Notes under the pieces: generated by a model
The model's database searches: none
What the model was told of the DNA's origin: nothing
Seen by the model: only the letters and a program-made list of their open reading frames with translations
Made by a program: the position numbers and the translations under genes
Shown here: positions 1 through 64,000 of the stretch, one piece after another
Layout of the letters: each line of letters starts with the position of its first letter
Position numbering within the stretch: position 1 is the first letter of the stretch
Assembly (NCBI RefSeq): GCF_036173125.1
Contig: NZ_CP108054.1
Span: 434,001 to 498,000 of the forward strand
Source of the DNA: Streptomyces sp. NBC_00286
Lineage (GTDB): Bacteria > Actinomycetota > Actinomycetes > Streptomycetales > Streptomycetaceae
Length of the DNA stretch: 64,000 bases
Direction of reading: 5' to 3'

Positions 1-281
1 ATGGTTCCGAAGAGGGCTCCGGCGTGGCCGGCCTTGAACGTGTGCCGCAGCATGCGGTCGTAGAGCGCGGTCACGCACCGCGGGTCCTCGCCGTCGATGG
101 CGGAGAAGACGGCGTCCACTTCTATGTGAGGTCCCAGTCCGACGCCGGTGATGCCCGCGTCGGTGTCCACCAGGATGATCGGCACCGGAGTGATCCCGTC
201 GGCGTAGACGCCGTTGGCATCACCGATGGGCCGGCCCCATTCATGGACGGTCGTGAGGGTGCGAAACCCGGTTATCCGCAT
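1..281 (-). CDS. Mandelate racemase / muconate lactonizing enzyme family protein (partial, C-terminus beyond left edge)
   Basis: The reverse strand from 281 reads without a stop to the window edge (about 93 codons), beginning MRITGFRTLTTVHEWGRP. The pattern, with PIILVDTDAGITGVGLG near residues 33-50, is the N-terminal capping domain of the enolase superfamily. Family members abstract a proton alpha to a carboxylate, usually as sugar-acid dehydratases or racemases. The catalytic barrel lies outside the window, so the reaction cannot be named. The ATG follows the stop of the upstream permease gene by one base (TGACATG), so it is very likely translated as the fourth gene of the ABC importer operon. 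That suggests the importer brings in the substrate, or a precursor, of this enzyme. The family call is firm; the substrate is unknown. Confidence 0.8.
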   Translation of the reverse strand, partial: MRITGFRTLTTVHEWGRPIGDANGVYADGITPVPIILVDTDAGITGVGLGPHIEVDAVFSAIDGEDPRCVTALYDRMLRHTFKAGHAGALFGT

Positions 282-282
282 G

Positions 283-1110
283 TCAGCCCTTCGTGGCACC
301 GGCGGTGATCCCGTCGGCGATCTGGCGCTGGAAGAACAGGTAGAGCACGAGGACCGGCAGTGCGGCGATCAGCACCCCGGAGGCGAAGGTGGGGATGTCG
401 TCGGAGTACTGACCGCGCAGTGACGTGACTCCGACCATGAGGGTGCGGTGTTCGGGGGACGGCATCATCAGCAGGGAGATGAGTACGTCGTTCCAGCAGA
501 ACAGGGCGTTGAGGATGCCGACCGACAGCAGAGCCGGGCGGCCGATCGGCAGCATGATCCGCCGGTAGACGCCGTACGTCGTGTTCCCGTCGATCCTGGC
601 CGCGTCCATGATCTCGCCCGGGATCCCGGAGTAGTAGCTCGTCATCAGGAAGATCGTGAACGGGAGGAACTGCGCGACGTAGGCGAGGATCAGCCCGGGA
701 TAGGTGTCCATGAGGCCGCTGTCCGCCATGACCCGCGCAAGCGGGACCATGATCACCTGGAACGGGATGAACAATGCCGCGAGAAAGCACAGGAACAGGG
801 CCCGTGAGCCCCGGAACCGCAGATGGCTCAGCGCGAACCCCGCCATCGAGCCGATTAGCAGCAGGAGGGCGACCGCGGACGCCACCACGATGACGGAGTT
901 GGCGAAGTACCGCCCGAGGCCCACACTCGTCCATGCCGTGGCGATGTTGTCCCAGGACAGGGAACTCGTCAGGGAGAACCGGTCGAGGATGTACTCGTGC
1001 CGGGTCTTCATGGCGACGTTGGCGGTGAACACCAGCGGGTAGATCGTGGCCACTGCCAGGGCGGCCATCGGGACGGCGATCACCCACACACGCAGGCGCA
1101 CGCGGCGCAT
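283..1110 (-). CDS. Carbohydrate ABC transporter permease (MalG-like)
   Basis: A 275-residue inner-membrane permease of the binding-protein-dependent sugar importers. Hydrophobic segments lie near residues 8-30, 68-95, 105-130, 137-160, 195-215 and 240-262. The cytoplasmic EAA-like loop (EIMDAARIDGNTTYGVYRRI, about 166-185) is the site that docks the ATPase. The ATG at 1110 shares a base with the stop of the preceding permease (TGATG), which supports this start and translational coupling. It pairs with the permease encoded at 1110-2096 and the lipoprotein at 2101-3366. No ATPase gene is present; Streptomyces sugar importers of this kind commonly share the MsiK ATPase encoded elsewhere, which I infer here. 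Confidence 0.92.
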   Translation of the reverse strand: MRRVRLRVWVIAVPMAALAVATIYPLVFTANVAMKTRHEYILDRFSLTSSLSWDNIATAWTSVGLGRYFANSVIVVASAVALLLLIGSMAGFALSHLRFRGSRALFLCFLAALFIPFQVIMVPLARVMADSGLMDTYPGLILAYVAQFLPFTIFLMTSYYSGIPGEIMDAARIDGNTTYGVYRRIMLPIGRPALLSVGILNALFCWNDVLISLLMMPSPEHRTLMVGVTSLRGQYSDDIPTFASGVLIAALPVLVLYLFFQRQIADGITAGATKG

Positions 1111-2096
1111 CAGTGCTCCCTCCCCGCGCGGCGGAGCAGCGCGATCTGCGCGAGCCCCACCACGAGCATCAGGAGAAAGAGAACCGTCGAGGCGGCCGAG
1201 GCGAGCGCCGGCCGGTTCATCTCCCCCTGCTGGACCCAGATGTAGTACTCGGGCAGATAGGTGGACCCCTCCGGGCCGCCGCTGGTCATCACGTAGAGCA
1301 GGCCGAACATGGACGTCAGCATCCCGATCATGGTGGTGACGAAGACGAACTGAATGGTGCGGGACAGGCCCGGGACGATCACGTGCCAGATGACCTGGGG
1401 CAGCGACGCGCCGTCGACCCGTGCGGCGTCGAGGAGTGTGGCGTCCAGAGTGGAGAACCCGGCGAGGAAGACGACCAGGGCCATCCCGAACGTCGCCCAC
1501 ACGTGAACGCCGACCACCGTGAACATGGCGATGTCCGGATCGCCGAGCCAGTCGACGGGGTCGATGCCGGTGTTCCCGAGAGCCGCGTTGAACGGGCCGT
1601 CGAAGGCCAGCAGCAGGTTGAAGATCGCACCGACGAGCACCGGAGAGAGCACGGCCGGAAAGAAGTAGACGCTGCGGTAGATCGGGTGCCCGGGCACGCG
1701 CAGATAGATGAACGTCGCGAGCAGGCCGGGAATCGCCACCGCCACCGGAAGCAGCAGCACGAGCAGTCCGACGTTTTCCAGGGCTGTGCGAAAGAGCGGG
1801 TCCCGGAACAGCTCCGCGTAGTTGTCCAGGCCAACCGCTGTCCCGTCGCGCTCGCCGTCGCCGGTGAAGGAGAAGTTGACGCCCATGAGCAGCGGGACCA
1901 GGCGGAACGCCACGACGATCGCAATGGCCGGGGCCAACAGGACGTAGGGCGCGAGACGTTCGGCACGCTGCCCACTGATGCGCCGCGGGGTAGGCACCCC
2001 GGGATCCGTACGGCGCGTGCGCTGCCCGGCCTGTGTCTCGTCGGTCCGCCCGGTCTCGGCCGGGCGGACCGACGAGGGCGAACCCCGGAGCGGCAC
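1110..2096 (-). CDS. Carbohydrate ABC transporter permease (MalF/UgpA-like)
   Basis: A 328-residue permease, first membrane subunit of the importer. It has a hydrophilic N-terminal tail of about 45 residues followed by six hydrophobic segments, the first being YVLLAPAIAIVVAFRLVPLL. The EAA-type loop LDAARVDGASLPQVIWHVI (about 224-242) is intact. The gene starts four bases after the stop of the binding-protein gene and ends overlapping the second permease, so the four genes form a tight operon. ATG at 2096 is the furthest upstream start; the long charged leader leaves room for a later start, but no better ribosome site was seen. Confidence 0.9.
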   Translation of the reverse strand: MPLRGSPSSVRPAETGRTDETQAGQRTRRTDPGVPTPRRISGQRAERLAPYVLLAPAIAIVVAFRLVPLLMGVNFSFTGDGERDGTAVGLDNYAELFRDPLFRTALENVGLLVLLLPVAVAIPGLLATFIYLRVPGHPIYRSVYFFPAVLSPVLVGAIFNLLLAFDGPFNAALGNTGIDPVDWLGDPDIAMFTVVGVHVWATFGMALVVFLAGFSTLDATLLDAARVDGASLPQVIWHVIVPGLSRTIQFVFVTTMIGMLTSMFGLLYVMTSGGPEGSTYLPEYYIWVQQGEMNRPALASAASTVLFLLMLVVGLAQIALLRRAGREH

Positions 2097-2100
2097 GGGT

Positions 2101-3366
2101 TCAGCCCTTCCGGTCGGAGTCGGCCAGCTTCTGCAAGGCGTCGTCGACGCTGGTCGATCCGCTCAGGATCTGCTGGGACAGCCTTCCCATCAGATCCAGC
2201 GTCTTCGAGGACAGCGCGACGTGCAGTGCGGGTTTTCCGGTTTTGATCTCCGACACGATCGTGGTGAGGGCCTGGCCGCCGCCCGACACGTCAAGGGTGC
2301 TGTCGGATGCGACCGCGCCGGCGTCGGCGTAGAACGCCTTGAGAGCGTCCTTCGACGTCAGGGAGCGCACCAGGTCTGCGGCCAGTTTCGGCTTCTTCGT
2401 CCACTCGGCGACCCCGTAGCCGATACCGCCGTCGTACGGAAGGGCGGGGTCGGCTTCCGAGTTGACGAGCGGAGCCCGCATCACGCCGATGTCGTCCGGG
2501 TCCAGGAACTCGCTGAAGTCCTTCCAGTGGCCCACGTCCGACATCAGCCCCACGATGTGGGCGGCCTCGCCGGACTGGAAGCGGGCGAAGGCGTCGTTGA
2601 ACAGCGCGGTCGAGTTGGCCCCGTCGTTGTTCAGGCCGGCGTCCTCGGCCTCCTTCCAGAGCTCGAAGATCTGTCGCACATGGGGTGAGTTCCAGTCCCG
2701 GTTCCCGGCGATCCAGTCGTCGTACTCCTGCGGTGTGAGGACGCCTGGCCCCAGTCCCGAGAGGAAGAACTGGATGCCGATGCCCTCCTTGTTCCCGAGG
2801 GAGAGACAACTGGCCTTGGTCTTCTCGGCGATGGCCTTGCAGTCGTCGAGGAACTCCCGCCACGTCGTCGCCGGCTGTTCGGGGTCGAGCCCGGCGTCCT
2901 TGTAGAGGGCCTTGTTGTAGTACACGGGATGCCCTTGCAACGTCACCGGCGCGGCATAAACCTTGCCCTGCGCGGTGAAGGCCTCCCAACCCGCCAGCCG
3001 TTTCCTGTCCTTGGCCACGTAGTCGTCCAGGGGCAGAAGAGCGTCCGTACGGTCGCGTATCTCACCGCCGCCGTTGAAGAGCATGACGTCGGGGCCCTTG
3101 CCGGACTGAATGGCCGTGCCCAGCAACGTGTAGTACTGGTCGAACGGCTGGGCGACGAACTCCACCTTCACATCCGGGTGCTTCTCGGCGAAGTCGGCTT
3201 TCGCCTGCTTGATGTAGGAGGCGGCCGACTCCTCGCCGGACTTCCAGTCCCAGACCACGAGCTTGTCGTCCGCGGAGTCGGAAGAGGAGCCGGATCCCGC
3301 GCTGCCGCAGCCGGACAGCGTCATCGCCGCGACCAGGACGGCCGCCCATAGTGCTCGCCGCTTCAT
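2101..3366 (-). CDS. Extracellular solute-binding lipoprotein of sugar ABC importer
   Basis: A 421-residue family 1 solute-binding protein. MKRRALWAAVLVAAMTLSGCG is a lipoprotein signal peptide with a clear lipobox (LSGC), so the mature protein is anchored outside the membrane. The body (VVWDWKSGEE, then DVMLFNGGG) fits sugar-binding proteins of the MalE/UgpB type. I chose ATG 3366, with GGAGAG eight bases upstream, over a GTG three codons earlier that would sit on the ribosome site. First gene of the leftward operon with two permeases and an enolase-superfamily enzyme. The ligand cannot be read from sequence; a sugar acid or its glycoside would fit the downstream enzyme. Confidence 0.92.
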   Translation of the reverse strand: MKRRALWAAVLVAAMTLSGCGSAGSGSSSDSADDKLVVWDWKSGEESAASYIKQAKADFAEKHPDVKVEFVAQPFDQYYTLLGTAIQSGKGPDVMLFNGGGEIRDRTDALLPLDDYVAKDRKRLAGWEAFTAQGKVYAAPVTLQGHPVYYNKALYKDAGLDPEQPATTWREFLDDCKAIAEKTKASCLSLGNKEGIGIQFFLSGLGPGVLTPQEYDDWIAGNRDWNSPHVRQIFELWKEAEDAGLNNDGANSTALFNDAFARFQSGEAAHIVGLMSDVGHWKDFSEFLDPDDIGVMRAPLVNSEADPALPYDGGIGYGVAEWTKKPKLAADLVRSLTSKDALKAFYADAGAVASDSTLDVSGGGQALTTIVSEIKTGKPALHVALSSKTLDLMGRLSQQILSGSTSVDDALQKLADSDRKG

Positions 3367-3420
3367 GCCGATCACTCTCCGTTGCCTTGCGGGGACTCTC
3401 CGCCCGCCGATGACCCGGAA

Positions 3421-3465
3421 ACGTAACTCGTATGACGTATGACGTCAATGGCTGTCGCGTATGAT
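3421..3465. promoter_or_regulatory. Divergent promoter/operator between FadR-type regulator and ABC importer operon
   Basis: The short stretch between the divergent genes carries three copies of CGTATGA (3429-3435, 3436-3442 and 3458-3464), the first two in tandem with a 7-bp period. Reading left, TTGACG (3448-3443) is followed after 17 bp by TACGTT, an acceptable promoter for the importer. Reading right, TATGAT at 3460-3465 is a good -10 for the regulator. Repeats overlapping both promoters are what an autoregulating GntR/FadR repressor would need, but binding is inferred. Confidence 0.5.
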
Positions 3466-3510
3466 GGCGCCTCGAGTCGCCCGCGTGGTCGCGGGACCAC
3501 GGAGGAAGCC

Positions 3511-4281
3511 ATGACGGCAACACAGCCAGCAGCTGAGAGCAGTTCGGCACCTCCCGCCTGGGCACGACGGCCGACCAACCTTGCGAAGGCGGTCACAGCC
3601 GAGTTGGTGGGGCGCATCGTTCGCGGGGAGCACCCGCCGGGGACGCCGCTCCCGCCCGAGCCCGCTCTCTGCGAGGCCTTCGCGGTGAGCCGGACCGTCA
3701 TCCGGGAAGCCGTGAAGATCCTGCAGGAGAAGGGACTGGTGCAGGTCCGCCAGGGGGCCGGCACCATGGTGACCGCCCCGGCGAAGTGGAACATGCTCGA
3801 CGAGCACGTCCTGGCGGCGAGCATCGACCAGGACGAGAGTCTGCAGCTCCTCGACGACCTCGTGGTCACACGGCGGCTGTTGGAGTCCGACATGGCGCAC
3901 ATCGCCGCCCGGCTGGCCACTCAGGACGTCGTGGATCAGCTGCGCACACTGGTGGACCGGATGGACGAACTCGTGGACGACCACGTCACGTACGCGGAGC
4001 ACGACCGCGCCTTCCACGACGTCATCATGCAGGCCTCGGGAAACCGCATCGCCCGTGGGGTGATACGCGCACTGGAGAGCCAGGTCGTCAACACCGCGCG
4101 GTACATGGGCCGGCCCGAGCGCGCCATGTGCATCGCGTCCAACCGCGGCCATCGCCGCGTGTACGAGCGCATCGCCGCCCACGACCCGAGCGGTGCGGCC
4201 GAGGCGATGTTCACCCACATCACCGAAGCCTGGCTCGTCCGCCGCAGCGCACCGGGCGACCCGGTGCGGCTGGACCGTTGA
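3511..4281 (+). CDS. GntR-family transcriptional regulator, FadR subfamily
   Basis: A 256-residue regulator. Residues about 25-90 form a GntR winged helix (PPEPALCEAFAVSRTVIREA is the recognition region, followed by KILQEKGLVQVRQGAGTMV), and the rest is an all-helical FadR-type (FCD) sensor domain. Histidine and aspartate residues in EHDRAFHDVIM and NRGHRRVYERI match the metal/ligand pocket of FCD domains. ATG 3511 is preceded by GGAGGA at good spacing; upstream in-frame starts lack one. It is divergent from the ABC importer operon and most likely represses it until a carboxylated effector, perhaps the transported sugar acid, binds. Confidence 0.9.
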   Translation: MTATQPAAESSSAPPAWARRPTNLAKAVTAELVGRIVRGEHPPGTPLPPEPALCEAFAVSRTVIREAVKILQEKGLVQVRQGAGTMVTAPAKWNMLDEHVLAASIDQDESLQLLDDLVVTRRLLESDMAHIAARLATQDVVDQLRTLVDRMDELVDDHVTYAEHDRAFHDVIMQASGNRIARGVIRALESQVVNTARYMGRPERAMCIASNRGHRRVYERIAAHDPSGAAEAMFTHITEAWLVRRSAPGDPVRLDR

Positions 4282-4282
4282 C

Positions 4283-4331
4283 GGGCGCCACCGGCGGCAC
4301 CGCATTGCGGGCGGCGCCGCCGGTGGCGCCC
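4283..4331. terminator. Strong hairpin between convergent genes
   Basis: A perfect 16-bp GC-rich stem: GGGCGCCACCGGCGGC at 4283-4298 pairs with 4316-4331 across a 17-base loop. It starts one base after the regulator's stop codon and lies before the convergent YjbQ gene. There is no T-run, which is usual in Streptomyces. Confidence 0.75.
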
Positions 4332-4400
4332 GGCCTCATCCGCGGGCCGGGCGCCGATTGTCCTGGCCGTTACACGTCCAGAGGATGCGCGCCGATCGGT

Positions 4401-4823
4401 TCAGCCAAGGAACGACAACCGGACCTGCCTGTCTGGATTGTCGCGGTTCGTATCGACCAGGCACACCGACTGCCAGGTCCCCAACGCGAGGCGGCCACCC
4501 AGCACCGGCAGCGTGGCGTGCGGGGGTACGACCGCGGGGAGTACGTGGTCGCGGCCGTGGCCGGGGCTGCCGTGGCGGTGCTGCCAGCGGTCGTCGGCGG
4601 GGAGCAGGGTGTGGAGGGCGGCGAGGAGGTCGTCGTCGCTGCCGGCTCCGGTTTCGATGATCGCGATTCCGGCGGTGGCGTGGGGCACGAAGATGTTCAG
4701 CAGGCCGTCACGGTCGCCCGCCGCCTCCCCGAGGAAGGCCTCGCATTCGTGGGTGAGGTCGACGATCCTCTCCGTGGAGCCGGTGGCGACGTTCAGTACG
4801 CGGGTGGTGAAGGCATCGGACAT
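4401..4823 (-). CDS. YjbQ family (UPF0047) secondary thiamine-phosphate synthase-like protein
   Basis: A 140-residue protein matching the usual length of the YjbQ/UPF0047 family. The family signature residues are visible: HATAGIAI around residue 48-55, HGSPGHGRDH around 83-92, and GTWQSVCLVD near 115-124. Family members show weak thiamine-phosphate synthase activity in vitro and their true role is unsettled. It stands alone between convergent and divergent genes. AGGA lies about eight bases before the ATG. Confidence 0.88.
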   Translation of the reverse strand: MSDAFTTRVLNVATGSTERIVDLTHECEAFLGEAAGDRDGLLNIFVPHATAGIAIIETGAGSDDDLLAALHTLLPADDRWQHRHGSPGHGRDHVLPAVVPPHATLPVLGGRLALGTWQSVCLVDTNRDNPDRQVRLSFLG

Positions 4824-4943
4824 GGGTCAATCCTGGCGCATCAGTTCCGTGCTATCCCCAGCCCGTACGTCTGATCTGGCTGGAGTTTGTCGCGCGTGGG
4901 CGCCGACGGGAAGATCCCGCTCTCCGGTTGAGTTAGTAGAAGC

Positions 4944-6038
4944 GTGAACGAAATCGGGGCACAAGACGCGGCACGAGAGATCGACGTGGTCGTCATCGGT
5001 GCTGGGCAGGCCGGACTGTCCAGCGCCTATCACCTGCGGCGCACCGGCTTCGAGCCGGAGCGGGACTTCGTGGTGCTGGACCATGCACCGCAGCCGGGCG
5101 GCGCATGGCAGTTCCGGTGGCCCTCGCTCACGTACGGCAGAGTGCACGGGATGCACTCGCTGCCCGGCATGGAACTGACGGACGCGGACCCGGTCCGCCC
5201 GTCCTCCGAGGTCATCGCGGAGTACTTCGACGCTTACGAGCGAACCTTCGACCTGCGCGTACGGCGCCCCGTCGACGTGCGGGCCGTACGCGAGGGCGAG
5301 GGCGGGCGCCTGCTGGTGGAGACCTCGGCGGGGACCTGGTCGACGCGGGCGCTGATCAATGCGACGGGTACCTGGGACCGGCCGTTCTGGCCCCGCTATC
5401 CGGGCCAGGAGACCTTCCGGGGGCGGCAGTTGCATACGGCTCAGTACCCCGGCCCCGAGGAGTTCGCCGGGCAGCGGGTCGTCGTCGTGGGCGGCGGCGC
5501 CTCCGGCACTCAGCATCTGATGGAGATCGCGCCGTACGCGGCCGAGACCACATGGGTGACGCGGCGACCGCCGGTCTTCCGCGAGGGACCCTTCGACGAG
5601 GATGCGGGGCGGTCCGCAGTCGCGCTCGTGGAGGAACGGGTCCGGCAGGGACTTCCGCCCCAGAGCGTCGTGTCGGTCACCGGGCTGCCGCTCAACGACA
5701 CGATCCGTCAGGCGATCGACGACGGCGTCCTGGACCGCTTGCCGATGTTCGACCGGATCACTGAGGACGGCGTGGAATGGGACGACGGCCGTCGCGTGGA
5801 CGCCGACGTCATCCTGTGGGCGACCGGTTTCCGCCCGGCGATCGACCATCTGGCACCCCTGCGGCTGCGAGAGCCGGGCGGTGGCATCCGGGTCGAGGGG
5901 ACGCGTGCGGTCGCCGATCCGCGCGTGCATCTGGTCGGGTACGGGCCGTCGGCCAGCACCATCGGCGCCAATCGTGCCGGGCGCTCGGCGGTACGGGACA
6001 TCCGCCGACTGCTGGTTCAGGTGCCGGTCGCCGCATGA
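4944..6038 (+). CDS. FAD/NAD(P)-dependent flavoprotein monooxygenase-like oxidoreductase
   Basis: A 364-residue flavoprotein. An FAD-binding GxGxxG (VVVIGAGQAGLSSAYHLRRTG, residues about 15-35) is followed by a GGAWQFRW segment and a second dinucleotide-binding motif (VVVVGGGASGTQHLMEI, about 178-194). ATGFRP near residue 300 is typical of the FMO/YUC-like or thioredoxin-reductase-like fold. Such enzymes use NADPH and oxygen to oxidise N, S or carbonyl groups; the substrate is unknown. The start is GTG 4944. It converges with the MltG-like gene, 18 bases separating the stops. Confidence 0.85.
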   Translation: MNEIGAQDAAREIDVVVIGAGQAGLSSAYHLRRTGFEPERDFVVLDHAPQPGGAWQFRWPSLTYGRVHGMHSLPGMELTDADPVRPSSEVIAEYFDAYERTFDLRVRRPVDVRAVREGEGGRLLVETSAGTWSTRALINATGTWDRPFWPRYPGQETFRGRQLHTAQYPGPEEFAGQRVVVVGGGASGTQHLMEIAPYAAETTWVTRRPPVFREGPFDEDAGRSAVALVEERVRQGLPPQSVVSVTGLPLNDTIRQAIDDGVLDRLPMFDRITEDGVEWDDGRRVDADVILWATGFRPAIDHLAPLRLREPGGGIRVEGTRAVADPRVHLVGYGPSASTIGANRAGRSAVRDIRRLLVQVPVAA

Positions 6039-6056
6039 GGTCCGCCGAGCCGGGGC

Positions 6057-6890
6057 TCAGCGGGACGCGGACGCGCTCTGGCGGTTCCGGTTGAACTCCG
6101 CGACGTTCTTCTGGTGTTCGGCGTAGTCGTCCGTGAAGCGTGTGTCGCCCGGCTTGACGGTGACGAAGTACAGCCAGTCGCCCTGCGGTGGACTGACTGC
6201 GGCGCGCATCGCGTCCTCGCCGGGGTTGGCGATGGGCGTGGGTGGCAGGCCCATGCGCTGGTACGTGTTGTACGGGCTGTTGAGCTTTGTGGCGCGCTCG
6301 CTGGTGCGGAGCGTGCTGCGGTTCAGCGCGTAGTTGATCGTCGAGTCCATCTGAAGGGGCATACCGCGGGCGAGGCGGTTGTAGATGACGCGCGCCACCT
6401 TGCCCATGTCCGCCTTGGTGTCCGCCTCGGCCTGGACCATGCTCGCGACGGTGACGGTCTGATAGACGTTCATGGCGTTCTGCTCGGCCCCGGCGGTGAC
6501 CGTGCCGCCGCTGAACTTCTTGTTCGCCGTATGGACCATGTACGAGAGCAGGGACGCCGGAGTCGACTTCTCGTCGATCGGATATGTGGCCGGGAAGAGG
6601 TAGCCCTCGGGATTGCCGCTCGCGTCCTCGGGGAGCTTGAGACGGGCCTTGTCCAGGGACTTCTCGGTGGTGCCCGCGGGCAGGGCAAGGGCCTTGTCGA
6701 CGGCCTTGTACACCTGGCGGGCGCGCCAGCCCTCCGGGATCACCACGTGCTGGGGCCCCTCGGCTTCGTCCGTACTCAGCAGCGGCACCGCCACGGCGGT
6801 GGCCGCTACGACGGCTCCGGTCGCGATGAGGGCGATCCGGCCTCGGCGCGTCAGTCGAATCGTTCTCCGTGGCGGAGTCTGGGTCTGCAT
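6057..6890 (-). CDS. Endolytic transglycosylase MltG-like (YceG domain) membrane protein
   Basis: A 277-residue protein with one N-terminal membrane anchor (IALIATGAVVAATAVAVPLL, about 19-38) and an extracytoplasmic YceG/MltG domain. The signature VASMVQAEADTKADMGKVA carries the probable catalytic glutamate, followed by IYNRLARGMPLQMDSTINYA. MltG cleaves nascent peptidoglycan strands and helps set glycan length. It is shorter than typical MltG (about 340 residues or more), lacking most of the LysM-like N-terminal region. The usual neighbours of the main mltG (ruvX, aroE) are absent, so this is likely a second, accessory copy. Confidence 0.87.
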   Translation of the reverse strand: MQTQTPPRRTIRLTRRGRIALIATGAVVAATAVAVPLLSTDEAEGPQHVVIPEGWRARQVYKAVDKALALPAGTTEKSLDKARLKLPEDASGNPEGYLFPATYPIDEKSTPASLLSYMVHTANKKFSGGTVTAGAEQNAMNVYQTVTVASMVQAEADTKADMGKVARVIYNRLARGMPLQMDSTINYALNRSTLRTSERATKLNSPYNTYQRMGLPPTPIANPGEDAMRAAVSPPQGDWLYFVTVKPGDTRFTDDYAEHQKNVAEFNRNRQSASASR

Positions 6891-6933
6891 GCGGGCACGC
6901 TAACCCGCATAAGGGTTCAAACCCGGCATATCT

Positions 6934-8733
6934 TCATCTTGTTGGCTCCAGTTGGGCGTCCCGGCGCACCAGTGCGGCGTAACGGCCCTCGTGCTCCAAC
7001 AGCTCCTCGTGCGTGCCGCGTTCGACCGCGCGCCCGGCGTCCAGGACCACGATCTGGTCGGCGCCCCGAATGGTGGACAGCCGGTGGGCGATGGTGAGTG
7101 TGGTCCGGTTGGCCGAGAGGGCGTCGATGGCTTCCTGAACGGCGCGCTCGGTGCGGGTGTCCAGGGCGCTGGTCGCCTCGTCGAGAATCAGTACGGGCGG
7201 GTCGCGCAGGATCGTGCGGGCGATGGCGAGGCGCTGCTTCTCCCCGCCGGAGAAGCGGTGTCCGCGTTCGCCCACCATCGTGTCGTACCCCTCCGGCAGG
7301 GACGCGATGTGGTCGTGGATCTGGGCGGCCTTCGCGGCGGCGTGCAGTTCTTCGTCGGTGGCGTCCGGCTTGGCGAAGCGCAGATTGTCGGCGACGGAGG
7401 CGTGGAAGAGGTACGTCTCCTGGGAGACGACGCCGACCGCGCGCGCGAGGGTGTCGAAGTCCAGGTCCCGTACGTCCACCCCGTCGAGCGTGACCCGGCC
7501 ATCCGTGACGTCGTACAGCCGTGGCACGAGATAGCTGAGCGTGGACTTTCCGGAGCCGGTGGCTCCGACGACGGCGAGGCTGCCGCCTGCGGGGACAGTG
7601 ATGTCTATGCCGTCCAGTATCGGCGCGCTCTTGTCGTCGTAGCGGAACTCGACGTCCTCGAAGCGGACTTCGCCCTTGATCTGGTCGAGGTGGACCGGGC
7701 GCTCGGGCTCCGTGATGTCGATGGGCAGGTCGAGGTACTCGAAGATGCGCTGGAACAGGGCGAGCGAGGTCTGGATCTGCACACCGGTGGACAGCAGGCT
7801 GACGGTCGGCCGGAACAGGCCCTGCTGCAGCGAGACGAAGGCGACAAGCGTGCCGATGGAGACGGCGGGTCCGCCGAACTGCATGGCCAGCCCCGCGGTC
7901 CAGTAGATGACGGCGGGCATGGCGGCCATGACGATCGAGATGACGGCCATTCGCCAGCGTCCCGCCATGTTCGACCGTACTTCGAGGTCGACGAGACCCT
8001 CGGACTCATCCGCGAAGGACCGGGTGAGCGAGTCGGAGCGACCCATGGTGCGGCCGAGCAAGATGCCGCCGACGGACAGCGATTCGGTGACGGTAGCGGC
8101 CATCACGGCCATCTGTTTCTGCCGCTGAGTGGTGATCTTCTTGCGTTCGTTGCCGACTCTTCGGCTGATCCAGACGAACAGGGGCAGCAGGAGCAGCGAG
8201 ACGACCGTCAGCCGCCAGTCCAAGGCGACCATCGCGACGATCGTGGCGATGACGCTGGTCAGATTCGAGACCAGCGAGGTGGCCGTCGAGGTGACCGTGG
8301 CCTGCATGCCGCCGATGTCGTTCGCGATACGCGACTGGACCTCGCCCGTGCGCGTTCTGGTGAAGAAGGCGAGCGACATGCGCTGCAGCCGGTCGTAGAC
8401 GGCGGTGCGCAGGTCGTGCATGACGCGCTGCCCGACCGTCGTGGAGATGAGGGTCTGCAGCACGCCGAAGACACTGGTGAGTACGGCACTGAGGATCATC
8501 CCGAGCGCGAGCAGGCTCAGCAGGCCGGTGCGACCCTGCGGGATCGCGGTGTCGAGGATCTCCTTCAGCATGAAGGGGGTGGCGACGGAGACCAGCGACG
8601 CGGCGCCGACGAGCAGGCCGACGACGGCGAGTCGGCCGCGGTAGGGATGGAAGAGCTTCAGGATGCGGCGCACCTGTCGCGGCTCTCCGGGCTTGGCAGG
8701 TGGCGGGGTCCAGGTGAGTGTGTCGGAAGGCAT
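6934..8733 (-). CDS. ABC transporter, fused permease/ATP-binding exporter
   Basis: A 599-residue half-transporter: a six-helix membrane domain (about 35-320) then a nucleotide-binding domain. All motifs are intact: Walker A GATGSGKS, Q-loop VVSQETYLF, signature FSGGEKQR, Walker B VLILDEATSALD and H-loop TIAHRLSTI. It should therefore work as a homodimer. It exports an unknown, probably hydrophobic, substrate and belongs to the multidrug/lipid exporter type. It is divergent from a MarR gene across a 94-bp region containing an inverted repeat, so drug- or metabolite-induced expression is likely. Confidence 0.92.
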   Translation of the reverse strand: MPSDTLTWTPPPAKPGEPRQVRRILKLFHPYRGRLAVVGLLVGAASLVSVATPFMLKEILDTAIPQGRTGLLSLLALGMILSAVLTSVFGVLQTLISTTVGQRVMHDLRTAVYDRLQRMSLAFFTRTRTGEVQSRIANDIGGMQATVTSTATSLVSNLTSVIATIVAMVALDWRLTVVSLLLLPLFVWISRRVGNERKKITTQRQKQMAVMAATVTESLSVGGILLGRTMGRSDSLTRSFADESEGLVDLEVRSNMAGRWRMAVISIVMAAMPAVIYWTAGLAMQFGGPAVSIGTLVAFVSLQQGLFRPTVSLLSTGVQIQTSLALFQRIFEYLDLPIDITEPERPVHLDQIKGEVRFEDVEFRYDDKSAPILDGIDITVPAGGSLAVVGATGSGKSTLSYLVPRLYDVTDGRVTLDGVDVRDLDFDTLARAVGVVSQETYLFHASVADNLRFAKPDATDEELHAAAKAAQIHDHIASLPEGYDTMVGERGHRFSGGEKQRLAIARTILRDPPVLILDEATSALDTRTERAVQEAIDALSANRTTLTIAHRLSTIRGADQIVVLDAGRAVERGTHEELLEHEGRYAALVRRDAQLEPTR

Positions 8734-8779
8734 GGGCTCCTACGGGATGTGAGACGAAGTCGACTGATGGAGCGTAGCT

Positions 8780-8802
8780 CATTGTTACCTATACTCACAA
8801 TG
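8780..8802. promoter_or_regulatory. Inverted-repeat operator with overlapping promoter, MarR/ABC exporter divergon
   Basis: CATTGT (8780-8785) and ACAATG (8797-8802) form a perfect 6-bp inverted repeat with an 11-bp spacer. The spacer holds TATACT (8790-8795), a near-consensus -10 directed at the MarR gene. A third half-site, ATTGT, lies just before the MarR start near 8816. This is the architecture of an autoregulated MarR operator. Confidence 0.6.
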
Positions 8803-8827
8803 CACAACGTCCTGATATTGTTCCCGC

Positions 8828-9277
8828 ATGAACACCCCCGACGCCGACGGCGTGCTCGCCGAGCAACTGCTGCGGCTGACCCGTCGTGTGCACCGCATCC
8901 AGAAGCGTCATCTTCAGGAGCGCGGGCTCGGTATCACTCCGGCCCAGTCACGGCTGCTGCGCACCCTCGCGCCCTACGCCTCTCCGCCGCGCATGGCCGA
9001 TCTGGCCGAGCGTCTGGAGGTCGTGCCCCGGGCCGTGACGACGCTGGTCGACGGCCTGGAGGCGAGCGGCAAGGTGCGTCGCGTACCCGACCCGACCAAT
9101 CGCCGGGTGATACGGATCGAGCTCACGGACGACGGGCGCAGGGCACTGCGCGAGCTGCGCGGCGCGCGCCGGGCCGCGGCAGAGGACATCCTGGCTCCGC
9201 TGACGGACGAGCAGCGCAAGGTACTGGGCGGGTTGCTGGACACACTGGTCGACGGGATGCCCGCGGTGGAGGACTGA
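8828..9277 (+). CDS. MarR-family transcriptional regulator
   Basis: A 149-residue winged-helix regulator. The helix-turn-helix covers about residues 55-80 (MADLAERLEVVPRAVTTLVDGL), followed by the wing with the family's DPTNRRVIRIELTDDGRR. It is divergent from the ABC exporter at 6934-8733, an arrangement seen repeatedly with MarR repressors of efflux pumps. It probably represses both itself and the exporter until an exported compound binds. The effector is unknown. Confidence 0.92.
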   Translation: MNTPDADGVLAEQLLRLTRRVHRIQKRHLQERGLGITPAQSRLLRTLAPYASPPRMADLAERLEVVPRAVTTLVDGLEASGKVRRVPDPTNRRVIRIELTDDGRRALRELRGARRAAAEDILAPLTDEQRKVLGGLLDTLVDGMPAVED

Positions 9278-9279
9278 AC

Positions 9280-9320
9280 AGAGCATGGCCCGGCGTGCGG
9301 TGCACGTCGGGCCATGCTCT
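9280..9320. terminator. Bidirectional hairpin between marR-like and symporter genes
   Basis: AGAGCATGGCCCG (9280-9292) pairs perfectly with 9308-9320 over a 15-base loop. It sits three bases after the MarR stop codon and 22 bases before the convergent symporter stop. Confidence 0.75.
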
Positions 9321-9342
9321 CTCAACTCACGTAGCCCGCAGG

Positions 9343-10803
9343 CTACTTGGCCGGAGCCTTGACCTCGGCGCCCTCGGGAGCCGTGCTCTCGACGGCGGCA
9401 CCCTCGGGAGCCTCGTCTTCAGAGGAGGGCTTCCCCGTCCCCGACGCGCTCTCGGACGCGAGCGTCTCCTTTTTCGGCGTGTTCTCGCCGGCCTCGTCTT
9501 CCTCCACGAAGGCGATCTCACCATCGAGCATCTTCTTGGCCCGCGCCGTGTCCAGCGCCCCCTCCCACTTCGACACCGCGAACACGGCGACGCAGTTGCC
9601 GAGCAGGTTGGTGACGACGCGCATCGAGTCCATGATGCGGTCGACGCCGAGCAGCAGGGCCACGGCCCCGGCGGGGATGGCACCGAGCGAGGAGGCGGTC
9701 GCCGACAGGGCAAGGAAGGCCGAACCGGGAATGCCTGCCATGCCCTTGCTGGTCAGCATGAGGACCAGGACCACGGTGATCTGCTGGCTCAGGCTGAGGT
9801 CCACGCCGACGGCCTGCGCGATGAACAGCGTGCCGATGGACAGGTAGATCGAGGCGCCGTCGAGGTTGAACGAGTAGCCGGTGGGCAGCACCAGACCCAC
9901 GGCGTCGTCGCGGGCGCCCGCCTGGCGAAGCTTCTGCATCATGCGCGGCAGGACGGACTCGCTGGAGGCGGTGCCTAGCGCGAGCAGCATCTCCTCGCGC
10001 GTGTAGCGCACGAACTTCCACAGGCTGAGCCCGGTGACCAGCTTCAGCGCGACGGCGAGCAGCACGAGGAAGATCGCGGCGACGGCGTAGCAGAGGATGA
10101 TGAGCTTGCCGTACGTCTTCATCACGCCCAGCCCGTACTCCCCCACCAGGTGGACCATCGCGCCGAACACGGCGAGCGGGGCCAGCTTCATCACGAAACC
10201 GACGATCGCGAAGATGACTTCCTGGGCCTGCTCGATGGCCGGCAGGATCTTGGGAACCTTGGTGTGGCCGAGGTGCAGCAGCGCGGCGCCGACCAGACAG
10301 GCCAGCACCAGCACCTGGAGCAGCGAGTTCTCGGCGAACGCTCCGACCGCGGACTGCGGCAGCGCCTCCAGGATGAACTCGGTCGTCGACGGCAGCGAGC
10401 CGCCGGCGGTCTTGTCGTCGACCGCCGAGGTGTCGAGCTGCGACGGGTCGACATTCATGCCGGAGCCGGGGGCAACGACATTGGCGGCGATCAGGCCGAT
10501 GAGCAGGGCGGCCGTGGACGCGACCTCGAACCAGATCAGGGCCTTGAGCCCGATCCGCCCGAAGGCCTTGAGATTGCCGGCCTTGGCGATGCCGACGACG
10601 ACCACGCAGAACACGAGCGGCGAGATCACCGTCTTGATGAGCCGGATGAAACCGTCGCCGAGCGGCTGGAAGGTTGTGGCCGTGTCGGGCCACAACCTTC
10701 CGACAACGATTCCGAGCACCAGGGCGACGGCGACCTGGGCGAACAATGAGGTACGCAGTATGCGTGCGACGCGTCGCGTAGGGGACGGTACAGACGGCGG
10801 CAC
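9343..10803 (-). CDS. Cation:dicarboxylate symporter (DctA/GltP family)
   Basis: A 486-residue integral membrane transporter of the glutamate/C4-dicarboxylate:cation family. The re-entrant loop serine-rich motif (GTASSESVLPRMM), the NLDGASIYLS segment and the second hairpin (SKGMAGIPGSAFLALSATA) are present. It should take up succinate, fumarate, malate or acidic amino acids with protons or sodium. GTG 10803 has GGAGGA upstream and was preferred to an in-frame ATG 57 bases earlier. About 60 C-terminal residues form a charged, low-complexity tail rich in E, P, A and S, not part of the family core. Confidence 0.9.
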   Translation of the reverse strand: MPPSVPSPTRRVARILRTSLFAQVAVALVLGIVVGRLWPDTATTFQPLGDGFIRLIKTVISPLVFCVVVVGIAKAGNLKAFGRIGLKALIWFEVASTAALLIGLIAANVVAPGSGMNVDPSQLDTSAVDDKTAGGSLPSTTEFILEALPQSAVGAFAENSLLQVLVLACLVGAALLHLGHTKVPKILPAIEQAQEVIFAIVGFVMKLAPLAVFGAMVHLVGEYGLGVMKTYGKLIILCYAVAAIFLVLLAVALKLVTGLSLWKFVRYTREEMLLALGTASSESVLPRMMQKLRQAGARDDAVGLVLPTGYSFNLDGASIYLSIGTLFIAQAVGVDLSLSQQITVVLVLMLTSKGMAGIPGSAFLALSATASSLGAIPAGAVALLLGVDRIMDSMRVVTNLLGNCVAVFAVSKWEGALDTARAKKMLDGEIAFVEEDEAGENTPKKETLASESASGTGKPSSEDEAPEGAAVESTAPEGAEVKAPAK

Positions 10804-10920
10804 GGGCACTCCTCCGAACGAGACTTCTGGGATGCGGAAAAGCGCTTCCGCGTCGATCACTATCGGGGGAGTTTGCTACCGCGGACAACGCCCGTGTCAC
10901 GTCCATGTAAATGATGGAGG

Positions 10921-10936
10921 GTGTGACACGTCACAC
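10921..10936. promoter_or_regulatory. Crp-like palindrome upstream of the dicarboxylate symporter
   Basis: GTGTGACACGTCACAC is two 7-bp arms with a 2-bp centre, about 118 bases upstream of the symporter start. It fits the Streptomyces Crp motif GTG-N6-GNCAC as I recall it. It could equally be the site of another regulator, or part of the 3' end of the PNGase A-like gene, whose stop codon is at 10948-10950. Confidence 0.4.
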
Positions 10937-10947
10937 AGGCTCTGGTC

Positions 10948-12576
10948 TCAGCAGCGCTCGCGGTCCTCGGTGACCATCCCCTGCACAGTGATCACACTCC
11001 GGTCGTAGCAACCGCCCTGTCCGTACAACCGGTAGCGCTCACTCGTCGTGCCGACCGCATGCCGCTGGTCGCGCGGCACGTTCGCCGTATACGTCGCGTC
11101 GCCCGCGTAGCTGTCATCGAGCCGGTACCAGTCGGTGCGCCGACTGCCGCGCGTCTCCACGACGGCGGCCCGGTCCCCCAGCGACATGACGGTCCGCAGC
11201 CGGTCGCCCGCGCCGAGGGTCGTGGTGCCGTCCATCGTGTACGTGCGGTGCGTGCGGGTCGACCTGGCCGGTCCGCGTCCGTCGACGGCGACCGTCTCGT
11301 CGTCGGTCCAGTTCGCCTCCAGGGCGTCGGTGTTCTCGCCGTCGGTCCAGCGGTGCAGGGACGTATGGGCGAGCGATCGCCTCACGGTGGTCGTCACGCG
11401 ACCGTGCGAGGTGTCGACGTACCCGGAGACGGTCAGCCCGTGGCCGGCGTCAGTGTCCAGCCGGTGCTCTGAACCAGGCGTGTACGTCGAGGAGTTGGCG
11501 AGATTACCGGCCTTGTGCGCGGTCAGCTTTCCGGTCACCTGCCTGCTGTGGGCATCCTGCTGGACAAGGACGTTCACCGGGGCACTCCAGCCGGACTGCC
11601 CCTCCGGAACACCGACCACCGAGACCTCGATCCGGTGCGGACGGCCGTCGTTGAGCAGCCCCGCGAACGGTGTCAGGTCGTATTCGATGGGCTTGATGTC
11701 GAAGGCGCGGGGCCCCGGAATCACGTACCAGAGGAAGGGATTGGACCAGCCGCCGGTCCACACGGTCGGGAACGGCGTGGCGATGCCCGCCAGTTGGCCG
11801 TCGACCTTGATCTGCACCTCGCGGTAGGGCCCGTCGTCCGCCTTGCAGGAGTACGGCGCGGCATCGGGCACCGTCAGATACCAGTACTCCTCGCAGCCGC
11901 CGCCGGAACCCGTGGCGTACACCTCGGCGACGATGCGTTCGCTGTTACGGGGCGTGGTGAGTGTGCCGTCCTGGAGAGTGAGGACGCGGTCCGGGGTGGT
12001 GGCCGCGAGCCTGCCCTCGTAGAAGGTCAGCGTCACCTTGACGTCGATGATGCCCGTGTACGTGTCGTCGACGACGTTCCCGATGAGCATCTCCACGTCC
12101 TGGCTCTGCCGGAACGTGTCGCTGTATCGGGTGACGTCCTTCTCCACAGACCACTCGATGCCGTCCGGCGAGGGCTGCGGGGTGGACGTACGGAAGACCT
12201 CGACTCCGCCGATGTGCAGATAGCCGAGCCGGTCGAACTGCCGTCCCTTCACCTTGCCGTCGAGCCGCAGCACGACCTTGCTCCATCGGTCGCCGCAGCC
12301 GCGCGGGGGTGCGTACGTGCCCTTGTACGGCGTGAAGTCGCGGAACTGAGCTTCGGCAACGGTGATGTCGCAGGACTTCGCGTCGTCGGGTCGGGTGACG
12401 GGCGGCGCGGCGGTCAGGGGGTCGTGCCAGTCGGTGCCGAACTCGGCGGGCGGGGCGGGGAGTTCGGCGGCGGGGGCGTGGGATGGGGTGGCGGCCGGGG
12501 CTGGGGGCGCGCCGAGGAGTGTGCTCGCCACGAGGGTCACCCCGGCGAGCATGGACATGATGATCCGTCTTCTCAT
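10948..12576 (-). CDS. Secreted peptide-N-glycosidase A-like (PNGase A family) protein
   Basis: A 542-residue secreted protein. MRRRIIMSMLAGVTLVASTLLGAPPAPA is a Sec signal peptide. The body matches the peptide N4-(N-acetyl-beta-glucosaminyl)asparagine amidase A family, a two-domain jelly-roll fold: DRLGYLHIGGVEVFRTSTPQ, then VEKDVTRYSDTF and the later FLWYVIPGPRAFD region are recognisable. Plant PNGase A removes N-glycans, including core-fucosylated ones, from glycopeptides. Whether this actinobacterial form keeps that activity is not known from sequence. ATG 12576 gives the cleanest signal peptide although its ribosome site is poor. A few more residues downstream (ATG 12558) are a possible alternative. 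Confidence 0.75.
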   Translation of the reverse strand: MRRRIIMSMLAGVTLVASTLLGAPPAPAATPSHAPAAELPAPPAEFGTDWHDPLTAAPPVTRPDDAKSCDITVAEAQFRDFTPYKGTYAPPRGCGDRWSKVVLRLDGKVKGRQFDRLGYLHIGGVEVFRTSTPQPSPDGIEWSVEKDVTRYSDTFRQSQDVEMLIGNVVDDTYTGIIDVKVTLTFYEGRLAATTPDRVLTLQDGTLTTPRNSERIVAEVYATGSGGGCEEYWYLTVPDAAPYSCKADDGPYREVQIKVDGQLAGIATPFPTVWTGGWSNPFLWYVIPGPRAFDIKPIEYDLTPFAGLLNDGRPHRIEVSVVGVPEGQSGWSAPVNVLVQQDAHSRQVTGKLTAHKAGNLANSSTYTPGSEHRLDTDAGHGLTVSGYVDTSHGRVTTTVRRSLAHTSLHRWTDGENTDALEANWTDDETVAVDGRGPARSTRTHRTYTMDGTTTLGAGDRLRTVMSLGDRAAVVETRGSRRTDWYRLDDSYAGDATYTANVPRDQRHAVGTTSERYRLYGQGGCYDRSVITVQGMVTEDRERC

Positions 12577-12696
12577 GGCCGGTGTTCTACGGGGAGTTGG
12601 AGCTGCCCGCAATGAGTCCTCGGGCGATGAGTCAGCCCTCTCGACGGGTTTCTGCCATGTCAGTACCGTGGTGCGACCGGTTGGCGAGGGGGCGCT

Positions 12697-14196
12697 ATGG
12701 ATCGGGCACGGGAAGATGACGCACCGCGTGAGTTGCCTCGTTTCGCCACTGGTCCGGTCGCCTCTCTGGCAGTCGGTTTCGCCGTCGTTCTGACCGCGCT
12801 GTCCGGCCGGTACGGCTACCACCGGGACGAGTTGTACTTCCTCGCGGCCGGTGATCACCTCGCGTGGGGATACGTCGACCAGCCGCCGCTGACGCCGCTC
12901 ATCGCGCAGGCGGCCACCACGCTGTTCGGGGACTCGACGGTCGGGCTGCGCGTCGCGGCGACCCTCGCCTTTGTGGCCTTCATCTTCACGGTCGCACTGC
13001 TGGCAAGGGAGTTGGGCGCCGACCGAAGGACGCAAGTGCTTGCCGCGGGGCTCGCTGCTCTGGGTGCGCAGCCACTGGCGGTCGGGCACATGGTGTCGAC
13101 GGCCAGCTTCGATCTGCTGGCGTGGCTGGTGATCTGCTGGCTGGTGCTGCGGCTGCTGCGCACCGGCGACGGACGGTGGTGGCTGCCGGTCGGACTGTGC
13201 GTCGGGGTAGGTCTGCTGAACAAGTACCTTGTGGCACTGCTGGTCGTGGCCCTGCTCGCGGCCGTGCTCGCCGTGGGGCCGCGGCGGATGCTGCGCAGTC
13301 CCTGGTTGCCGGCCGGGATCGCCGCCGCGCTGACGGTGGCGGCACCCAACCTGTGGTGGCAGGCCGACCACGGCTGGCCGCAGTTCACCGTCGCGGAAGG
13401 AATCAGCTCGGACGACGGTACCGAGAACCGCATCCTCTTCGTCCCCGAGCAACTCATCTATCTCTCACCGCTGTTCGTGCCCGCCTGGATCGCGGGCTGG
13501 CCGCGGCTGTGGCGCGATCCGGCGCTGCGCTGGGCCCGGTCGATGGCCGTGGCGTATCCGCTGCTGTGTGTGCTGGTCCTCGGGCTGGGCGGCAAGGGGT
13601 ACTACGCAGTGCCGCTGCTCGTCGTTCTGTTGGTGGCGGGCTGCGAGCCGGTTCTCGCCTGGACGCGGCGCCATGGCCGTACGTGGCTCATGGTTGCCGT
13701 TGCGCTGACCGCGGCGATCAACGCGATGGTGACGCTGCCCGTGCTGCCGCAGAGTGCGCTCGCCGTACCGATGGCGCTCAACAAGGAACAGGGCGAGCAG
13801 GTGGGCTGGCCCGCGCTGGCCGACGCGGCGCGCGAAGGGTGGTCCGCGATTCCCGCGCCTGAGCGGGCGCGCGCCGTGGTGTTCACGCAGAACTACGGTG
13901 AGGCGGGCGCCCTCGACCGCTACGGGCCCGCACGCGGGCTGCCCCGGCCCTATTCGGGCCATATGAGCTACGCCGACTGGGGTCCTCCGCCGGACTCGGC
14001 CGACGGACCTGTGCTCCTCGTCCGGCAGGAGGACGCGCGCGACCTCGAGCGGTACTTCACCGGCTGCCGTCAGGTCGCCCGCGTCGACAACGGGCAGGGC
14101 GTGGAGAACGAGGAGCAGGACGCGGCGATCGTCCTCTGCTCGGGAACGACCCAGCCGTGGTCGAGGCTGTGGCCCTCGCTCCGGCACTACTACTGA
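12697..14196 (+). CDS. Family 39-like GT-C glycosyltransferase, multi-pass membrane protein
   Basis: A 499-residue membrane protein with about ten hydrophobic segments. The first extracytoplasmic loop carries GYHRDELYFLAAGDHLAWGY, with the acidic DE pair after the first helix that defines the GT-C catalytic centre, followed by VDQPPLTPLIA. These enzymes (ArnT/PMT relatives) transfer a sugar from a polyprenyl-phosphate donor on the outer face of the membrane. The acceptor is unknown and could be a cell-wall polymer or secreted protein. GAGGGGG precedes ATG 12697. It is divergent from the PNGase A-like gene and convergent with the L,D-transpeptidase. Confidence 0.85.
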   Translation: MDRAREDDAPRELPRFATGPVASLAVGFAVVLTALSGRYGYHRDELYFLAAGDHLAWGYVDQPPLTPLIAQAATTLFGDSTVGLRVAATLAFVAFIFTVALLARELGADRRTQVLAAGLAALGAQPLAVGHMVSTASFDLLAWLVICWLVLRLLRTGDGRWWLPVGLCVGVGLLNKYLVALLVVALLAAVLAVGPRRMLRSPWLPAGIAAALTVAAPNLWWQADHGWPQFTVAEGISSDDGTENRILFVPEQLIYLSPLFVPAWIAGWPRLWRDPALRWARSMAVAYPLLCVLVLGLGGKGYYAVPLLVVLLVAGCEPVLAWTRRHGRTWLMVAVALTAAINAMVTLPVLPQSALAVPMALNKEQGEQVGWPALADAAREGWSAIPAPERARAVVFTQNYGEAGALDRYGPARGLPRPYSGHMSYADWGPPPDSADGPVLLVRQEDARDLERYFTGCRQVARVDNGQGVENEEQDAAIVLCSGTTQPWSRLWPSLRHYY

Positions 14197-14214
14197 GGAC
14201 GTGGGCTTGTGGCT

Positions 14215-14238
14215 GGTGCGAGCCGGCCGGGTCGCACC
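14215..14238. terminator. Short hairpin between convergent genes
   Basis: GGTGCGA (14215-14221) pairs with TCGCACC (14232-14238) over a 10-base GC-rich loop, between the stop codons of the glycosyltransferase and the transpeptidase. It is a modest stem, called on position. Confidence 0.4.
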
Positions 14239-14263
14239 GATGGGGAGGTCGACGAGGGGCTTG

Positions 14264-15016
14264 TCAGGCCTTGAGGTTCGCCTTGTCGCCCATCACCACG
14301 ACCGGGTGTTTGGCCGGGTCGAGGGTGCGCAGCAGGTACTCCATGCCCGACTTGGACAGGCTCACACAGGCCGACGTACCGCTGCCGTGGTCCATGTGCA
14401 GCCAGATGCTGCCGCCCTTGGACTGGCCCTGGGGGCGGGTCGGGTCGTTGGGTGAGGTGCCCTTGACCCGGTTGTAGTCGATGGCGATGACGTAATCGAA
14501 GTCGTGCCAGTGCGACTTGGACCAGTAGCGCGGGGCCTGGAAGCCCGCGGACCGGGTGTACGGGAGGCCCGCGCCCGGGTCGGGGAGGACGCCGCCCGCG
14601 TCGCTGAGGGTGAACACGCCGACGGGGCTGCGGTTGTCGCCCTCGCGGTGGTCGGTGGTCCACCCCTTCTTGCCGTTGTGGCCCTGCCAGCTGCGCGTCT
14701 GGTCCCAGGTGGAACCGGACTTGGTGTAGAGGACGATCTTGGACTCCGCCGAGTTCTTGCCCTCGCCGTAGACCGCCACGACCTGGCGGGAGTTGGCCGG
14801 AATCTGCTTCCGCAGTCTGTCCCCGACGTCGGGGATGCGCTTGAGGTCGACGGTGCGCGCCTGGGCCTGGCGCGGCCGGTCGCTCGGCTTCGCCTGGCTC
14901 TGGTGGCCGCCTCCGCTGTCCGAACCGCCGCAGGCCGTCAGGGACATGAGAAGGGCAGCACAGGCCGCGGCCGCAACTGTCGTACGCATCGCACCGCCAA
15001 CTCGCATGCGATCCAT
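14264..15016 (-). CDS. L,D-transpeptidase (YkuD-type) lipoprotein
   Basis: A 250-residue exported protein. The N-terminus ends in a lipobox (LLMSLTACGG), so it is likely membrane-anchored outside. The catalytic region reads IWLHMDHGSGTSACVSLSKSG near residues 205-225: the histidine and the ACVS cysteine correspond to the HG...S-x-C arrangement of L,D-transpeptidases that form 3-3 peptidoglycan cross-links. The cysteine context is ACVS, not the usual GCIR, so this is a divergent subgroup. Starts at 15016, 15007 and 14989 all keep the signal; the last gives the most typical signal peptide (MRTTVAAAACAALL). Confidence 0.82.
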   Translation of the reverse strand: MDRMRVGGAMRTTVAAAACAALLMSLTACGGSDSGGGHQSQAKPSDRPRQAQARTVDLKRIPDVGDRLRKQIPANSRQVVAVYGEGKNSAESKIVLYTKSGSTWDQTRSWQGHNGKKGWTTDHREGDNRSPVGVFTLSDAGGVLPDPGAGLPYTRSAGFQAPRYWSKSHWHDFDYVIAIDYNRVKGTSPNDPTRPQGQSKGGSIWLHMDHGSGTSACVSLSKSGMEYLLRTLDPAKHPVVVMGDKANLKA

Positions 15017-15091
15017 CGTCGCACCGTGTTCCGGACGATTGCGCCCGGCACCGGGGTATCCCGGCCATATGCGGGCGATGCGAGCCGAATC

Positions 15092-15121
15092 TTTGCCTGA
15101 CGACGAAAAACCGTTTGCCTG
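15092..15121. promoter_or_regulatory. Direct repeats upstream of the heterodimeric ABC exporter
   Basis: TTTGCCTG occurs at 15092-15099 and 15114-15121, a 22-bp period or two helical turns. The pair lies 75-105 bases before the first exporter gene, in the 180-bp divergent gap. Spacing on one DNA face suggests an activator or repressor site; no regulator gene is adjacent. Confidence 0.35.
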
Positions 15122-15196
15122 CGGACACTCTGTGGCGCGAACCTTTCACAGTTTGTTGTCTCCCCCCAACCCCGTTCTACGAGCCCCTGGGACGTC

Positions 15197-16996
15197 ATGC
15201 AGATTCAAGACCTTCCGTATCCCGACCCGGGTGTGCCGGACGCTCGCTCGGGTCCCCGATTCCTGGTGTGGCTCGGCCGGAATCAACTCGGCGGACAACT
15301 GAAATCCCTGGCCTGGGGGCTGCTGCACTTCCTCTCCGTGTCCGGGCTGCCGTTCTGTGTCGGTTTCGCCATCCAGGCCGTCGTGGACCGCTCCGGCGCA
15401 CGGCTGGCCCTGGCGGGTGGCCTGATCGCGCTGTGCGGGCTCGGTATCGCGGTGGGCGACACCATGCTGCACCGGACCGCGGTCACCAACTGGATCACCG
15501 CGGCCGCCCGCGTCCAGCAACTACTGGCCCGCAGGACCGCCCAGTTGGGCTCCGCGCTGACCCGGCGCGTGGCGGCCGGTGAGGTGGTCGCCGTGTCCAC
15601 GGGCGACGTGGAGAAGATCGGCTGGTTCGTGGAGGCCGTGTCGCGGTTCACCGCGGCCGCCCTGACCATCGTCCTGGTCTGTGTCGCCCTCGTCGTGTAC
15701 GAGCCCGCGCTCGGAATCGTCGTCGCCGTGGGCGTGCCCGTCCTGGCGCTCGCGGTGCTGCCTCTACTGCCGCGCGCCACCCGGCGTGCCGACTTCCAGC
15801 GGGAGAAGGCGGGGCGCGCCACCGAGCTGGCCTCGGACACGGTCGCCGGTCTGCGCGTGCTGCGCGGCATCGGCGGCGAGGAGCTGTTCCTGGACCGGTA
15901 CCGCAGAGCCTCGCAGGAGGTACGCCACGCCGCCGTCCGCAGCGCCCGCATGTGGTCGCTGATCGCCGCGGTCCAGGTGCTGTTGCCCGGTCTGCTGCTG
16001 ATCGCGGTCGTCTGGCACGGGGTGAACCTGGCCCGGGAGGGCCGGATCACCGTCGGCGAGATGGTCACCGTGTACAGCGCCGTCATGATCATGTCGTACC
16101 CGTTGCACCACTTCGTGGAGATCGCCATGGCGTACTCCTTCTCCCGGCCGTCCGCGAAACGTGCGGCCCGGGTGCTGGCACTCGAGCGCGCGATGGACAG
16201 CGAGGGCTCACTCGAGGCGGTCGCGCCGGCCGGGGATCTGTACGACCCGGCGACCGGGCTCCTCGCTCCGGCCGGACGGCTCACCGCTGTGGTGTGCGGC
16301 GACCCGGACGCTTCGGGTGTGCTGGCCGAGCGGCTCGGCGGGCACGCCGCGGACTCCTCGGAACTGCCGTCCGCGCTTCTTGGCGGCGTACCGCTGGACG
16401 AGCTGCCGCTCGACTCCGCCCGCACGGCCGTCCTCGTCCAGGACAAGGACCCGGTGCTGCTGTCCGGCACCCTGCGCGAACTGCTCGACGTGCCCGCCTC
16501 CGGCGGCGTCAGTGCCGAGGACGCGCTGGCCGCCGCGCAGTGCGGTGACGTGCTGGACGCGCTCGCCCAGGGGTCGCTGGACGCCGAGGACCCGATGGAC
16601 ACCCGGATCACCGAACGCGGACGCTCGCTGTCGGGCGGACAGCGCCAGCGCCTCGCACTGGCGCGGTCCCTGGGCACGGACCCGGAGGTGCTCGTCCTGG
16701 ACGAGCCGACGTCCGCCGTCGACTCGCACACCGAGGCACGGATCGCCGACGGCATCCGCGCGCTGCGACAGGGGCGTACGACGGTGGTCTTCACCTCGTC
16801 CCCGCTGCTCCTGGACCACGCGGACCGGGTCGTGCTCGTCCATGAGGGCGAGGTCGCCGCGGTCGGCGTGCACCGCGAACTGGTGCACAGCGAACCCCGG
16901 TACCGCGCCGTGGTGACCCGTGAGACCGACGACGAGGCCGCCGTACGCGACCTGGACCACCTGGAAGCACTCGAAGAGATCGAGGAGACCGCATGA
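15197..16996 (+). CDS. ABC exporter half-transporter with degenerate nucleotide site (subunit A)
   Basis: A 599-residue fused membrane/ATPase subunit. Six membrane segments span about residues 40-310. The ATPase domain lacks a Walker A: where GxxGxGKS should stand (about 360-375) it reads VVCGDPDASGVL, with no lysine. The H-loop histidine is also gone (VFTSSPLLL). Its signature SLSGGQRQRLALARS (about 477) and Walker B LVLDEPTS are intact. It overlaps the next gene by four bases (ATGA), and that partner has the reverse pattern, so the two must work as a heterodimer. The substrate is unknown. It should not be annotated as a stand-alone transporter. Confidence 0.93.
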   Translation: MQIQDLPYPDPGVPDARSGPRFLVWLGRNQLGGQLKSLAWGLLHFLSVSGLPFCVGFAIQAVVDRSGARLALAGGLIALCGLGIAVGDTMLHRTAVTNWITAAARVQQLLARRTAQLGSALTRRVAAGEVVAVSTGDVEKIGWFVEAVSRFTAAALTIVLVCVALVVYEPALGIVVAVGVPVLALAVLPLLPRATRRADFQREKAGRATELASDTVAGLRVLRGIGGEELFLDRYRRASQEVRHAAVRSARMWSLIAAVQVLLPGLLLIAVVWHGVNLAREGRITVGEMVTVYSAVMIMSYPLHHFVEIAMAYSFSRPSAKRAARVLALERAMDSEGSLEAVAPAGDLYDPATGLLAPAGRLTAVVCGDPDASGVLAERLGGHAADSSELPSALLGGVPLDELPLDSARTAVLVQDKDPVLLSGTLRELLDVPASGGVSAEDALAAAQCGDVLDALAQGSLDAEDPMDTRITERGRSLSGGQRQRLALARSLGTDPEVLVLDEPTSAVDSHTEARIADGIRALRQGRTTVVFTSSPLLLDHADRVVLVHEGEVAAVGVHRELVHSEPRYRAVVTRETDDEAAVRDLDHLEALEEIEETA

Positions 16997-18783
16997 TCGG
17001 CGTGGCGCCACCGGCCTACGACCCGGCGGCCCCGACGACGGCGAACACCCTGCCCGTCGGCGCCCCCGCGACCGTACGCGCCTACGTGGCCGAACTGTTC
17101 CAACGGCACCGCCGGGCCTTCCTGCTGCTCATCACCGTCAACACGGTCGCCGTCGTCGCCTCGATGGTGGGTCCCTACCTGCTGGGCTCCCTCGTCGAGC
17201 GCGTCTCCGACAGCGCAGCCGCGGCGCGCGAACTGCATCTGGAACGCACCGCCGCGATCTTCGTCCTCGCGCTGATCGTCCAGGCCGTGTTCGTACGCCA
17301 GGTGCGGCTGCGTGGCGCCATGCTCGGCGAGCGCATGCTGGCCGACCTGCGCGAGGACTTCCTCGTCCGGTCGGTGGGGCTGCCGCCGGGCGTTCTGGAG
17401 CGGGCCGGGACGGGCGACCTGCTGTCCCGGATCACGACGGACATCGACCGGCTCGCCAACGCCATGCGCGAGGCCGTGCCCCAACTGGCCATCGGTGTGG
17501 TGTGGGTGGCGCTGCTCCTCGGCGGGCTCGCCGTGACCGCGCCGCCGCTGGCACCCGCCGTGCTGATCGCCGTCCCGCTCCTCGTGGCGGGCTGCCGCTG
17601 GTACTTCAAGCGCGCGCCGTCGGCCTACCGCTCCGAGGCCGCCGGCTACGCCGCCGTGGCCGCCGTCCTCGCCGAGACCGTGGATGCCGGGCGCACCGTC
17701 GAGGCGCACCGCCTGGGCGAGCGCCGCATCGACCTGTCGGACCGCAGGGTCAAGGAGTGGACCGCATGGGAGCGGTACACCTTGTGGCTGCGTACCGTGC
17801 TCTTCCCGGTCATCAACATCACGCATGTCACGGTCCTCGGTTCGGTCCTGATGGTCGGCGGGTTCTTCGTGCTCCAGGGCTGGATCGAGGTCGGCCAGCT
17901 GACGACGGGCGCGCTCATCGCGCAGATGCTCGTCGACCCGGTGGGCCTGATCCTGCGCTGGTACGACGAGCTACAGGTCGCCCATGTGTCGCTGGCCCGG
18001 CTGGTCGGCGTACGCGACATCGAGCCGGACGCCGGTGACGGGTCGCTGGCCCCCGACGGGCGCGAGGTGCGCGCCGACCGTGTGCACTTCGGCTACCGGG
18101 AGGGCGTCGACGTTCTGCGCAAGGTGTCGCTGGAGGTCGCGCCGGGCACCCGGCTGGCACTGGTCGGCCCGTCCGGCGCGGGCAAGTCCACGCTGGGCAG
18201 GCTGCTCGCCGGGATCTACGCGCCCCGCGTCGGCCACATCACCCTGGGCGACGCCGAACTGTCCGAGATGTCCGCCGAACGCGTCCGATCCCATGTGGCA
18301 CTGGTCAACCAGGAACACCACGTCTTCGTGGGATCCCTGCGCGACAACCTGCTCCTCGCCCGAACCGATGCCGATGACGCCGAGCTGTGGGCGGCCCTCG
18401 GCGCGGTCGACGCCGATGACTGGGCGCGGGCGCTGGACGACGGTCTGGACACCGAGGTCGGCTCGGGCGGACTCGGCCTCACCCCGGCCCAGGCCCAGCA
18501 GATCGCGCTGGCCCGGCTGGTGCTCGCCGACCCGCACACGCTGGTCCTGGACGAGGCCACCTCGCTCCTCGACCCGCGCGCGGCCCGCCACCTGGAACGC
18601 TCCCTGGCCCGTGTCCTCGACGGCCGCACCGTGGTCGCCATCGCCCACCGGCTGCACACCGCCCACGACGCCGACGTCATCGCCGTCGTCGAGAACGGCC
18701 GCATCAGCGAACTCGGCAGCCACGACCAGTTGGTCACCGCGGACGGCGCGTACGCCGCGCTGTGGCGGTCCTGGCACGGGTGA
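16993..18783 (+). CDS. ABC exporter half-transporter with canonical Walker motifs (subunit B)
   Basis: A 596-residue fused membrane/ATPase subunit and obligate partner of the preceding gene. Walker A GPSGAGKS (about 392-399), Q-loop VNQEHHVFVG, Walker B LVLDEATS and H-loop AIAHRL are all intact. The signature motif is replaced by LGLTPAQAQQIALARL (about 494-509) where LSGGQ is expected. In the heterodimer its Walker motifs would face the good LSGGQ of subunit A, making one active ATP site and one dead site. A hairpin follows the stop codon, ending the two-gene operon. Confidence 0.93.
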   Translation: MIGVAPPAYDPAAPTTANTLPVGAPATVRAYVAELFQRHRRAFLLLITVNTVAVVASMVGPYLLGSLVERVSDSAAAARELHLERTAAIFVLALIVQAVFVRQVRLRGAMLGERMLADLREDFLVRSVGLPPGVLERAGTGDLLSRITTDIDRLANAMREAVPQLAIGVVWVALLLGGLAVTAPPLAPAVLIAVPLLVAGCRWYFKRAPSAYRSEAAGYAAVAAVLAETVDAGRTVEAHRLGERRIDLSDRRVKEWTAWERYTLWLRTVLFPVINITHVTVLGSVLMVGGFFVLQGWIEVGQLTTGALIAQMLVDPVGLILRWYDELQVAHVSLARLVGVRDIEPDAGDGSLAPDGREVRADRVHFGYREGVDVLRKVSLEVAPGTRLALVGPSGAGKSTLGRLLAGIYAPRVGHITLGDAELSEMSAERVRSHVALVNQEHHVFVGSLRDNLLLARTDADDAELWAALGAVDADDWARALDDGLDTEVGSGGLGLTPAQAQQIALARLVLADPHTLVLDEATSLLDPRAARHLERSLARVLDGRTVVAIAHRLHTAHDADVIAVVENGRISELGSHDQLVTADGAYAALWRSWHG

Positions 18784-18798
18784 GTCGGCGCGTGCCGG

Positions 18799-18820
18799 GT
18801 CCGCCCGCGCTCGGGCGGAC
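18799..18820 (+). terminator. Hairpin after the ABC exporter operon
   Basis: GTCCGCCCG (18799-18807) pairs with CGGGCGGAC (18812-18820) over a 4-base loop, 15 bases after the stop codon. The rest of the 284-base gap to 19067 shows no ORF or clear promoter that I can support. Confidence 0.7.
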
Positions 18821-19067
18821 GGCGCCATGGCCGTACTGGGGGCCGGGCCCAGAGCCCGAGCCCTGTCGTGCGGGCGGCCCGGCCGGTGGTGGGCTCCGTG
18901 GCGTTGCGGTGTATCGACAAGGGGTGGAAGGCTGGATACCGGCACGGGCTCGGGGAGCGCACCGGCACCACCCGGTTCCGTACGAGCGATTGCCTGAGCC
19001 CAGCGGCCCGTGCTGCCGCCGCTGAACGCGGTGGCGGCGGATCGGCCCGCATCACCTGGAGGTACCC

Positions 19068-19538
19068 GTGGACAGCGCCGGCGGATGGGGAGACGACGTC
19101 TACCAGCCCGACCAATCCGAGGTGCAGGACGACGCGGGGCTGCTCGGCGCCGAGGACACCCTGGAGTCCGACGGTGTGAACGACCCTCTGGACCGGGGCT
19201 GGTCCCCGCCGGAGCGGCCGTGGGCCGTGGAGCGCAAGGACGTGACCGCGGCCGAACGGCTTCGCGGCGAGACGCTGGACGAACGGCTCGCCGTGGAGCT
19301 GCCAGAGGTCGTGGCGCCCGACGGGGACGGTATCGGCGACAGTCTCGATTCCGACGGCGAGGCCCTGGACAACGAGGTGGGCACCATCCGCTCCGGACGT
19401 CTCGTGGCCCCGGACGAAGGTGCGCACGGGGACGAGGAGAGCCGGCTGATCGCCACCGATGTGGGCATCGACGGCGCCGCCGCCTCGGCGGAGGAGGCCG
19501 CCATGCACATCGTCGACGAGGACGCCCAGTCCGGCTGA
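19068..19538 (+). CDS. DUF5709 domain protein
   Basis: A 156-residue, very acidic, hydrophilic protein without membrane segments or cysteines. The motifs DDVYQPDQSE near the start, then LDRGWSPPERPWAVERKDVT and TLDERLAVELPEV, are characteristic of the actinobacterial DUF5709 family, whose function is unknown. GTG 19068 has GGAGG at ideal spacing. It converges with the membrane protein at 19550 with only 11 bases between stops. Confidence 0.85.
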   Translation: MDSAGGWGDDVYQPDQSEVQDDAGLLGAEDTLESDGVNDPLDRGWSPPERPWAVERKDVTAAERLRGETLDERLAVELPEVVAPDGDGIGDSLDSDGEALDNEVGTIRSGRLVAPDEGAHGDEESRLIATDVGIDGAAASAEEAAMHIVDEDAQSG

Positions 19539-19549
19539 ACATGCGTCGC

Positions 19550-20344
19550 TCAGATGACGTTGAGCGCCGCCGCGCAGCCCACTCCGCCGAGCAGCATGAA
19601 CACCGGCATCAGCACCTTCAGCTCGACCCAGCTGCCCGCCCGGAACCGCATCGCCTTGGGCGGCCCCACCGGGTACCAGCGCTTGCGCCCTATGGGTATC
19701 GGCCACAGGATCGGGCAGCCCGACACGGTCAGCGCGTCCCCGATGTCGTGCACCAGCGCACCGAGGACGACCGGCAGTCCCAGCCACAGGTACTCCTGAC
19801 CCGGCGCCGTGAACAGCCAGTCGGCGCCGTTGCCCGGCTCGTCCAGGACGCCCGCCAGGATCCAGGCACTCGTCGCGGCCAGCAGCCAGACCAGGACGTC
19901 GGCGCTCTGCCCCCGCGTCGCCCGCCACAGCAGACCCTCGATGGCGAGCACTATGTGCACGAAGAGAATCGCCAGAACCGCCCAGCGCTCCCCCGTGATC
20001 GCGATGACAGAGGTGCCCGCACCGATCAACGCGGCCCACAGCCAGGTGTGCGTCAGGGTGCGGTGCCCGCCCGAGCGACGCGGATCGCCCTGCTTCTTCG
20101 TCCCCTTGTAGACGGCGTACGAGAGCTTGTCGACGATCTCGCACAGGCCCCGTGAGAGGGGACCGAAAGCCGTCGAGATGGTGGCCGCCTTGTGGTCGAG
20201 GTCCGGGGCGAGCGCGGCGCCGGCGCAGATCAGCGCGCCGACCAGGAGAACCGGCCAGGGCATCGTGTGCCCGGTGGCCGCCGCCGCGGCTCCGACGCCC
20301 AGCCAGGCCGCGGCCCCGGACAGTGAGTGTGCTGGTCCCATCAT
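19550..20344 (-). CDS. YdjM/DUF457-type metal-dependent hydrolase, membrane protein
   Basis: A 264-residue multi-pass membrane protein. It starts MMGPAHSLSGAAAWLG, the standard N-terminus of the LexA-binding inner-membrane hydrolase family (DUF457/YdjM). Conserved metal-ligand candidates are visible: the first histidine in GPAHS, APDLDHKAAT near 50-58, GGHRTLTHTW near 95-104, and HDIGDALTV. The biochemical role is not established. A start at 20362 is possible but its ribosome site abuts the ATG. It is divergent from the helicase. Confidence 0.82.
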   Translation of the reverse strand: MMGPAHSLSGAAAWLGVGAAAAATGHTMPWPVLLVGALICAGAALAPDLDHKAATISTAFGPLSRGLCEIVDKLSYAVYKGTKKQGDPRRSGGHRTLTHTWLWAALIGAGTSVIAITGERWAVLAILFVHIVLAIEGLLWRATRGQSADVLVWLLAATSAWILAGVLDEPGNGADWLFTAPGQEYLWLGLPVVLGALVHDIGDALTVSGCPILWPIPIGRKRWYPVGPPKAMRFRAGSWVELKVLMPVFMLLGGVGCAAALNVI

Positions 20345-20498
20345 GGCCGCGCCCCGCCCCATTCCTCGTGTACTCGGTGTGCTCGCGCCCAGTTGTCGAT
20401 GTGCGCTGATGCCTCGTCGGCGCCACAGCGTAGCGTTCGTGATCTTCTGTCCGGCAACCGATTCCCTCATTGCCCGGGATCACAGGCAAGATGGGGAC

Positions 20499-23012
20499 GT
20501 GACCCTTATCGATCAGCTGCCGCAGACCGCAGATCCCGACGCCCTCTACGAAGCCTTCGAGTCGTGGACCGGGGAACGCGGTATCGCGCTCTATCCCCAC
20601 CAGGAGGAGGCGCTGATCGAGGTGGTGTCGGGTGCGAATGTGATCGTGTCGACGCCCACCGGCTCGGGCAAGAGCCTGATCGCCGCCGGTGCGCACTTCG
20701 CGGCGCTCGCCCGGGACGAGGTCACTTTCTACACGGCACCGATCAAGGCGCTCGTCTCGGAGAAGTTCTTCGAACTGTGCAAGCTCTTCGGCACCGAGAA
20801 CGTCGGCATGCTGACCGGCGACGCCTCCGTCAACGCCGACGCCCCCGTCATCTGCTGCACGGCGGAGGTCCTGGCGTCCATCGCGCTCCGCGACGGCAAG
20901 CGGGCCGATGTCGGCCAGGTCGTCATGGACGAGTTCCACTTCTACGCCGAGGGCGACCGCGGCTGGGCCTGGCAGATCCCGATCCTCGAACTGCCGCAGG
21001 CCCAGTTCATCCTGATGTCCGCCACGCTCGGCGATGTCTCGATGTTCGAGAAGGACCTCACCCGGCGGACCGGCCGCCCCACCTCGGTCGTCCGCTCGGC
21101 GACGCGGCCCGTGCCGCTGTCCTACGAGTACCGGCTGACGCCGCTCACGGAGACGCTCACCGAACTCCTCGAGACCAAGCAGGCCCCCGTCTACATCGTG
21201 CACTTCACCCAGGCTCAGGCGGTGGAGCGGGCCCAGGCGCTGATGAGCATCAACATGTGCACGCGCGCGGAGAAGGACCAGATCGCCGAGCTGATCGGCA
21301 ACTTCCGCTTCACCACCAAGTTCGGCCGCAATCTGTCCCGTTACGTGCGGCACGGCATCGGTGTGCATCACGCCGGCATGCTGCCCAAGTACCGGCGACT
21401 GGTGGAGAAGCTGGCCCAGGCCGGTCTCCTGAAGGTCATCTGTGGTACCGACACCCTCGGTGTCGGCGTCAACGTCCCTATCCGCACAGTGCTGTTCACT
21501 GCTCTGGCGAAGTACGACGGCAACCGTGTGCGGACGCTTCGCGCACGTGAGTTCCACCAGATCGCGGGCCGTGCCGGCCGGGCGGGCTTCGACACGGCCG
21601 GGTTCGTCGTCGCCCAGGCTCCCGAGCATGTCGTCGAGAACGAGAAGGCCCTCGCCAAGGCGGGCGACGATCCGAAGAAGCGTCGCAAGGTGGTCCGCAA
21701 GAAGGCTCCCGAGGGGTTCGTCGGCTGGACGGAGAACACCTTCGAGAAGCTCATCTCCTCCGATCCGGAGCCGCTCACCTCCCGGTTCCGGGTGACGCAC
21801 ACGATGCTTCTGTCGGTGATCGCCCGGCCCGGCAACGCCTTCGATGCGATGCGCAATCTGCTGGAGGACAACCATGAGCCGCGCAAGCAGCAGTTGCGAC
21901 ACATCCGGCGCGCGATCGCCATCTACCGCTCGCTGCTGGACGGCGGCATCGTCGAGAAGCTCGACGAGCCGGATGCCCAGGGCCGTATCGTGCGCCTGAC
22001 GGTCGATCTGCAGCAGGACTTCGCCCTCAACCAGCCGCTGTCCACCTTCGCCCTCGCCGCCTTCGAGCTCCTGGAACCGGAGTCCCCTTCCTACGCGCTG
22101 GACATGGTGTCCGTCGTCGAGTCGACGCTGGACGACCCTCGGCAGATCCTCGCCGCCCAGCAGAACAAGGCCCGTGGCGAGGCCGTGGCGGCGATGAAGG
22201 CGGACGGCGTCGAGTACGAGGAGCGGATGGAGCGGCTCCAGGACGTGACGTACCCGAAGCCGTTGGAGGAGCTCCTCTTCCACGCGTACAACACCTACCG
22301 CAAGAGCCATCCGTGGGTCGGCGACCATCCGCTGTCGCCGAAGTCCGTCATCCGCGACATGTACGAACGGGCCCTGTCCTTCACGGAGTTCGTCTCCTTC
22401 TACGAGCTTGCCCGCACCGAGGGCATCGTGCTGCGCTACCTCGCCAGTGCCTACAAGGCTCTTGATCACACCGTCCCGGACGACCTCAAGTCCGAGGACC
22501 TGGAGGACCTGATCGCCTGGCTCGGCGAGATGGTGCGGCAGGTCGACTCCAGCCTCCTCGACGAGTGGGAGCAGCTCGCCAACCCGGAGGAGATGACGGC
22601 CGAGGAGGCCCAGGAGAAGGCCGACCAGGTGAGGCCGGTCACCGCGAACGCACGCGCCTTCCGCGTCCTCGTCCGCAACGCCATGTTCCGCCGTGTCGAA
22701 CTCGCCGCCCTCGACCACGTCGAGGAACTCGGCGAGCTGGACGCCGAGTCGGGCTGGGATGCCGATGCCTGGAGCGAGGCCATGGACAAGTACTGGGACG
22801 AGTACGACGACCTCGGCACCGGCCCCGACGCCCGCGGCCCCAAGCTGTTGCTCATCGAGGAGGAGCCGCAGAATGGCCTGTGGCGGGTCCGGCAGACCTT
22901 CGCCGATCCGAACGGCGATCACGACTGGGGCATCAGCGCGGAGGTCGACCTCGCCGCCTCCGACGCCGAGGGACGTGCCATCGTCAAGGTCACCGACGTC
23001 GGCCAGCTGTGA
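20499..23012 (+). CDS. Ski2/Mtr4-like DExH-box RNA helicase
   Basis: An 837-residue superfamily 2 helicase. Motif I STPTGSGKS (about 52-60), DExH box VVMDEFHFY, motif III LMSATLGDV, and motif VI HQIAGRAGRAGFD are all intact, followed by a long C-terminal helical region. The layout resembles the Ski2-like helicases of actinobacteria, thought to act with exonucleases in RNA turnover; that role is inferred. GTG 20499 is the likely start because preceding codons overlap the divergent gene's promoter. A thioesterase gene follows after 19 bases, probably co-transcribed. Confidence 0.9.
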   Translation: MTLIDQLPQTADPDALYEAFESWTGERGIALYPHQEEALIEVVSGANVIVSTPTGSGKSLIAAGAHFAALARDEVTFYTAPIKALVSEKFFELCKLFGTENVGMLTGDASVNADAPVICCTAEVLASIALRDGKRADVGQVVMDEFHFYAEGDRGWAWQIPILELPQAQFILMSATLGDVSMFEKDLTRRTGRPTSVVRSATRPVPLSYEYRLTPLTETLTELLETKQAPVYIVHFTQAQAVERAQALMSINMCTRAEKDQIAELIGNFRFTTKFGRNLSRYVRHGIGVHHAGMLPKYRRLVEKLAQAGLLKVICGTDTLGVGVNVPIRTVLFTALAKYDGNRVRTLRAREFHQIAGRAGRAGFDTAGFVVAQAPEHVVENEKALAKAGDDPKKRRKVVRKKAPEGFVGWTENTFEKLISSDPEPLTSRFRVTHTMLLSVIARPGNAFDAMRNLLEDNHEPRKQQLRHIRRAIAIYRSLLDGGIVEKLDEPDAQGRIVRLTVDLQQDFALNQPLSTFALAAFELLEPESPSYALDMVSVVESTLDDPRQILAAQQNKARGEAVAAMKADGVEYEERMERLQDVTYPKPLEELLFHAYNTYRKSHPWVGDHPLSPKSVIRDMYERALSFTEFVSFYELARTEGIVLRYLASAYKALDHTVPDDLKSEDLEDLIAWLGEMVRQVDSSLLDEWEQLANPEEMTAEEAQEKADQVRPVTANARAFRVLVRNAMFRRVELAALDHVEELGELDAESGWDADAWSEAMDKYWDEYDDLGTGPDARGPKLLLIEEEPQNGLWRVRQTFADPNGDHDWGISAEVDLAASDAEGRAIVKVTDVGQL

Positions 23013-23031
23013 GCACAGGAGAAGCTGACAC

Positions 23032-23901
23032 ATGACGAACCCAGCGGAACGACTCGTCGACCTGCTCGACCTGGAGCAGATCGAGGTCAACATCTTCCGT
23101 GGCCGCAGCCCGCAGGAGTCCCTGCAGCGGGTCTTCGGCGGGCAGGTCGCCGGCCAGGCCCTCGTCGCCGCAGGCCGCACCACGGACGGGGAACGGCCGG
23201 TGCACTCGCTGCATGCGTACTTCCTGCGCCCGGGCCGGCCGGGCGTGCCGATCGTGTACCAGGTCGAACGGGTCCGCGACGGGCGGTCGTTCACCACGCG
23301 CCGGGTCACCGCCGTGCAGCAGGGCCGCACGATCTTCAATCTGACCGCCTCCTTCCACAAGCCTGAAGAGGGGAGCTTCGAGCACCAGCTACCGCCGGCC
23401 CGCGAGGTCCCGGATCCTGAGTCGCTCCCGACCGTCACTCAGGAGATCAAGGAGCATCTGGGCGCGCTCCCCGAGACGTTGGAGCGCATGGCCCGCCGCC
23501 AGCCCTTCGACATCCGCTACGTGGACCGGATGCGCTGGACCCCCGAGGAGGTCGAGCACGCCGAACCACGCAGCGCCGTATGGATGCGCGCCGTCGGCCC
23601 TCTGGGCGACGACCCGCTGATCCACACCTGCGCGCTCACCTACGCGAGCGACATGACCCTCCTGGATGCCGTCCGCATCCCGGTGGAACCGCTCTGGGGT
23701 CCTCGCGGCTTCGACATGGCTTCTCTGGACCACGCCATGTGGTTCCACCGGCCGTTCCGCGCGGACGAGTGGTTCCTGTACGACCAGGAGTCACCGATCG
23801 CGACCGGTGGCCGGGGCCTGGCGCGCGGGCGGATCTACAACCTCGACGGACAGCTGATCGTGTCCGTCGTCCAGGAGGGGTTGTTCAGGAAGCTGGGCTG
23901 A
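23032..23901 (+). CDS. tesB: Acyl-CoA thioesterase II
   Basis: A 289-residue double-hotdog thioesterase of usual TesB length. Recognisable family stretches are RVFGGQVAGQALVAAGRT (about 33-50), SLHAYFLRPG, and C-terminal SLDHAMWFHRPFRADEWFLY with the catalytic aspartate of the D-Q-T type triad. It hydrolyses medium- and long-chain acyl-CoA to free acid and CoA. It follows the helicase by 19 bases. There is no obvious functional link between the two. Confidence 0.93.
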   Translation: MTNPAERLVDLLDLEQIEVNIFRGRSPQESLQRVFGGQVAGQALVAAGRTTDGERPVHSLHAYFLRPGRPGVPIVYQVERVRDGRSFTTRRVTAVQQGRTIFNLTASFHKPEEGSFEHQLPPAREVPDPESLPTVTQEIKEHLGALPETLERMARRQPFDIRYVDRMRWTPEEVEHAEPRSAVWMRAVGPLGDDPLIHTCALTYASDMTLLDAVRIPVEPLWGPRGFDMASLDHAMWFHRPFRADEWFLYDQESPIATGGRGLARGRIYNLDGQLIVSVVQEGLFRKLG

Positions 23902-23953
23902 TCTTGTCTGGCGTCTGAATCAGTCAGCGGCTCCAAGCTCAACCCTCGACGGG

Positions 23954-24895
23954 TCAGAGGTTTCTGCGGCGCAGCCATCCGAAGCGGCGGCGGGACCGTT
24001 CCGGTTCCTCGACGCTCCCCTGCTCCTCGACCGGTCGTGGCTTCGGACGCGCACGCGGTGTCTCGGCTCCCCTCGGCGTCGGACGTGGGGCGGGCCGGTG
24101 CTCTCGTGCCTCCTCGATCGCGTTCGCCAGGTCGCTGCGGAGCCAGCTGATCTCGTCCGGGTCCTGCGCCGTCATGATCCGTACGGCGACGTGGGCGGCG
24201 GGTGAATCGGGCGCGCCGTGGGCCGTCTGGTCGGGGTGGAAGCGGTTCAGATAGGCGCGTTCGTACGGGTCCTCGATGATCTCCGCGACCTGCACGGGAT
24301 CCAGCAGGGATGCCACGGCCGCGGCCCGCGCCCAGGGATCCTCGGTCTGCCGCAGCAGAAACCCCACGTGCCGTCCCCGCCAGTTGCGGGCCCGCAGGTC
24401 CACGCCCGCGTCCAACTGGGCGCGCAGTCCCTCGGGCGTACGCCCCCTCAACAGCCGGGCGTTGTCCTCGCTCGCGGCGAACTGCCGCAGTTCCTCTGCC
24501 AGATACAGCCAGACCACGGCCCTGTACCGGTTGAGGTACCACTTGACGGGCGCGATCAGGCCGAGGCGTGCGAACCGCGTGAACCGGGCCGCCGACACCC
24601 CCATGAGGGCTGCGCCCTCGGCGGTGCCCACGGCCTTGACGCGTTCGCGGAGCACGTCGGGAAAGCCGGTTTCGGAGCGCACCCGGTCGATTTCCGTGCG
24701 GGCCACGCGGCGGCCTCCGCCCCCTTCGTCGGGAAGGGTCCTGATGCATCCGAGTCGGACGGCGAGGTCGAATTCGCCTCGTTTGAGACCCAGTTCCCGT
24801 GCGGCGTGGCTCGGTGTGAGGGCCGGCCGGACCGCCTGCGCGGGGCGCGGGGTGGTGGTGGGCAGGGCGGATTGCGTGATGGTGTTGCCGGACAT
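23954..24895 (-). CDS. DUF6397-like protein with helix-turn-helix-like N-terminus
   Basis: A 313-residue soluble protein. The first 100 residues (SHAARELGLKRGEFDLAVRLG, then RVARTEIDRVR and AALMGVSAARFTRFARLG) look like two winged-helix or MerR-like folds in series. The middle is helical and rich in R, A and E, and the last 50 residues are a basic proline-rich tail. This pattern matches the Streptomyces DUF6397 family as I recall it; the function is unknown. ATG 24895 has GGGAG seven bases upstream. Confidence 0.65.
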   Translation of the reverse strand: MSGNTITQSALPTTTPRPAQAVRPALTPSHAARELGLKRGEFDLAVRLGCIRTLPDEGGGGRRVARTEIDRVRSETGFPDVLRERVKAVGTAEGAALMGVSAARFTRFARLGLIAPVKWYLNRYRAVVWLYLAEELRQFAASEDNARLLRGRTPEGLRAQLDAGVDLRARNWRGRHVGFLLRQTEDPWARAAAVASLLDPVQVAEIIEDPYERAYLNRFHPDQTAHGAPDSPAAHVAVRIMTAQDPDEISWLRSDLANAIEEAREHRPAPRPTPRGAETPRARPKPRPVEEQGSVEEPERSRRRFGWLRRRNL

Positions 24896-25011
24896 GGTGG
24901 TTCTCCCCCGTACAGCGATGTGCACTTGCGTGCCTTTGCCTTGCTTGCGCCGTATGCGTGCGCTCGCTTCGAGAAAAACCGTAACCGGTTTGCCTCGCCT
25001 CCCGCTCGGCC

Positions 25012-25020
25012 TGTGGATAA
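25012..25020 (-). other. Isolated DnaA-box-like sequence
   Basis: TGTGGATAA is the complement of the consensus DnaA box TTATCCACA. It lies in the 152-base gap between the Roadblock gene and the DUF6397-like gene. One box alone may be chance, though it is AT-rich in a GC-rich genome. Confidence 0.35.
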
Positions 25021-25047
25021 CCTGGAGCGGGTCGACGTTCTTGCAGG

Positions 25048-25461
25048 TCAGGTGTCTATGGCAGGTGCGTGTTCCGGCTGTCGCGCATCGATGTCGAGGT
25101 GTTCACCGACGCGGTTGACGAGCAGAGTCATCTCGTAGGCGACCTGGCCGATGTCCGCTTCGGCCGCGCTGAGCACGCACAGGCAGCTGCCGGTGCCCGC
25201 CGCCGTGACGAACAGCACCGCATCATCGAACTCGATCATGGTCTGCCGGACTTGGCCGGCGCCGAAGTGCCGCCCCGAGCCCTTGGCCAGGCTGTGCAGC
25301 CCCGAGGAGACGGCGGCGAGGTGTTCGGCGTCCTCGCGCCTGAGTCCCGTACTGGCCGCCGTGACCAGCCCGTCGTTGGACAGCACCAGCGCATGTCGTA
25401 CGTGTTCGACGCGCTCGGTCAGGTCGTCCAGCAACCAGCCGAGTCCCTGGTTCTGCTCCAT
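25048..25461 (-). CDS. Roadblock/LC7 domain protein, detached cvnB paralogue
   Basis: A 137-residue Roadblock/LC7 protein of the kind that regulates small Ras-like GTPases such as MglA and CvnD. It starts MEQNQGLGWLLDDLTERVEH and shares most positions with CvnB encoded 1.6 kb away, including LVLSNDGL, REDAEHLAAV, HFGAGQVRQTM and LLVNRVGEHL. It stands alone beyond the F420-type gene with its own ribosome site (GGGGAG). It may be a second partner for the conservon GTPase or a relic of a duplication. Confidence 0.88.
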   Translation of the reverse strand: MEQNQGLGWLLDDLTERVEHVRHALVLSNDGLVTAASTGLRREDAEHLAAVSSGLHSLAKGSGRHFGAGQVRQTMIEFDDAVLFVTAAGTGSCLCVLSAAEADIGQVAYEMTLLVNRVGEHLDIDARQPEHAPAIDT

Positions 25462-25555
25462 GATCCGTCTCCCCGTGTTGTGAGTCACCTCTGGTCTGAG
25501 GTTCTGACGAGCCAGCCTTCCCCACAGCCTCTGTCGGGGCAAGCATGATGGGGTC

Positions 25556-25984
25556 ATGGCACAGAACATGACCGATGAGGAATGGCGGGCGTTCGTCTCC
25601 GAGGGCACCCGCACCGGCAAGCTGTCGACCGTTCGAGCGGACGGAAGTCCGCATGTGGCGCCGATCTGGTTCGTGCTCGATGGGGACGACCTTGTCTTCA
25701 ACACCGGGAAGGACACCGTCAAGGGGCGGAATCTGGCCCGGGACGGCCGGGTCGCCCTGTGCGTGGACGACGACCGGCCCCCGTACGCCTTCGTGATCCT
25801 GCGGGGGCGGGCTCGGATCTCGGAGGATCTTGAAGAGGTCCGGCTCTGGGCCGGGCGGATAGGGGCGCGTTACATGGGCGAGGACCGGGCCGAGGAGTTC
25901 GCCGCCCGCAACGGCGTACCGGGCGAACTCCTTGTGCGGGTGAGCATCGAGAAGGTCCTCGCCCAGGCCGCCGTCTCGGACTGA
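25556..25984 (+). CDS. PPOX-class F420-dependent oxidoreductase
   Basis: A 142-residue split-barrel protein of the pyridoxamine-phosphate-oxidase-like superfamily. The sequence GKLSTVRADGSPHVAPIWFVLDG and the later DTVKGRNLARDGRVALCVDDDRPPY are typical of the actinobacterial F420-binding branch. It probably transfers hydride between F420 and a small, unknown substrate. It sits alone on the plus strand, inserted between the conservon and its detached Roadblock paralogue. Confidence 0.88.
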   Translation: MAQNMTDEEWRAFVSEGTRTGKLSTVRADGSPHVAPIWFVLDGDDLVFNTGKDTVKGRNLARDGRVALCVDDDRPPYAFVILRGRARISEDLEEVRLWAGRIGARYMGEDRAEEFAARNGVPGELLVRVSIEKVLAQAAVSD

Positions 25985-25997
25985 GCGAGGCGGAGCG

Positions 25998-26603
25998 TCA
26001 GCCGACGGAGTCGAGCAGCCGGGCGGTGTGCATCCGCCCGGCGTACTCGACGAGACGGATCAGCACCTCCTTCCCCGAGTCGCGGTCACGGGCATCGCAG
26101 AGCACGACGGGTGTGCCGCGGTCGAGGTCGAGGGCGCGTGACACCTCGTGAGCGCCGTAAGTGCGCGCATCCGCGAAGCAGTTGACGGCCACGACGAACG
26201 GGATGTGCCGGTGCTCGAAGTAGTCGACTGCGGGGAAGCAGTCCCCGAGCCGCCGGGTGTCCGCGAGGACGACGGCACCGAGGGCGCCCTGTGACAGTTC
26301 GTCCCACAAGAACCAGAACCGGTCCTGTCCCGGCGTCCCGAACAGATAGAGCGACAGACCGGACCTGATGGTGATGCGGCCGAAGTCCATGGCGACGGTG
26401 GTCGTGACCTTGTGGTCGACACCGTCGGTGTCGTCGACCGACTGGCCCACCTCGCTGAGCAGTTCCTCGGTGCGCAGCGGCTTGATCTCGCTGACGGCTC
26501 CTACGAGGGTGGTCTTGCCCACGCCGAAGCCGCCGGCGACCAGAATCTTCAGGGCCAGTGGGGCCGTCTCGGCGTTCGGGGCGTCGGGGTGCTCGGAGGC
26601 CAT
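25998..26603 (-). CDS. cvnD: Conservon GTP-binding protein CvnD
   Basis: A 201-residue Ras-like GTPase. Motifs in order: P-loop AGGFGVGKTTLVG (about 24-36), a switch region with TTTVAMDFGRI, and G3-like GTPGQDRFWF. The G4 position reads VAVNCFADA; the conserved lysine-aspartate pair of NKxD is not present in standard form, as is usual for this group. CvnD is the effector GTPase of the conservon, predicted to cycle under control of CvnA, CvnB and CvnC at the membrane. It is last in the operon, 53 bases after cvnC. Confidence 0.93.
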   Translation of the reverse strand: MASEHPDAPNAETAPLALKILVAGGFGVGKTTLVGAVSEIKPLRTEELLSEVGQSVDDTDGVDHKVTTTVAMDFGRITIRSGLSLYLFGTPGQDRFWFLWDELSQGALGAVVLADTRRLGDCFPAVDYFEHRHIPFVVAVNCFADARTYGAHEVSRALDLDRGTPVVLCDARDRDSGKEVLIRLVEYAGRMHTARLLDSVG

Positions 26604-26656
26604 CGATCACTTCTCTCGGGAGTGCCGGGCACGGCCGGCGTGGGTTCGGGTCCGCA

Positions 26657-27070
26657 TCACAGTGCTCTCAGTCCCTCGATGACCTCGCGCAGGATGCGCT
26701 CGTCGGGCAGCTGGGCGGGTGGCACGGGGCGGCTGACTGTGACGCGGCCTCCCTCGAGGAGGTCTCCGAGGAGCACCCGGACCACGCCGACGGGCAGGTC
26801 GGCGCCTGCGGCCAGTTCGGCGACGGACTGGGTCTCCGCACGGCAGAGGTCGATGAGGGCCAGGTGTTCCGGGCCGAGCGAGGTGTCGTCGCCGACGTCC
26901 GGGGCGCCCGTGTGCAGCGTGACGAGTGCGATCAGGTCGAAGCGCGCTCCGGTGGGTCCGGGTTTGGTGCGTCCGCCCGTCATCGCGTACGGGCGGACGA
27001 GGGGCCCGGCCTCGTCGTCGTACCACTGGCTGCCTGGCTGCTCAGGGGGGCCGGTTCTGTCTTCGGTCAT
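26657..27070 (-). CDS. cvnC: Conservon DUF742 protein CvnC
   Basis: A 137-residue DUF742 protein. Visible signature: SQWYDDEAGPLVRPYAMTGGRTKPG at the N-terminus and LIALVTLHT, then LCRAETQSVAELAAGADLPVGVVRVLLGDL, a winged-helix-like fold. ATG 27070 has a GAAGGA ribosome site, better than in-frame codons upstream. It lies 16 bases after cvnB. CvnC is the least understood conservon part and may scaffold the kinase-like CvnA and the GTPase. Confidence 0.92.
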   Translation of the reverse strand: MTEDRTGPPEQPGSQWYDDEAGPLVRPYAMTGGRTKPGPTGARFDLIALVTLHTGAPDVGDDTSLGPEHLALIDLCRAETQSVAELAAGADLPVGVVRVLLGDLLEGGRVTVSRPVPPAQLPDERILREVIEGLRAL

Positions 27071-27086
27071 GTCCGCCGTCCTTCGC

Positions 27087-27524
27087 TCACCCGGACGTGG
27101 CCGGTCGCGCGGCGGCACGCGGAGCGGTGGAGAGGTGCTCGCCCACCCGCTTGACCAGGAGGGCCATTTCGTAGGCGACCAGCCCTATGTCGGCCGTCAC
27201 GGCGCTGAGGACGGCGAGGCAGGAGCCGTCGCCGGCGGCGGCCACGAACAGGAAGCCGTCGTCCATCTCCACCATGGTCTGGCGTACGCCGCCGACGCCG
27301 AAGTGGCGGCCGGCGCCCTTGGCCAGGCTGTTGAAGCCCGAGGCGACCGCGGCGAGGTGCTCGGCGTCCTCCCGTGTGAGGGCGCCGGACGCGCCCATCG
27401 CGAGCCCGTCGTTGGACAGCACCACGGCGTGCCGTACCTCACCGACGCGGGTCACCAAGTCGTCCAGCAGCCAGTCGAGTTCACGGGTTCGCTGACTGGT
27501 CCCCATGCCCTGGTCGTGGATCAT
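27087..27524 (-). CDS. cvnB: Conservon Roadblock/LC7 protein CvnB
   Basis: A 145-residue Roadblock/LC7 protein, predicted GTPase regulator of CvnD. The core runs from LDWLLDDLVTRVGEVRHAVV to LLVKRVGEHL. Its ATG overlaps the cvnA stop codon by four bases (ATGA), with AAGGAG seven bases upstream inside cvnA. The two are therefore translationally coupled. A close paralogue lies at 25048-25461. Confidence 0.94.
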   Translation of the reverse strand: MIHDQGMGTSQRTRELDWLLDDLVTRVGEVRHAVVLSNDGLAMGASGALTREDAEHLAAVASGFNSLAKGAGRHFGVGGVRQTMVEMDDGFLFVAAAGDGSCLAVLSAVTADIGLVAYEMALLVKRVGEHLSTAPRAAARPATSG

Positions 27525-30076
27525 GCGAGGTCTCCTTCACTGCCGTCGCCGCCCGGTGCGGGGTCGGGGGTTGCGCCAAGGCCGGGTGAGCGGCCACCGC
27601 CGCGGGCCCAGCCGGCGCGGTAGGCCGCCATACGGTCCCGCACCAGCTCAGGGGTGCGGTCCTCGTCGCTCTGAGGGTCCGCCGCGGTCGTGGGCTCGGC
27701 GGGGCGCTCCTCGCGCAGTTGCGGGGCGAGACTCGCCTGTCGTACGCGCCGTGGGAGCTCATCCGGTTCCTGCGTGTCGTCGGGCGGTCGGTGCAGCCGC
27801 AGGGTGGTGACGCCGGGCGGTGGAGCGTCGTGCGAGCCGTTCGCGTCGGCCCTCGGCAGGTCTCCGGAGGCCTGCATGGCCACCTGTAAGGGGGCCACCA
27901 GAGCGGGTCGTCCGTTCTGGGGCTCTACGGAGTCCTGTTGTGGGGCGGCGGCGGGCACGCGCGCGTACTCGCGTTCTGCGGGCGGTCCCGTTTCCTCCCG
28001 GTGGGCACCGGAAGGCGCGGGTGTCTGGAGCAGTGCCGTGGGCAGCAGGACCACCGCGGTGGTGCCGCCGAAGGGCGAGGTCCGCAGGTGCACCTTGATG
28101 CCGTGCCGGGCGGCGAGCCTGCTCACCACGAAGAGCCCGAGCCGGTCGCTGTCGAACAAGTCGAGTGCCTCGGACTGCTCGATGCGACGGTTCGCTTCGG
28201 CGAGGGTCTCCTTGCCCATACCGAGGCCCCGGTCTTCGATCTCCAACGCGTAGCCGTTGCCGACCGGTTCGCCGGTGATGCGCACCTTGGTGTGGGGCGG
28301 CGAGAACTGGGCGGCGTTCTCGACGATTTCGGCCAGGAGGTGCGTGAGGTCGGCGACCGCGGCTCCGACGACCGACGTCTCCGGGAGGTGTCGTACCTCC
28401 ACGCGCGCGTAGTCCTCGACTTCGGACACGGCGGCACGGACCACGTTCGAGAGCGACACCGGCATTCGCCAGGCCCGGCCGGGAGCGGCTCCGGAGAGGA
28501 TGATCAGGCTCTCCGCGTGGCGGCGCATACGCGTGGTCAGGTGGTCGAGCCGGAACAGGTCGCTGAGTTCATCCGGGTCGTCGGAGCGGCGCTCCATGCT
28601 GTCCAGCAGGTTCAGTTGGCGGTGTACGAGGACCTGGCTGCGGCGGGCGAGATTGACGAAGACTCCGGAGATGCCGCTGGCGAGTTCCGCGCGTTCGACG
28701 GCGGCGCGCAGGGCGGCGCGGTGCACGGTGCCCAGGGCTTCCGCGACCTGGCCGGCCTCATCCTCGGCGGGCGGGCCGGGAGGGGCCTCGGCACGGACGT
28801 CGATCTCCTCTCCGGCCCGCAGTCTGCGCATGGCGTGCGGGAGTTTGCGGCGGGCGATCTCCAGTGCGCTGTTGCGCAGGCTCACCAACTCGACGACGAG
28901 GCCGCGCCCGATGCGTACGGAGATGACGAGGGAGGCCGCCACGGCGACGAGGCCCAGGAGGACCGCGGCACCGGCCGGTGAGAGGAGGCCGCGCCGGAAC
29001 GGGTCGGCTTGGTCCGCGACCGCGTGGCCCGCGTTCGTCTCGATCGTCCGCATGTCGTCCTGCACGCGCGCGTGCGGTGCTGTCCAGGTCTCCTCGGGCG
29101 CGGCCTGGACCGCCTTGCGGCCGGGTGCGCTCGCGAGCACCTTGTCCTCGGCAGCACGTAGGCCTGCGTAGGCGCTGCTCTCCGCGAGGGCACCCCATGC
29201 GGCCTGTTCGTGCCCGCGCAGGTCAGGGACAGCGGATTCGGTGAGCAACCGGCGGGTGTGGACTGCGCCGTTGAACAGTCGCAGCCGCTCTCCGTCGAGA
29301 GTGCCGACGATGCGGGCGCCGGCGAGAACCGCGTCCTCCTGCGCGAGGGCCTCCCCCGCGCGGGCGAACTCGAATACCACGCGCGCGTCGGAGCCGAGAT
29401 CGGCGTCCTGGATGCCGGTGAGCGCACCGCCCACTGAGAAGGCCGTCGAAATGGTCTGCGTGTATTGCCCGTACGTCTCTTTCCATCCCGTCCGCCGTTC
29501 GAGCACCGCGGTCCGCAGGGAAGGGAGTTGCTCGGCACGGGTAACGAAGGCCTCGAGGCGCTGTGCCACTCCTGAGGGCAGCTCTTGGCTGTCGGCGACG
29601 GTGTTGTTCTCCCCGAGCCGCAGCTTCGCTACCGCCCGGTCGGTGCGACCCGCAAGCTGCTTGAGCCTGCTCTCCTTCTCGGCGGAAGCGTCAGTCGCTC
29701 GGCGCACGGCGGCGGTTCGCTCGGCCTGGAGTGCGGCGACGGCGGCGGCCACCGGGGCACGCACCTGGGAGTCCACCCGCTGCAACTGCCGCAGCCGTGC
29801 GACGTCTTGGGCCGTGCTGACGGTGGCGTATGCCCACAGCGCGAGCAAGGAGATGACGGGCACCATCAGCAGGCAGACGATCTTCGCTCGTACGGTGCGG
29901 GGGCGCGGGCTCCAACGTCCCGCGCGCGTGGGTATCTCACTCGACGCGGCGCCGTCCTGCTCTTCCGGGCCGGAGCCTTCGTCGGCCGGTGGTCCGGCGT
30001 GCGCGCGGCGGCCCCGTGCGGGAGTCGAGGGCGGCGGCGGTGAGCCGCCTGCTGGGGTCCTACGGGGTGTACGCAT
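27521..30076 (-). CDS. cvnA: Conservon sensor histidine kinase-like protein CvnA (nitrate/nitrite-sensor type)
   Basis: An 851-residue membrane sensor. A charged leader precedes membrane helix 1 (CLLMVPVISLLALWAYATV, about 68-86). An extracellular nitrate/nitrite-sensing-like helical domain follows to about 370, then helix 2 (GAAVLLGLVAVAASLVISV), a HAMP-like region, a dimerisation region and a HATPase (NAAQFSPPHTKV; DRGLGMG; LGLFVVSRLAARHGI). I see no clear phospho-accepting H-box, in line with conservon kinases that signal to a GTPase and not to a response regulator. The last 200 residues are disordered, proline-rich, and contain the only TTA codon found in the window. Confidence 0.92.
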   Translation of the reverse strand: MRTPRRTPAGGSPPPPSTPARGRRAHAGPPADEGSGPEEQDGAASSEIPTRAGRWSPRPRTVRAKIVCLLMVPVISLLALWAYATVSTAQDVARLRQLQRVDSQVRAPVAAAVAALQAERTAAVRRATDASAEKESRLKQLAGRTDRAVAKLRLGENNTVADSQELPSGVAQRLEAFVTRAEQLPSLRTAVLERRTGWKETYGQYTQTISTAFSVGGALTGIQDADLGSDARVVFEFARAGEALAQEDAVLAGARIVGTLDGERLRLFNGAVHTRRLLTESAVPDLRGHEQAAWGALAESSAYAGLRAAEDKVLASAPGRKAVQAAPEETWTAPHARVQDDMRTIETNAGHAVADQADPFRRGLLSPAGAAVLLGLVAVAASLVISVRIGRGLVVELVSLRNSALEIARRKLPHAMRRLRAGEEIDVRAEAPPGPPAEDEAGQVAEALGTVHRAALRAAVERAELASGISGVFVNLARRSQVLVHRQLNLLDSMERRSDDPDELSDLFRLDHLTTRMRRHAESLIILSGAAPGRAWRMPVSLSNVVRAAVSEVEDYARVEVRHLPETSVVGAAVADLTHLLAEIVENAAQFSPPHTKVRITGEPVGNGYALEIEDRGLGMGKETLAEANRRIEQSEALDLFDSDRLGLFVVSRLAARHGIKVHLRTSPFGGTTAVVLLPTALLQTPAPSGAHREETGPPAEREYARVPAAAPQQDSVEPQNGRPALVAPLQVAMQASGDLPRADANGSHDAPPPGVTTLRLHRPPDDTQEPDELPRRVRQASLAPQLREERPAEPTTAADPQSDEDRTPELVRDRMAAYRAGWARGGGRSPGLGATPDPAPGGDGSEGDLA
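27887..27889 (-). other. In-frame TTA (leucine) codon in cvnA, possible bldA control
   Basis: Counting from ATG 30076, the triplet 27889-27887 is codon 730 (APLQVAMQ context) and reads TTA. In Streptomyces this codon needs the developmentally regulated bldA tRNA. It lies in the disordered C-terminal tail, after the ATPase domain. Confidence 0.85.
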
Positions 30077-30130
30077 GGCCTCCTCGCTCGGAGTGGTTCG
30101 GGGGCGCGCCTGCGGGGCGCGGTCACTGCG

Positions 30131-30904
30131 CTAGTGGGCGGCACTCTCGACGGGGCGCTGGGCCGATGCGGAGGCCTCGCGTTCCCCAGCGGTCGGGGAG
30201 AGCGCGACGAACGCCGAGGTCAGGAAGAGGTACGACCCGAGGCCGACGGCGAGGGGGAAGATGAACTGCATCGCCGTGGCCCCGGGCAGGGCCTCGCCCG
30301 AAGGGGAGACACGCACGCTGACCGCGATCATCCCGGTGTAGTGCATGCTGCTCACCGCCACTCCCATGACGAGGGAGGCGACGGCGACCGCGACGGGCGA
30401 CTTGATGTTCAGTGCCGCCCAGAGTGCCGCGGTCGCCGCCACCACGGCGATCACGACGGAGATCCCGACCAGCACCGGGTCGTAGTTCACGTCACCGTGC
30501 AGCCGCAGGGCGACCATGCCGAGGTAGTGCATGCTCGCCACGCCGAGGCCGGTAGTGAGGCCGCCGAGGAACAGTGCCCGGCCTCGGTCACGGCCATAGC
30601 CGACGGCGAAGACGCCCGCGCCGACGACGACCATCGCGACGATCAGGCTGAGGATGGTCAGCGGCACGTCGTAGCGGATCTCGGTGCCGCTGACACTGAA
30701 GCCGAGCATCGCCACGAAGTGCATGGTCCAGATGCCCGTGCCGATCGCGGAGGCCGCAGTGAGCAGCCAGTTGCGGCGCGACCGCCCCGAGGCGCCCAGC
30801 GCGCGGACCGTGCAGCGCAGCCCCAGGGCGGCGCCTATGCAGGCCATCACGTACGACAGCACGGGGGTCAGCCAGCCGAAGGTGGCGTGGTCCAGGTGTC
30901 CCAT
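30131..30904 (-). CDS. MHYT-domain integral membrane sensor protein
   Basis: A 257-residue protein with seven predicted membrane helices. The triplicated MHYT signature is explicit: MHFVAM (about 61), MHYLGM (about 126) and MHYTGM (about 188). These motifs are proposed to bind copper and to sense oxygen, CO or NO. No GGDEF, EAL or kinase domain is fused, so a separate partner is needed. It lies 54 bases upstream of cvnA on the same strand, so it may be the first gene of the conservon transcript. Confidence 0.92.
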   Translation of the reverse strand: MGHLDHATFGWLTPVLSYVMACIGAALGLRCTVRALGASGRSRRNWLLTAASAIGTGIWTMHFVAMLGFSVSGTEIRYDVPLTILSLIVAMVVVGAGVFAVGYGRDRGRALFLGGLTTGLGVASMHYLGMVALRLHGDVNYDPVLVGISVVIAVVAATAALWAALNIKSPVAVAVASLVMGVAVSSMHYTGMIAVSVRVSPSGEALPGATAMQFIFPLAVGLGSYLFLTSAFVALSPTAGEREASASAQRPVESAAH

Positions 30905-31055
30905 GGCTCCGGGACGCTAGTCCGGCCCGGAGCGCATGAAGGGGGCGCATTTCGAAAGCTGTTGGAATATGACGCCATGGTGTACCTGAACGATCGCGTC
31001 ACGCTCGAACATGTACGCACCTCGCGGTTCACGGCGATGCGAGATCATGCGAAGC

Positions 31056-31655
31056 ATGAGCGACGACCACGCACACGTGCAGGAGTTCTTCTCGGCCCGC
31101 GCGGCCGGGTGGGACGCCCGGTTTCCCGACGACGGTCCGGCGTACGCCGCGGCGGTCGCCGAACTGGGGCTGCGGAAGGGCGATCACGTACTGGACGCGG
31201 TCTGCGGCACGGGGCGGGCCCTGCCGCCGTTGAGGGAGGCCATGGGGCCCTCCGGTGTGGTTCTGGGCGCGGACCTGACTCCCGCCATGCTGGAGGCCGC
31301 GGTGCGGGCGGGACGGGACCGTGTGGGACGGCTGCTGCTGGCCGATGTGGCTGCGCTCCCCCTGCGCACAGCTTCGCTCGACGCCGTCTTCGCGGCGGGC
31401 CTCGTCGCGCATCTGCCGAACCCTGCGGAGAATCTGCGGGAGTTGGCGCGTGTCATACGGCCCGGCGGGAAGCTGGCGCTCTTCCATCCCATCGGCCGGG
31501 CGGCCCTCGCCGCTCGCCAGGGACGGCAGATCACACCGGACGACCTGCGCGCGGAGGCCAACCTCGGCCCGCTGTTGTCCGGCTCCGGCTGGCGCATGAC
31601 GTCGTACGTCGACGAGAACGCCCGGTTCCTCGCACTGGCCGTACGCGAGGGCTGA
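31056..31655 (+). CDS. Class I SAM-dependent methyltransferase
   Basis: A 199-residue methyltransferase of the UbiE/Methyltransf_11 type. SAM-binding motif I reads VLDAVCGTGRALPPL (about 44-58; valine replaces the usual glycine before CGTG), motif II VLGADLTPAMLEAA, and post-II LLADVAALPLRTASLDAVFA. The substrate is unknown and there is no linked pathway. Start choice is between ATG 31056 and ATG 31047; neither has a strong ribosome site. Confidence 0.82.
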   Translation: MSDDHAHVQEFFSARAAGWDARFPDDGPAYAAAVAELGLRKGDHVLDAVCGTGRALPPLREAMGPSGVVLGADLTPAMLEAAVRAGRDRVGRLLLADVAALPLRTASLDAVFAAGLVAHLPNPAENLRELARVIRPGGKLALFHPIGRAALAARQGRQITPDDLRAEANLGPLLSGSGWRMTSYVDENARFLALAVREG

Positions 31656-31739
31656 GGATCCCTCCGGAGTGGCCACGCACGGAACACCGGGGTGATGTGC
31701 CGTGCCGCTTCACCGCACCGTCCCTCTTCTGGTGCCGGG

Positions 31740-31782
31740 ACTTCAACTCTACGTTGAGTAGCAGGCTGAGTAGCAGCAGGTG
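31740..31782. repeat. Short direct repeats before the 100-residue unknown gene
   Basis: TGAGTAGCAG occurs at 31755-31764 and 31767-31776 (12-bp period), next to an imperfect ACTC...GAGT dyad at 31746-31759. It is AT-richer than its surroundings and could be a regulator site for the gene at 31825. Confidence 0.35.
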
Positions 31783-31824
31783 AGCGATCAGCGATGGCAC
31801 TCACACAGGGGGAAGGTGGCCCGC

Positions 31825-32127
31825 ATGTCCGGCATGTTAGCCAGACTCCGCAAGTTCCTTTCGCGCCCGGAAGCGGCCGGGTCTCAGGGGGACCGGCGTC
31901 CGGAGAAGCGCACTCACAACCTCTTCGAGGCGGCCGCGGCCTATGTGTCGGCGTGCGCCGAGGACGACCAGGACCGGATCGACGAGGCCGCGGCCTGGGT
32001 GTCGCCGGAGGCGTTGTCGTTCGGGGTGAACGAGCTGGCGTGCCGGGCCGTCATCGCCCTCGCGCGGGAACGCGACGAGACGCCCACCGCGGTGGCGCGG
32101 ACGCTCCTCGGTCTGCCTGCCGTCTGA
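31825..32127 (+). CDS. Small unknown protein
   Basis: A 100-residue hydrophilic protein starting MSGMLARLRKFLSRPEAAG. It has a basic amphipathic N-terminus then a helical region (NLFEAAAAYVSACAEDDQDR, WVSPEALSFGVNELACRAVIALARERDETP). No family is recognised. ATG 31825 has GGAAGG eight bases upstream; a GTG 45 bases earlier is in frame but less likely. Codon bias is typical of real Streptomyces genes. Confidence 0.6.
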   Translation: MSGMLARLRKFLSRPEAAGSQGDRRPEKRTHNLFEAAAAYVSACAEDDQDRIDEAAAWVSPEALSFGVNELACRAVIALARERDETPTAVARTLLGLPAV

Positions 32128-32240
32128 CGCCGACTGCGTGTACCGAGGCGCCCAGGCATGGTGGACGGCCGGACCGTGGCGGATGGCCGTTTCGCCCATG
32201 TCCAGGCGGATGCCCTCAGCTCCCGCGCGCACCCGGTCCC

Positions 32241-32270
32241 GTGACAACCGCCGAGCGATCGCACTAAGGT
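32241..32270 (+). promoter_or_regulatory. Putative vegetative promoter
   Basis: GTGACA (32241-32246) and TAAGGT (32265-32270) with an 18-bp spacer resemble an HrdB-type promoter, 35 bases upstream of the next start codon. Confidence 0.45.
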
Positions 32271-32304
32271 GCGCCGATCGGACGTAAGTAATGGGGAGGC
32301 TGGG

Positions 32305-33159
32305 ATGGCTGGGACGGATGAGACCACCGTCGCCGCCGTGGACGACGACGCGCTGTATGTGCTGACGGCGGTGCTTTTGACGCCGGCGCAGTTCCCCAGC
32401 GTGCTGGGGGACGACTATCCGGAGGCCTGCGCGGCGCTCGGACTGGCACCCCTGGCGGACGGATACGGCCTGGTGCTGGGGCAGGACGGGGACGGAGCGC
32501 GGTGGACGGTCATCGTCGACGACGTGTCGCTGGTCGCCGTCGCCATCGCATCGTGGGACTGCGGCATGGAATACGACCTCTCGCCCGACGATCGCTCGAT
32601 GGTCGCGGCGCTCCCCGGGTGGCCGCTGGCCGTGGCCGTCGCGGCACCCAATGTGCCCGCCCCGCACGACCCCGCGCCCGAAATCGCCGAACGGGAGCCG
32701 CTGTCCCCGCCGGACACCTCGGTCTGGGGTCCGGCCCAACGGCGCCTCGGGGCCGACGAGATAGCGCTCCAGTGGGCTGCCTGGCGGGATCAGATCGACG
32801 ACGAGGAGTTCGTGCCTGCGGGCGGCGAATCTCCCGATGCGGCGACGGCGCAGCGCGACGACGACAAGCAGGAGAGCGACGGGGGCGAGCCGCGCGGTGG
32901 TGTCCGGCGCGTTCTCGCGGAGATCCGCGCGTACGTGGACACGCCGCCGCCCCTCGGGCGCGTGCGCTCGTCCTTCGCGCCGGGTGGCGCCCGGACTCTG
33001 CGGGCCGACGGTCCGGGCTGGTCGATGGTGGCCCGGACCGACGACATCGCCTTCGTACTGCTCGACGAGAAGCCGGGAGAGATCCTGCCGGTGGGTCGCG
33101 GACCGGAGCTGCCCGGCCTGCTGGAGTCGCTGGACAAGATGGCCGTACGCCCGCTCTGA
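32305..33159 (+). CDS. Unknown cytosolic protein
   Basis: A 284-residue acidic soluble protein without signal peptide or membrane helix. Two compact regions (about 10-130 and 205-284) flank a charged linker (about 140-200). Both end in hydrophobic beta-like patterns (RWTVIVDDVSLVAVAIASWD; GWSMVARTDDIAFVLLDEKPGE), suggesting two related alpha/beta domains, possibly of an immunity or regulatory type. I recognise no family. ATG 32305 has a GGAGG site at ideal distance and a promoter just upstream. Confidence 0.7.
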   Translation: MAGTDETTVAAVDDDALYVLTAVLLTPAQFPSVLGDDYPEACAALGLAPLADGYGLVLGQDGDGARWTVIVDDVSLVAVAIASWDCGMEYDLSPDDRSMVAALPGWPLAVAVAAPNVPAPHDPAPEIAEREPLSPPDTSVWGPAQRRLGADEIALQWAAWRDQIDDEEFVPAGGESPDAATAQRDDDKQESDGGEPRGGVRRVLAEIRAYVDTPPPLGRVRSSFAPGGARTLRADGPGWSMVARTDDIAFVLLDEKPGEILPVGRGPELPGLLESLDKMAVRPL

Positions 33160-33189
33160 CCCGTACGCACTCATCGCCGGGATGAAGCA

Positions 33190-33227
33190 CCGCTCGCGAA
33201 CCGTGCCGTCGGCAGGTCCGCGAGCGG
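33190..33227. terminator. Hairpin between convergent genes
   Basis: CCGCTCGCG (33190-33198) pairs with CGCGAGCGG (33219-33227) over a 20-base loop, about 30 bases after the stop of the unknown gene and before the convergent small membrane protein. Confidence 0.65.
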
Positions 33228-33280
33228 CGGTGTGGTCAACTCCTGTGCGCTGGAAGGGAACTGACCCGGTCGGTGAAGTC

Positions 33281-33463
33281 TCAGCGGCCAAGCTCCTTGC
33301 GTGTGACGCGGCGCAGCCTGCGCCGCTGTGAGGGGTCCAGGGTCAGATACGCTGCCGCCGGAACCCCCACGATGATCAGAAAGGCGGCCCACCAGGGCAG
33401 CCAGATCAGCAGGATGAGCCCGGCCGCCACGCCTCCTGCGGCGATCTTCGCGTTCTTCGACAT
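33281..33463 (-). CDS. Small membrane protein, unknown function
   Basis: A 60-residue protein, MSKNAKIAAGGVAAGLILLI then two short hydrophobic stretches (residues 7-21 and 24-41) and a basic tail (QRRRLRRVTRKELGR). It is probably a small integral membrane protein with the tail inside. GGAGG lies nine bases before the ATG. It is about 106 bases downstream of the desaturase on the same strand. No family name can be assigned with confidence. Confidence 0.7.
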   Translation of the reverse strand: MSKNAKIAAGGVAAGLILLIWLPWWAAFLIIVGVPAAAYLTLDPSQRRRLRRVTRKELGR

Positions 33464-33569
33464 CTTGTGTCGCCTCCTTCGCGGCCACTGCCGCTCTCTG
33501 TCCTGAGAACGGGTCCGTGCCCTTCGCGGTTCCAGGACGCGACCCTGATACGACCCTGAGTCGCGACCC

Positions 33570-34610
33570 CTACTCGCCCCTGAGGGGTTCTCCGACCTCA
33601 TTCATGTGGCGCAGGGCCGCACGGTAGGAGTCCACGATGCCCGTCTCCGTGTAAGGGATACCCAACTCTCGACAGTGGGCGCGCACCAGGGGCTGGGCCA
33701 GCCTCAGGTGCGGGCGCGGCATGCTCGGGAACAGGTGGTGCTCGATCTGGTAGTTGAGGCCGCCGAGGAACCAGTCGGTGAGAGCGCCGCCGCGAATGTT
33801 GCGGGAGGTGAGGACCTGGCGGCGCAGATGCCCCCAGCGCTCGCCTTCGGGGTCGGGCATTTCCATGCCCTTGTGGTTCGGCGCGAAGGCCAGGCCCAGG
33901 TGAAGGCCGAAGAGTGCCTGGTGGAGTGCGGCGAAGGCGAGGGCCTGGCCGATGGACATGGAGGTGAGCAGCAGCGTCGTGTAGGCAGCGACGTGGATCA
34001 TCAGCAGGGAGCCCTCCAGCATGCGCCCGCGCAGAGGCTGCCGGCGCAGGTCCCTGAAGCCGTGGATCTTCAGGGCGATGCCTTCGAGGAGGGTCAGCGG
34101 GAAGAACAGCCAGGCCTGGTTGCGGGTGAGCCAGCGGCGAAAGCCGGCCCGGCCGCTCGCCTGTTCGCTGGTGAACACCAGGACGTCGGCGGCGACGTCG
34201 GGATCCTTGTCGATGTGGTTGGGGTTGGCATGGTGGCGGTTGTGCTTCTCGTTCCACCAGGAGTAGCTCATGCCCAGCAGCAGGTTGCCGTGGACGAGTC
34301 CGATCAGGCGGCTCACGGACCGGTTGGCGGTGATCTGGGAGTGGCCCGCGTCGTGGCCTATGAAGGCCGTCCGCGCGCACAGGACGGCGAGTAGTGGGGC
34401 CAGGAGAAGCACCCACCAGGAGTGGCCGATCAGGACGATGCCGGCAATGACAGCGGCCAGGGCCAGTGCGTTGACGGTGATGCCGAGTGCGTACCAGCCG
34501 TGCCTGCGGTCGAGGAGACCGTGGCCCTTGACGGTGCGCAGGAGCGGCGTGAACTCGCTGGCGGTAGCTCCGGGAGGGCGTTCCGCGACGGCTGCGGCGG
34601 TCTGGGGCAT
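33570..34610 (-). CDS. Membrane fatty acid (acyl-CoA) desaturase
   Basis: A 346-residue membrane di-iron desaturase. The three histidine boxes are intact: HDAGH (about 89), HNRHH (about 125) and QIEHH (about 289), between hydrophobic segments. It introduces a cis double bond into acyl chains and needs a reductase partner (ferredoxin or flavodoxin type) not found here. Likely roles are adjustment of membrane fluidity or supply of unsaturated acyl groups. ATG 34610 follows GGAGA; longer readings upstream lack coding character. Confidence 0.92.
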   Translation of the reverse strand: MPQTAAAVAERPPGATASEFTPLLRTVKGHGLLDRRHGWYALGITVNALALAAVIAGIVLIGHSWWVLLLAPLLAVLCARTAFIGHDAGHSQITANRSVSRLIGLVHGNLLLGMSYSWWNEKHNRHHANPNHIDKDPDVAADVLVFTSEQASGRAGFRRWLTRNQAWLFFPLTLLEGIALKIHGFRDLRRQPLRGRMLEGSLLMIHVAAYTTLLLTSMSIGQALAFAALHQALFGLHLGLAFAPNHKGMEMPDPEGERWGHLRRQVLTSRNIRGGALTDWFLGGLNYQIEHHLFPSMPRPHLRLAQPLVRAHCRELGIPYTETGIVDSYRAALRHMNEVGEPLRGE

Positions 34611-34829
34611 GGTGGTCTCCGGTCTCTCCGGGAACGGGCTGACCTGAAGAAACGTACGGATCGGTGACCTTGGGCGACCATGGCGGCACCCCCCGTGTCC
34701 GTCCTGGGGAATACACCCGTCTTCAGGTGGGCCTGACGACACCCCCTGCAGATGTGACTCGCGTCATAGATCCGTCACGCCCCCAAGCGCCTCCGATGCT
34801 GCATCCTCGGCAACCTTGCCTTCCAGTAG

Positions 34830-34855
34830 TCAAATTTGAGGAATAGACTATTCCT
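34830..34855. promoter_or_regulatory. Double palindrome with a leaderless-type promoter at the SNF2 gene
   Basis: TCAAATTTGA (34830-34839) is a perfect palindrome. AGGAATA (34839-34845) and TATTCCT (34849-34855) form a perfect 7-bp inverted repeat that ends on the base before the GTG start. Inside it TAGACT (34844-34849) is a fair -10, placing transcription start at or next to the GTG, with no proper ribosome site. This suggests leaderless mRNA under tight operator control. Confidence 0.5.
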
Positions 34856-37720
34856 GTGCAGAGGAATCCCGCGGCAACTCCCTCCGAGATCTCCGAACTG
34901 GCCCGCTGCTGCGCCGTATTCGTGCCCGCCGAACCGGCCCGCACCGGCAGCGTGGCATTCTGGCACCCCGACGGCGACGGCCCTCCTGTTGTCGAATCAG
35001 GCTCCGCCGAGGAGCTGACGGTCGTCCTGCCCGGCGACGATGGTGTCGAACTGGTGACCGTGCCTGCCGTGCTGCTGCCGGTACGAGCCGCGCTGCCGGT
35101 CCTCACGCGCGCGCGTGCCGCCGCCTACGCGCACAGGGCAGCCGCCTTCTGGGGCGCGGCGGCCGTGCTCGCTCTTCAGCTGGCCGCGCGCGGGCTGCTC
35201 TTGCCCGGTCTGAGCGCCGCAGACCATGACGCGTGGCGTGTCGGTCCACTGCGCGCGGAGGACCTGGAACGGATCCGCGAGCTGGCCGCCGCGATGCCAC
35301 CGCACGCGCATGCGGTGCCCGTCGACAAGACCGAGCCACTGCGTCTGCCCGACCCGGAGCGCCTGGTGCGGGCCTTCCTCGACGCGGTCGCCGACACGCT
35401 CCCCCGGTCTCCTGCAGCGCCACTCGCAACGGGCGGTGCGGCCTTCGCGGCGCCCGCACCGCAGCACATCCCCGAGCAGCGCGCCTGGGCCGCCGACGTC
35501 GCCGCGGGGCACGACGCGGGCGTACGGATCTCGCTGCGCATCGAGGTTCCGGGCCTGGACTCGGCCACGGCGGACGAGCCGCAGCTGCCCTTCCGCGCGG
35601 TCCTTCAGCTGCACAGTGTGAGCGACCCGGCTCTGATCGCGGACGCCGCCGACGTGTGGGCCGACGCGGGCGCTTCGGGACCTGCTTTCGGTCCGCGCGC
35701 GCGTCTGGACGCCCTGCTCGCCCTGCGCCGGGCCGCACGGGCCTGGGCTCCGCTCACGCCCCTGTTGTCGGCGGCCGTGCCCGACGCGGTCGAACTCGCC
35801 GACGAGGAGGTCACCGAACTCCTCGGCGAGGGTGCGCGAGCCCTCGCGTCTGCCGGGGTCGAGGTGCACTGGCCCAAGGAGCTGGCGCGCAAGCTGACGG
35901 CCCGCGCGGTCATCGGGCCGCCGGATGACGAGCAGGGCCCGGGGCGGCTGTCGTCGGACGTACCGTCGTTCCTGTCGGCCGACGCGCTGCTGGCCTTCAA
36001 CTGGTCGTTCGCGCTGGGCGATCAGCAGCTGACGCGCAAGGAGCTGGACCGGCTCGCCGAGGCGAACCGCCCCATGGTGCGGCTGCGCGACCAGTGGGTG
36101 CTCGTCGACCCGCAGGAAGTGCAACGCGCCCGCGCGCAGCAGGACCACAAGGTCACGCCCATCGACGCGCTGAGCGCCGCTCTGACGGGCTCCACGGAGG
36201 TCGACGGCCGCCAGGTCGACGTCCGGCCCACGGGATGGCTGGCGACGCTGCGGGAGAGGCTCGCGGACCCGGAGGGGCAAGAGCCGGTCGGTCAGCCCGC
36301 AGCGCTTGCCGCGACCCTGCGGGACTACCAGCTGCGGGGCCTCAACTGGCTGGCCCGGATGACCTCGTTGGGGTTGGGCGGCTGCCTGGCCGACGACATG
36401 GGCCTGGGCAAGACGATCACACTGATCGCGCTGCATCTGCACCGGCAGGGCGACGAGTCGGCGGCGGGTCCCACTCTCGTCGTCTGCCCGACCTCCCTGA
36501 TGGGCAACTGGCAGCGCGAGATCGAGAAGTTCGCACCGGGCACCCCGGTGCGCCGTTTTCACGGGCCGCGGCGGAGCCTGGAGAACCTGGCCGACGGTGA
36601 GTTCGTCCTCACGACGTACGGCACGATGCGGCTCGACGCCGAGCAGCTGGCCGGGGCGTCGTGGGGCATGGTCGTCGCGGACGAGGCGCAGCACGTGAAG
36701 AACCCGTACTCGGACACGGCACGCCGGCTGCGGACCATCGGCGCACGCGCGCGCGTGGCGCTCACTGGGACTCCGGTGGAGAACAATCTCTCCGAGCTGT
36801 GGGCGATTCTCGACTGGACGACTCCAGGGCTGCTCGGCAGGCTCGGCACGTTCCGCACCCGGTACGCGCAGGCCGTCGAGGGCGGACAGGATCCCGGAGC
36901 GGCAGATCGGCTCGCCCAGCTCGTACGGCCGTTCCTGCTGCGCCGCCGCAAGTCGGACCCGGGAATCGCGCCCGAGCTGCCGCCGAAGACCGAGACCGAC
37001 CGTGCCGTATCGCTCACCAAGGAGCAGGCAGGTCTCTACGAGGCGGTGGTCCGCGAGACTCTGGCAGAGATTTCGGGCGCCGACAGCATGGCGCGGCGCG
37101 GCCTGATCGTGAAACTGCTGACCGGGTTGAAGCAGGTCTGCAATCACCCGGCGCAGTACCTCAAGGAGGACAGTCCGAAGATCGCGGGTCGCTCCGGAAA
37201 GCTGGAACTGCTGGACGAACTGCTCGACACCATCCTCTCCGAGGGAGCGAGTGTTCTGGTCTTCACCCAGTACGTGCGGATGGCGCGGCTGATCGAGCGC
37301 CACTTGGCGGCGCGCGGGGTGCCCTCTCAGTTCCTGCACGGTGGCACACCCGTCGCCGAGCGGGAGGCCATGGTGCATCGCTTCCAGGAGGGCGAAGTGC
37401 CGGTCTTCTTGTTGTCGTTGAAGGCCGCGGGCACGGGTCTGAACCTGACGCGGGCCGAACATGTCGTGCACTACGACCGCTGGTGGAACCCGGCCGTCGA
37501 GGCACAGGCCACCGACCGCGCGTACCGCATCGGCCAGACCCAGCCCGTGCAGGTGCACCGGCTGATCGCCGAGGGGACGATCGAGGACCGCATCGCGGAC
37601 ATGCTGGCGCGCAAGCAGGAGCTCGCGGACTCGGTGCTCGGCTCCGGGGAGGCGGCCCTCACCGAACTGACCGACGCCGAACTGGCCGACCTGGTGGAGC
37701 TGCGAGGAGGCGCCCGATGA
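34856..37720 (+). CDS. SNF2-family DEAD/DEAH helicase
   Basis: A 954-residue SWI2/SNF2 ATPase. The N-terminal 460 residues form a bacterial SNF2-associated region; the motor follows: motif I LADDMGLGKT (about 513-522), DEAQ box VVADEAQHVKN, motif III LTGTPVENNL, and C-terminal motifs LSLKAAGTGLNL and QATDRAYRIGQTQPVQVHR. It should translocate on double-stranded DNA. It overlaps the SWIM-protein gene by four bases (ATGA), a widespread bacterial pairing with suspected roles in DNA repair or chromatin-like remodelling. The start is GTG 34856 with dyad symmetry directly upstream. Confidence 0.92.
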   Translation: MQRNPAATPSEISELARCCAVFVPAEPARTGSVAFWHPDGDGPPVVESGSAEELTVVLPGDDGVELVTVPAVLLPVRAALPVLTRARAAAYAHRAAAFWGAAAVLALQLAARGLLLPGLSAADHDAWRVGPLRAEDLERIRELAAAMPPHAHAVPVDKTEPLRLPDPERLVRAFLDAVADTLPRSPAAPLATGGAAFAAPAPQHIPEQRAWAADVAAGHDAGVRISLRIEVPGLDSATADEPQLPFRAVLQLHSVSDPALIADAADVWADAGASGPAFGPRARLDALLALRRAARAWAPLTPLLSAAVPDAVELADEEVTELLGEGARALASAGVEVHWPKELARKLTARAVIGPPDDEQGPGRLSSDVPSFLSADALLAFNWSFALGDQQLTRKELDRLAEANRPMVRLRDQWVLVDPQEVQRARAQQDHKVTPIDALSAALTGSTEVDGRQVDVRPTGWLATLRERLADPEGQEPVGQPAALAATLRDYQLRGLNWLARMTSLGLGGCLADDMGLGKTITLIALHLHRQGDESAAGPTLVVCPTSLMGNWQREIEKFAPGTPVRRFHGPRRSLENLADGEFVLTTYGTMRLDAEQLAGASWGMVVADEAQHVKNPYSDTARRLRTIGARARVALTGTPVENNLSELWAILDWTTPGLLGRLGTFRTRYAQAVEGGQDPGAADRLAQLVRPFLLRRRKSDPGIAPELPPKTETDRAVSLTKEQAGLYEAVVRETLAEISGADSMARRGLIVKLLTGLKQVCNHPAQYLKEDSPKIAGRSGKLELLDELLDTILSEGASVLVFTQYVRMARLIERHLAARGVPSQFLHGGTPVAEREAMVHRFQEGEVPVFLLSLKAAGTGLNLTRAEHVVHYDRWWNPAVEAQATDRAYRIGQTQPVQVHRLIAEGTIEDRIADMLARKQELADSVLGSGEAALTELTDAELADLVELRGGAR

Positions 37721-38994
37721 ACGATGCGTACGAAGAGAGCCCGGAGCGCACCTTCGACGCGCTGCCGCCCGCGCACGGGAGGGGCTTCGCGCAGACGTGG
37801 TGGGGTCAGGCCTGGCTGAAGGCGTTGGAGGACGCGGCACTGGACTCGGAGCAGGTGAAGACGGGCCGCAGGCTGGCGCGCGCGGGAGCCGTGGGAGCCG
37901 TGTCGGTGCGTCCCGGACGCATCACAGCCGTGGTCCAGGGCCGCGACCGTACGCCGCATCGCGCCGATGTCCTGCTCCAGCAGCTGTCCGAGGACCAGTG
38001 GGACCGCTTCCTGGACATGGCCGTCGAACGAGCCGGGCATATCGCGGCGCTGCTCGACCGTGAGATGCCGCCGCATCTGGTCGAGGACGCGGAGACCGCC
38101 GGCGTCGAACTTCTGCCGGGGCTGGGCGATCTGGAGCCCGAGTGCGACTGCGATGCGTGGGACCACTGTGGTCACACGGCGGCACTGTGCTACCAGATGG
38201 CGAGACTGCTGGACCAGGACCCATTCGTGCTGTTGTTGATGCGCGGCCGGGGAGAGCGTGAGCTGCTGGACGAGTTGCAGGCGCGCAGCGGCCCCCGGGC
38301 CGAAGCCGCCCCCGTGCGGGATGAGCCGTACGAGGGCGTGGACGCCGCTGAGGCGTACGCGGCGGCGGACATCCTGCCGCCGCTGCCCGCCACGCCCGTC
38401 CTGCCCGCAGAGCCGGGACAACCGCCCTCGCTGGACACGGAAGCAGCACCCGCACCAGGCGTCGATCCAACCGCCCTGGCGTTCCTGGCCACACAGACGG
38501 CCCGCGAGGCCCACCGACTGCTGGCCGAGGCGCTCCGGCCCGATCACGAAGCGCATCCCGTGGAACCGGAGTTGACGGCCGCACAGGACGCGGTGCGGCT
38601 GGGCGTGGGCGTCCCGGATGTCCTGGACACCCCGATGACCGCGCGGCTCGGCGAAGGGTCTGACCGCGACCGCGAGGGGCTGGAACTCGCCGTCCGCGCC
38701 TGGGAGTACGGGGGTGTGGCCGCCCTCGACGTGCTCGAGACCGAGTGGACGGTGGAGGCGGAAACGCTCGCACGCGCGCGTGCCGCCCTCGAATCGGCCT
38801 GGGAGGGCGACGAGCGGCCGCGACTGCGCGCGTCCCGCAATCGCTGGACGGCCGACGGTGGTCAGGCGCAACTGCGCCTGGGCCTCGACGGCCGCTGGTG
38901 GCCGTATCGCAAGGAATGGGGACGATGGGCTCCCGTGGGCCCGGCCGCACAGGATCCGGCGACAGCCCTCGCTCTTGCGGAAGGCCGCGAATGA
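37717..38994 (+). CDS. SWIM zinc finger protein
   Basis: A 425-residue protein with a SWIM zinc finger, CDCDAWDHCGH at about residues 146-156 (CxC then CxH). The upstream region FAQTWWGQAWLKALEDAALDSEQ and GRRLARAGAVGAVSVRPG is the conserved N-terminus of bacterial SWIM partners. A proline- and alanine-rich linker separates it from a helical C-terminal third. SWIM fingers bind DNA or protein; the gene is coupled to the SNF2 helicase, so the two probably act as one complex. Confidence 0.9.
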   Translation: MNDAYEESPERTFDALPPAHGRGFAQTWWGQAWLKALEDAALDSEQVKTGRRLARAGAVGAVSVRPGRITAVVQGRDRTPHRADVLLQQLSEDQWDRFLDMAVERAGHIAALLDREMPPHLVEDAETAGVELLPGLGDLEPECDCDAWDHCGHTAALCYQMARLLDQDPFVLLLMRGRGERELLDELQARSGPRAEAAPVRDEPYEGVDAAEAYAAADILPPLPATPVLPAEPGQPPSLDTEAAPAPGVDPTALAFLATQTAREAHRLLAEALRPDHEAHPVEPELTAAQDAVRLGVGVPDVLDTPMTARLGEGSDRDREGLELAVRAWEYGGVAALDVLETEWTVEAETLARARAALESAWEGDERPRLRASRNRWTADGGQAQLRLGLDGRWWPYRKEWGRWAPVGPAAQDPATALALAEGRE

Positions 38995-39117
38995 ATGATC
39001 CCAACACCGCCCAGCGGATGAGTAGTTGACGTTCCGTGTTCACCTGTCGGTCGTAGGGCGTTCCGTGCGGGGGCGAAATCTGGCCGCTGTCCACGCACCT
39101 GTGCCTCAGGAGGCCCG

Positions 39118-40467
39118 ATGTCCCCGCACGCCGTCGGTCGGCGCCACGTCCACCGTTCCGTCGCCGCGGGCGTGCCGCTGGCCCTGCTGGCCACCCTCGT
39201 GGCAACCGGCACGGCTGTCGGCACCCCCTCCGGGGACGCGCCGCGAGTCACGCGCACCGCGACGCTCGGCGACATCCCGCTCGGTGCGTTCAGCAACGCG
39301 CTGCTGCCGGGCACGGTGGACAACGACCGCGGTGTGGACCTCGGCGGTATCGGCAGCGATCTCTACCCGGCGGGCCGCAAGGGCGAGTTCTGGACGGTCA
39401 CCGATCGCGGGCCTAACGGCCGGATCCCGGTGGACGGCAAGAAGCGCCGTACGTTCCCCGTGCCCGGCTTCGATCCGGCCATCGTGAAGATCCGCGTCTC
39501 CGGGGACACTATGAAGGTCCTGAACGCGATCCCGATCACGACCTCCTCCGGGAAGCCCGTCACCGGTCTGTCCAACCAAAAGGGACGCGACGAAGCACCG
39601 TACTCGTACAACGCGAAGACGCCGCTCTCGTACAACCCGAACGGTGTGGACACCGAGGGCATCGTGCGCTCCAAGGACGGCAGCTTCTGGCTCGCTGACG
39701 AGTACGGGCCCTCACTGGTTCACGTCTCCGCACGCGGGAAGGTGCTCACCCGCTACGTACCGAAGGGGCTGAACCTGACCGGCACGGACTACCCGGTCGT
39801 CGAGGCACTGCCCTCCATCCTCCTGCACCGGAAAGTCAACCGGGGCTTCGAAGGGCTCGCCCAACTCCCGGGCGGGGACCTGGTGATGGCCGTGCAGAGC
39901 CCGCCGTCCGTGCCGGACCCGGACGCGGGAGAGGCCTCGCTCACGACGCGCCTGGTGCGCTTCTCGCCGAAGAAGCGGGCGGTCACGGCCGAGTACGCGT
40001 ACCGCTTCGATCCGGTGAGCGTGGTCGACCCGGGCGAGGACGACACGTCCGAGTTGAAGATCTCCTCCGTGGTGGCCGTCGGCCGTGACCGACTGCTCGT
40101 CGAGGAGCGCACCGACAAGGCGGCCAGGTTGCAGGTCGTGAAGCTGAGCCGGGGTGCGGACATCCTTGGAGGCAAGTGGGACGACGCCGCCACGTCTCCG
40201 TCCCTGGAGCAGCTCGACGATCCGGCCGCCTCCGGTGTTCCGGTGCTGCGCAAGCGGCTCGTCGTCGACCTCGGCAAGGTCGAGGGGTTGCCCGGGAAGA
40301 TCGAGGGCGTCGCGCGCGTGGATCACGACACGCTCGCCCTGATCAACGACAACGACTTCGGGATGACGGACGGCGAGGGCGCGTTCGACGACCAGGGACG
40401 CCTGGTGGACAGCGGGGTCGAGACGACGGTGACGTACGTACGGCTGCCGCGCGGGAGCGGCATCTGA
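39118..40467 (+). CDS. Secreted phytase-like esterase (esterase-like activity of phytase family)
   Basis: A 449-residue secreted protein. A signal peptide (VAAGVPLALLATLVATGTAVG) ends near residue 40. The rest fits the calcium-dependent phytase-like beta-propeller family: FWTVTDRGPNGR, GVDTEGIVRSKDGSFWLADEYGPSLVHV and ALINDNDFGM are its landmark segments. It probably hydrolyses phosphate esters outside the cell, but the phytate-binding site has not been verified. It has AGGAGG before the ATG and a weak TTGACG -35 at 39026-39031. Confidence 0.85.
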   Translation: MSPHAVGRRHVHRSVAAGVPLALLATLVATGTAVGTPSGDAPRVTRTATLGDIPLGAFSNALLPGTVDNDRGVDLGGIGSDLYPAGRKGEFWTVTDRGPNGRIPVDGKKRRTFPVPGFDPAIVKIRVSGDTMKVLNAIPITTSSGKPVTGLSNQKGRDEAPYSYNAKTPLSYNPNGVDTEGIVRSKDGSFWLADEYGPSLVHVSARGKVLTRYVPKGLNLTGTDYPVVEALPSILLHRKVNRGFEGLAQLPGGDLVMAVQSPPSVPDPDAGEASLTTRLVRFSPKKRAVTAEYAYRFDPVSVVDPGEDDTSELKISSVVAVGRDRLLVEERTDKAARLQVVKLSRGADILGGKWDDAATSPSLEQLDDPAASGVPVLRKRLVVDLGKVEGLPGKIEGVARVDHDTLALINDNDFGMTDGEGAFDDQGRLVDSGVETTVTYVRLPRGSGI

Positions 40468-40495
40468 ACGCCTGGCTCGCGTTTTCGTCCGGCAC

Positions 40496-40529
40496 GCGCG
40501 CGTGGCTGACGTTTTTGCTCCACGCGCGC
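40496..40529. terminator. Hairpin between convergent genes
   Basis: GCGCGCGTGG (40496-40505) pairs perfectly with CCACGCGCGC (40520-40529). The 14-base loop contains TTTTT. It lies between the convergent stop codons at 40467 and 40535. Confidence 0.7.
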
Positions 40530-40534
40530 ATGGG

Positions 40535-41428
40535 TCACGTCAGCGGCTTGGTGAGTTTGCCGTTCCCGTTGGGGTCCGCGGCCAGGCTGCACGCGACGTT
40601 GTCGATGCCGAGCTTGAAGCCCGTGGAGTCCGGATACTGCACCAGGGTGCCGCGCACGGTTCCGGCCGGCTGCTTGACCGCCTTGGCCTGCAGCGGTTTC
40701 TGGCACAGGTCCGTCGCCGCCTTCTTGAGAGCGGCATCGGTCGAGTAAGTGCCTGTCAGCTCGGTTACTTTGACGACTTCGGCGTCATGCGCCGTGCGGC
40801 ACGACCGCTTCGCGGCCTGGCCGGGCTTGCTGTTGTCGACGTTGAAGCAGTCGCCGGCCTTCAGCATGTAGTACGGCACTTCATTGCCCGCGGGAGTCGG
40901 GAGCAGCGACTCCAGGTCGGTGGGCAGGCCGCTGGGCAGGCCAGTGGGCAGATCGGGCACTCCGGAGGGCAGGGAGGGCACATCGGAAGGCAGCGAGGGC
41001 AGCTCCGACGGGATGCTCAGCGACGGCGTGGGCGTACTCCCTGTGGTGTCGCTGCTCGCGGCAGGCAACTTCTTGCCCGACGAGCCGTCGTCGCTGGTGA
41101 CCACCAGCGCCACCGCGGCGACGGCCCCGATCGCCACGATCACGGCCAGCACGATGAAGAGCACATTGCGGCGCCCTCCCGGACCGCTGGGAGGGCCAGG
41201 GGGCGGCGGCGGTTGCTGCCAGTCCCCGCCGCCCTGCCATGGCGGACCACCGCCTCCGGTCGGCGGCCCGTAGCCCCCAGGGGGCGGGCCGTAACCCCCG
41301 GAAGGCGGACCGTAACCCTCGGGAGGCGGACCGAAGCCTTCGGGCAGCGGGCCGTAGCCACCGTTGCCCGAAGGCGGTGTGTCGTCCGGCGGCCGGGGAG
41401 GCTGGGGCGGTAAGGGCGGCGTGGCCAT
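40535..41428 (-). CDS. Proline-rich single-pass membrane protein with septum-formation-like extracellular domain
   Basis: A 297-residue protein in four parts: an intracellular proline/glycine-rich region with GYGPP repeats (about 20-60), one membrane helix (NVLFIVLAVIVAIGAVAAVALVV, about 87-109), an S/P linker with a repeated LPS(D/G)VPxLP pattern (about 125-172), and an extracellular domain. That domain reads MLKAGDCFNVDNSKPGQ then SCRTAHDAEVVKV, with paired cysteines, similar to the actinobacterial 'septum formation' domain. Function is unknown; location at the cell envelope is likely. Confidence 0.75.
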   Translation of the reverse strand: MATPPLPPQPPRPPDDTPPSGNGGYGPLPEGFGPPPEGYGPPSGGYGPPPGGYGPPTGGGGPPWQGGGDWQQPPPPPGPPSGPGGRRNVLFIVLAVIVAIGAVAAVALVVTSDDGSSGKKLPAASSDTTGSTPTPSLSIPSELPSLPSDVPSLPSGVPDLPTGLPSGLPTDLESLLPTPAGNEVPYYMLKAGDCFNVDNSKPGQAAKRSCRTAHDAEVVKVTELTGTYSTDAALKKAATDLCQKPLQAKAVKQPAGTVRGTLVQYPDSTGFKLGIDNVACSLAADPNGNGKLTKPLT

Positions 41429-41465
41429 ACCGCCAAGAGTCGCCTCGAACCCGTCATCAGGCGAC

Positions 41466-41531
41466 CCCTGCGCGGAACTTGATACGGACTCATGGCATGG
41501 ATCGCACGATTCCGCAGAATTCCGCGCAGGG
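41466..41531. repeat. Perfect 12-bp inverted repeat with 42-base loop
   Basis: CCCTGCGCGGAA (41466-41477) is repeated in inverse at 41520-41531. It lies downstream of the xylA stop (41551) and upstream of the proline-rich membrane protein, both leftward, so it could end xylA transcription or bind a regulator. Confidence 0.5.
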
Positions 41532-41550
41532 CCTCACAAGGAGAGGTCGA

Positions 41551-42774
<1,224 letters not shown>

Positions 42775-42881
42775 CGAAGGCATCTCTGGGAAGAGACGAG
42801 GTGTGAAAGCCGGACCAGGTCGGTCCGGGCACCCGGAAGTAGGCCGTACCCCGCGAGCCGCGGAAAGAGGGAGAGAGCCCG

Positions 42882-44327
42882 ATGTCAGCAGCCGAGGGTC
42901 CGCTCGTCGTCGGCGTGGACACGTCCACCCAGTCCACCAAAGCGCTGGTCGTGGACGCGGCCACCGGAGAGGTGGTGGCAAGTGGGCAGGCGCCGCACAC
43001 CGTCTCCTCCGGAGCGGGCCGTGAAAGTGATCCGCGGCAGTGGTGGGAGGCGCTGTGCGAGGCGCTCCACCAGTGCGGCGACGCGGCGCACGAGGCCGCG
43101 GCGGTGTCCGTGGGCGGCCAGCAGCACGGGCTCGTCACGCTGGACGCCCAGGGAGACCCGGTACGCCCCGCCCTGCTGTGGAACGACGTGCGCTCGGCCC
43201 CGCAGGCCCGGCGCCTGGTGGACGAACTGGGCGGCCCGAAGGCCCGGGCCGAGCGCACGGGCAGCGTGCCGGGCCCTTCCTTCACGGTCACGAAGTGGGC
43301 GTGGCTCGCCGAGAACGAGCCCGAGGCGATCCGCGCGACCGCGGCCGTGCGACTGCCCCACGACTACCTCACCGGGCGCCTCACGGGACTCGGCACGACC
43401 GACCGGGGCGATGCGTCCGGTACGGGCTGGTGGGCGTCCGGGACCGAGACGTACGACGAGGAGGTCCTCCGCCACGTGGGCCTCGACCCGGCGCTGCTGC
43501 CCCGGGTGGTCCGGCCCGGCGAGGTGGTCGGAACCGTGCGCGACAGCGGCGAACTGCCCTTCTCCAAGGGCACGCTGGTCGCTCCGGGCACCGGGGACAA
43601 CGCCGCCGCCGCGCTCGGGCTGGGGCTGCGCCCTGGCACCGCGGTGCTGAGCCTCGGCACGTCCGGCACGGTGTACGCGGTCTCGACGCGCCGCCCCACC
43701 GATCCGACCGGAACCGTGGCGGGCTTCGCCGACGCGCGCGGCGACTGGCTGCCGCTGGCCTGCACCCTCAACTGCACGCTCGCCGTGGACCGCGTCGCCA
43801 CCCTGCTGGGCATCGATCGCCAGGCCGTCGAGCCGGGCACGAGCGTGACCCTGCTCCCCTACCTGGACGGCGAACGGACCCCGGACCTGCCGCACGCCTC
43901 GGGACTGCTGCACGGGCTGCGCCACGACACGACGCCCGGGCAGTTGCTGCAGGCCGCGTACGACGGCGCCGTCCACTCGCTGCTCGGCGCCCTCGACCTG
44001 GTGCTCGACGCGGACGCGGACCGTTCGGCTCCCATCCTGCTCATCGGCGGCGGCGCGCGCGGAACGGCCTGGCAGGAGACCGTACGCCGCCTGTCGGGAC
44101 GCCCCGTTCAGGTGCCCGAGGCCAAGGAGCTGGTCGCGCTCGGCGCCGCCGCGCAGGCCGCGGGCGTACTGACCGGCGAGGATCCGGCGGCGGTGGCCCG
44201 GCGCTGGGACACCGCGCGCGGACCCGTACTCGATGCGGTGGAGCGGGACGAGGCTGCCCTGGCGCGCATCGCGGGGGTACTCTCCGACGCGGCCCCGCTG
44301 CTGGAGCGCCGACCGGATCAGCGCTGA
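42882..44327 (+). CDS. xylB: Xylulokinase
   Basis: A 481-residue FGGY-family kinase. Phosphate-binding VVGVDTSTQSTKALVVD (about 9-25), GGQQHG (about 78-83), the DYLTGRLTG segment, LGTSGTVYAVST and C-terminal LLIGGGARGTAWQETV are intact. It phosphorylates D-xylulose to xylulose 5-phosphate for the pentose phosphate pathway. It is divergent from xylA and followed by the ROK repressor gene after a short gap with a hairpin. Confidence 0.95.
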   Translation: MSAAEGPLVVGVDTSTQSTKALVVDAATGEVVASGQAPHTVSSGAGRESDPRQWWEALCEALHQCGDAAHEAAAVSVGGQQHGLVTLDAQGDPVRPALLWNDVRSAPQARRLVDELGGPKARAERTGSVPGPSFTVTKWAWLAENEPEAIRATAAVRLPHDYLTGRLTGLGTTDRGDASGTGWWASGTETYDEEVLRHVGLDPALLPRVVRPGEVVGTVRDSGELPFSKGTLVAPGTGDNAAAALGLGLRPGTAVLSLGTSGTVYAVSTRRPTDPTGTVAGFADARGDWLPLACTLNCTLAVDRVATLLGIDRQAVEPGTSVTLLPYLDGERTPDLPHASGLLHGLRHDTTPGQLLQAAYDGAVHSLLGALDLVLDADADRSAPILLIGGGARGTAWQETVRRLSGRPVQVPEAKELVALGAAAQAAGVLTGEDPAAVARRWDTARGPVLDAVERDEAALARIAGVLSDAAPLLERRPDQR

Positions 44328-44341
44328 CGAGACCCAACTCC

Positions 44342-44357
44342 GCGGGCCTCGGCCCGC
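44342..44357 (+). terminator. Small hairpin between xylB and the ROK gene
   Basis: GCGGGCC (44342-44348) pairs with GGCCCGC (44351-44357) around two bases. Just after it CTGACAGGGC is repeated twice. It may attenuate read-through from xylB into the regulator. Confidence 0.4.
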
Positions 44358-44406
44358 ACTGACAGGGCAGCCCTGACAGGGCCGCCGGACGAGGACTGAC
44401 GGAGGC

Positions 44407-45615
44407 ATGACCGCACCGCTGCACGAGGCCCACCCGAGCAGTCCCGGCCGCCGACTGCCCGATACGCAGCAGGGCATGCGCCGCCGCAACCTCTCGCGTG
44501 TGATGCACACCGTCAGCGCCGAGGGGCCGCTGTCCCGTGCCGCCGTCGCCTCCCGCATCGGGCTGACCCGGGCAGCTGTCTCCACCCTCGTGGACGAGCT
44601 GATCCGCTCGGGGCTCCTCGAGGAGCTCGGCCCCGAGCGCCCCGGCCGGGTGGGGCGGCCCGGCTCGGCGCTGGCCGTCAGCGGGCACGGTCCTGCCGGG
44701 ATCGGTGCGGAAGTGGGCGTGGACCATCTCGCCGTGTGCGCGGTGGATCTGCGCGGCGAGGTGCGGGCACGGGCGGTGCGCCACGGCGCCAACCGTGGCC
44801 GGTCGCCCGAACCGGTGCTGAGAGACCTGACCGCGCTGGTACGCCAGGTCGTCGCTGACGCGGACCGGGAAGGCCTGTGGCCCGCGGGTCTCGCTGTCGC
44901 CGTGCCCGGACTGGTGGCCCGCGATGCCCGGACCGTGGTTCGGGCCCCCAACCTCGACTGGCAGGACACGGATCTCGGTGCGCTGCTGCCCGCCGAGTTC
45001 CCGCTGACGGTCGACAACGAGGCGAACTTCGGTGGGCTCGCCGAACTCTGGCTCAACGAGGCCGCACCGCGCGACTTTCTGCATGTCTCGGCCGAGATCG
45101 GTATCGGTGGAGCGGTGGTCGTGGACGGCCGGCTGCTGCGCGGGAGGCACGGTTTCGCGGGCGAGTTGGGGCATGTGCCGGTACGTCCCGACGGGCCGGC
45201 CTGTGCGTGCGGCGGGCGGGGCTGTCTCGAGCAGTACGCGGGCGAGGAGGCCGTACTGCGTGCGGCAGGGTTGGAATCGGGCGAGGACCGCGTCGGGCTG
45301 CTGGCCGAGCGCGCCGCGCAGGACGACAAGGACGTACGGCGAGCTCTCCACGACGCCGGAACCGCGCTCGGCATCGCGCTGACCGGCGCGGTCAATCTGC
45401 TGGACCCTGAAGCCGTGGTGCTGGGCGGAGCCCTGTCCGAACTCGCACCGTGGCTGCTGCCGTCGCTGGAACGGGAGTTGGCGCGGCGCACGGCCGGTCC
45501 CGCGTGCGCGGTGGCCGTCTCCCAACTCGGGCCGGAGGGCCCGCTGCTGGGCGCCGCACACTCGGTGGTGCGGGCTGTGCTCGATGATCCGGCGGCGGTG
45601 GCGAGCGGGGCGTAG
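44407..45615 (+). CDS. xylR: ROK-family transcriptional repressor of xylose genes (XylR-like)
   Basis: A 402-residue ROK regulator. An N-terminal winged helix (SRAAVASRIGLTRAAVSTLVDELI, about 43-66) is followed by a sugar-kinase-like ROK domain with the zinc motif CACGGRGCLEQYAG (about 268-281) and ligand-binding ELGHVPV. The kinase fold here binds sugar for sensing. Position beside xylA and xylB gives the symbol; binding of the control region at 42718-42881 is inferred. Confidence 0.88.
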   Translation: MTAPLHEAHPSSPGRRLPDTQQGMRRRNLSRVMHTVSAEGPLSRAAVASRIGLTRAAVSTLVDELIRSGLLEELGPERPGRVGRPGSALAVSGHGPAGIGAEVGVDHLAVCAVDLRGEVRARAVRHGANRGRSPEPVLRDLTALVRQVVADADREGLWPAGLAVAVPGLVARDARTVVRAPNLDWQDTDLGALLPAEFPLTVDNEANFGGLAELWLNEAAPRDFLHVSAEIGIGGAVVVDGRLLRGRHGFAGELGHVPVRPDGPACACGGRGCLEQYAGEEAVLRAAGLESGEDRVGLLAERAAQDDKDVRRALHDAGTALGIALTGAVNLLDPEAVVLGGALSELAPWLLPSLERELARRTAGPACAVAVSQLGPEGPLLGAAHSVVRAVLDDPAAVASGA

Positions 45616-45702
45616 GCCAGGACTCGCTTGATCGTTTGGAGTCATGTCCGGCCTCTCCCCTGGCCGTGCCACCTGCGCCAATCACCCTTGTGGGTGGCCG
45701 AG

Positions 45703-45729
45703 TTATCCACAATGGCCGTGTTGTCCACG
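45703..45729 (+). other. Pair of DnaA boxes
   Basis: TTATCCACA (45703-45711) is a full consensus DnaA box, and TTGTCCACG (45721-45729) differs by one base from the Streptomyces form TTGTCCACA. They have the same orientation, 18 bases apart. A weaker TTGTCCATG follows at 45813-45821. All lie in the 415-base gap after xylR. Confidence 0.5.
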
Positions 45730-45859
45730 GATCTGACGGGACCACTTCCTCCTCAACCGGCAAGCGCCGTACCGTAATTCACGCGAGGCGCCGCTGTCAG
45801 AGCGACGCAGACTTGTCCATGGACCGCGTGTCCAAGGACCCGGGGGAACGGGGATTCAC

Positions 45860-46009
45860 ATGTCAGGAGTAGTGCTGCCGCTGTGCCGGAACGGGTCGGA
45901 GGCGGGCGGGTTTCCGTGCGTGGCCAAGCTCCGCAGGGAGTGGCTGTCAGCACGCGAGATATCTCGCGTGCTGCACGCTCGGCTGCGAGAAGCGACTCAC
46001 CACCACTGA
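45860..46009 (+). CDS. Possible small ORF (49 codons), unknown
   Basis: ATG 45860 opens a 49-residue reading frame, MSGVVLPLCRNGSEAGGFPC..., ending EATHHH. A purine-rich stretch (GGGGAACGGGGA) lies just upstream. The second half is arginine-rich and helical (KLRREWLSAREISRVLHARL), reminiscent of a small DNA-binding peptide. The 26-bp palindrome at 45948-45973 lies inside it, which argues either for a regulatory peptide or against coding. Support is weak. Confidence 0.3.
   Translation: MSGVVLPLCRNGSEAGGFPCVAKLRREWLSAREISRVLHARLREATHHH
45948..45973. promoter_or_regulatory. 26-bp perfect palindrome upstream of the amidase gene
   Basis: CAGCACGCGAGAT followed directly by its complement gives a 26-bp palindrome without a central gap, 58 bases before the amidase TTG start. 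As RNA it would need a few loop bases, so a protein-binding site is more likely than a terminator. Confidence 0.6.
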
Positions 46010-46030
46010 TCACCGAAAGGCAGTTCCTCC

Positions 46031-46642
46031 TTGAACCGTGCCGGCTTCTGGCCCACATCACTTCCCAGCAGGCGACGCGTCCTGCAGACAGCCGCCCTCG
46101 CCACACTCTCCACCGCGTTACTGCCCAGTCCACGGGCGGGCGCCCGGACTCCGGCGTTCGACTACGCGCCCGCCGAATGGGTTCCGGCGAGCCCCTCCAA
46201 CTACACGGCCTCCGACCGTCCGAAAAGCCACCCCATCGACTTCGTGATCATTCATGTGGCGCAGGCGAGCTACGCGACCACTCTGCGCATCTTCCAGAAC
46301 CGGGAGAAGAACGTGTCCGCGCACTACGTCGTGCGATCGGCCGACGGCCGTGTCGCTCAGATAGTGCGGGAGCGCGACACCGCCTGGCACGCGGGCAACT
46401 GGGACTACAACACACGCAGCATCGGTATCGAGCACGAAGGCTGGGTGGACAAGCCCGGATACTTCACCGACCGGATGTACGAGGAGTCGGCGAGATTGAC
46501 CGCGGCGATCTGCACCAAGTACGGCATCCCCAAAGACCGCTCCCACATCCTCGCGCATTATGAAGTGCCGGGCTCGGACCACACCGATCCGGGGCCGCAC
46601 TGGGACTGGGCACGCTATATAAGGCTGGTCAACTCCGCCTGA
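46031..46642 (+). CDS. Tat-exported N-acetylmuramoyl-L-alanine amidase (Amidase_2)
   Basis: A 203-residue cell-wall hydrolase. A twin-arginine signal (SLPSRRRVLQTAALATLSTALL, about 10-31) targets it for export. The catalytic domain has the zinc ligands of the Amidase_2/PGRP fold: the histidine in FVIIHVAQAS (about 75), the histidine in RSIGIEHEGWV or nearby AWHAGNWDYN, and the C-terminal DHTDPGPHWDW. It cuts the lactyl-peptide bond of peptidoglycan. The start is TTG 46031, the only one that retains the full Tat signal. A 26-bp palindrome lies upstream. Confidence 0.88.
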   Translation: MNRAGFWPTSLPSRRRVLQTAALATLSTALLPSPRAGARTPAFDYAPAEWVPASPSNYTASDRPKSHPIDFVIIHVAQASYATTLRIFQNREKNVSAHYVVRSADGRVAQIVRERDTAWHAGNWDYNTRSIGIEHEGWVDKPGYFTDRMYEESARLTAAICTKYGIPKDRSHILAHYEVPGSDHTDPGPHWDWARYIRLVNSA

Positions 46643-46761
46643 GGGACGGGCCGTTCAGGTGCGGAAGTCAGTGGGCAAGGCAGCGGGCCTGGGGTGCGCC
46701 CGTACCGAGTCCCGTACGAGCCTGGTCGTGGCGCTTGTCCGCGCTCGTCACCAGAGTGACG

Positions 46762-48066
46762 ATGTCCCCAGCCGCATCGCCTTCCGGGGAGGCCGAGTTG
46801 TCCGATCCATGGGTGGCCTTGGAGCCGGGGTCCGATCCCGTCGAGAGGGTGCGAGTGCTGCGCCGCGCCCATGAGACGTTCACCGAGGCGGGCACGGTGC
46901 CGCTGCCGGTGCGTTCCGTGGTGGCCGACTCGTGGCGTCGCTCGGCGCGGGCCGGTGTGGGACCGGACGGCACCGCCTTGGTGGAGCTCACGGACGGCGA
47001 CCTGGGCTCCTACCGTGCGGAGCACCCGCTGGCCAGGGTCATGCCGCTGTTCCGTGAACTCATGGGCACGTTCGCCTCGGACGGCGAGCATCTCCTGGCG
47101 GTGTGCGACGCGCAGGGCAGGCTGCTGTGGGTCGAGGGCCACGCGGGGACCCGCCAGAAGGCGGACGGCATGAACTTCGTGCCGGGTGCGCGCTGGGCGG
47201 AGTCGGCGGTCGGTACGAATGCTCCGGGTACGGCGGTCGCTCTCGACCGGCCGGTGCAGGTCTTCGCGGCCGAGCACTTCATCCGGCGTGTGCAGCCGTG
47301 GACGTGCGCGGCGGCTCCCGTGCACGATCCGCGCACGGGACGGCTGTTGGGCGCGGTCGATATCACCGGTGGGGACGGGCTCGCGCATCCGCACAGCCTG
47401 GGTTTCGTGCAGGCCGTGGCGCGGGCCGCGGAGTCCCAGCTGGCGCTGCTGGCACCGGCTCCGGCCACCACCGCCGCACTCGAGCTGACCGCACTGGGCC
47501 GTGATGAGGCGCTGCTCATGGCGGGTGGCCGCAGACTGCGCCTGAGCCGCAGGCACAGCGAGATCGTGGTGCTCCTGTCCCGGCACCCAGAGGGGCTGAC
47601 CGGCGATGAGTTGCTGTGCGCGCTGTACGAGGACGAGTCGGTGACGCCGGTGACTTTGCGTGCGGAGCTGGCCCGATTGCGGCGGCTCCTCGGCGCGGGG
47701 CTGCTCGGTTCACGGCCGTACCGGCTGGCGGTTCCGGTGGAGTCGGACATCGCGGTCGTCGAGCGGGGGCTCAGTACTGGGGCGGTCACGGCGGCGGCGA
47801 GGGCGTACGCGGGCCCGCTGCTGCCCGGTTCGCAGGCCCCGGATGTGGTGCGGCTGCGTCGGAGGCTCGCTGACGGGTTGCGCGCGGCGCTCGTTGCCCG
47901 TCGCGATCCGGACCTGCTGGCGGACTGGGCGCACGCTCCCTGGGGCGAGGACGATCTCGACGTATGGCGGACGCTCGCCGCGATACGCCCGACGGCGCCC
48001 GTACGGGCTCGCCTGAAGGAACTGGAGGCCGAGCAGTCGGCGCCGCGTGGGTGGACCGGACGCTGA
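46762..48066 (+). CDS. GAF-domain transcriptional regulator (AcoR-like, no AAA+ domain)
   Basis: A 434-residue cytosolic regulator. The N-terminus ([36 protein letters not shown]) and the GAF domain (about 90-225, with LLWVEGHAG and [16 protein letters not shown]) match the sensor half of AcoR-type regulators. The sigma-54 AAA+ module is missing; in its place is a helix-turn-helix/winged region ([21 protein letters not shown], about 260-280). Actinobacteria lack sigma-54, so this domain swap is expected. It lies 172 bases upstream of an aldehyde dehydrogenase, its likely target. Start ATG 46762 is preferred; GTG 46756 and TTG 46735 are alternatives. Confidence 0.83.
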
Positions 48067-48238
48067 CGGCCCGCGCCCGCCGCCATGGCCTCGCCCGCCG
48101 CCATGGCCTCGCGTTTCGCCCCGGACCGCGCCCGCTCCCCCGCCGTACGCACGCAACGTACCTGCAACGTCTCCGCTCCTACCCTCGCCCCGAGAGCCGC
48201 CCAACGGCGGGCGGTCCTTCCCCGGGAGGCAGAACAGC

Positions 48239-49762
<1,524 letters not shown>

Positions 49763-49771
49763 ACACCGAGA

Positions 49772-49811
49772 AAGGGCGCCTGACCAGGGAAGGTGACCGT
49801 CAGGCGCCCTT
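49772..49811 (+). terminator. Hairpin after aldehyde dehydrogenase
   Basis: AAGGGCGCCTGAC (49772-49784) pairs perfectly with 49799-49811 over a 14-base loop, starting 10 bases past the stop codon; a short TTCT follows. Confidence 0.8.
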
Positions 49812-49939
49812 CTGGGCGCACTCCTGTGCCGCGAGTCGAAACGCGACCTCACTCCCGATCTGTGCGCAGGACTGGACCAATGCCGCGCGGTCCCCCATGA
49901 TGACGACGCCATGACAATGCATGCCTCAGGGTGGTGACC

Positions 49940-51877
49940 GTGCGCGGATCCTTCATCAGGGCCATGGCCACACTGGCCGCCGTATTCCTCATGGTGGCCC
50001 TGGCGCCCATCGCCGAGGCGGCAGTCGGGCGAGAGCCCGCCCCCGAGGCCGGTGCCCGACCCGAAATCGCCGCGATCGCGGCGGACTGGACGCCGCCGCT
50101 CAGCACGCGGGGTCGTTGGATCGTCGACGCGGACGGCGACCGCTTCAAGCTGCGGTCCGGCAACTGGCACGGAGCCAGCGGCACCTGGAACGGCTCGGGA
50201 AGCCCGGACGAGGACGCCGACCACCACGCGGGGGAGAACTCCGGCAGGATGCCGCTCGGCCTGGACCGTGCCCCCATGGCCGAGATCATCACCGGCTTCC
50301 AGGAGATCGGAATCAACAGCATCCGGCTGCCCTTCTCCAACGAGATGATCCACGACAGCCGTCCCGTCACGGACGATTCCGTGGCCGCCAATCCCTCCCT
50401 GCGCGGCAGGACCCCGCTCCAGGTGTACGACGCCGTGGTACGAGAACTCACCGCCGCCGGGCTCGCGGTGATCCTCAACAACCACACCAACACCACCCGC
50501 TGGTGCTGCGGAGTTGACGGCAACGAACGCTGGAACGCGAGCCAGTCCGCCCAGACCTGGGAGAACGACTGGCTCTTCATGGCCCGCCGCTACCGGGACA
50601 ACCAGCGCGTCGTCGGCGCCGACCTCTACAACGAGGTGCGCCGCAATGTCTGGGACGACCCCAACTGGGGGCTCGGTGACCACCACGACTGGTTCGCCGC
50701 CTCGCAGCGCGTCGGTGACCGCATCCTGACGGAGGCCGACCCCGACCTCCTGATCATCGTCGAGGGCATCAACTGGACCGGCATCCCCGTCGACGGACTC
50801 CCCCACGAACGCCCCACCCTGGAGCCCGTACGCCGCCTCTCGCACACGCTTGTCGACTCCGACAAGCTCGTGTACTCCGCCCACTTCTACGACTACACAG
50901 GCCCGAACCACAGCGGCGCCACCGGAACCGGCGAGACCAGCGACCCCCGCTACCGCGACCTGGCCCCCGCCGAACTGATCAAGGTGCTGAACCGCCAGGC
51001 CTTCTTCGTGACAGCGGAGACGGACCGGCACTTCACCGCGCCCGTCTGGATCAGCGAGTTCGGCATCGGAGGCCGTGACGAGACCGGCCAGAAGCAGCGC
51101 GCCTGGTTCGAGAACTTCGTCGACCATCTGATCCGCACCGACGCCGACTTCGCGTACTGGCCGCTCGTCGGCTGGCACGAGGACCGCAAGGGCAACGGCT
51201 GGGCCCTTCTGCACTGGGACACCGAGGGCCGCCGCATGGGCCTCTACGACGGCGACGACTGGCGGGCCGCCGCCTGGACCCGGCTCATCCAGGCCCAGGG
51301 CCGCACCGGCCCGGTGGAGCCCGTGGCGGACTGGTCGATGCTCAGCCCCGATCACCGCGACTTCGTCCAGTCGCGACGGATACGGGCCCTGCCCGACTGG
51401 GACTCCGGTGCCCGCAAGGCTGTGTGCCCCGACGGACAGCGGCTGCTCGGCCTCAGCCACACCGGCAACCGGGGCCTGTGCTCGGACGTGTCCACCGGCC
51501 CCCTGTGGGACCCGGCCGGCGGGCATGCGGTGGTCGTCGACGACCGGTACGTCAGGCCGGGCCACGACTGGGCGTCCGGATACACCAAACTCCAGTGCGC
51601 CGACGGCCACTTCCTGACCGGCTACAGCGTTCGCGGCTCCGCCGTCTCCGCCGCCCTGTGCGCGGCCGCTCCGGCCGGCGGGCTCGGCACGGGCGGCCGT
51701 ACGGTCTGGTTCGACCGGGGCGACAACAGGGGCTCGGCCGCCAAGGGCGGCGACTTCGCGCAGGGCCGCTACAAGGGCCAGTGCGCGGACGACGAGTACG
51801 CGGCCGGGATCGCGTACACGGGTCGGGTGGGCTCAGCACGGACTCCGGACGCGCTGTACTGCCGAAAACTGAGCTGA
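49940..51877 (+). CDS. Secreted GH5-type glycoside hydrolase with C-terminal three-repeat cysteine module
   Basis: A 645-residue secreted enzyme. Signal peptide to about residue 28. The catalytic domain (about 50-440) has the GH5 acid/base glutamate in DLYNEVRR (E232) and the nucleophile in WISEFGIGG (E373), so cellulase, mannanase or glucosidase activities are possible. The C-terminal 170 residues hold three repeats, each beginning Kxx-C-x-D (C496, C553, C615) and closing with a cysteine (C514, C574, C641). I do not recognise this module; a beta-trefoil-like carbohydrate-binding domain is plausible. GTG 49940 has AGGG at fair distance; GTG 49931 is the alternative. Confidence 0.87.
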   Translation: MRGSFIRAMATLAAVFLMVALAPIAEAAVGREPAPEAGARPEIAAIAADWTPPLSTRGRWIVDADGDRFKLRSGNWHGASGTWNGSGSPDEDADHHAGENSGRMPLGLDRAPMAEIITGFQEIGINSIRLPFSNEMIHDSRPVTDDSVAANPSLRGRTPLQVYDAVVRELTAAGLAVILNNHTNTTRWCCGVDGNERWNASQSAQTWENDWLFMARRYRDNQRVVGADLYNEVRRNVWDDPNWGLGDHHDWFAASQRVGDRILTEADPDLLIIVEGINWTGIPVDGLPHERPTLEPVRRLSHTLVDSDKLVYSAHFYDYTGPNHSGATGTGETSDPRYRDLAPAELIKVLNRQAFFVTAETDRHFTAPVWISEFGIGGRDETGQKQRAWFENFVDHLIRTDADFAYWPLVGWHEDRKGNGWALLHWDTEGRRMGLYDGDDWRAAAWTRLIQAQGRTGPVEPVADWSMLSPDHRDFVQSRRIRALPDWDSGARKAVCPDGQRLLGLSHTGNRGLCSDVSTGPLWDPAGGHAVVVDDRYVRPGHDWASGYTKLQCADGHFLTGYSVRGSAVSAALCAAAPAGGLGTGGRTVWFDRGDNRGSAAKGGDFAQGRYKGQCADDEYAAGIAYTGRVGSARTPDALYCRKLS

Positions 51878-51958
51878 CCGGCTGCGCCACCAGGGTCACC
51901 GTGCCGGGCTCCGCCGAGCGGTTCGGGGCGCCGCCGGGTACTACGGGCCCCGGTTGGC

Positions 51959-52813
51959 TCATCTCGTCCCGTACCCGCCGCCCGACAGGGTCCGCAGCGC
52001 CGAGGTCACGGTATCGGCCATCGCCCGACGCGCCGCGGTGAGGGCCGGGCGGGGGTCGACGACCGTGGGCGCCGCGGCAAGTGTGTCGCGGACCGCGCCG
52101 GTGAAGGCAGCATTCAGTGCCGTACCGATGTTGACCTTGATCATGCCGGCCGCCACCGCTTGCCGGAGCTCCGCGTCTGGCACGCCCGTCGCGCCGTGCA
52201 GAACCAGCGGCACGGGGACCGCCTCGGCGAGGCGGGTGATGAGGCCGTGGTCCAGCCGGGAGGTGCGTGTGGTCATCGCGTGGGAGCTGCCGACCGCGAC
52301 GGCGAGTGCGTCGACCCCGGTGGCGGACACGAAGTCGCGCGCCTGATCGGGGTCCGTACGTGCCGACGGGGCGTGCACTCCGTCCTTGCCGCCGATCTCG
52401 CCGAGTTCCGCCTCCACCCACAGGCCCTGGGCGTGTGCCCACCGCGCCGCGGCGCACGTGGCGGCGACGTTCTCGGCGTGCGGCAGCGCGGACGCGTCGA
52501 ACATGACGGATCCGAAGCCGCAGTCCGGGGCGCGGCGCAGCAGCGCTTCGTCCGTGACGTGGTCGAGGTGCAGCGCCACGGGGACAGAGGCCTCCTCGGC
52601 GAGCGCGGCGGTGGCGCGGGCTATCGGGGCGAGCCGGTTGCCGTGGAACCGCACGGCGTTCTCGCTGATCTGGCAGATGACCGGGCAGCCCGCGGCTTCC
52701 GCCCCGGTGACCACGGCCTCGGCGTGCTCCAGGGTGATCACGTTGAACGCGCCGACGGCCCCTCTGCCGCGGAACGCGGAGCTCATCACGTCGGCGGTGG
52801 GAGTCAGCGGCAC
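51959..52813 (-). CDS. Class II ketose-bisphosphate aldolase (KbaY/GatY-like)
   Basis: A 284-residue class II aldolase of usual family length. Zinc ligands are in HLDHVTD (about 82-88) and LVLHGATGVPD (about 206-216), with GAFNVITLEHAEAV at the start and EAELGEIGGKDG near 134-145, closest to tagatose-1,6-bisphosphate aldolases. It would split tagatose or fructose bisphosphate into dihydroxyacetone phosphate and glyceraldehyde 3-phosphate. It is divergent from a DeoR-family regulator and near a SIS protein, the genes found in galactosamine utilisation. Start GTG 52813. Confidence 0.88.
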   Translation of the reverse strand: MPLTPTADVMSSAFRGRGAVGAFNVITLEHAEAVVTGAEAAGCPVICQISENAVRFHGNRLAPIARATAALAEEASVPVALHLDHVTDEALLRRAPDCGFGSVMFDASALPHAENVAATCAAARWAHAQGLWVEAELGEIGGKDGVHAPSARTDPDQARDFVSATGVDALAVAVGSSHAMTTRTSRLDHGLITRLAEAVPVPLVLHGATGVPDAELRQAVAAGMIKVNIGTALNAAFTGAVRDTLAAAPTVVDPRPALTAARRAMADTVTSALRTLSGGGYGTR

Positions 52814-52881
52814 CGACGGCCTCCTATCGCGGCGTGCGAGGGCCGCGACAGCGGCAAGGGCTTACGGGAGGTGCAGGGTTT

Positions 52882-52918
52882 TGCTCGTTTGGCGACCATA
52901 AAACACCCAATCAAGCGT
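52882..52918. promoter_or_regulatory. Candidate DeoR-family operators, aldolase/regulator divergon
   Basis: TGCTCGTTTG (52882-52891) and, on the other strand, CGCTTGATTG (52918-52909) match a decamer TGCTYGWTTR that recurs in tandem in the importer/SIS promoter region at 57 kb. AATCA...TGATT (52909-52925) is an extra dyad. The sites lie between the divergent aldolase and regulator genes. Confidence 0.55.
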
Positions 52919-52977
52919 TGTGATTCCATGGAGGTGCGCACATCGTGGCGCACACCATCGACAGGGAGTTGTGAGAC

Positions 52978-53766
52978 ATGGCGGGACCGCAGGCCCGGTG
53001 GAGCGCGCTGCTGGAGATGCTGACGCGCGACGGGCGGATCGAAGTCGAGGCGGCTGCCGAGGAGTTGGGGGTCTCCGCCGCGACGATCAGGCGAGACCTC
53101 GACGAGCTGGCCCGCCAGCAGATGGTCACCCGCACGCACGGCGGCGCCTCGCTCAACGCCATCGCCTACGACCTGCCGCTGCGCTACAAGGCCGCGCGCA
53201 ACGCTCCGGAGAAGGAGCGGATCGCGCACGCGGCCGCCGAGCTGGTGAAGGCCGGCGCCGTGGTGGGGTTGAACGGCGGCACCACGACCACCGAGGTGGC
53301 GCGGGCACTGGCCACCCGCGCCGACCTGAGTTCCGGCGGCGCGGAGACGGCGGTCACCGTGGTGACCAACGCCCTGAACATCGCCAACGAGCTGGTCGTG
53401 CGGCGCCACGTCAAGCTCGTAGTGACCGGCGGAGTGGCCCGGCCGGCGTCCTATGAGTTGATCGGGCCGCTGGCCACCGAACTGCTCGCGGAAATCGCGC
53501 TGGACCAGGTCTTCATCGGGGTGGATGCCATCGATGTGGCCCACGGGGCGACGGCCCACCACGAGGGCGAGGCCAGCATCAACCGGGCGCTGGCCCGCCG
53601 CGCGCAGCAGGTCATCGCGGTCGCCGACTCCTCCAAGCTGGGCCAGCGGGCCTTCGCCCGCATCTGCCCGGTGGAGGAGATCGACGTCCTGGTGACCGAC
53701 AAGGCCGCCTCGGACGAGCTGACCAAGTCGTTCGTGGCGGCCGGTGTGGAGGTCGTCCGCGCCTGA
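52978..53766 (+). CDS. DeoR-family transcriptional regulator (AgaR-like)
   Basis: A 262-residue DeoR regulator. The winged helix covers residues about 8-58 (RIEVEAAAEELGVSAATIRRDLDEL, then VTRTHGGA). The effector domain carries GLNGGTTTTEVARAL, the family's phosphosugar-binding loop, and FIGVDAIDVAHGATAHHEGEASINRAL. In E. coli AgaR this fold senses amino-sugar phosphates. Its position beside the aldolase, importer, SIS protein and glycosidases makes it the likely local repressor. GGGAG precedes the ATG. It converges with the permease gene, 50 bases apart. Confidence 0.9.
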   Translation: MAGPQARWSALLEMLTRDGRIEVEAAAEELGVSAATIRRDLDELARQQMVTRTHGGASLNAIAYDLPLRYKAARNAPEKERIAHAAAELVKAGAVVGLNGGTTTTEVARALATRADLSSGGAETAVTVVTNALNIANELVVRRHVKLVVTGGVARPASYELIGPLATELLAEIALDQVFIGVDAIDVAHGATAHHEGEASINRALARRAQQVIAVADSSKLGQRAFARICPVEEIDVLVTDKAASDELTKSFVAAGVEVVRA

Positions 53767-53816
53767 CACCGCACGCCGCTCCCGTGCCGGCTCCGGCCGC
53801 GACGCGCATCCCGTCG

Positions 53817-54704
53817 TCATCCGCGGACGCCGCCCGCGGTCAGGCCGGAGACGAGGTGGCGCTCCACGAAGACGAACAGCACCACCACGGGCACGATCGA
53901 GACGAGCGAAGTGGCGAACAGGTACTGCCACTGCTCGTGGTACGAGGTGACGAAGCCGGGAATCGCCTTGGTCAGGGTCATCCGGTTGCTGGACGAGGTG
54001 ATGGTGAGCGCCACCACGTACTCGTTCCACGCGGCGATGAAGGTGTAGACGAGCGCGGTCACCACACCGGGCATCGCGAGCGGCAGTACGACACGGGTGA
54101 GGGCGCCGAACCGCCCGGTGCCGTCGAGCCAGGCCGCCTCCTCCAGTTCCCGGGGGATGCTGGCGAAGTACGCGTTGAGGATCCACACGCAGAACGGCAG
54201 GTTGAACGCGGCGTTCACCAGGATGAGGCCCTCGGCGGTGTCGGTCAGGTCGAGGCTGACCATCTCCCGGTAGATGCCGACCAGCAGTGCGGTCGGCGCG
54301 AACATCTGGGTGACGAGTACGAGCAGCAGGAAGGCGCCGCGCCCGCGGAAGCGGTGCCGGGCTGTGTAGTACGCGGCGGGCATCCCGACGGCCAGGGCGA
54401 GCAGCGTCGCCGCCCCGGCGACGTACAGCGAGAAGACCAGCGCGTCCGCGACGCGCGGGTCGGTGAGCGACCAGATGTGCGTGAAGTTCGACCACTCCCA
54501 TCGGGAGGGCAGATAGGACGGCGGGGACTTCATCAGTTCGGGCGTCGGTTTGAGCGCCGTCAGCAGCATTTCCGCGTAGGGCGCGAGAAACGCCAGTGCC
54601 ACCAGCCATCCGACGGCGGTGAGCAGGACGGTGCGCAGTTTCATCGGTCTTGGCCGCCTCCTGCGCGGCGCTGCTTTGCGGGGGATGCCGGCGGTCCTGC
54701 TCAC
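53817..54704 (-). CDS. Carbohydrate ABC transporter permease (MalG-like)
   Basis: A 295-residue sugar permease with six hydrophobic segments and the EAA loop ELEEAAWLDGTGRFGALTRV (about 186-205). The start GTG 54704 overlaps the preceding permease stop by four bases (GTGA) and has GAGG seven bases upstream. An internal ATG at 54644 is possible but its ribosome site is too distant. Third gene of the leftward importer operon; no ATPase gene is linked. Confidence 0.91.
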   Translation of the reverse strand: MSRTAGIPRKAAPRRRRPRPMKLRTVLLTAVGWLVALAFLAPYAEMLLTALKPTPELMKSPPSYLPSRWEWSNFTHIWSLTDPRVADALVFSLYVAGAATLLALAVGMPAAYYTARHRFRGRGAFLLLVLVTQMFAPTALLVGIYREMVSLDLTDTAEGLILVNAAFNLPFCVWILNAYFASIPRELEEAAWLDGTGRFGALTRVVLPLAMPGVVTALVYTFIAAWNEYVVALTITSSSNRMTLTKAIPGFVTSYHEQWQYLFATSLVSIVPVVVLFVFVERHLVSGLTAGGVRG

Positions 54705-55666
54705 GTGGTGTCCTCTTGTCGGCGGACGACGCGCAGATAGACCAGCACCACAGCCAGGATCAGCCCGAAATTGACGACGGCCATGGCGGCCGACTCCCCC
54801 ACCGACTGGTTGTCGAAGGCGAGTTTGTACAGGTAGGTGGTGGTCGTGTCGGTGGCGAACCCGGGGCCGCCGCGCGTCATGGCCCAGATGATGGGGAACG
54901 AGTTGAACACGTTGATGATGTTGATGATCGCGGCGACCACCAGTGAGGGCCGCAGCAGCGGCAGGGTGATGCCCAGGTAACCGCGGACCGGGCCGGCGCC
55001 GTCCACCCGCGCCGCCTCGTACACCTCGGCGGGGATGCTCTGCAGACCGGCCAGCAGGACGAACGAGGTGAACGGCAGCGAGACGAACACCGCCACGCCC
55101 ATCATCGCGGCGAGGGCCAGTCCCGGATTGGCCAGCCAGTTGACGGGCGCGTCCAGCACACCGAGGTCCATGAGCAGCCGGTTGACCACGCCGTAGAAGT
55201 TGTTGAGCATCCAGCGCCAGATGAGCGCCGTCATCAGCACGGACGAGGCCCAGGGCACGATCAGCGCCCACCGCACCAGCCTGCGCCCGGGGAAGCGGGA
55301 GTTCAGCAGCCCGGCCAGGCCGAGAGAGAGCATGAGCGTGACGGTGACGACTCCGACGACCCACACGAGGGTGCGCAGCAGTACTCCGGGCAGGTCGCCC
55401 TCGGCGAACAGGTCGGTGTAGTTGCGGACGCCGGCGAACCCCTGGGACTGTCCGGTGGAGCTCACCCGTGTCAGGGACGTACGGATCATCTCGATGACCG
55501 GCCAGACGACCATGGTCAGGATGAGGAGGGCCGCGGGACCGAGCCACAACACGGGCTCCAGCGCGCGCCAAGTCCTGCGACGGCGGCGCGGCGAGGGTGG
55601 CGTCGGCGCCACCGGGGCCGGGTGTTCGGCCCCGGTGGCGCTCACAGTGACATCGTGTACGGCCAC
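54701..55666 (-). CDS. Carbohydrate ABC transporter permease (MalF-like)
   Basis: A 321-residue permease. A 35-residue P/R-rich leader precedes the first helix (VLWLGPAALLILTMVVWPVI). Six helices follow, with the EAA loop VYEAARVDGAGPVRGYLGI (about 218-236). GTG 55666 lies five bases after the binding-protein stop. It pairs with the permease at 53817-54704. Confidence 0.91.
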   Translation of the reverse strand: MAVHDVTVSATGAEHPAPVAPTPPSPRRRRRTWRALEPVLWLGPAALLILTMVVWPVIEMIRTSLTRVSSTGQSQGFAGVRNYTDLFAEGDLPGVLLRTLVWVVGVVTVTLMLSLGLAGLLNSRFPGRRLVRWALIVPWASSVLMTALIWRWMLNNFYGVVNRLLMDLGVLDAPVNWLANPGLALAAMMGVAVFVSLPFTSFVLLAGLQSIPAEVYEAARVDGAGPVRGYLGITLPLLRPSLVVAAIINIINVFNSFPIIWAMTRGGPGFATDTTTTYLYKLAFDNQSVGESAAMAVVNFGLILAVVLVYLRVVRRQEDTT

Positions 55667-55671
55667 CGAGG

Positions 55672-56931
55672 TCAGTCGCCCTTCTGCGCGGGCTTCTGGA
55701 TCTCGCCCAGGACCTTCGCCGGGTCGCCGCCCGCCACCGCCGTGCCGATGCGCTGTTTCACGGCGCCGTCGACCGCGGCCCATGCGGGGTCGTCGGTGGG
55801 GGCGAACTCCGCGTCGGAGAGGGCGTCGACGAACGGCTTGTAGTAGGCGGCGTCCCGGCTGTCGGAACTGAGCACCTCACCGGCCGACTTGGTGACCGAC
55901 AGGAACCCCTCGGTGGAGACGAACTCGGCGGCGTTCTCCTTCTGGTAGAAGAAGTCGAGGAACTTCTTCACCCCTGCCTTGTTCGACCCGTCACCCTTCT
56001 TGAACGCGACGAGGTAGTCCTGCACACCGAGCGTCTTGTGCGTACTGCCGTCCTTGCTCGGCAGGGGCGCGACGCCGTAGTTCAGCTTCTTGTCGACCGG
56101 GTCGATGAAGCCCTTCCGCATGAAGACCGCCCCGTTCAGCATGCCGATCCTGCCCTGGGCGAACTGGTTGAAGACATCCTTGCGGTTGGTGGTCTCCGGG
56201 TTGGGCTGGGTGACCTTGTCCTTCGTCAGTTTCCGCAGATAGGTGAGCGTGTCGACGTTGGCCTGCTGGTCGATCGCCCACTTGCCCGAGGCGTCGGTCC
56301 AGCCGCCGCCGTTGTTCATCGCCCAGATCTGGAACTCGGCCTGGGCCTCCTCGGCCCCCAGGGGCAGCCCGAGGCCGATGTAACCGGCCTGCTTGATCTT
56401 CTTGGCGGCGGCCTCGACCTCGGCCCAGGTGGACGGCGGCCGGGCGATGCCCGCCTTGGCGAAGATGTCCTTGTTGTAGAAGAACAGGCGCGCACTGGAG
56501 ATGAAGGGCAGACCGTACTGGGTTCCCTCGTACTGCGCCTTCTGCCGGAACAACGGGAGGAAGTCGGCCAGCACCTTGGGAGAGACGACGTCCTGCGCCT
56601 TGTGGACCAGGCCGTCGCGGGCGAAGTCGGAGAACTTGTTGTAGTTGAGGATGTCGGGTTCCTGCTTGGTCTGGACGTACGTCTTGACCTTGGAGTCCAT
56701 CTGCTCCCAGTCGACGACTTCGAGATTCACCCGGTAACCGGGGTTCGCGGATTCGAAGTCCTTGATCAGCGCCGTCCAGTAGGCCTGGGTGTCGTCGTCG
56801 TACTTCGCCGCGACGAACCTGATCGTCCTGCCGTCGGATCCGCCGCTGTCCGACGAGCTGCCCTTGCCGCATCCGGTGAGGGCCAGTGCCAGGGACAGTC
56901 CCCCGGCGAGGCATGCGAGGTGCCGTTTCAC
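55672..56931 (-). CDS. Extracellular sugar-binding lipoprotein
   Basis: A 419-residue family 1 solute-binding lipoprotein. VKRHLACLAGGLSLALALTGCG gives a lipoprotein signal with lipobox LTGC. GTG 56931 has GAGAGG seven bases upstream and was preferred over ATG codons further out. The mature protein has the sugar-binder pattern (YQTYWTALIKDFE-like opening, then QEPDILNYNKFSDFARDG). First gene of the importer operon; a good promoter with operator-like repeats is just upstream. Probable ligands are oligosaccharides released by the adjacent secreted glycosidases. Confidence 0.92.
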   Translation of the reverse strand: MKRHLACLAGGLSLALALTGCGKGSSSDSGGSDGRTIRFVAAKYDDDTQAYWTALIKDFESANPGYRVNLEVVDWEQMDSKVKTYVQTKQEPDILNYNKFSDFARDGLVHKAQDVVSPKVLADFLPLFRQKAQYEGTQYGLPFISSARLFFYNKDIFAKAGIARPPSTWAEVEAAAKKIKQAGYIGLGLPLGAEEAQAEFQIWAMNNGGGWTDASGKWAIDQQANVDTLTYLRKLTKDKVTQPNPETTNRKDVFNQFAQGRIGMLNGAVFMRKGFIDPVDKKLNYGVAPLPSKDGSTHKTLGVQDYLVAFKKGDGSNKAGVKKFLDFFYQKENAAEFVSTEGFLSVTKSAGEVLSSDSRDAAYYKPFVDALSDAEFAPTDDPAWAAVDGAVKQRIGTAVAGGDPAKVLGEIQKPAQKGD

Positions 56932-56996
56932 GGAGTACCTCTCCGCACGCATGGCGTGCTTCGTCAAGCGCGTGCTCGCCTGATGGCGCGCTCGCT

Positions 56997-57055
56997 TGCT
57001 TGTTTATGCTCGATTACTGGTGTTATCAATCATCCAACGACATGATGCTCAATGA
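56997..57055. promoter_or_regulatory. Promoter with tandem operator decamers, importer/SIS divergon
   Basis: Leftward promoter: TTGATA (57029-57024), 17 bp, TAAACA (57006-57001). Two tandem decamers TGCTTGTTTA and TGCTCGATTA (56997-57016) cover its -10 and spacer. A third, TGCTCAATGA, is at 57046-57055. DeoR-family repressors bind such direct repeats. Related decamers flank the regulator's own promoter. Confidence 0.6.
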
Positions 57056-57126
57056 AACGCGCACGGCGTCAAGGGCCGTCACATCACGTATCGGTCACAC
57101 CGCGCGCCCGAGAGGGGAGACTCCCG

Positions 57127-58020
57127 ATGAGCCAGACCGAGATCGAGATCGCCACCCAGCCCGACTGCTGGCGGCACGCCGTGGCACTGGCCCGGCGGCC
57201 CGACGGCCTCGCCTCGCTGCCCCGAACCGGCGAGCGGGTGGCCGTCGTCGGCTGCGGGACGTCCTGGTTCATCGCCCAGGCGTACGCGGCGCTGCGGGAG
57301 TCGGGTGGCCACGGCGAGACCGACGCCTTTCCCGCCTCCGAGATGCCGGCCGGGCGTGCCTACGACCGGGTGGTCGCGCTGACCCGGTCCGGAACCACGA
57401 CCGAGGTGCTGGAACTCCTCCGCCGACTGCACGGGCGCACCCCCACGACCGCGGTGACCGCGGTACCGCAGGCGCCGGTGACGGGGCTGGCGGACGCCGT
57501 CGTCGTGCTCGACTTCGCCGACGAGGTCTCGGTCGTCCAGACTCGGTTCGCCAGCACGGAACTGGTGCTCCTGCGGGCGCATTTGGGCGAGGACCTGGGA
57601 CATCTGCCGCAGCAGGGGCACTCCGCGCTGGACGAACCGCTGCCGGCCGGGGTGCTCGAGGCCGAGCAGTTCACCTTCCTGGGGCAGGGCTGGGCCTACG
57701 GGATCGCCCAGGAGGCGGCACTGAAGATGCGCGAGGCGGCGGGCGCCTGGACGGAGGCCTATCCGGTGATGGAGTACCGGCACGGCCCGATCAGCGTTAC
57801 CGGACCCGGCCGCGTGGCGTGGTGGTTCGGAGACCCGGCGGCCCTTCCGTCCGGTCTCGCCGACGACATCGCCCGCACCGGCGGGCAGTTGGTGGCACTC
57901 GGCCGGGACCCCCTGTCCGACCTCGTCGTGGTGCACCGGCTGGCCGCCGCCCTCGCCTCGGCACGCGGGCTGGACCCGGACAATCCGCGCCATCTGGCCC
58001 GTTCCGTGATCCTGACCTGA
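57127..58020 (+). CDS. SIS-domain sugar isomerase/deaminase-like protein (AgaS/GlmS-like)
   Basis: A 297-residue protein of two SIS phosphosugar-binding lobes. VAVVGCGTSWFIAQAYA (about 40-56), VVALTRSGTTTEVLELL (about 82-98), FLGQGWAYGIAQEAALKMREA (about 180-200) and YPVMEYRHGP (about 213-222) are the catalytic landmarks of GlmS-type isomerase and AgaS deaminase domains. It may convert galactosamine 6-phosphate to tagatose 6-phosphate; that role rests on its neighbours. It is divergent from the importer. GAGGGGAG precedes the ATG. Confidence 0.85.
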   Translation: MSQTEIEIATQPDCWRHAVALARRPDGLASLPRTGERVAVVGCGTSWFIAQAYAALRESGGHGETDAFPASEMPAGRAYDRVVALTRSGTTTEVLELLRRLHGRTPTTAVTAVPQAPVTGLADAVVVLDFADEVSVVQTRFASTELVLLRAHLGEDLGHLPQQGHSALDEPLPAGVLEAEQFTFLGQGWAYGIAQEAALKMREAAGAWTEAYPVMEYRHGPISVTGPGRVAWWFGDPAALPSGLADDIARTGGQLVALGRDPLSDLVVVHRLAAALASARGLDPDNPRHLARSVILT

Positions 58021-58239
58021 CCAGGCACCCCCGGACGGATCTCGGGGAAGTCGCAGAATTTACCCGTCCGTTACGAACGGATTCCGGGCCCGTCGAGGCC
58101 TCTCAGCGGACCCCGGGACCGACTGCCACCAGGGACAACAACTGTTCCACGAGGACCCTCGGGACCCTTGGGAAGCCGCATGCCCCACAGGTTGACAGGT
58201 GGCGGCGACCGCAAGAACATGAGCGAAATCCCTTGGAAT

Positions 58240-58253
58240 CTTGCATCTGCAAG
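58240..58253. promoter_or_regulatory. CTTGCA-type palindrome in the 376-base gap before the GH31 gene
   Basis: CTTGCATCTGCAAG is a 6-bp inverted repeat with a 2-bp centre, about 145 bases before the GH31 start. It resembles CTTGCAG-type repeats bound by LacI-family MalR at Streptomyces maltose and amylase promoters. TTGACA at 58192-58197 could be a -35. Otherwise the gap 58021-58396 shows no ORF I can support. Confidence 0.45.
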
Positions 58254-58396
58254 CAGCATCAGACAGACATCAAGCCTCCCAAGCGCCGCGCTTCCTCGTG
58301 ACCGCGCACTCCGCCCGCCGCACTCCGCACGCCACCGGCACCACGCACCGCAGCTTCTGAGTCACCGTCACCGTCCTGTCCGACAGGAGGACACGA

Positions 58397-61300
58397 GTGC
58401 ACGCCCGACTGAGCAATCCCGGCGGCCTGTTGCTCGCTGCCGCCCTGACCGCCGCCATGCTGATGGCGCCCGTCACCGGCTCTACCGCGGCAACGGCCGC
58501 CGCCCGCCCCGCCACCGCCACCACGGCCACAACCGACGGACCTAAGGTGTCCCGCACCGCGAACGCCGTCACGGTCTCCGTACCGGCCTCCGCCGGAGCC
58601 CCCGGCTACACCCTCGACGTGGCCACCGACGAACTCGCCCTGACCACGCGCCGCGCCGGGAAGACCGTGCTCGCCACCGCCACCGGCGACACCGGCGCCC
58701 TGCGCTTCACCGCGGCCGACGGCACGTGGCAGCACGCGACCGGCGTCACCGACTGGACGTGGAAGAACGGCGTCCTGACCGTCACCGCCGACAGCACCCT
58801 CGACGGCACCACGGTGGAGGCCCGGATCACCCCCCGCGCCGACCGCTACCAGCTCGACTGGGACGTCCACGGCGGCGGAGCGGAGCAACTGGGCCTCGCC
58901 TACGACCTGTCATCGGCCGGCCACTGGTACGGCCACGGCGAGGCGGAGACCCCGCAGGGCGGTCCCGGCGTCAACCAGCCCTGGCCGCTCGACGCCGGCG
59001 AGGTCGACCACGAGACCTTCGGCCCGGCGTCGTACAACATGATCGACCCGTTCTGGTACACCTCCAAGTCGACCGGTCTGCGCGTCGACACCGGGGACGT
59101 CATGGACGTGGCGCTCAACAAGGGCAAGGACGGTCTCGGCACTTTCACCGTCGAGTCGCCCGACACCTACAAAGCCACCGTGTTCGTCGAGTCGACCCCG
59201 CTGGAGGTCTACCGCGATTACATCGGCATCGTCGGCAAGCCGACCAAGAGTGACGCCACGTACGAGCAGTACGCCAAGCCGCTGTGGAATTCCTGGGCGC
59301 AGTTCTACACCAAGATCGACCAGGAGAAACTGCTCGACTACGCCACCGACCTCTACGACAACGGTCTGGACGGGCACACCATCCAGCTCGACGACAAGTG
59401 GGAGTCGAACTACGGCAATCTGACCTGGGATCCCAAAACCTTCCCCGATCCCAAGGGCCTCTCCAAGAAGATCCACGACATGGGGTTCGACTTCGGCATC
59501 TGGGTCACCCTGTGGATCAACCTGGACTCCGACAATTACCAGTACGCGGTCGACAACGGCTACCTGCTCATGGACGCCAAGGACACGAACAAGCCGTGTG
59601 AAGTGACCTGGTGGAACGGCCAGGCCGGGATCATCGACCTGGCGAACCCCGAAGCCAAGGCCTGGTACGAGGGCAACCTCAAGAAGCTGATGGACACGTA
59701 CGACATCGACGGGCTGAAGTTCGACACCCGCTTCTTCGATGAGAAGTGCGCGCCGCGCGAGGGCCACCAGGCCACGGACTACCAGAAGCTCGGCACAGAA
59801 CTCGCCGACGAGTTCGACCTCCAGGGCGCGGGCATCCGGGTGCACTGGAACAAGACGGCGCATGAGGCGGGCTTCGTCACCCGCCAGGTCGACAAGGGCA
59901 CCGGCTGGGACTCCCTGCGCGCCTCCGCCACCCAGAACCTGGCCATCTCCACCATCGGCTACCCGTTCGTCGAGTCCGACATGATCGGCGGCTCCGGCGG
60001 CCAGCCCGCACCGACAAAGGACGTACTGGTTCGGTGGGCGCAATCCGCCTCACTCATGCCGCTGATGTACGCCTCGACCTCCCCGGTCGACACCAACGAC
60101 ACCACCACCGGGCAGAAGGTCGACTACGACCAGGAGACGGTCGACCTCTACCGGGAGGCGATCGAGACGCACGAGAAGCTCGCCCCCTACATCTGGGATC
60201 AGGTGCAGAGCACACTGAAGACCGGCGATCCGATCATGCGGCCGCTGTTCTTCGACTTCCCTAAGGACGAGGCGAGTTACACGGTCACCGACGAGTGGAT
60301 GCTCGGACCGGCCGTGCTGGCCGCGCCCAAGCTGAGCACCGGCGCCACCCGCTCCGTTCATCTGCCGCCGGGCACCTGGTACGACGTCAACCAGGGCACC
60401 GTGATCCGCGGCCCCAAGACCCTCAAGGGGTATGCGGCGCCGCTCGGCGTCACCCCGGCCTTCGTCAACCTCAAGGCCAAGGGTGCCGCCAAGGCCGTCA
60501 AGGCGCTCAAGCGCGACGACGCGCCGGCCGCCTCCGTCCTGATCACCCCGGACGCCCCGTCCACCGACGCCGGTAAGCCGTTCGAGGTGACCACCGAGGT
60601 GACCAACTGGGGCACCCGGACCCTCAAAAACGCCAAGGCGGCCCTGGACCTGCCCGACGGCTGGACCGCCAAGGCGACCGGCCCGACCACCGCGAAGTCC
60701 CTCAAGAACGGCGCCACCCTCACCACCACTTGGACGGTGACCCCGGCCGACGACGCCCGATGGGCCGGCCACGACCTCACCGGCACCGCCACCTACACCG
60801 GTCGCGACGGCTCGCAGAAGGTGTCCGACACCGTGCCGGCGCAGGTGAAGGCAGCCCCGGGCAGCGTTCAGGAGCCGTACCTGACAGCCGACACGACTTC
60901 CGGGGGCGCCCAGTACGCCCAGGCCGGCGACCAGTTCGCCATCTGGGCGGGCGGCCAGGACCTGTCCGGCTGGAAGGACGAGAAGGGCGTCATCTACCGT
61001 GACGACGCGGCCGGGGAAAAGGCCACCGTGCAGGCGCAGTTGGTCTCCCAGAGCAGCGCCTCACCGGTCGGCAAGGCGGGCATCGCCCTCGCCAACGACC
61101 TGACGGCGCCCGAGAAGGGCGGTTACGCGGTGCTGGCCATGACCGAGAGCTACGGCCTGGAGTTCATGACCGACAGCGACGGTGACGGGAAGCTCGACAC
61201 CTGGGCGGGCGGTGGCTCCACCTACCACCCGGCGCATCTCAAGCTGACCCGGGACGGCGCCACCTACACCGCGTACGCCAGCAAGGACGGCGAGACCTGG

Positions 61301-61435
61301 TCGCAGGTCGGCACCGCCCAGGTGCCGTCGGCCACCGGCACAGGTGATGCCGGGATGGTCGCCAGCGCGGCCAACGTGAACTACCCCGGCGAGAACATCG
61401 AAGCCGTCTTCAGCGGATTCTCCGTCACCTCCTGA
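58397..61435 (+). CDS. Secreted GH31-family glycoside hydrolase with NEW3 and lectin-like domains
   Basis: A 1012-residue secreted enzyme. Signal peptide to about 31; an N-terminal beta domain; a GH31 barrel (about 270-640) with nucleophile aspartate in DGLKFDTRFF (D443) and acid/base aspartate in YPFVESDMIGG (D528); a distal beta region; an alpha-galactosidase-type NEW3 domain (about 710-800); and a C-terminal concanavalin-like sandwich (about 815-1010). GH31 enzymes cleave alpha-linked glucose, xylose, galactose, sulfoquinovose or N-acetylgalactosamine. The neighbours favour the last, but substrate cannot be fixed by reading. The start is GTG 58397, with AGGAGG upstream. Confidence 0.88.
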   Translation: MHARLSNPGGLLLAAALTAAMLMAPVTGSTAATAAARPATATTATTDGPKVSRTANAVTVSVPASAGAPGYTLDVATDELALTTRRAGKTVLATATGDTGALRFTAADGTWQHATGVTDWTWKNGVLTVTADSTLDGTTVEARITPRADRYQLDWDVHGGGAEQLGLAYDLSSAGHWYGHGEAETPQGGPGVNQPWPLDAGEVDHETFGPASYNMIDPFWYTSKSTGLRVDTGDVMDVALNKGKDGLGTFTVESPDTYKATVFVESTPLEVYRDYIGIVGKPTKSDATYEQYAKPLWNSWAQFYTKIDQEKLLDYATDLYDNGLDGHTIQLDDKWESNYGNLTWDPKTFPDPKGLSKKIHDMGFDFGIWVTLWINLDSDNYQYAVDNGYLLMDAKDTNKPCEVTWWNGQAGIIDLANPEAKAWYEGNLKKLMDTYDIDGLKFDTRFFDEKCAPREGHQATDYQKLGTELADEFDLQGAGIRVHWNKTAHEAGFVTRQVDKGTGWDSLRASATQNLAISTIGYPFVESDMIGGSGGQPAPTKDVLVRWAQSASLMPLMYASTSPVDTNDTTTGQKVDYDQETVDLYREAIETHEKLAPYIWDQVQSTLKTGDPIMRPLFFDFPKDEASYTVTDEWMLGPAVLAAPKLSTGATRSVHLPPGTWYDVNQGTVIRGPKTLKGYAAPLGVTPAFVNLKAKGAAKAVKALKRDDAPAASVLITPDAPSTDAGKPFEVTTEVTNWGTRTLKNAKAALDLPDGWTAKATGPTTAKSLKNGATLTTTWTVTPADDARWAGHDLTGTATYTGRDGSQKVSDTVPAQVKAAPGSVQEPYLTADTTSGGAQYAQAGDQFAIWAGGQDLSGWKDEKGVIYRDDAAGEKATVQAQLVSQSSASPVGKAGIALANDLTAPEKGGYAVLAMTESYGLEFMTDSDGDGKLDTWAGGGSTYHPAHLKLTRDGATYTAYASKDGETWSQVGTAQVPSATGTGDAGMVASAANVNYPGENIEAVFSGFSVTS

Positions 61436-61466
61436 CGAGCCGTTGCCACTGGCACCACCCCCGTTT

Positions 61467-61502
61467 CCCGGCAGGCCTCCCACCCCCGTGGGGCCTGCCG
61501 GG
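61467..61502 (+). terminator. Hairpin between GH31 and DUF4091 genes
   Basis: CCCGGCAGGCC (61467-61477) pairs with GGCCTGCCGGG (61492-61502) over 14 bases, in the 112-base gap. It may partly uncouple expression of the two secreted enzymes. Confidence 0.6.
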
Positions 61503-61547
61503 GACGGGCCACTCCCTGCACGTCCGTGAGAGAGGGAACCCACCCCC

Positions 61548-63422
61548 ATGGCACGTACGTCCTCAGCTGTCGCCGGCTTTGTCGCGGGCGTAGTCGTGGC
61601 CGCGAGCACCACCGCGATCGCCGTCACCGGTACCACGGGTACGACCACCGGCACCGACCTCAACTCCAAGGCCACCACCACCTGGCTGACCGTCAAGGTC
61701 GCCGACGCCATGGGCACCAGGGACACCATCACCTGGGTTCCCACCGGCTCCTTCGCCGGCTCCGCGGAGGAGCGGGTCCCGCGTTACCCCATGACCGCCA
61801 TCCAGGGCAAGGACACCAAGGAGCTCAAGCTCTCCGCCGTGCGCAACGAGCAGGTCTCGGCGCAACTGGCGATCGCCTCCGGCCAGGATCTCGACGACGT
61901 CAAGGCCGTGGTCGGCGACCTCACCGGGCCCGGCGGCGCGAAGCTGTCCGGCGACGACACCCAGGTCCGGTTCGTCAAGTACGTGCCCGTGCAGCGCTCC
62001 AAGAGCGAGGTCGACTGGTCCGCCACCATCGACCAGGTCAGCTCCGGCAAGGAGGTGTCCGGCGACCGCAACCCCGATGTGGTCGGCGACGCGCTCGAGG
62101 AGCGGTCCTCTGTCGACGTACCCGCGTACGCGGCACAGCCGCTGTGGTTCACCTTCAAGATCCCCGAGAAGGCCCGGCCCGGCACCTACACCGGCACGGT
62201 GAAGGTCAACGCCGACGGCCGTACCCAGACCACCTACCCGCTGACCATCGAAGTCGCGGACGCGAGTGTGCCCGACCCGGAGGACTACGACTTCTTCCTC
62301 GACATATGGGCGCAGCCGGAGACGATGGCCAAGAACCACGGCGTCAGGCTCTGGTCCGACCGGCACTGGAAGCTGATCGAGAAGTACAACCGCGATCTGG
62401 CGTCACGCGGCCAGAAGGTCATCAACACCACCATCGTCGACAACCCCTGGCACCACCAGTGGTCACTCGGCACCCGGGAATCGCAGACCGCCACGCCGTA
62501 CACCAGCATGGTGGGCTGGAGCTGGAACGGAAAGACGTTCTCCTTCGACTTCGGCCGCTGGGACAAATACGTCCAGACCGCCAGACGCGCCGGTCTCGGG
62601 CCCGACATCGGTGCCTTCTCCATGCTGGCGTTCCAGGACCAGGAGCACCTCACCTACACCGACACCCGCACCGGCAAGACCGTCTACGAGAACGTCGACC
62701 TGGGCGGGGACCGCTGGCGGGAGGCGTGGGGAGCGTTCCTGCCCGCCTTCGAGAAGCATTTGAAGGCGAAGGGCTGGCTGGAGGACACCTGGCTGTCGTT
62801 CGACGAGCGGCCCATCGACACCATGACGGTCGTCAAGGACTTCGTCCACGAGGTCGCACCGGTCTTCGACGACCGTATCTCCGTCGCCGGTTCGATCAGC
62901 ACCGAGGGCGTCGCGTCCAACCTGTCCGTCGACTGGGGCGGCATCGACGCGATGACGAAGGAGAAGGTGGCGGAGCGGCGCAAGGCAGGCAAGACCACGA
63001 CCTTCTACGTGTACGGCTCGCCGGCCCACCCGAACACGCTGTCGTACTCGCCGGCCGTCGAGTCGCGGATGCTGCCGTGGATCTCCGCCCAGCGGAATCT
63101 GGACGGTTTCCTGCGCTGGTCGTACAACAGCTGGACCAGCGACCCCTTCAAGCAGCCGGTGCACGTCTTCACGCAGGGCGACGAGTACCTGGTCTACCCG
63201 GGCAGGGACGGCCCGATGTCCAGCATCCGCTGGGAGCAGCTGAAGGAGGGCATCGAGGACTACGAACTCATCGCCCAGCTGCGGAAGAAGGACGGCGGCG
63301 CCGACAGCGAGGCCCTGACCGAGGCCCTCACCACCGCGACCCGGAACCTCGACGGCCGGACGAAGGACGTCGGCGACATCGAGACCGCGCGGGCGGCCGT
63401 CGTGAAGGGGCTGACGTCATGA
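61548..63422 (+). CDS. Secreted DUF4091 / GH123-like glycoside hydrolase
   Basis: A 624-residue secreted protein. A signal segment (AGFVAGVVVAASTTAIAV) spans about 9-26. An N-terminal beta-sandwich (about 45-235) precedes a barrel domain of the DUF4091 family, which is related to GH123. The adjacent acidic pair in TWLSFDERPID (D419-E420) corresponds to the D-E pair that GH123 beta-N-acetylgalactosaminidases use in substrate-assisted catalysis. The family is sparsely characterised. It overlaps the GH35 gene by four bases (ATGA), so both enzymes are made together. Confidence 0.82.
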   Translation: MARTSSAVAGFVAGVVVAASTTAIAVTGTTGTTTGTDLNSKATTTWLTVKVADAMGTRDTITWVPTGSFAGSAEERVPRYPMTAIQGKDTKELKLSAVRNEQVSAQLAIASGQDLDDVKAVVGDLTGPGGAKLSGDDTQVRFVKYVPVQRSKSEVDWSATIDQVSSGKEVSGDRNPDVVGDALEERSSVDVPAYAAQPLWFTFKIPEKARPGTYTGTVKVNADGRTQTTYPLTIEVADASVPDPEDYDFFLDIWAQPETMAKNHGVRLWSDRHWKLIEKYNRDLASRGQKVINTTIVDNPWHHQWSLGTRESQTATPYTSMVGWSWNGKTFSFDFGRWDKYVQTARRAGLGPDIGAFSMLAFQDQEHLTYTDTRTGKTVYENVDLGGDRWREAWGAFLPAFEKHLKAKGWLEDTWLSFDERPIDTMTVVKDFVHEVAPVFDDRISVAGSISTEGVASNLSVDWGGIDAMTKEKVAERRKAGKTTTFYVYGSPAHPNTLSYSPAVESRMLPWISAQRNLDGFLRWSYNSWTSDPFKQPVHVFTQGDEYLVYPGRDGPMSSIRWEQLKEGIEDYELIAQLRKKDGGADSEALTEALTTATRNLDGRTKDVGDIETARAAVVKGLTS

Positions 63423-64000
63423 GGGGCAAGTGGAGATCTCTGCTGCTCGCCGGAGCTCTGTCTGTCATGCCCCTGACCAGCACAGGTGCCGCCGCGGAAC
63501 CGGTTCAGGCGGAGCCGCAGGCCCAGGCCCCGCGCACCGTCACGTACGACCAGTACTCCGTGAAGGTCGACGGCAAACCCCTGTACATCTGGGGCGCCGA
63601 GTTCCACTACTTCCGGCTGCCCAGCCCCGACGCGTGGCGGGACGTACTGCAGAAGATCAAGGCGGGCGGATTCAACGCCGTCTCGCTCTACTTCGACTGG
63701 GGCTTCCACTCCGCCAAGCCGGGCTCGTACGACTTCACCGGCACCCGTGACGTGGAGCGGCTGCTGAACGAGGCCGAGCGCGCGGGCCTGTATGTGATCG
63801 CCCGGCCGGGCCCGTACATCAACGCGGAGGTCTCCGGCGGCGGCATGCCCGCATGGCGCAAGACACAGGCCGGCGTGAACCGCACCTCCGAGCCGGAGTA
63901 CATGAAGGCGGCCCGGGAGTGGATGAGCCGGATCAACCCGATCATCGCGCGGCACCAACTCACCCGTGGCACCGGCAATGTGATCCTCTATCAGATCGAG
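63419..64000 (+). CDS. Secreted GH35 beta-galactosidase (partial, C-terminus beyond right edge)
   Basis: The reading frame from ATG 63419 runs open for 194 codons to the edge. A signal peptide (MRGKWRSLLLAGALSVMPLTSTGAAA) is followed by the GH35 start: LYIWGAEFHYFRLPSPDAWRD (about 57-77), GGFNAVSLYFDWGFH, IARPGPYINAEVSGGGMPAW and finally GNVILYQIE, where the window ends just at the expected acid/base NE pair. GH35 enzymes remove terminal beta-galactose. It is coupled (ATGA overlap) to the DUF4091 gene. Confidence 0.88.
   Translation, partial: MRGKWRSLLLAGALSVMPLTSTGAAAEPVQAEPQAQAPRTVTYDQYSVKVDGKPLYIWGAEFHYFRLPSPDAWRDVLQKIKAGGFNAVSLYFDWGFHSAKPGSYDFTGTRDVERLLNEAERAGLYVIARPGPYINAEVSGGGMPAWRKTQAGVNRTSEPEYMKAAREWMSRINPIIARHQLTRGTGNVILYQIE

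What the first reader, a model, noticed from the sequence alone, without database searches (positions are those of the whole stretch)
51959..64000. Candidate locus for capture and breakdown of a GalNAc/galactose-rich glycan
A KbaY-like aldolase, AgaR-like DeoR regulator, AgaS-like SIS protein, ABC importer, and secreted GH31, DUF4091/GH123-like and GH35 enzymes lie together. GH31 includes alpha-N-acetylgalactosaminidases, GH123 is known for beta-N-acetylgalactosaminidase, and GH35 removes beta-galactose. The cytoplasmic set matches the later steps of the E. coli aga pathway. I infer a Streptomyces system that trims GalNAc/galactose glycans outside the cell and feeds tagatose phosphate metabolism. 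No deacetylase or kinase gene is in the window; they may lie to the right.
Basis: partly seen in the sequence, partly recalled or inferred. Interest (0 to 1): 0.8.

Follow-up and report, generated by a model that had tools for sequence, protein, structure and literature searches.

The report
Streptomyces locus that harvests animal-type glycans
A soil bacterium carries a jointly controlled set of genes that looks built to strip galactose, fucose and amino-sugars from a complex, probably animal-type sugar chain outside the cell and to burn the released galactosamine inside, using some steps encoded elsewhere in its genome.

Summary
The GalNAc reading is partly supported. GH123 is a strong beta-N-acetylgalactosaminidase match, but GH31 has the alpha-galactosidase pocket of MYORG, nine of nine residues. 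SIS protein and aldolase fail the AgaS and KbaY models. The missing kinase and deacetylase were not among the right-flank genes scanned; a fused ROK-NagA gene plus PfkB lies 4 Mb away. SIS and PfkB are neighbours in at least 19 of 150 Streptomyces. A motif trained on nine other SIS/DeoR promoters has its three best sites in 80 kb at the three promoters of this locus, the third barely ahead of an unrelated fourth, so importer, SIS, aldolase and hydrolases look like one regulon. This GH123 was found in 5 of 150 Streptomyces. Side finding: two signal-less modules follow a Tat-type GH29 through conserved overlaps and may be Tat passengers. All activities and the natural glycan are inferred, not shown.

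The parts
51959..52813 (-). class II ketose-bisphosphate aldolase (predicted tagatose/fructose-1,6-bisphosphate)
   Evidence: Pfam F_bP_aldolase 279 bits; passes NCBIfam cbbA subfamily 221.9 vs 215.6 but not the KbaY or GatY models
52872..52889 (+). operator-like site between aldolase and deoR
   Evidence: 2nd best hit in 80 kb of a motif trained elsewhere, 15.5 bits
52978..53766 (+). DeoR-family regulator, AgaR-like
   Evidence: DeoRC/HTH_DeoR; best NCBIfam AgaR 207.8 bits, below its cut-off 260
53817..54644 (-). ABC sugar permease, second
   Evidence: BPD_transp_1
54701..55666 (-). ABC sugar permease, first
   Evidence: BPD_transp_1
55672..56952 (-). solute-binding protein of the importer
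   Evidence: SBP_bac_1 134 bits
56997..57014 (+). operator-like site in the divergent SBP/SIS promoter, TGCTTGTTTATGCTCGAT
   Evidence: best hit in 80 kb, 25.6 bits; only exact match to the searched pattern in the genome
57127..58020 (+). SIS-domain protein, predicted galactosamine-6-P deaminase/isomerase
   Evidence: SIS 39 bits; nearest solved chains GlmD/GlmS-type; homologues near PfkB in at least 19 of 150 genomes
58192..58197 (+). TTGACA, likely -35 box of the GH31 operon
   Evidence: GTTGACA (either strand) in 29 of 32 regions upstream of GH31, 0.7 expected
58248..58265 (-). operator-like site downstream of the GH31 promoter
   Evidence: 3rd best hit in 80 kb, 13.26 bits; an unrelated 4th scores 13.23
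58397..61435 (+). secreted GH31, MYORG-type alpha-galactosidase, with NEW3 and DUF1349-like C-terminal modules
61548..63422 (+). secreted GH123 beta-N-acetylgalactosaminidase
   Evidence: GH123_cat 302.6 bits; best solved chains 5l7v and 5l7r, E about 4e-70, Asp-Glu pair aligned
63419..64000 (+). secreted GH35 beta-galactosidase (runs past the window to 67066), followed off the window by GDSL 67081-68301, GH29 68347-69795, modules 69792-70745 and 70742-71656, and GH89 71732-74845

Best explanation
This is a DeoR-regulated scavenging locus for a complex glycan that carries alpha-Gal, beta-GalNAc, beta-Gal, alpha-Fuc and alpha-GlcNAc ends, most likely animal-type (mucin-like, helminth or arthropod glycoconjugates). 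Secreted exo-enzymes (GH31, GH123, GH35 with Sec-like leaders; GH29 and GH89 with Tat-like leaders) trim the chain outside. The binding protein and permeases import a released sugar, probably GalNAc or a GalNAc-containing disaccharide. Inside, a fused ROK-NagA protein encoded 4 Mb away phosphorylates and deacetylates it, the SIS protein converts galactosamine-6-P to tagatose-6-P with loss of ammonia, PfkB beside ROK-NagA makes tagatose-1,6-bisphosphate, and the aldolase splits it. The DeoR protein represses importer, SIS, aldolase and hydrolases through TGCTTGATTN-type direct repeats until an amino-sugar phosphate appears. Shown by sequence: gene set, families, GH31 active-site residues, shared motif, neighbourhood of SIS and PfkB. 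Inferred: every enzyme activity, the imported sugar, the inducer and the natural glycan.
For: Families. Residues aligned to solved enzymes: GH123 Asp-Glu, GH89 glutamates, GH29, GH31 nine of nine MYORG residues (residues from passages of PMC9491548). Regulon: a motif trained on 9 promoters outside this locus has its top three hits in 80 kb at the three promoters here; the best site exceeds the 95% null in 19 of 26 deoR, 19 of 19 SBP and 30 of 32 GH31 upstream regions. Pathway: SIS, ROK, NagA, PfkB and aldolase in one cluster in G093; SIS within 12 kb of PfkB in at least 19 of 150 genomes; own ROK-NagA fusion passes the NagA model (271 vs 225.65 bits) and lies beside PfkB. S. coelicolor NagA deacetylates GalNAc-6P in vitro (passages of PMC12680351). 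Recurrence: GH31-GH123-GH89 in two Wenjunlia loci and one Nonomuraea locus; GH42, GH29, GH123 and GH89 with permease and binding-protein-like genes in Rhodococcus rhodnii.
Against: SIS and aldolase are in only 9 and 8 of 25 Streptomyces GH123 loci within 10 kb (some contigs end early). None of the five best motif hits in the 20 kb around ROK-NagA-PfkB lies at its promoter, and NagA prefers GlcNAc-6P about tenfold. PfkB passes the general hexose-kinase model and narrowly misses 1-phosphofructokinase (283 vs 292 bits), while the tagatose-6-P kinase models fail clearly (about 185 vs 410 or more). No NCBIfam N-acetylhexosamine kinase model reaches its cut-off for the ROK part, which also carries an insertion near its N-terminus. 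SIS is nearer GlmD/GlmS than AgaS. 7 of 26 deoR regions lack a clear site; the hit at 23555 nearly equals the third site. I saw no sialidase, sulfatase or endo-O-glycanase in the locus and did not search the rest of the genome for them.
Confidence: 0.62

Rival explanations
1. One reading: GH31 is an alpha-N-acetylgalactosaminidase and the locus targets alpha-GalNAc glycans such as galactosaminogalactan.
For: GH31 subfamily 18 holds alpha-GalNAcases (passages of PMC13096917); GalNAc-type catabolism genes are present in the genome.
Against: Closest solved relatives are named alpha-galactosidase (8j53) and MYORG. Arg481 and Arg496 match MYORG R504 and R517; [quoted passage not shown]). None of the 60 PDB hits listed is named an alpha-GalNAcase, though 9 of the 69 matches were not shown and some chains carry only generic names.
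Confidence: 0.08
2. The hydrolases serve a plant or microbial polysaccharide and the SIS/aldolase pair handles another aminosugar or ketose phosphate, so GalNAc is not the point.
For: Nearest solved SIS chains are glucosamine-type; strong SIS homologues (E up to 1e-50) are in 137 of 150 Streptomyces while this GH123 is in 5; an aldolase lies beside SIS in 10 of 13 GH-less clusters examined, one of them in this genome; PfkB is nearest 1-phosphofructokinase; a xylanase and a GH5-like gene flank the locus.
Against: GH123, GH89 and GH29 together point to animal-type glycans; glucosamine-6-P would yield fructose-6-P and need neither PfkB nor aldolase of its own; the shared motif ties SIS/aldolase to the hydrolases.
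Confidence: 0.25
3. The neighbourhood is a loose accumulation of carbohydrate genes on the chromosome arm without common function.
For: The locus lies about 0.49 Mb from one end of the contig and varies in content: extra GH35, GH31 and GDSL copies in relatives.
Against: Block GH31-GH123-GH89 kept in several genera, conserved overlaps, one motif at three promoters.
Confidence: 0.05

Closest known systems
E. coli aga/gam and streptococcal aga systems for GalNAc (PMC3668189, PMC4694137: search listings and starts of abstracts only)
   Same: AgaR-like DeoR regulator, SIS protein, class II aldolase, deacetylase-then-phosphokinase logic
   Different: ABC importer and ROK kinase instead of PTS (PTS use in those systems partly recalled), SIS not of the AgaS family, kinase and deacetylase unlinked, own large secreted hydrolase operon
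Mucin-degrading enzyme sets of gut bacteria (passages of PMC10154618, and PMC13096917)
   Same: GH29 and GH35 (first paper), GH89 and a GH31 (second paper) among the enzymes
   Different: soil actinobacterium; MYORG-type GH31 instead of GH31_18; GH123 present; no sialidase or endo-O-glycanase seen in the locus
Human MYORG, GH31 alpha-galactosidase (passages of PMC9491548)
   Same: all nine -1 subsite residues mapped
   Different: secreted bacterial enzyme with NEW3 and DUF1349-like modules; +1 specificity unknown
GH123 enzymes of solved structure 5l7r/5l7v and 5fqe (organisms Bacteroides vulgatus and Clostridium perfringens recalled)
   Same: catalytic domain and Asp-Glu pair
   Different: part of an actinobacterial operon
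Tat passenger complexes such as E. coli PaoABC (PMC4273604, start of abstract only)
   Same: signal-less partners encoded beside a Tat-signal protein
   Different: here a glycosidase with two sugar-binding-like partners; export not shown

Membership tests
GH123 beta-N-acetylgalactosaminidase | GH123 catalytic domain above cut-off | tested here: met
   302.6 vs 23.1 bits
GH123 beta-N-acetylgalactosaminidase | conserved Asp-Glu catalytic pair | tested here: met
   SFDERP aligned to AMDERP and SMDERS (catalytic role recalled)
GH31 alpha-N-acetylgalactosaminidase (GH31_18) | hydrophobic pocket for the acetamido group where MYORG has its arginines | tested here: not met
   Arg481 and Arg496 stand at the positions of MYORG R504 and R517 (reasoning of PMC9491548). 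Not compared directly with a GH31_18 sequence
MYORG-type GH31 alpha-galactosidase | W321, D353, D354, W426, K461, D463, R504, R517, D520 | tested here: met
   all nine identical
AgaS | NCBIfam agaS_fam model | tested here: not met
   29 bits vs 529.2
KbaY/GatY tagatose-bisphosphate aldolase | NCBIfam models PRK12738 and PRK12737 | tested here: not met
   158 vs 542 and 209 vs 383 bits; only the broad cbbA subfamily is passed
AgaR | NCBIfam AgaR model | tested here: not met
   best hit, but 207.8 vs 260 bits
LacC tagatose-6-phosphate kinase (PfkB at 4.461 Mb) | NCBIfam lacC and PRK13508 models | tested here: not met
   185 vs 409.55 and 187.5 vs 469 bits; general hexose-kinase subfamily TIGR03168 passed, 323 vs 216
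NagA N-acetylglucosamine-6-phosphate deacetylase (second half of the fusion at 4.459 Mb) | NCBIfam TIGR00221 | tested here: met
   271.1 vs 225.65 bits
GalNAc catabolic pathway (aga type) | genes of the right superfamily for kinase, deacetylase, deaminase/isomerase, phosphokinase and aldolase | tested here: met
   SIS and aldolase here; ROK-NagA fusion and PfkB at 4.459-4.462 Mb
GalNAc catabolic pathway (aga type) | enzymes act on galacto-configured amino-sugar phosphates | not testable with these tools
   in the papers read, only S. coelicolor NagA on GalNAc-6P
GH89 alpha-N-acetylglucosaminidase | NAGLU domains and catalytic glutamates | tested here: met
   343 and 268 bits; HEGGN and PEA motifs aligned to 2vc9 (roles recalled)
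GH29 alpha-L-fucosidase | GH29 domain | tested here: met
   368 bits
Tat passenger (hitchhiker) proteins | no signal peptide, encoded with a Tat-signal partner | tested here: met
   hydrophobic N-terminal stretch in 1 of 18 and 0 of 16 modules; twin-Arg motif in 21 of 21 GH29 (simple pattern and hydropathy test, no signal-peptide predictor)
Tat passenger (hitchhiker) proteins | exported in complex with the partner | not testable with these tools
   needs secretome and pull-down

The most novel reading that the evidence does not exclude
The Tat-exported GH29 fucosidase is a three-subunit enzyme: two separately translated, signal-less sugar-binding-like proteins (69792-70745 and 70742-71656, beyond the window end) assemble with it in the cytoplasm and leave the cell as Tat passengers, whereas GH31, GH89 and a second GDSL esterase of relatives carry related modules covalently. 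This would be a glycosidase whose binding modules are recruited by coupled translation and joint export instead of gene fusion.
Probability: 0.33. Interest if true: 0.62.

Novelty: new variant of a known kind. Interest (0 to 1): 0.5.

Why it matters
It would show that some soil Streptomyces hold a dedicated, singly controlled route from complex GalNAc-containing glycans to central metabolism, with a MYORG-type alpha-galactosidase in a setting that may reveal what such enzymes cut in nature. The recurring GH31-GH123-GH89 trio offers enzymes for glycan analysis, and the operator motif gives a test of GalNAc regulation across the genus. The two orphan modules make Tat passenger export of a glycosidase complex directly testable.

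Tried and rejected
GH31 as alpha-GalNAcase: rejected on residues. Deacetylase and kinase to the right: none among the genes scanned to 77.8 kb in window coordinates; ORFs further right, to about 106 kb, were only listed, not scanned. The two small modules as a sequencing or frameshift break of GH29: rejected, because the same -1 frame arrangement is kept in 17 of 17 GH29/first-module junctions and in 15 of 15 second junctions printed. SIS as the GlcNAc-6-P dehydratase NagS: not favoured, since NagS is MurQ-related and did not bind GalNAc-6P while this protein matches GlmD/GlmS-type chains; the two sequences were not compared. Word counts on upstream regions are dominated by common descent, so I trained the motif on other loci (widths 14 and 18 tried, 18 used). 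Pattern search of the own genome with up to 3 mismatches gave 10 sites against 2 in the control; the 9 outside the locus were not followed. The own-genome search with a NagA query failed on wrong coordinates and was not repeated: the PF01979 match, the ORF and the family scans answered it. Fold search of the modules gave only domain-level lectin, CBM or AziU-like resemblance. Papers: in the listings of searches no title concerned this locus; others listed only part of their hits (15 of 21, 10 of 236, 12 of 19, 10 of 25), and most subscription papers are not held.

Because PfkB is nearest 1-phosphofructokinase, the confidence of the best explanation went from 0.66 to 0.62 and that of the second rival from 0.22 to 0.25; the third rival went from 0.04 to 0.05.


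Full report
Where it lies. The window is bases 434001-498000 of a 9.85 Mb single-contig genome. All coordinates are window coordinates; those above 64000 are read from the same contig.

What is there. On the left, a class II aldolase (-) diverges from a DeoR regulator (+); two permeases and a binding protein (-) diverge from a SIS protein (+), followed by GH31, GH123 and GH35 (+). The operon does not end at 64000: GH35 runs to 67066 and is followed by a GDSL esterase, a GH29 fucosidase, two modules of 317 and 304 residues without a Pfam match at E 0.001, and GH89 to 74845. Beyond it two genes on the other strand (a ricin-lectin-bearing protein and a GH10 xylanase) look like another neighbourhood.

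What the enzymes are likely to do. GH123: the best solved relatives are 5l7v and 5l7r (E about 4e-70), then 5fqe, named beta-N-acetylgalactosaminidase; the Asp-Glu pair is aligned. GH89 matches 2vc9 over 642 residues; GH29 matches the fucosidase chain 1hl8. GH31: the best matches are a chain named GH31 alpha-galactosidase (8j53) and human MYORG, ahead of alpha-glucosidases and alpha-xylosidases. I mapped nine MYORG residues named in PMC9491548 (passages) through the printed alignment: W321, D353, D354, W426, K461, D463, R504, R517 and D520 correspond to W300, D332, D333, W406, K441, D443, R481, R496 and D499, all identical. The paper says W321 gives galactose specificity, and that the N-acetyl group of GalNAc would need the space of the acid/base and two arginines (written R504 and R507 there, while the contacts listed before are R504 and R517). 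I therefore predict alpha-galactosidase and not alpha-GalNAcase activity. I had no GH31_18 sequence to compare.

The cytoplasmic set. The SIS protein passes no NCBIfam model listed; GlmD (84 bits, cut-off 580) is best and agaS_fam scores 29 against 529; the nearest solved chains are GlmD/GlmS-like. The aldolase passes only the broad cbbA subfamily; the KbaY and GatY models fail, and 1gvf, named tagatose-bisphosphate aldolase AgaY, ranks 7th of 27 solved sequences. AgaR is the best model for the regulator but its cut-off is not reached. The resemblance to the E. coli aga pathway is one of logic, not of family membership.

The missing steps. In G093 the SIS gene lies in one cluster with ROK, NagA, PfkB and aldolase genes; in G094 SIS, an ROK match, PfkB and aldolase lie in a similar row (its NagA was not checked). 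Putting the tables of SIS and PfkB (E up to 1e-80) side by side, at least 19 of 150 genomes have both within 12 kb (the SIS table was cut, so this is a lower bound, and in 5 of the 19 the neighbour is a second PfkB only 51-57% identical to the query). In the genome at hand ROK and NagA form one open frame of 762 residues at 4458926-4461214 with PfkB at 4461340-4462269. Neither SIS nor aldolase is beside them in the ORF list of that 20 kb (read by eye, with SIS hits of this genome elsewhere); SIS/aldolase pairs lie at 0.49 Mb (this locus) and 0.229 Mb. The NagA half passes its equivalog model (271 vs 225.65 bits). PfkB passes the hexose-kinase subfamily, narrowly misses 1-phosphofructokinase and clearly fails tagatose-6-P kinase; no N-acetylhexosamine kinase model reaches its cut-off for ROK. 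S. coelicolor NagA deacetylates GalNAc-6P in vitro, about ten times less efficiently than GlcNAc-6P (passages of PMC12680351).

One regulon. I trained an 18-base motif by EM on nine SIS/deoR promoters from clusters without the hydrolases, the nine of 13 such clusters in which saw deoR; it consists of two direct repeats of a TGCTTGATT-like sequence 10 bases apart. In 80 kb of this genome (window plus right flank) its three best sites are at 56997 (binding protein/SIS, 25.63), 52872 (aldolase/deoR, 15.51) and 58248 (downstream of the GH31 TTGACA box, 13.26); the fourth, unrelated, at 23555, scores 13.23. Across loci the best site beats the 95% level of Markov-shuffled sequence in 19 of 26 deoR, 19 of 19 binding-protein and 30 of 32 GH31 upstream regions; these regions share descent, so the counts are not independent. 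Of the five best hits in the 20 kb around ROK-NagA-PfkB none lies at its promoter, and the same holds for the second SIS/aldolase pair. The pattern TGCTTGWTTNTGCTCGAT matches exactly once in the genome, at this locus.

Distribution. GH123 of this type is found in 5 of 150 Streptomyces, this one included, at E up to 1e-20, while SIS homologues at E up to 1e-50 are in 137 of 150. A scan of genome contigs with the single protein (close relatives only) gave 42 loci: 25 Streptomyces, 2 Wenjunlia, 1 Rhodococcus rhodnii, 1 Nonomuraea, 2 Firmicutes, 10 Bacteroidota-type and 1 unassigned bacterium (phylum groupings mine). Within 10 kb flanks of the 25 Streptomyces loci, GH31 is beside GH123 in 24, deoR present in 20, the binding protein in 15, SIS in 9 and aldolase in 8. 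The two Wenjunlia loci and the Nonomuraea locus keep GH31-GH123-GH89, one Wenjunlia with DeoR and SIS in front. R. rhodnii has GH42, permease- and binding-protein-like genes, a LacI regulator, GH29, GH123 and GH89 together. That this species lives in blood-feeding bugs is recalled. The recurring set is why I favour an animal-type glycan; no tool result names the substrate.

The two modules. In 17 of 17 junctions a start codon (ATG or GTG) of the first module overlaps the GH29 stop in the -1 frame (NTGA), and in 15 of 15 the same holds between the two modules. The overlapping codon need not be the true start: in this genome a second in-frame ATG follows three codons later, and several database relatives are about three residues shorter than the query. 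By a simple pattern and hydropathy test, a twin-arginine motif is in 21 of 21 GH29 and 13 of 13 GH89 N-termini; a hydrophobic N-terminal stretch is in 1 of 18 first modules and 0 of 16 second modules, against 30 of 32 GH31, 34 of 34 GH123 and 28 of 29 GH35. The motif test is loose: it also fires in 14 of 29 GDSL, 3 of 32 GH31 and 1 of 34 GH123, partly on residues upstream of the start. AlphaFold models of close relatives (not of this genome's own copies) are confident: pLDDT 88.1 for the first and 93.7 for the second; I read them as Ig-like plus a concanavalin-type sandwich, and Ig-like plus another beta-sandwich. The best second-module match, AziU3/U2 of Streptomyces sahachiroi, has no sugar role that I know of. 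The first module is 46% identical over 310 residues to the C-terminus of GH31 and 35% over 189 residues to that of GH89, and relatives are fused to GH31 and GDSL proteins in the database. The economical explanation is translational coupling and joint Tat export with GH29; alternatives are an unknown export route, or that they stay inside.

Verdict. A real, conserved, apparently jointly regulated glycan-scavenging locus; the GalNAc idea is right for beta-GalNAc and probably for the inner pathway, wrong for GH31, and incomplete in extent. I rate it a new variant of a known kind.

Noticed in passing
window coordinates 69792-70745 and 70742-71656 (L012:8792-9745, L012:9742-10656): Two signal-less sugar-binding-like proteins behind a Tat-type GH29, joined by conserved stop/start overlaps; possible Tat passengers.
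   Followed up: partly
L084:9927-12215 (own genome 4458926-4461214): ROK kinase and NagA deacetylase in one 762-residue reading frame, while G093 (L055) has them as two genes that meet at the stop/start.
   Followed up: partly
L043/L044, L070/L071: Relatives carry extra genes: a second GH31 that aligns only to the catalytic part and a second GDSL esterase fused to a module like the first one (G141, G068), and a second GH35 (G068); this genome has no room for them between GH35, GDSL and GH29.
   Followed up: partly
L068/L069, joined position 22591-23199: In G096 the second GH31 seems reduced to a reading frame of about 200 residues.
   Followed up: no
L053 (own genome about 0.2276-0.2294 Mb): A second SIS/aldolase pair, about 61% identical to the first; none of the five best motif hits in that 20 kb lies at its promoter.
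   Followed up: partly
49931-51877: Secreted GH5-like protein with an unassigned C-terminal part just left of the locus; absent from the relatives' loci by the tblastn tables.
   Followed up: no
23555-23572: Fourth best operator-like hit in 80 kb, outside the locus.
   Followed up: no
L108: Rhodococcus rhodnii has GH42, GH29, GH123 and GH89 with importer-like genes, perhaps an independent assembly of the same enzyme set.
   Followed up: partly
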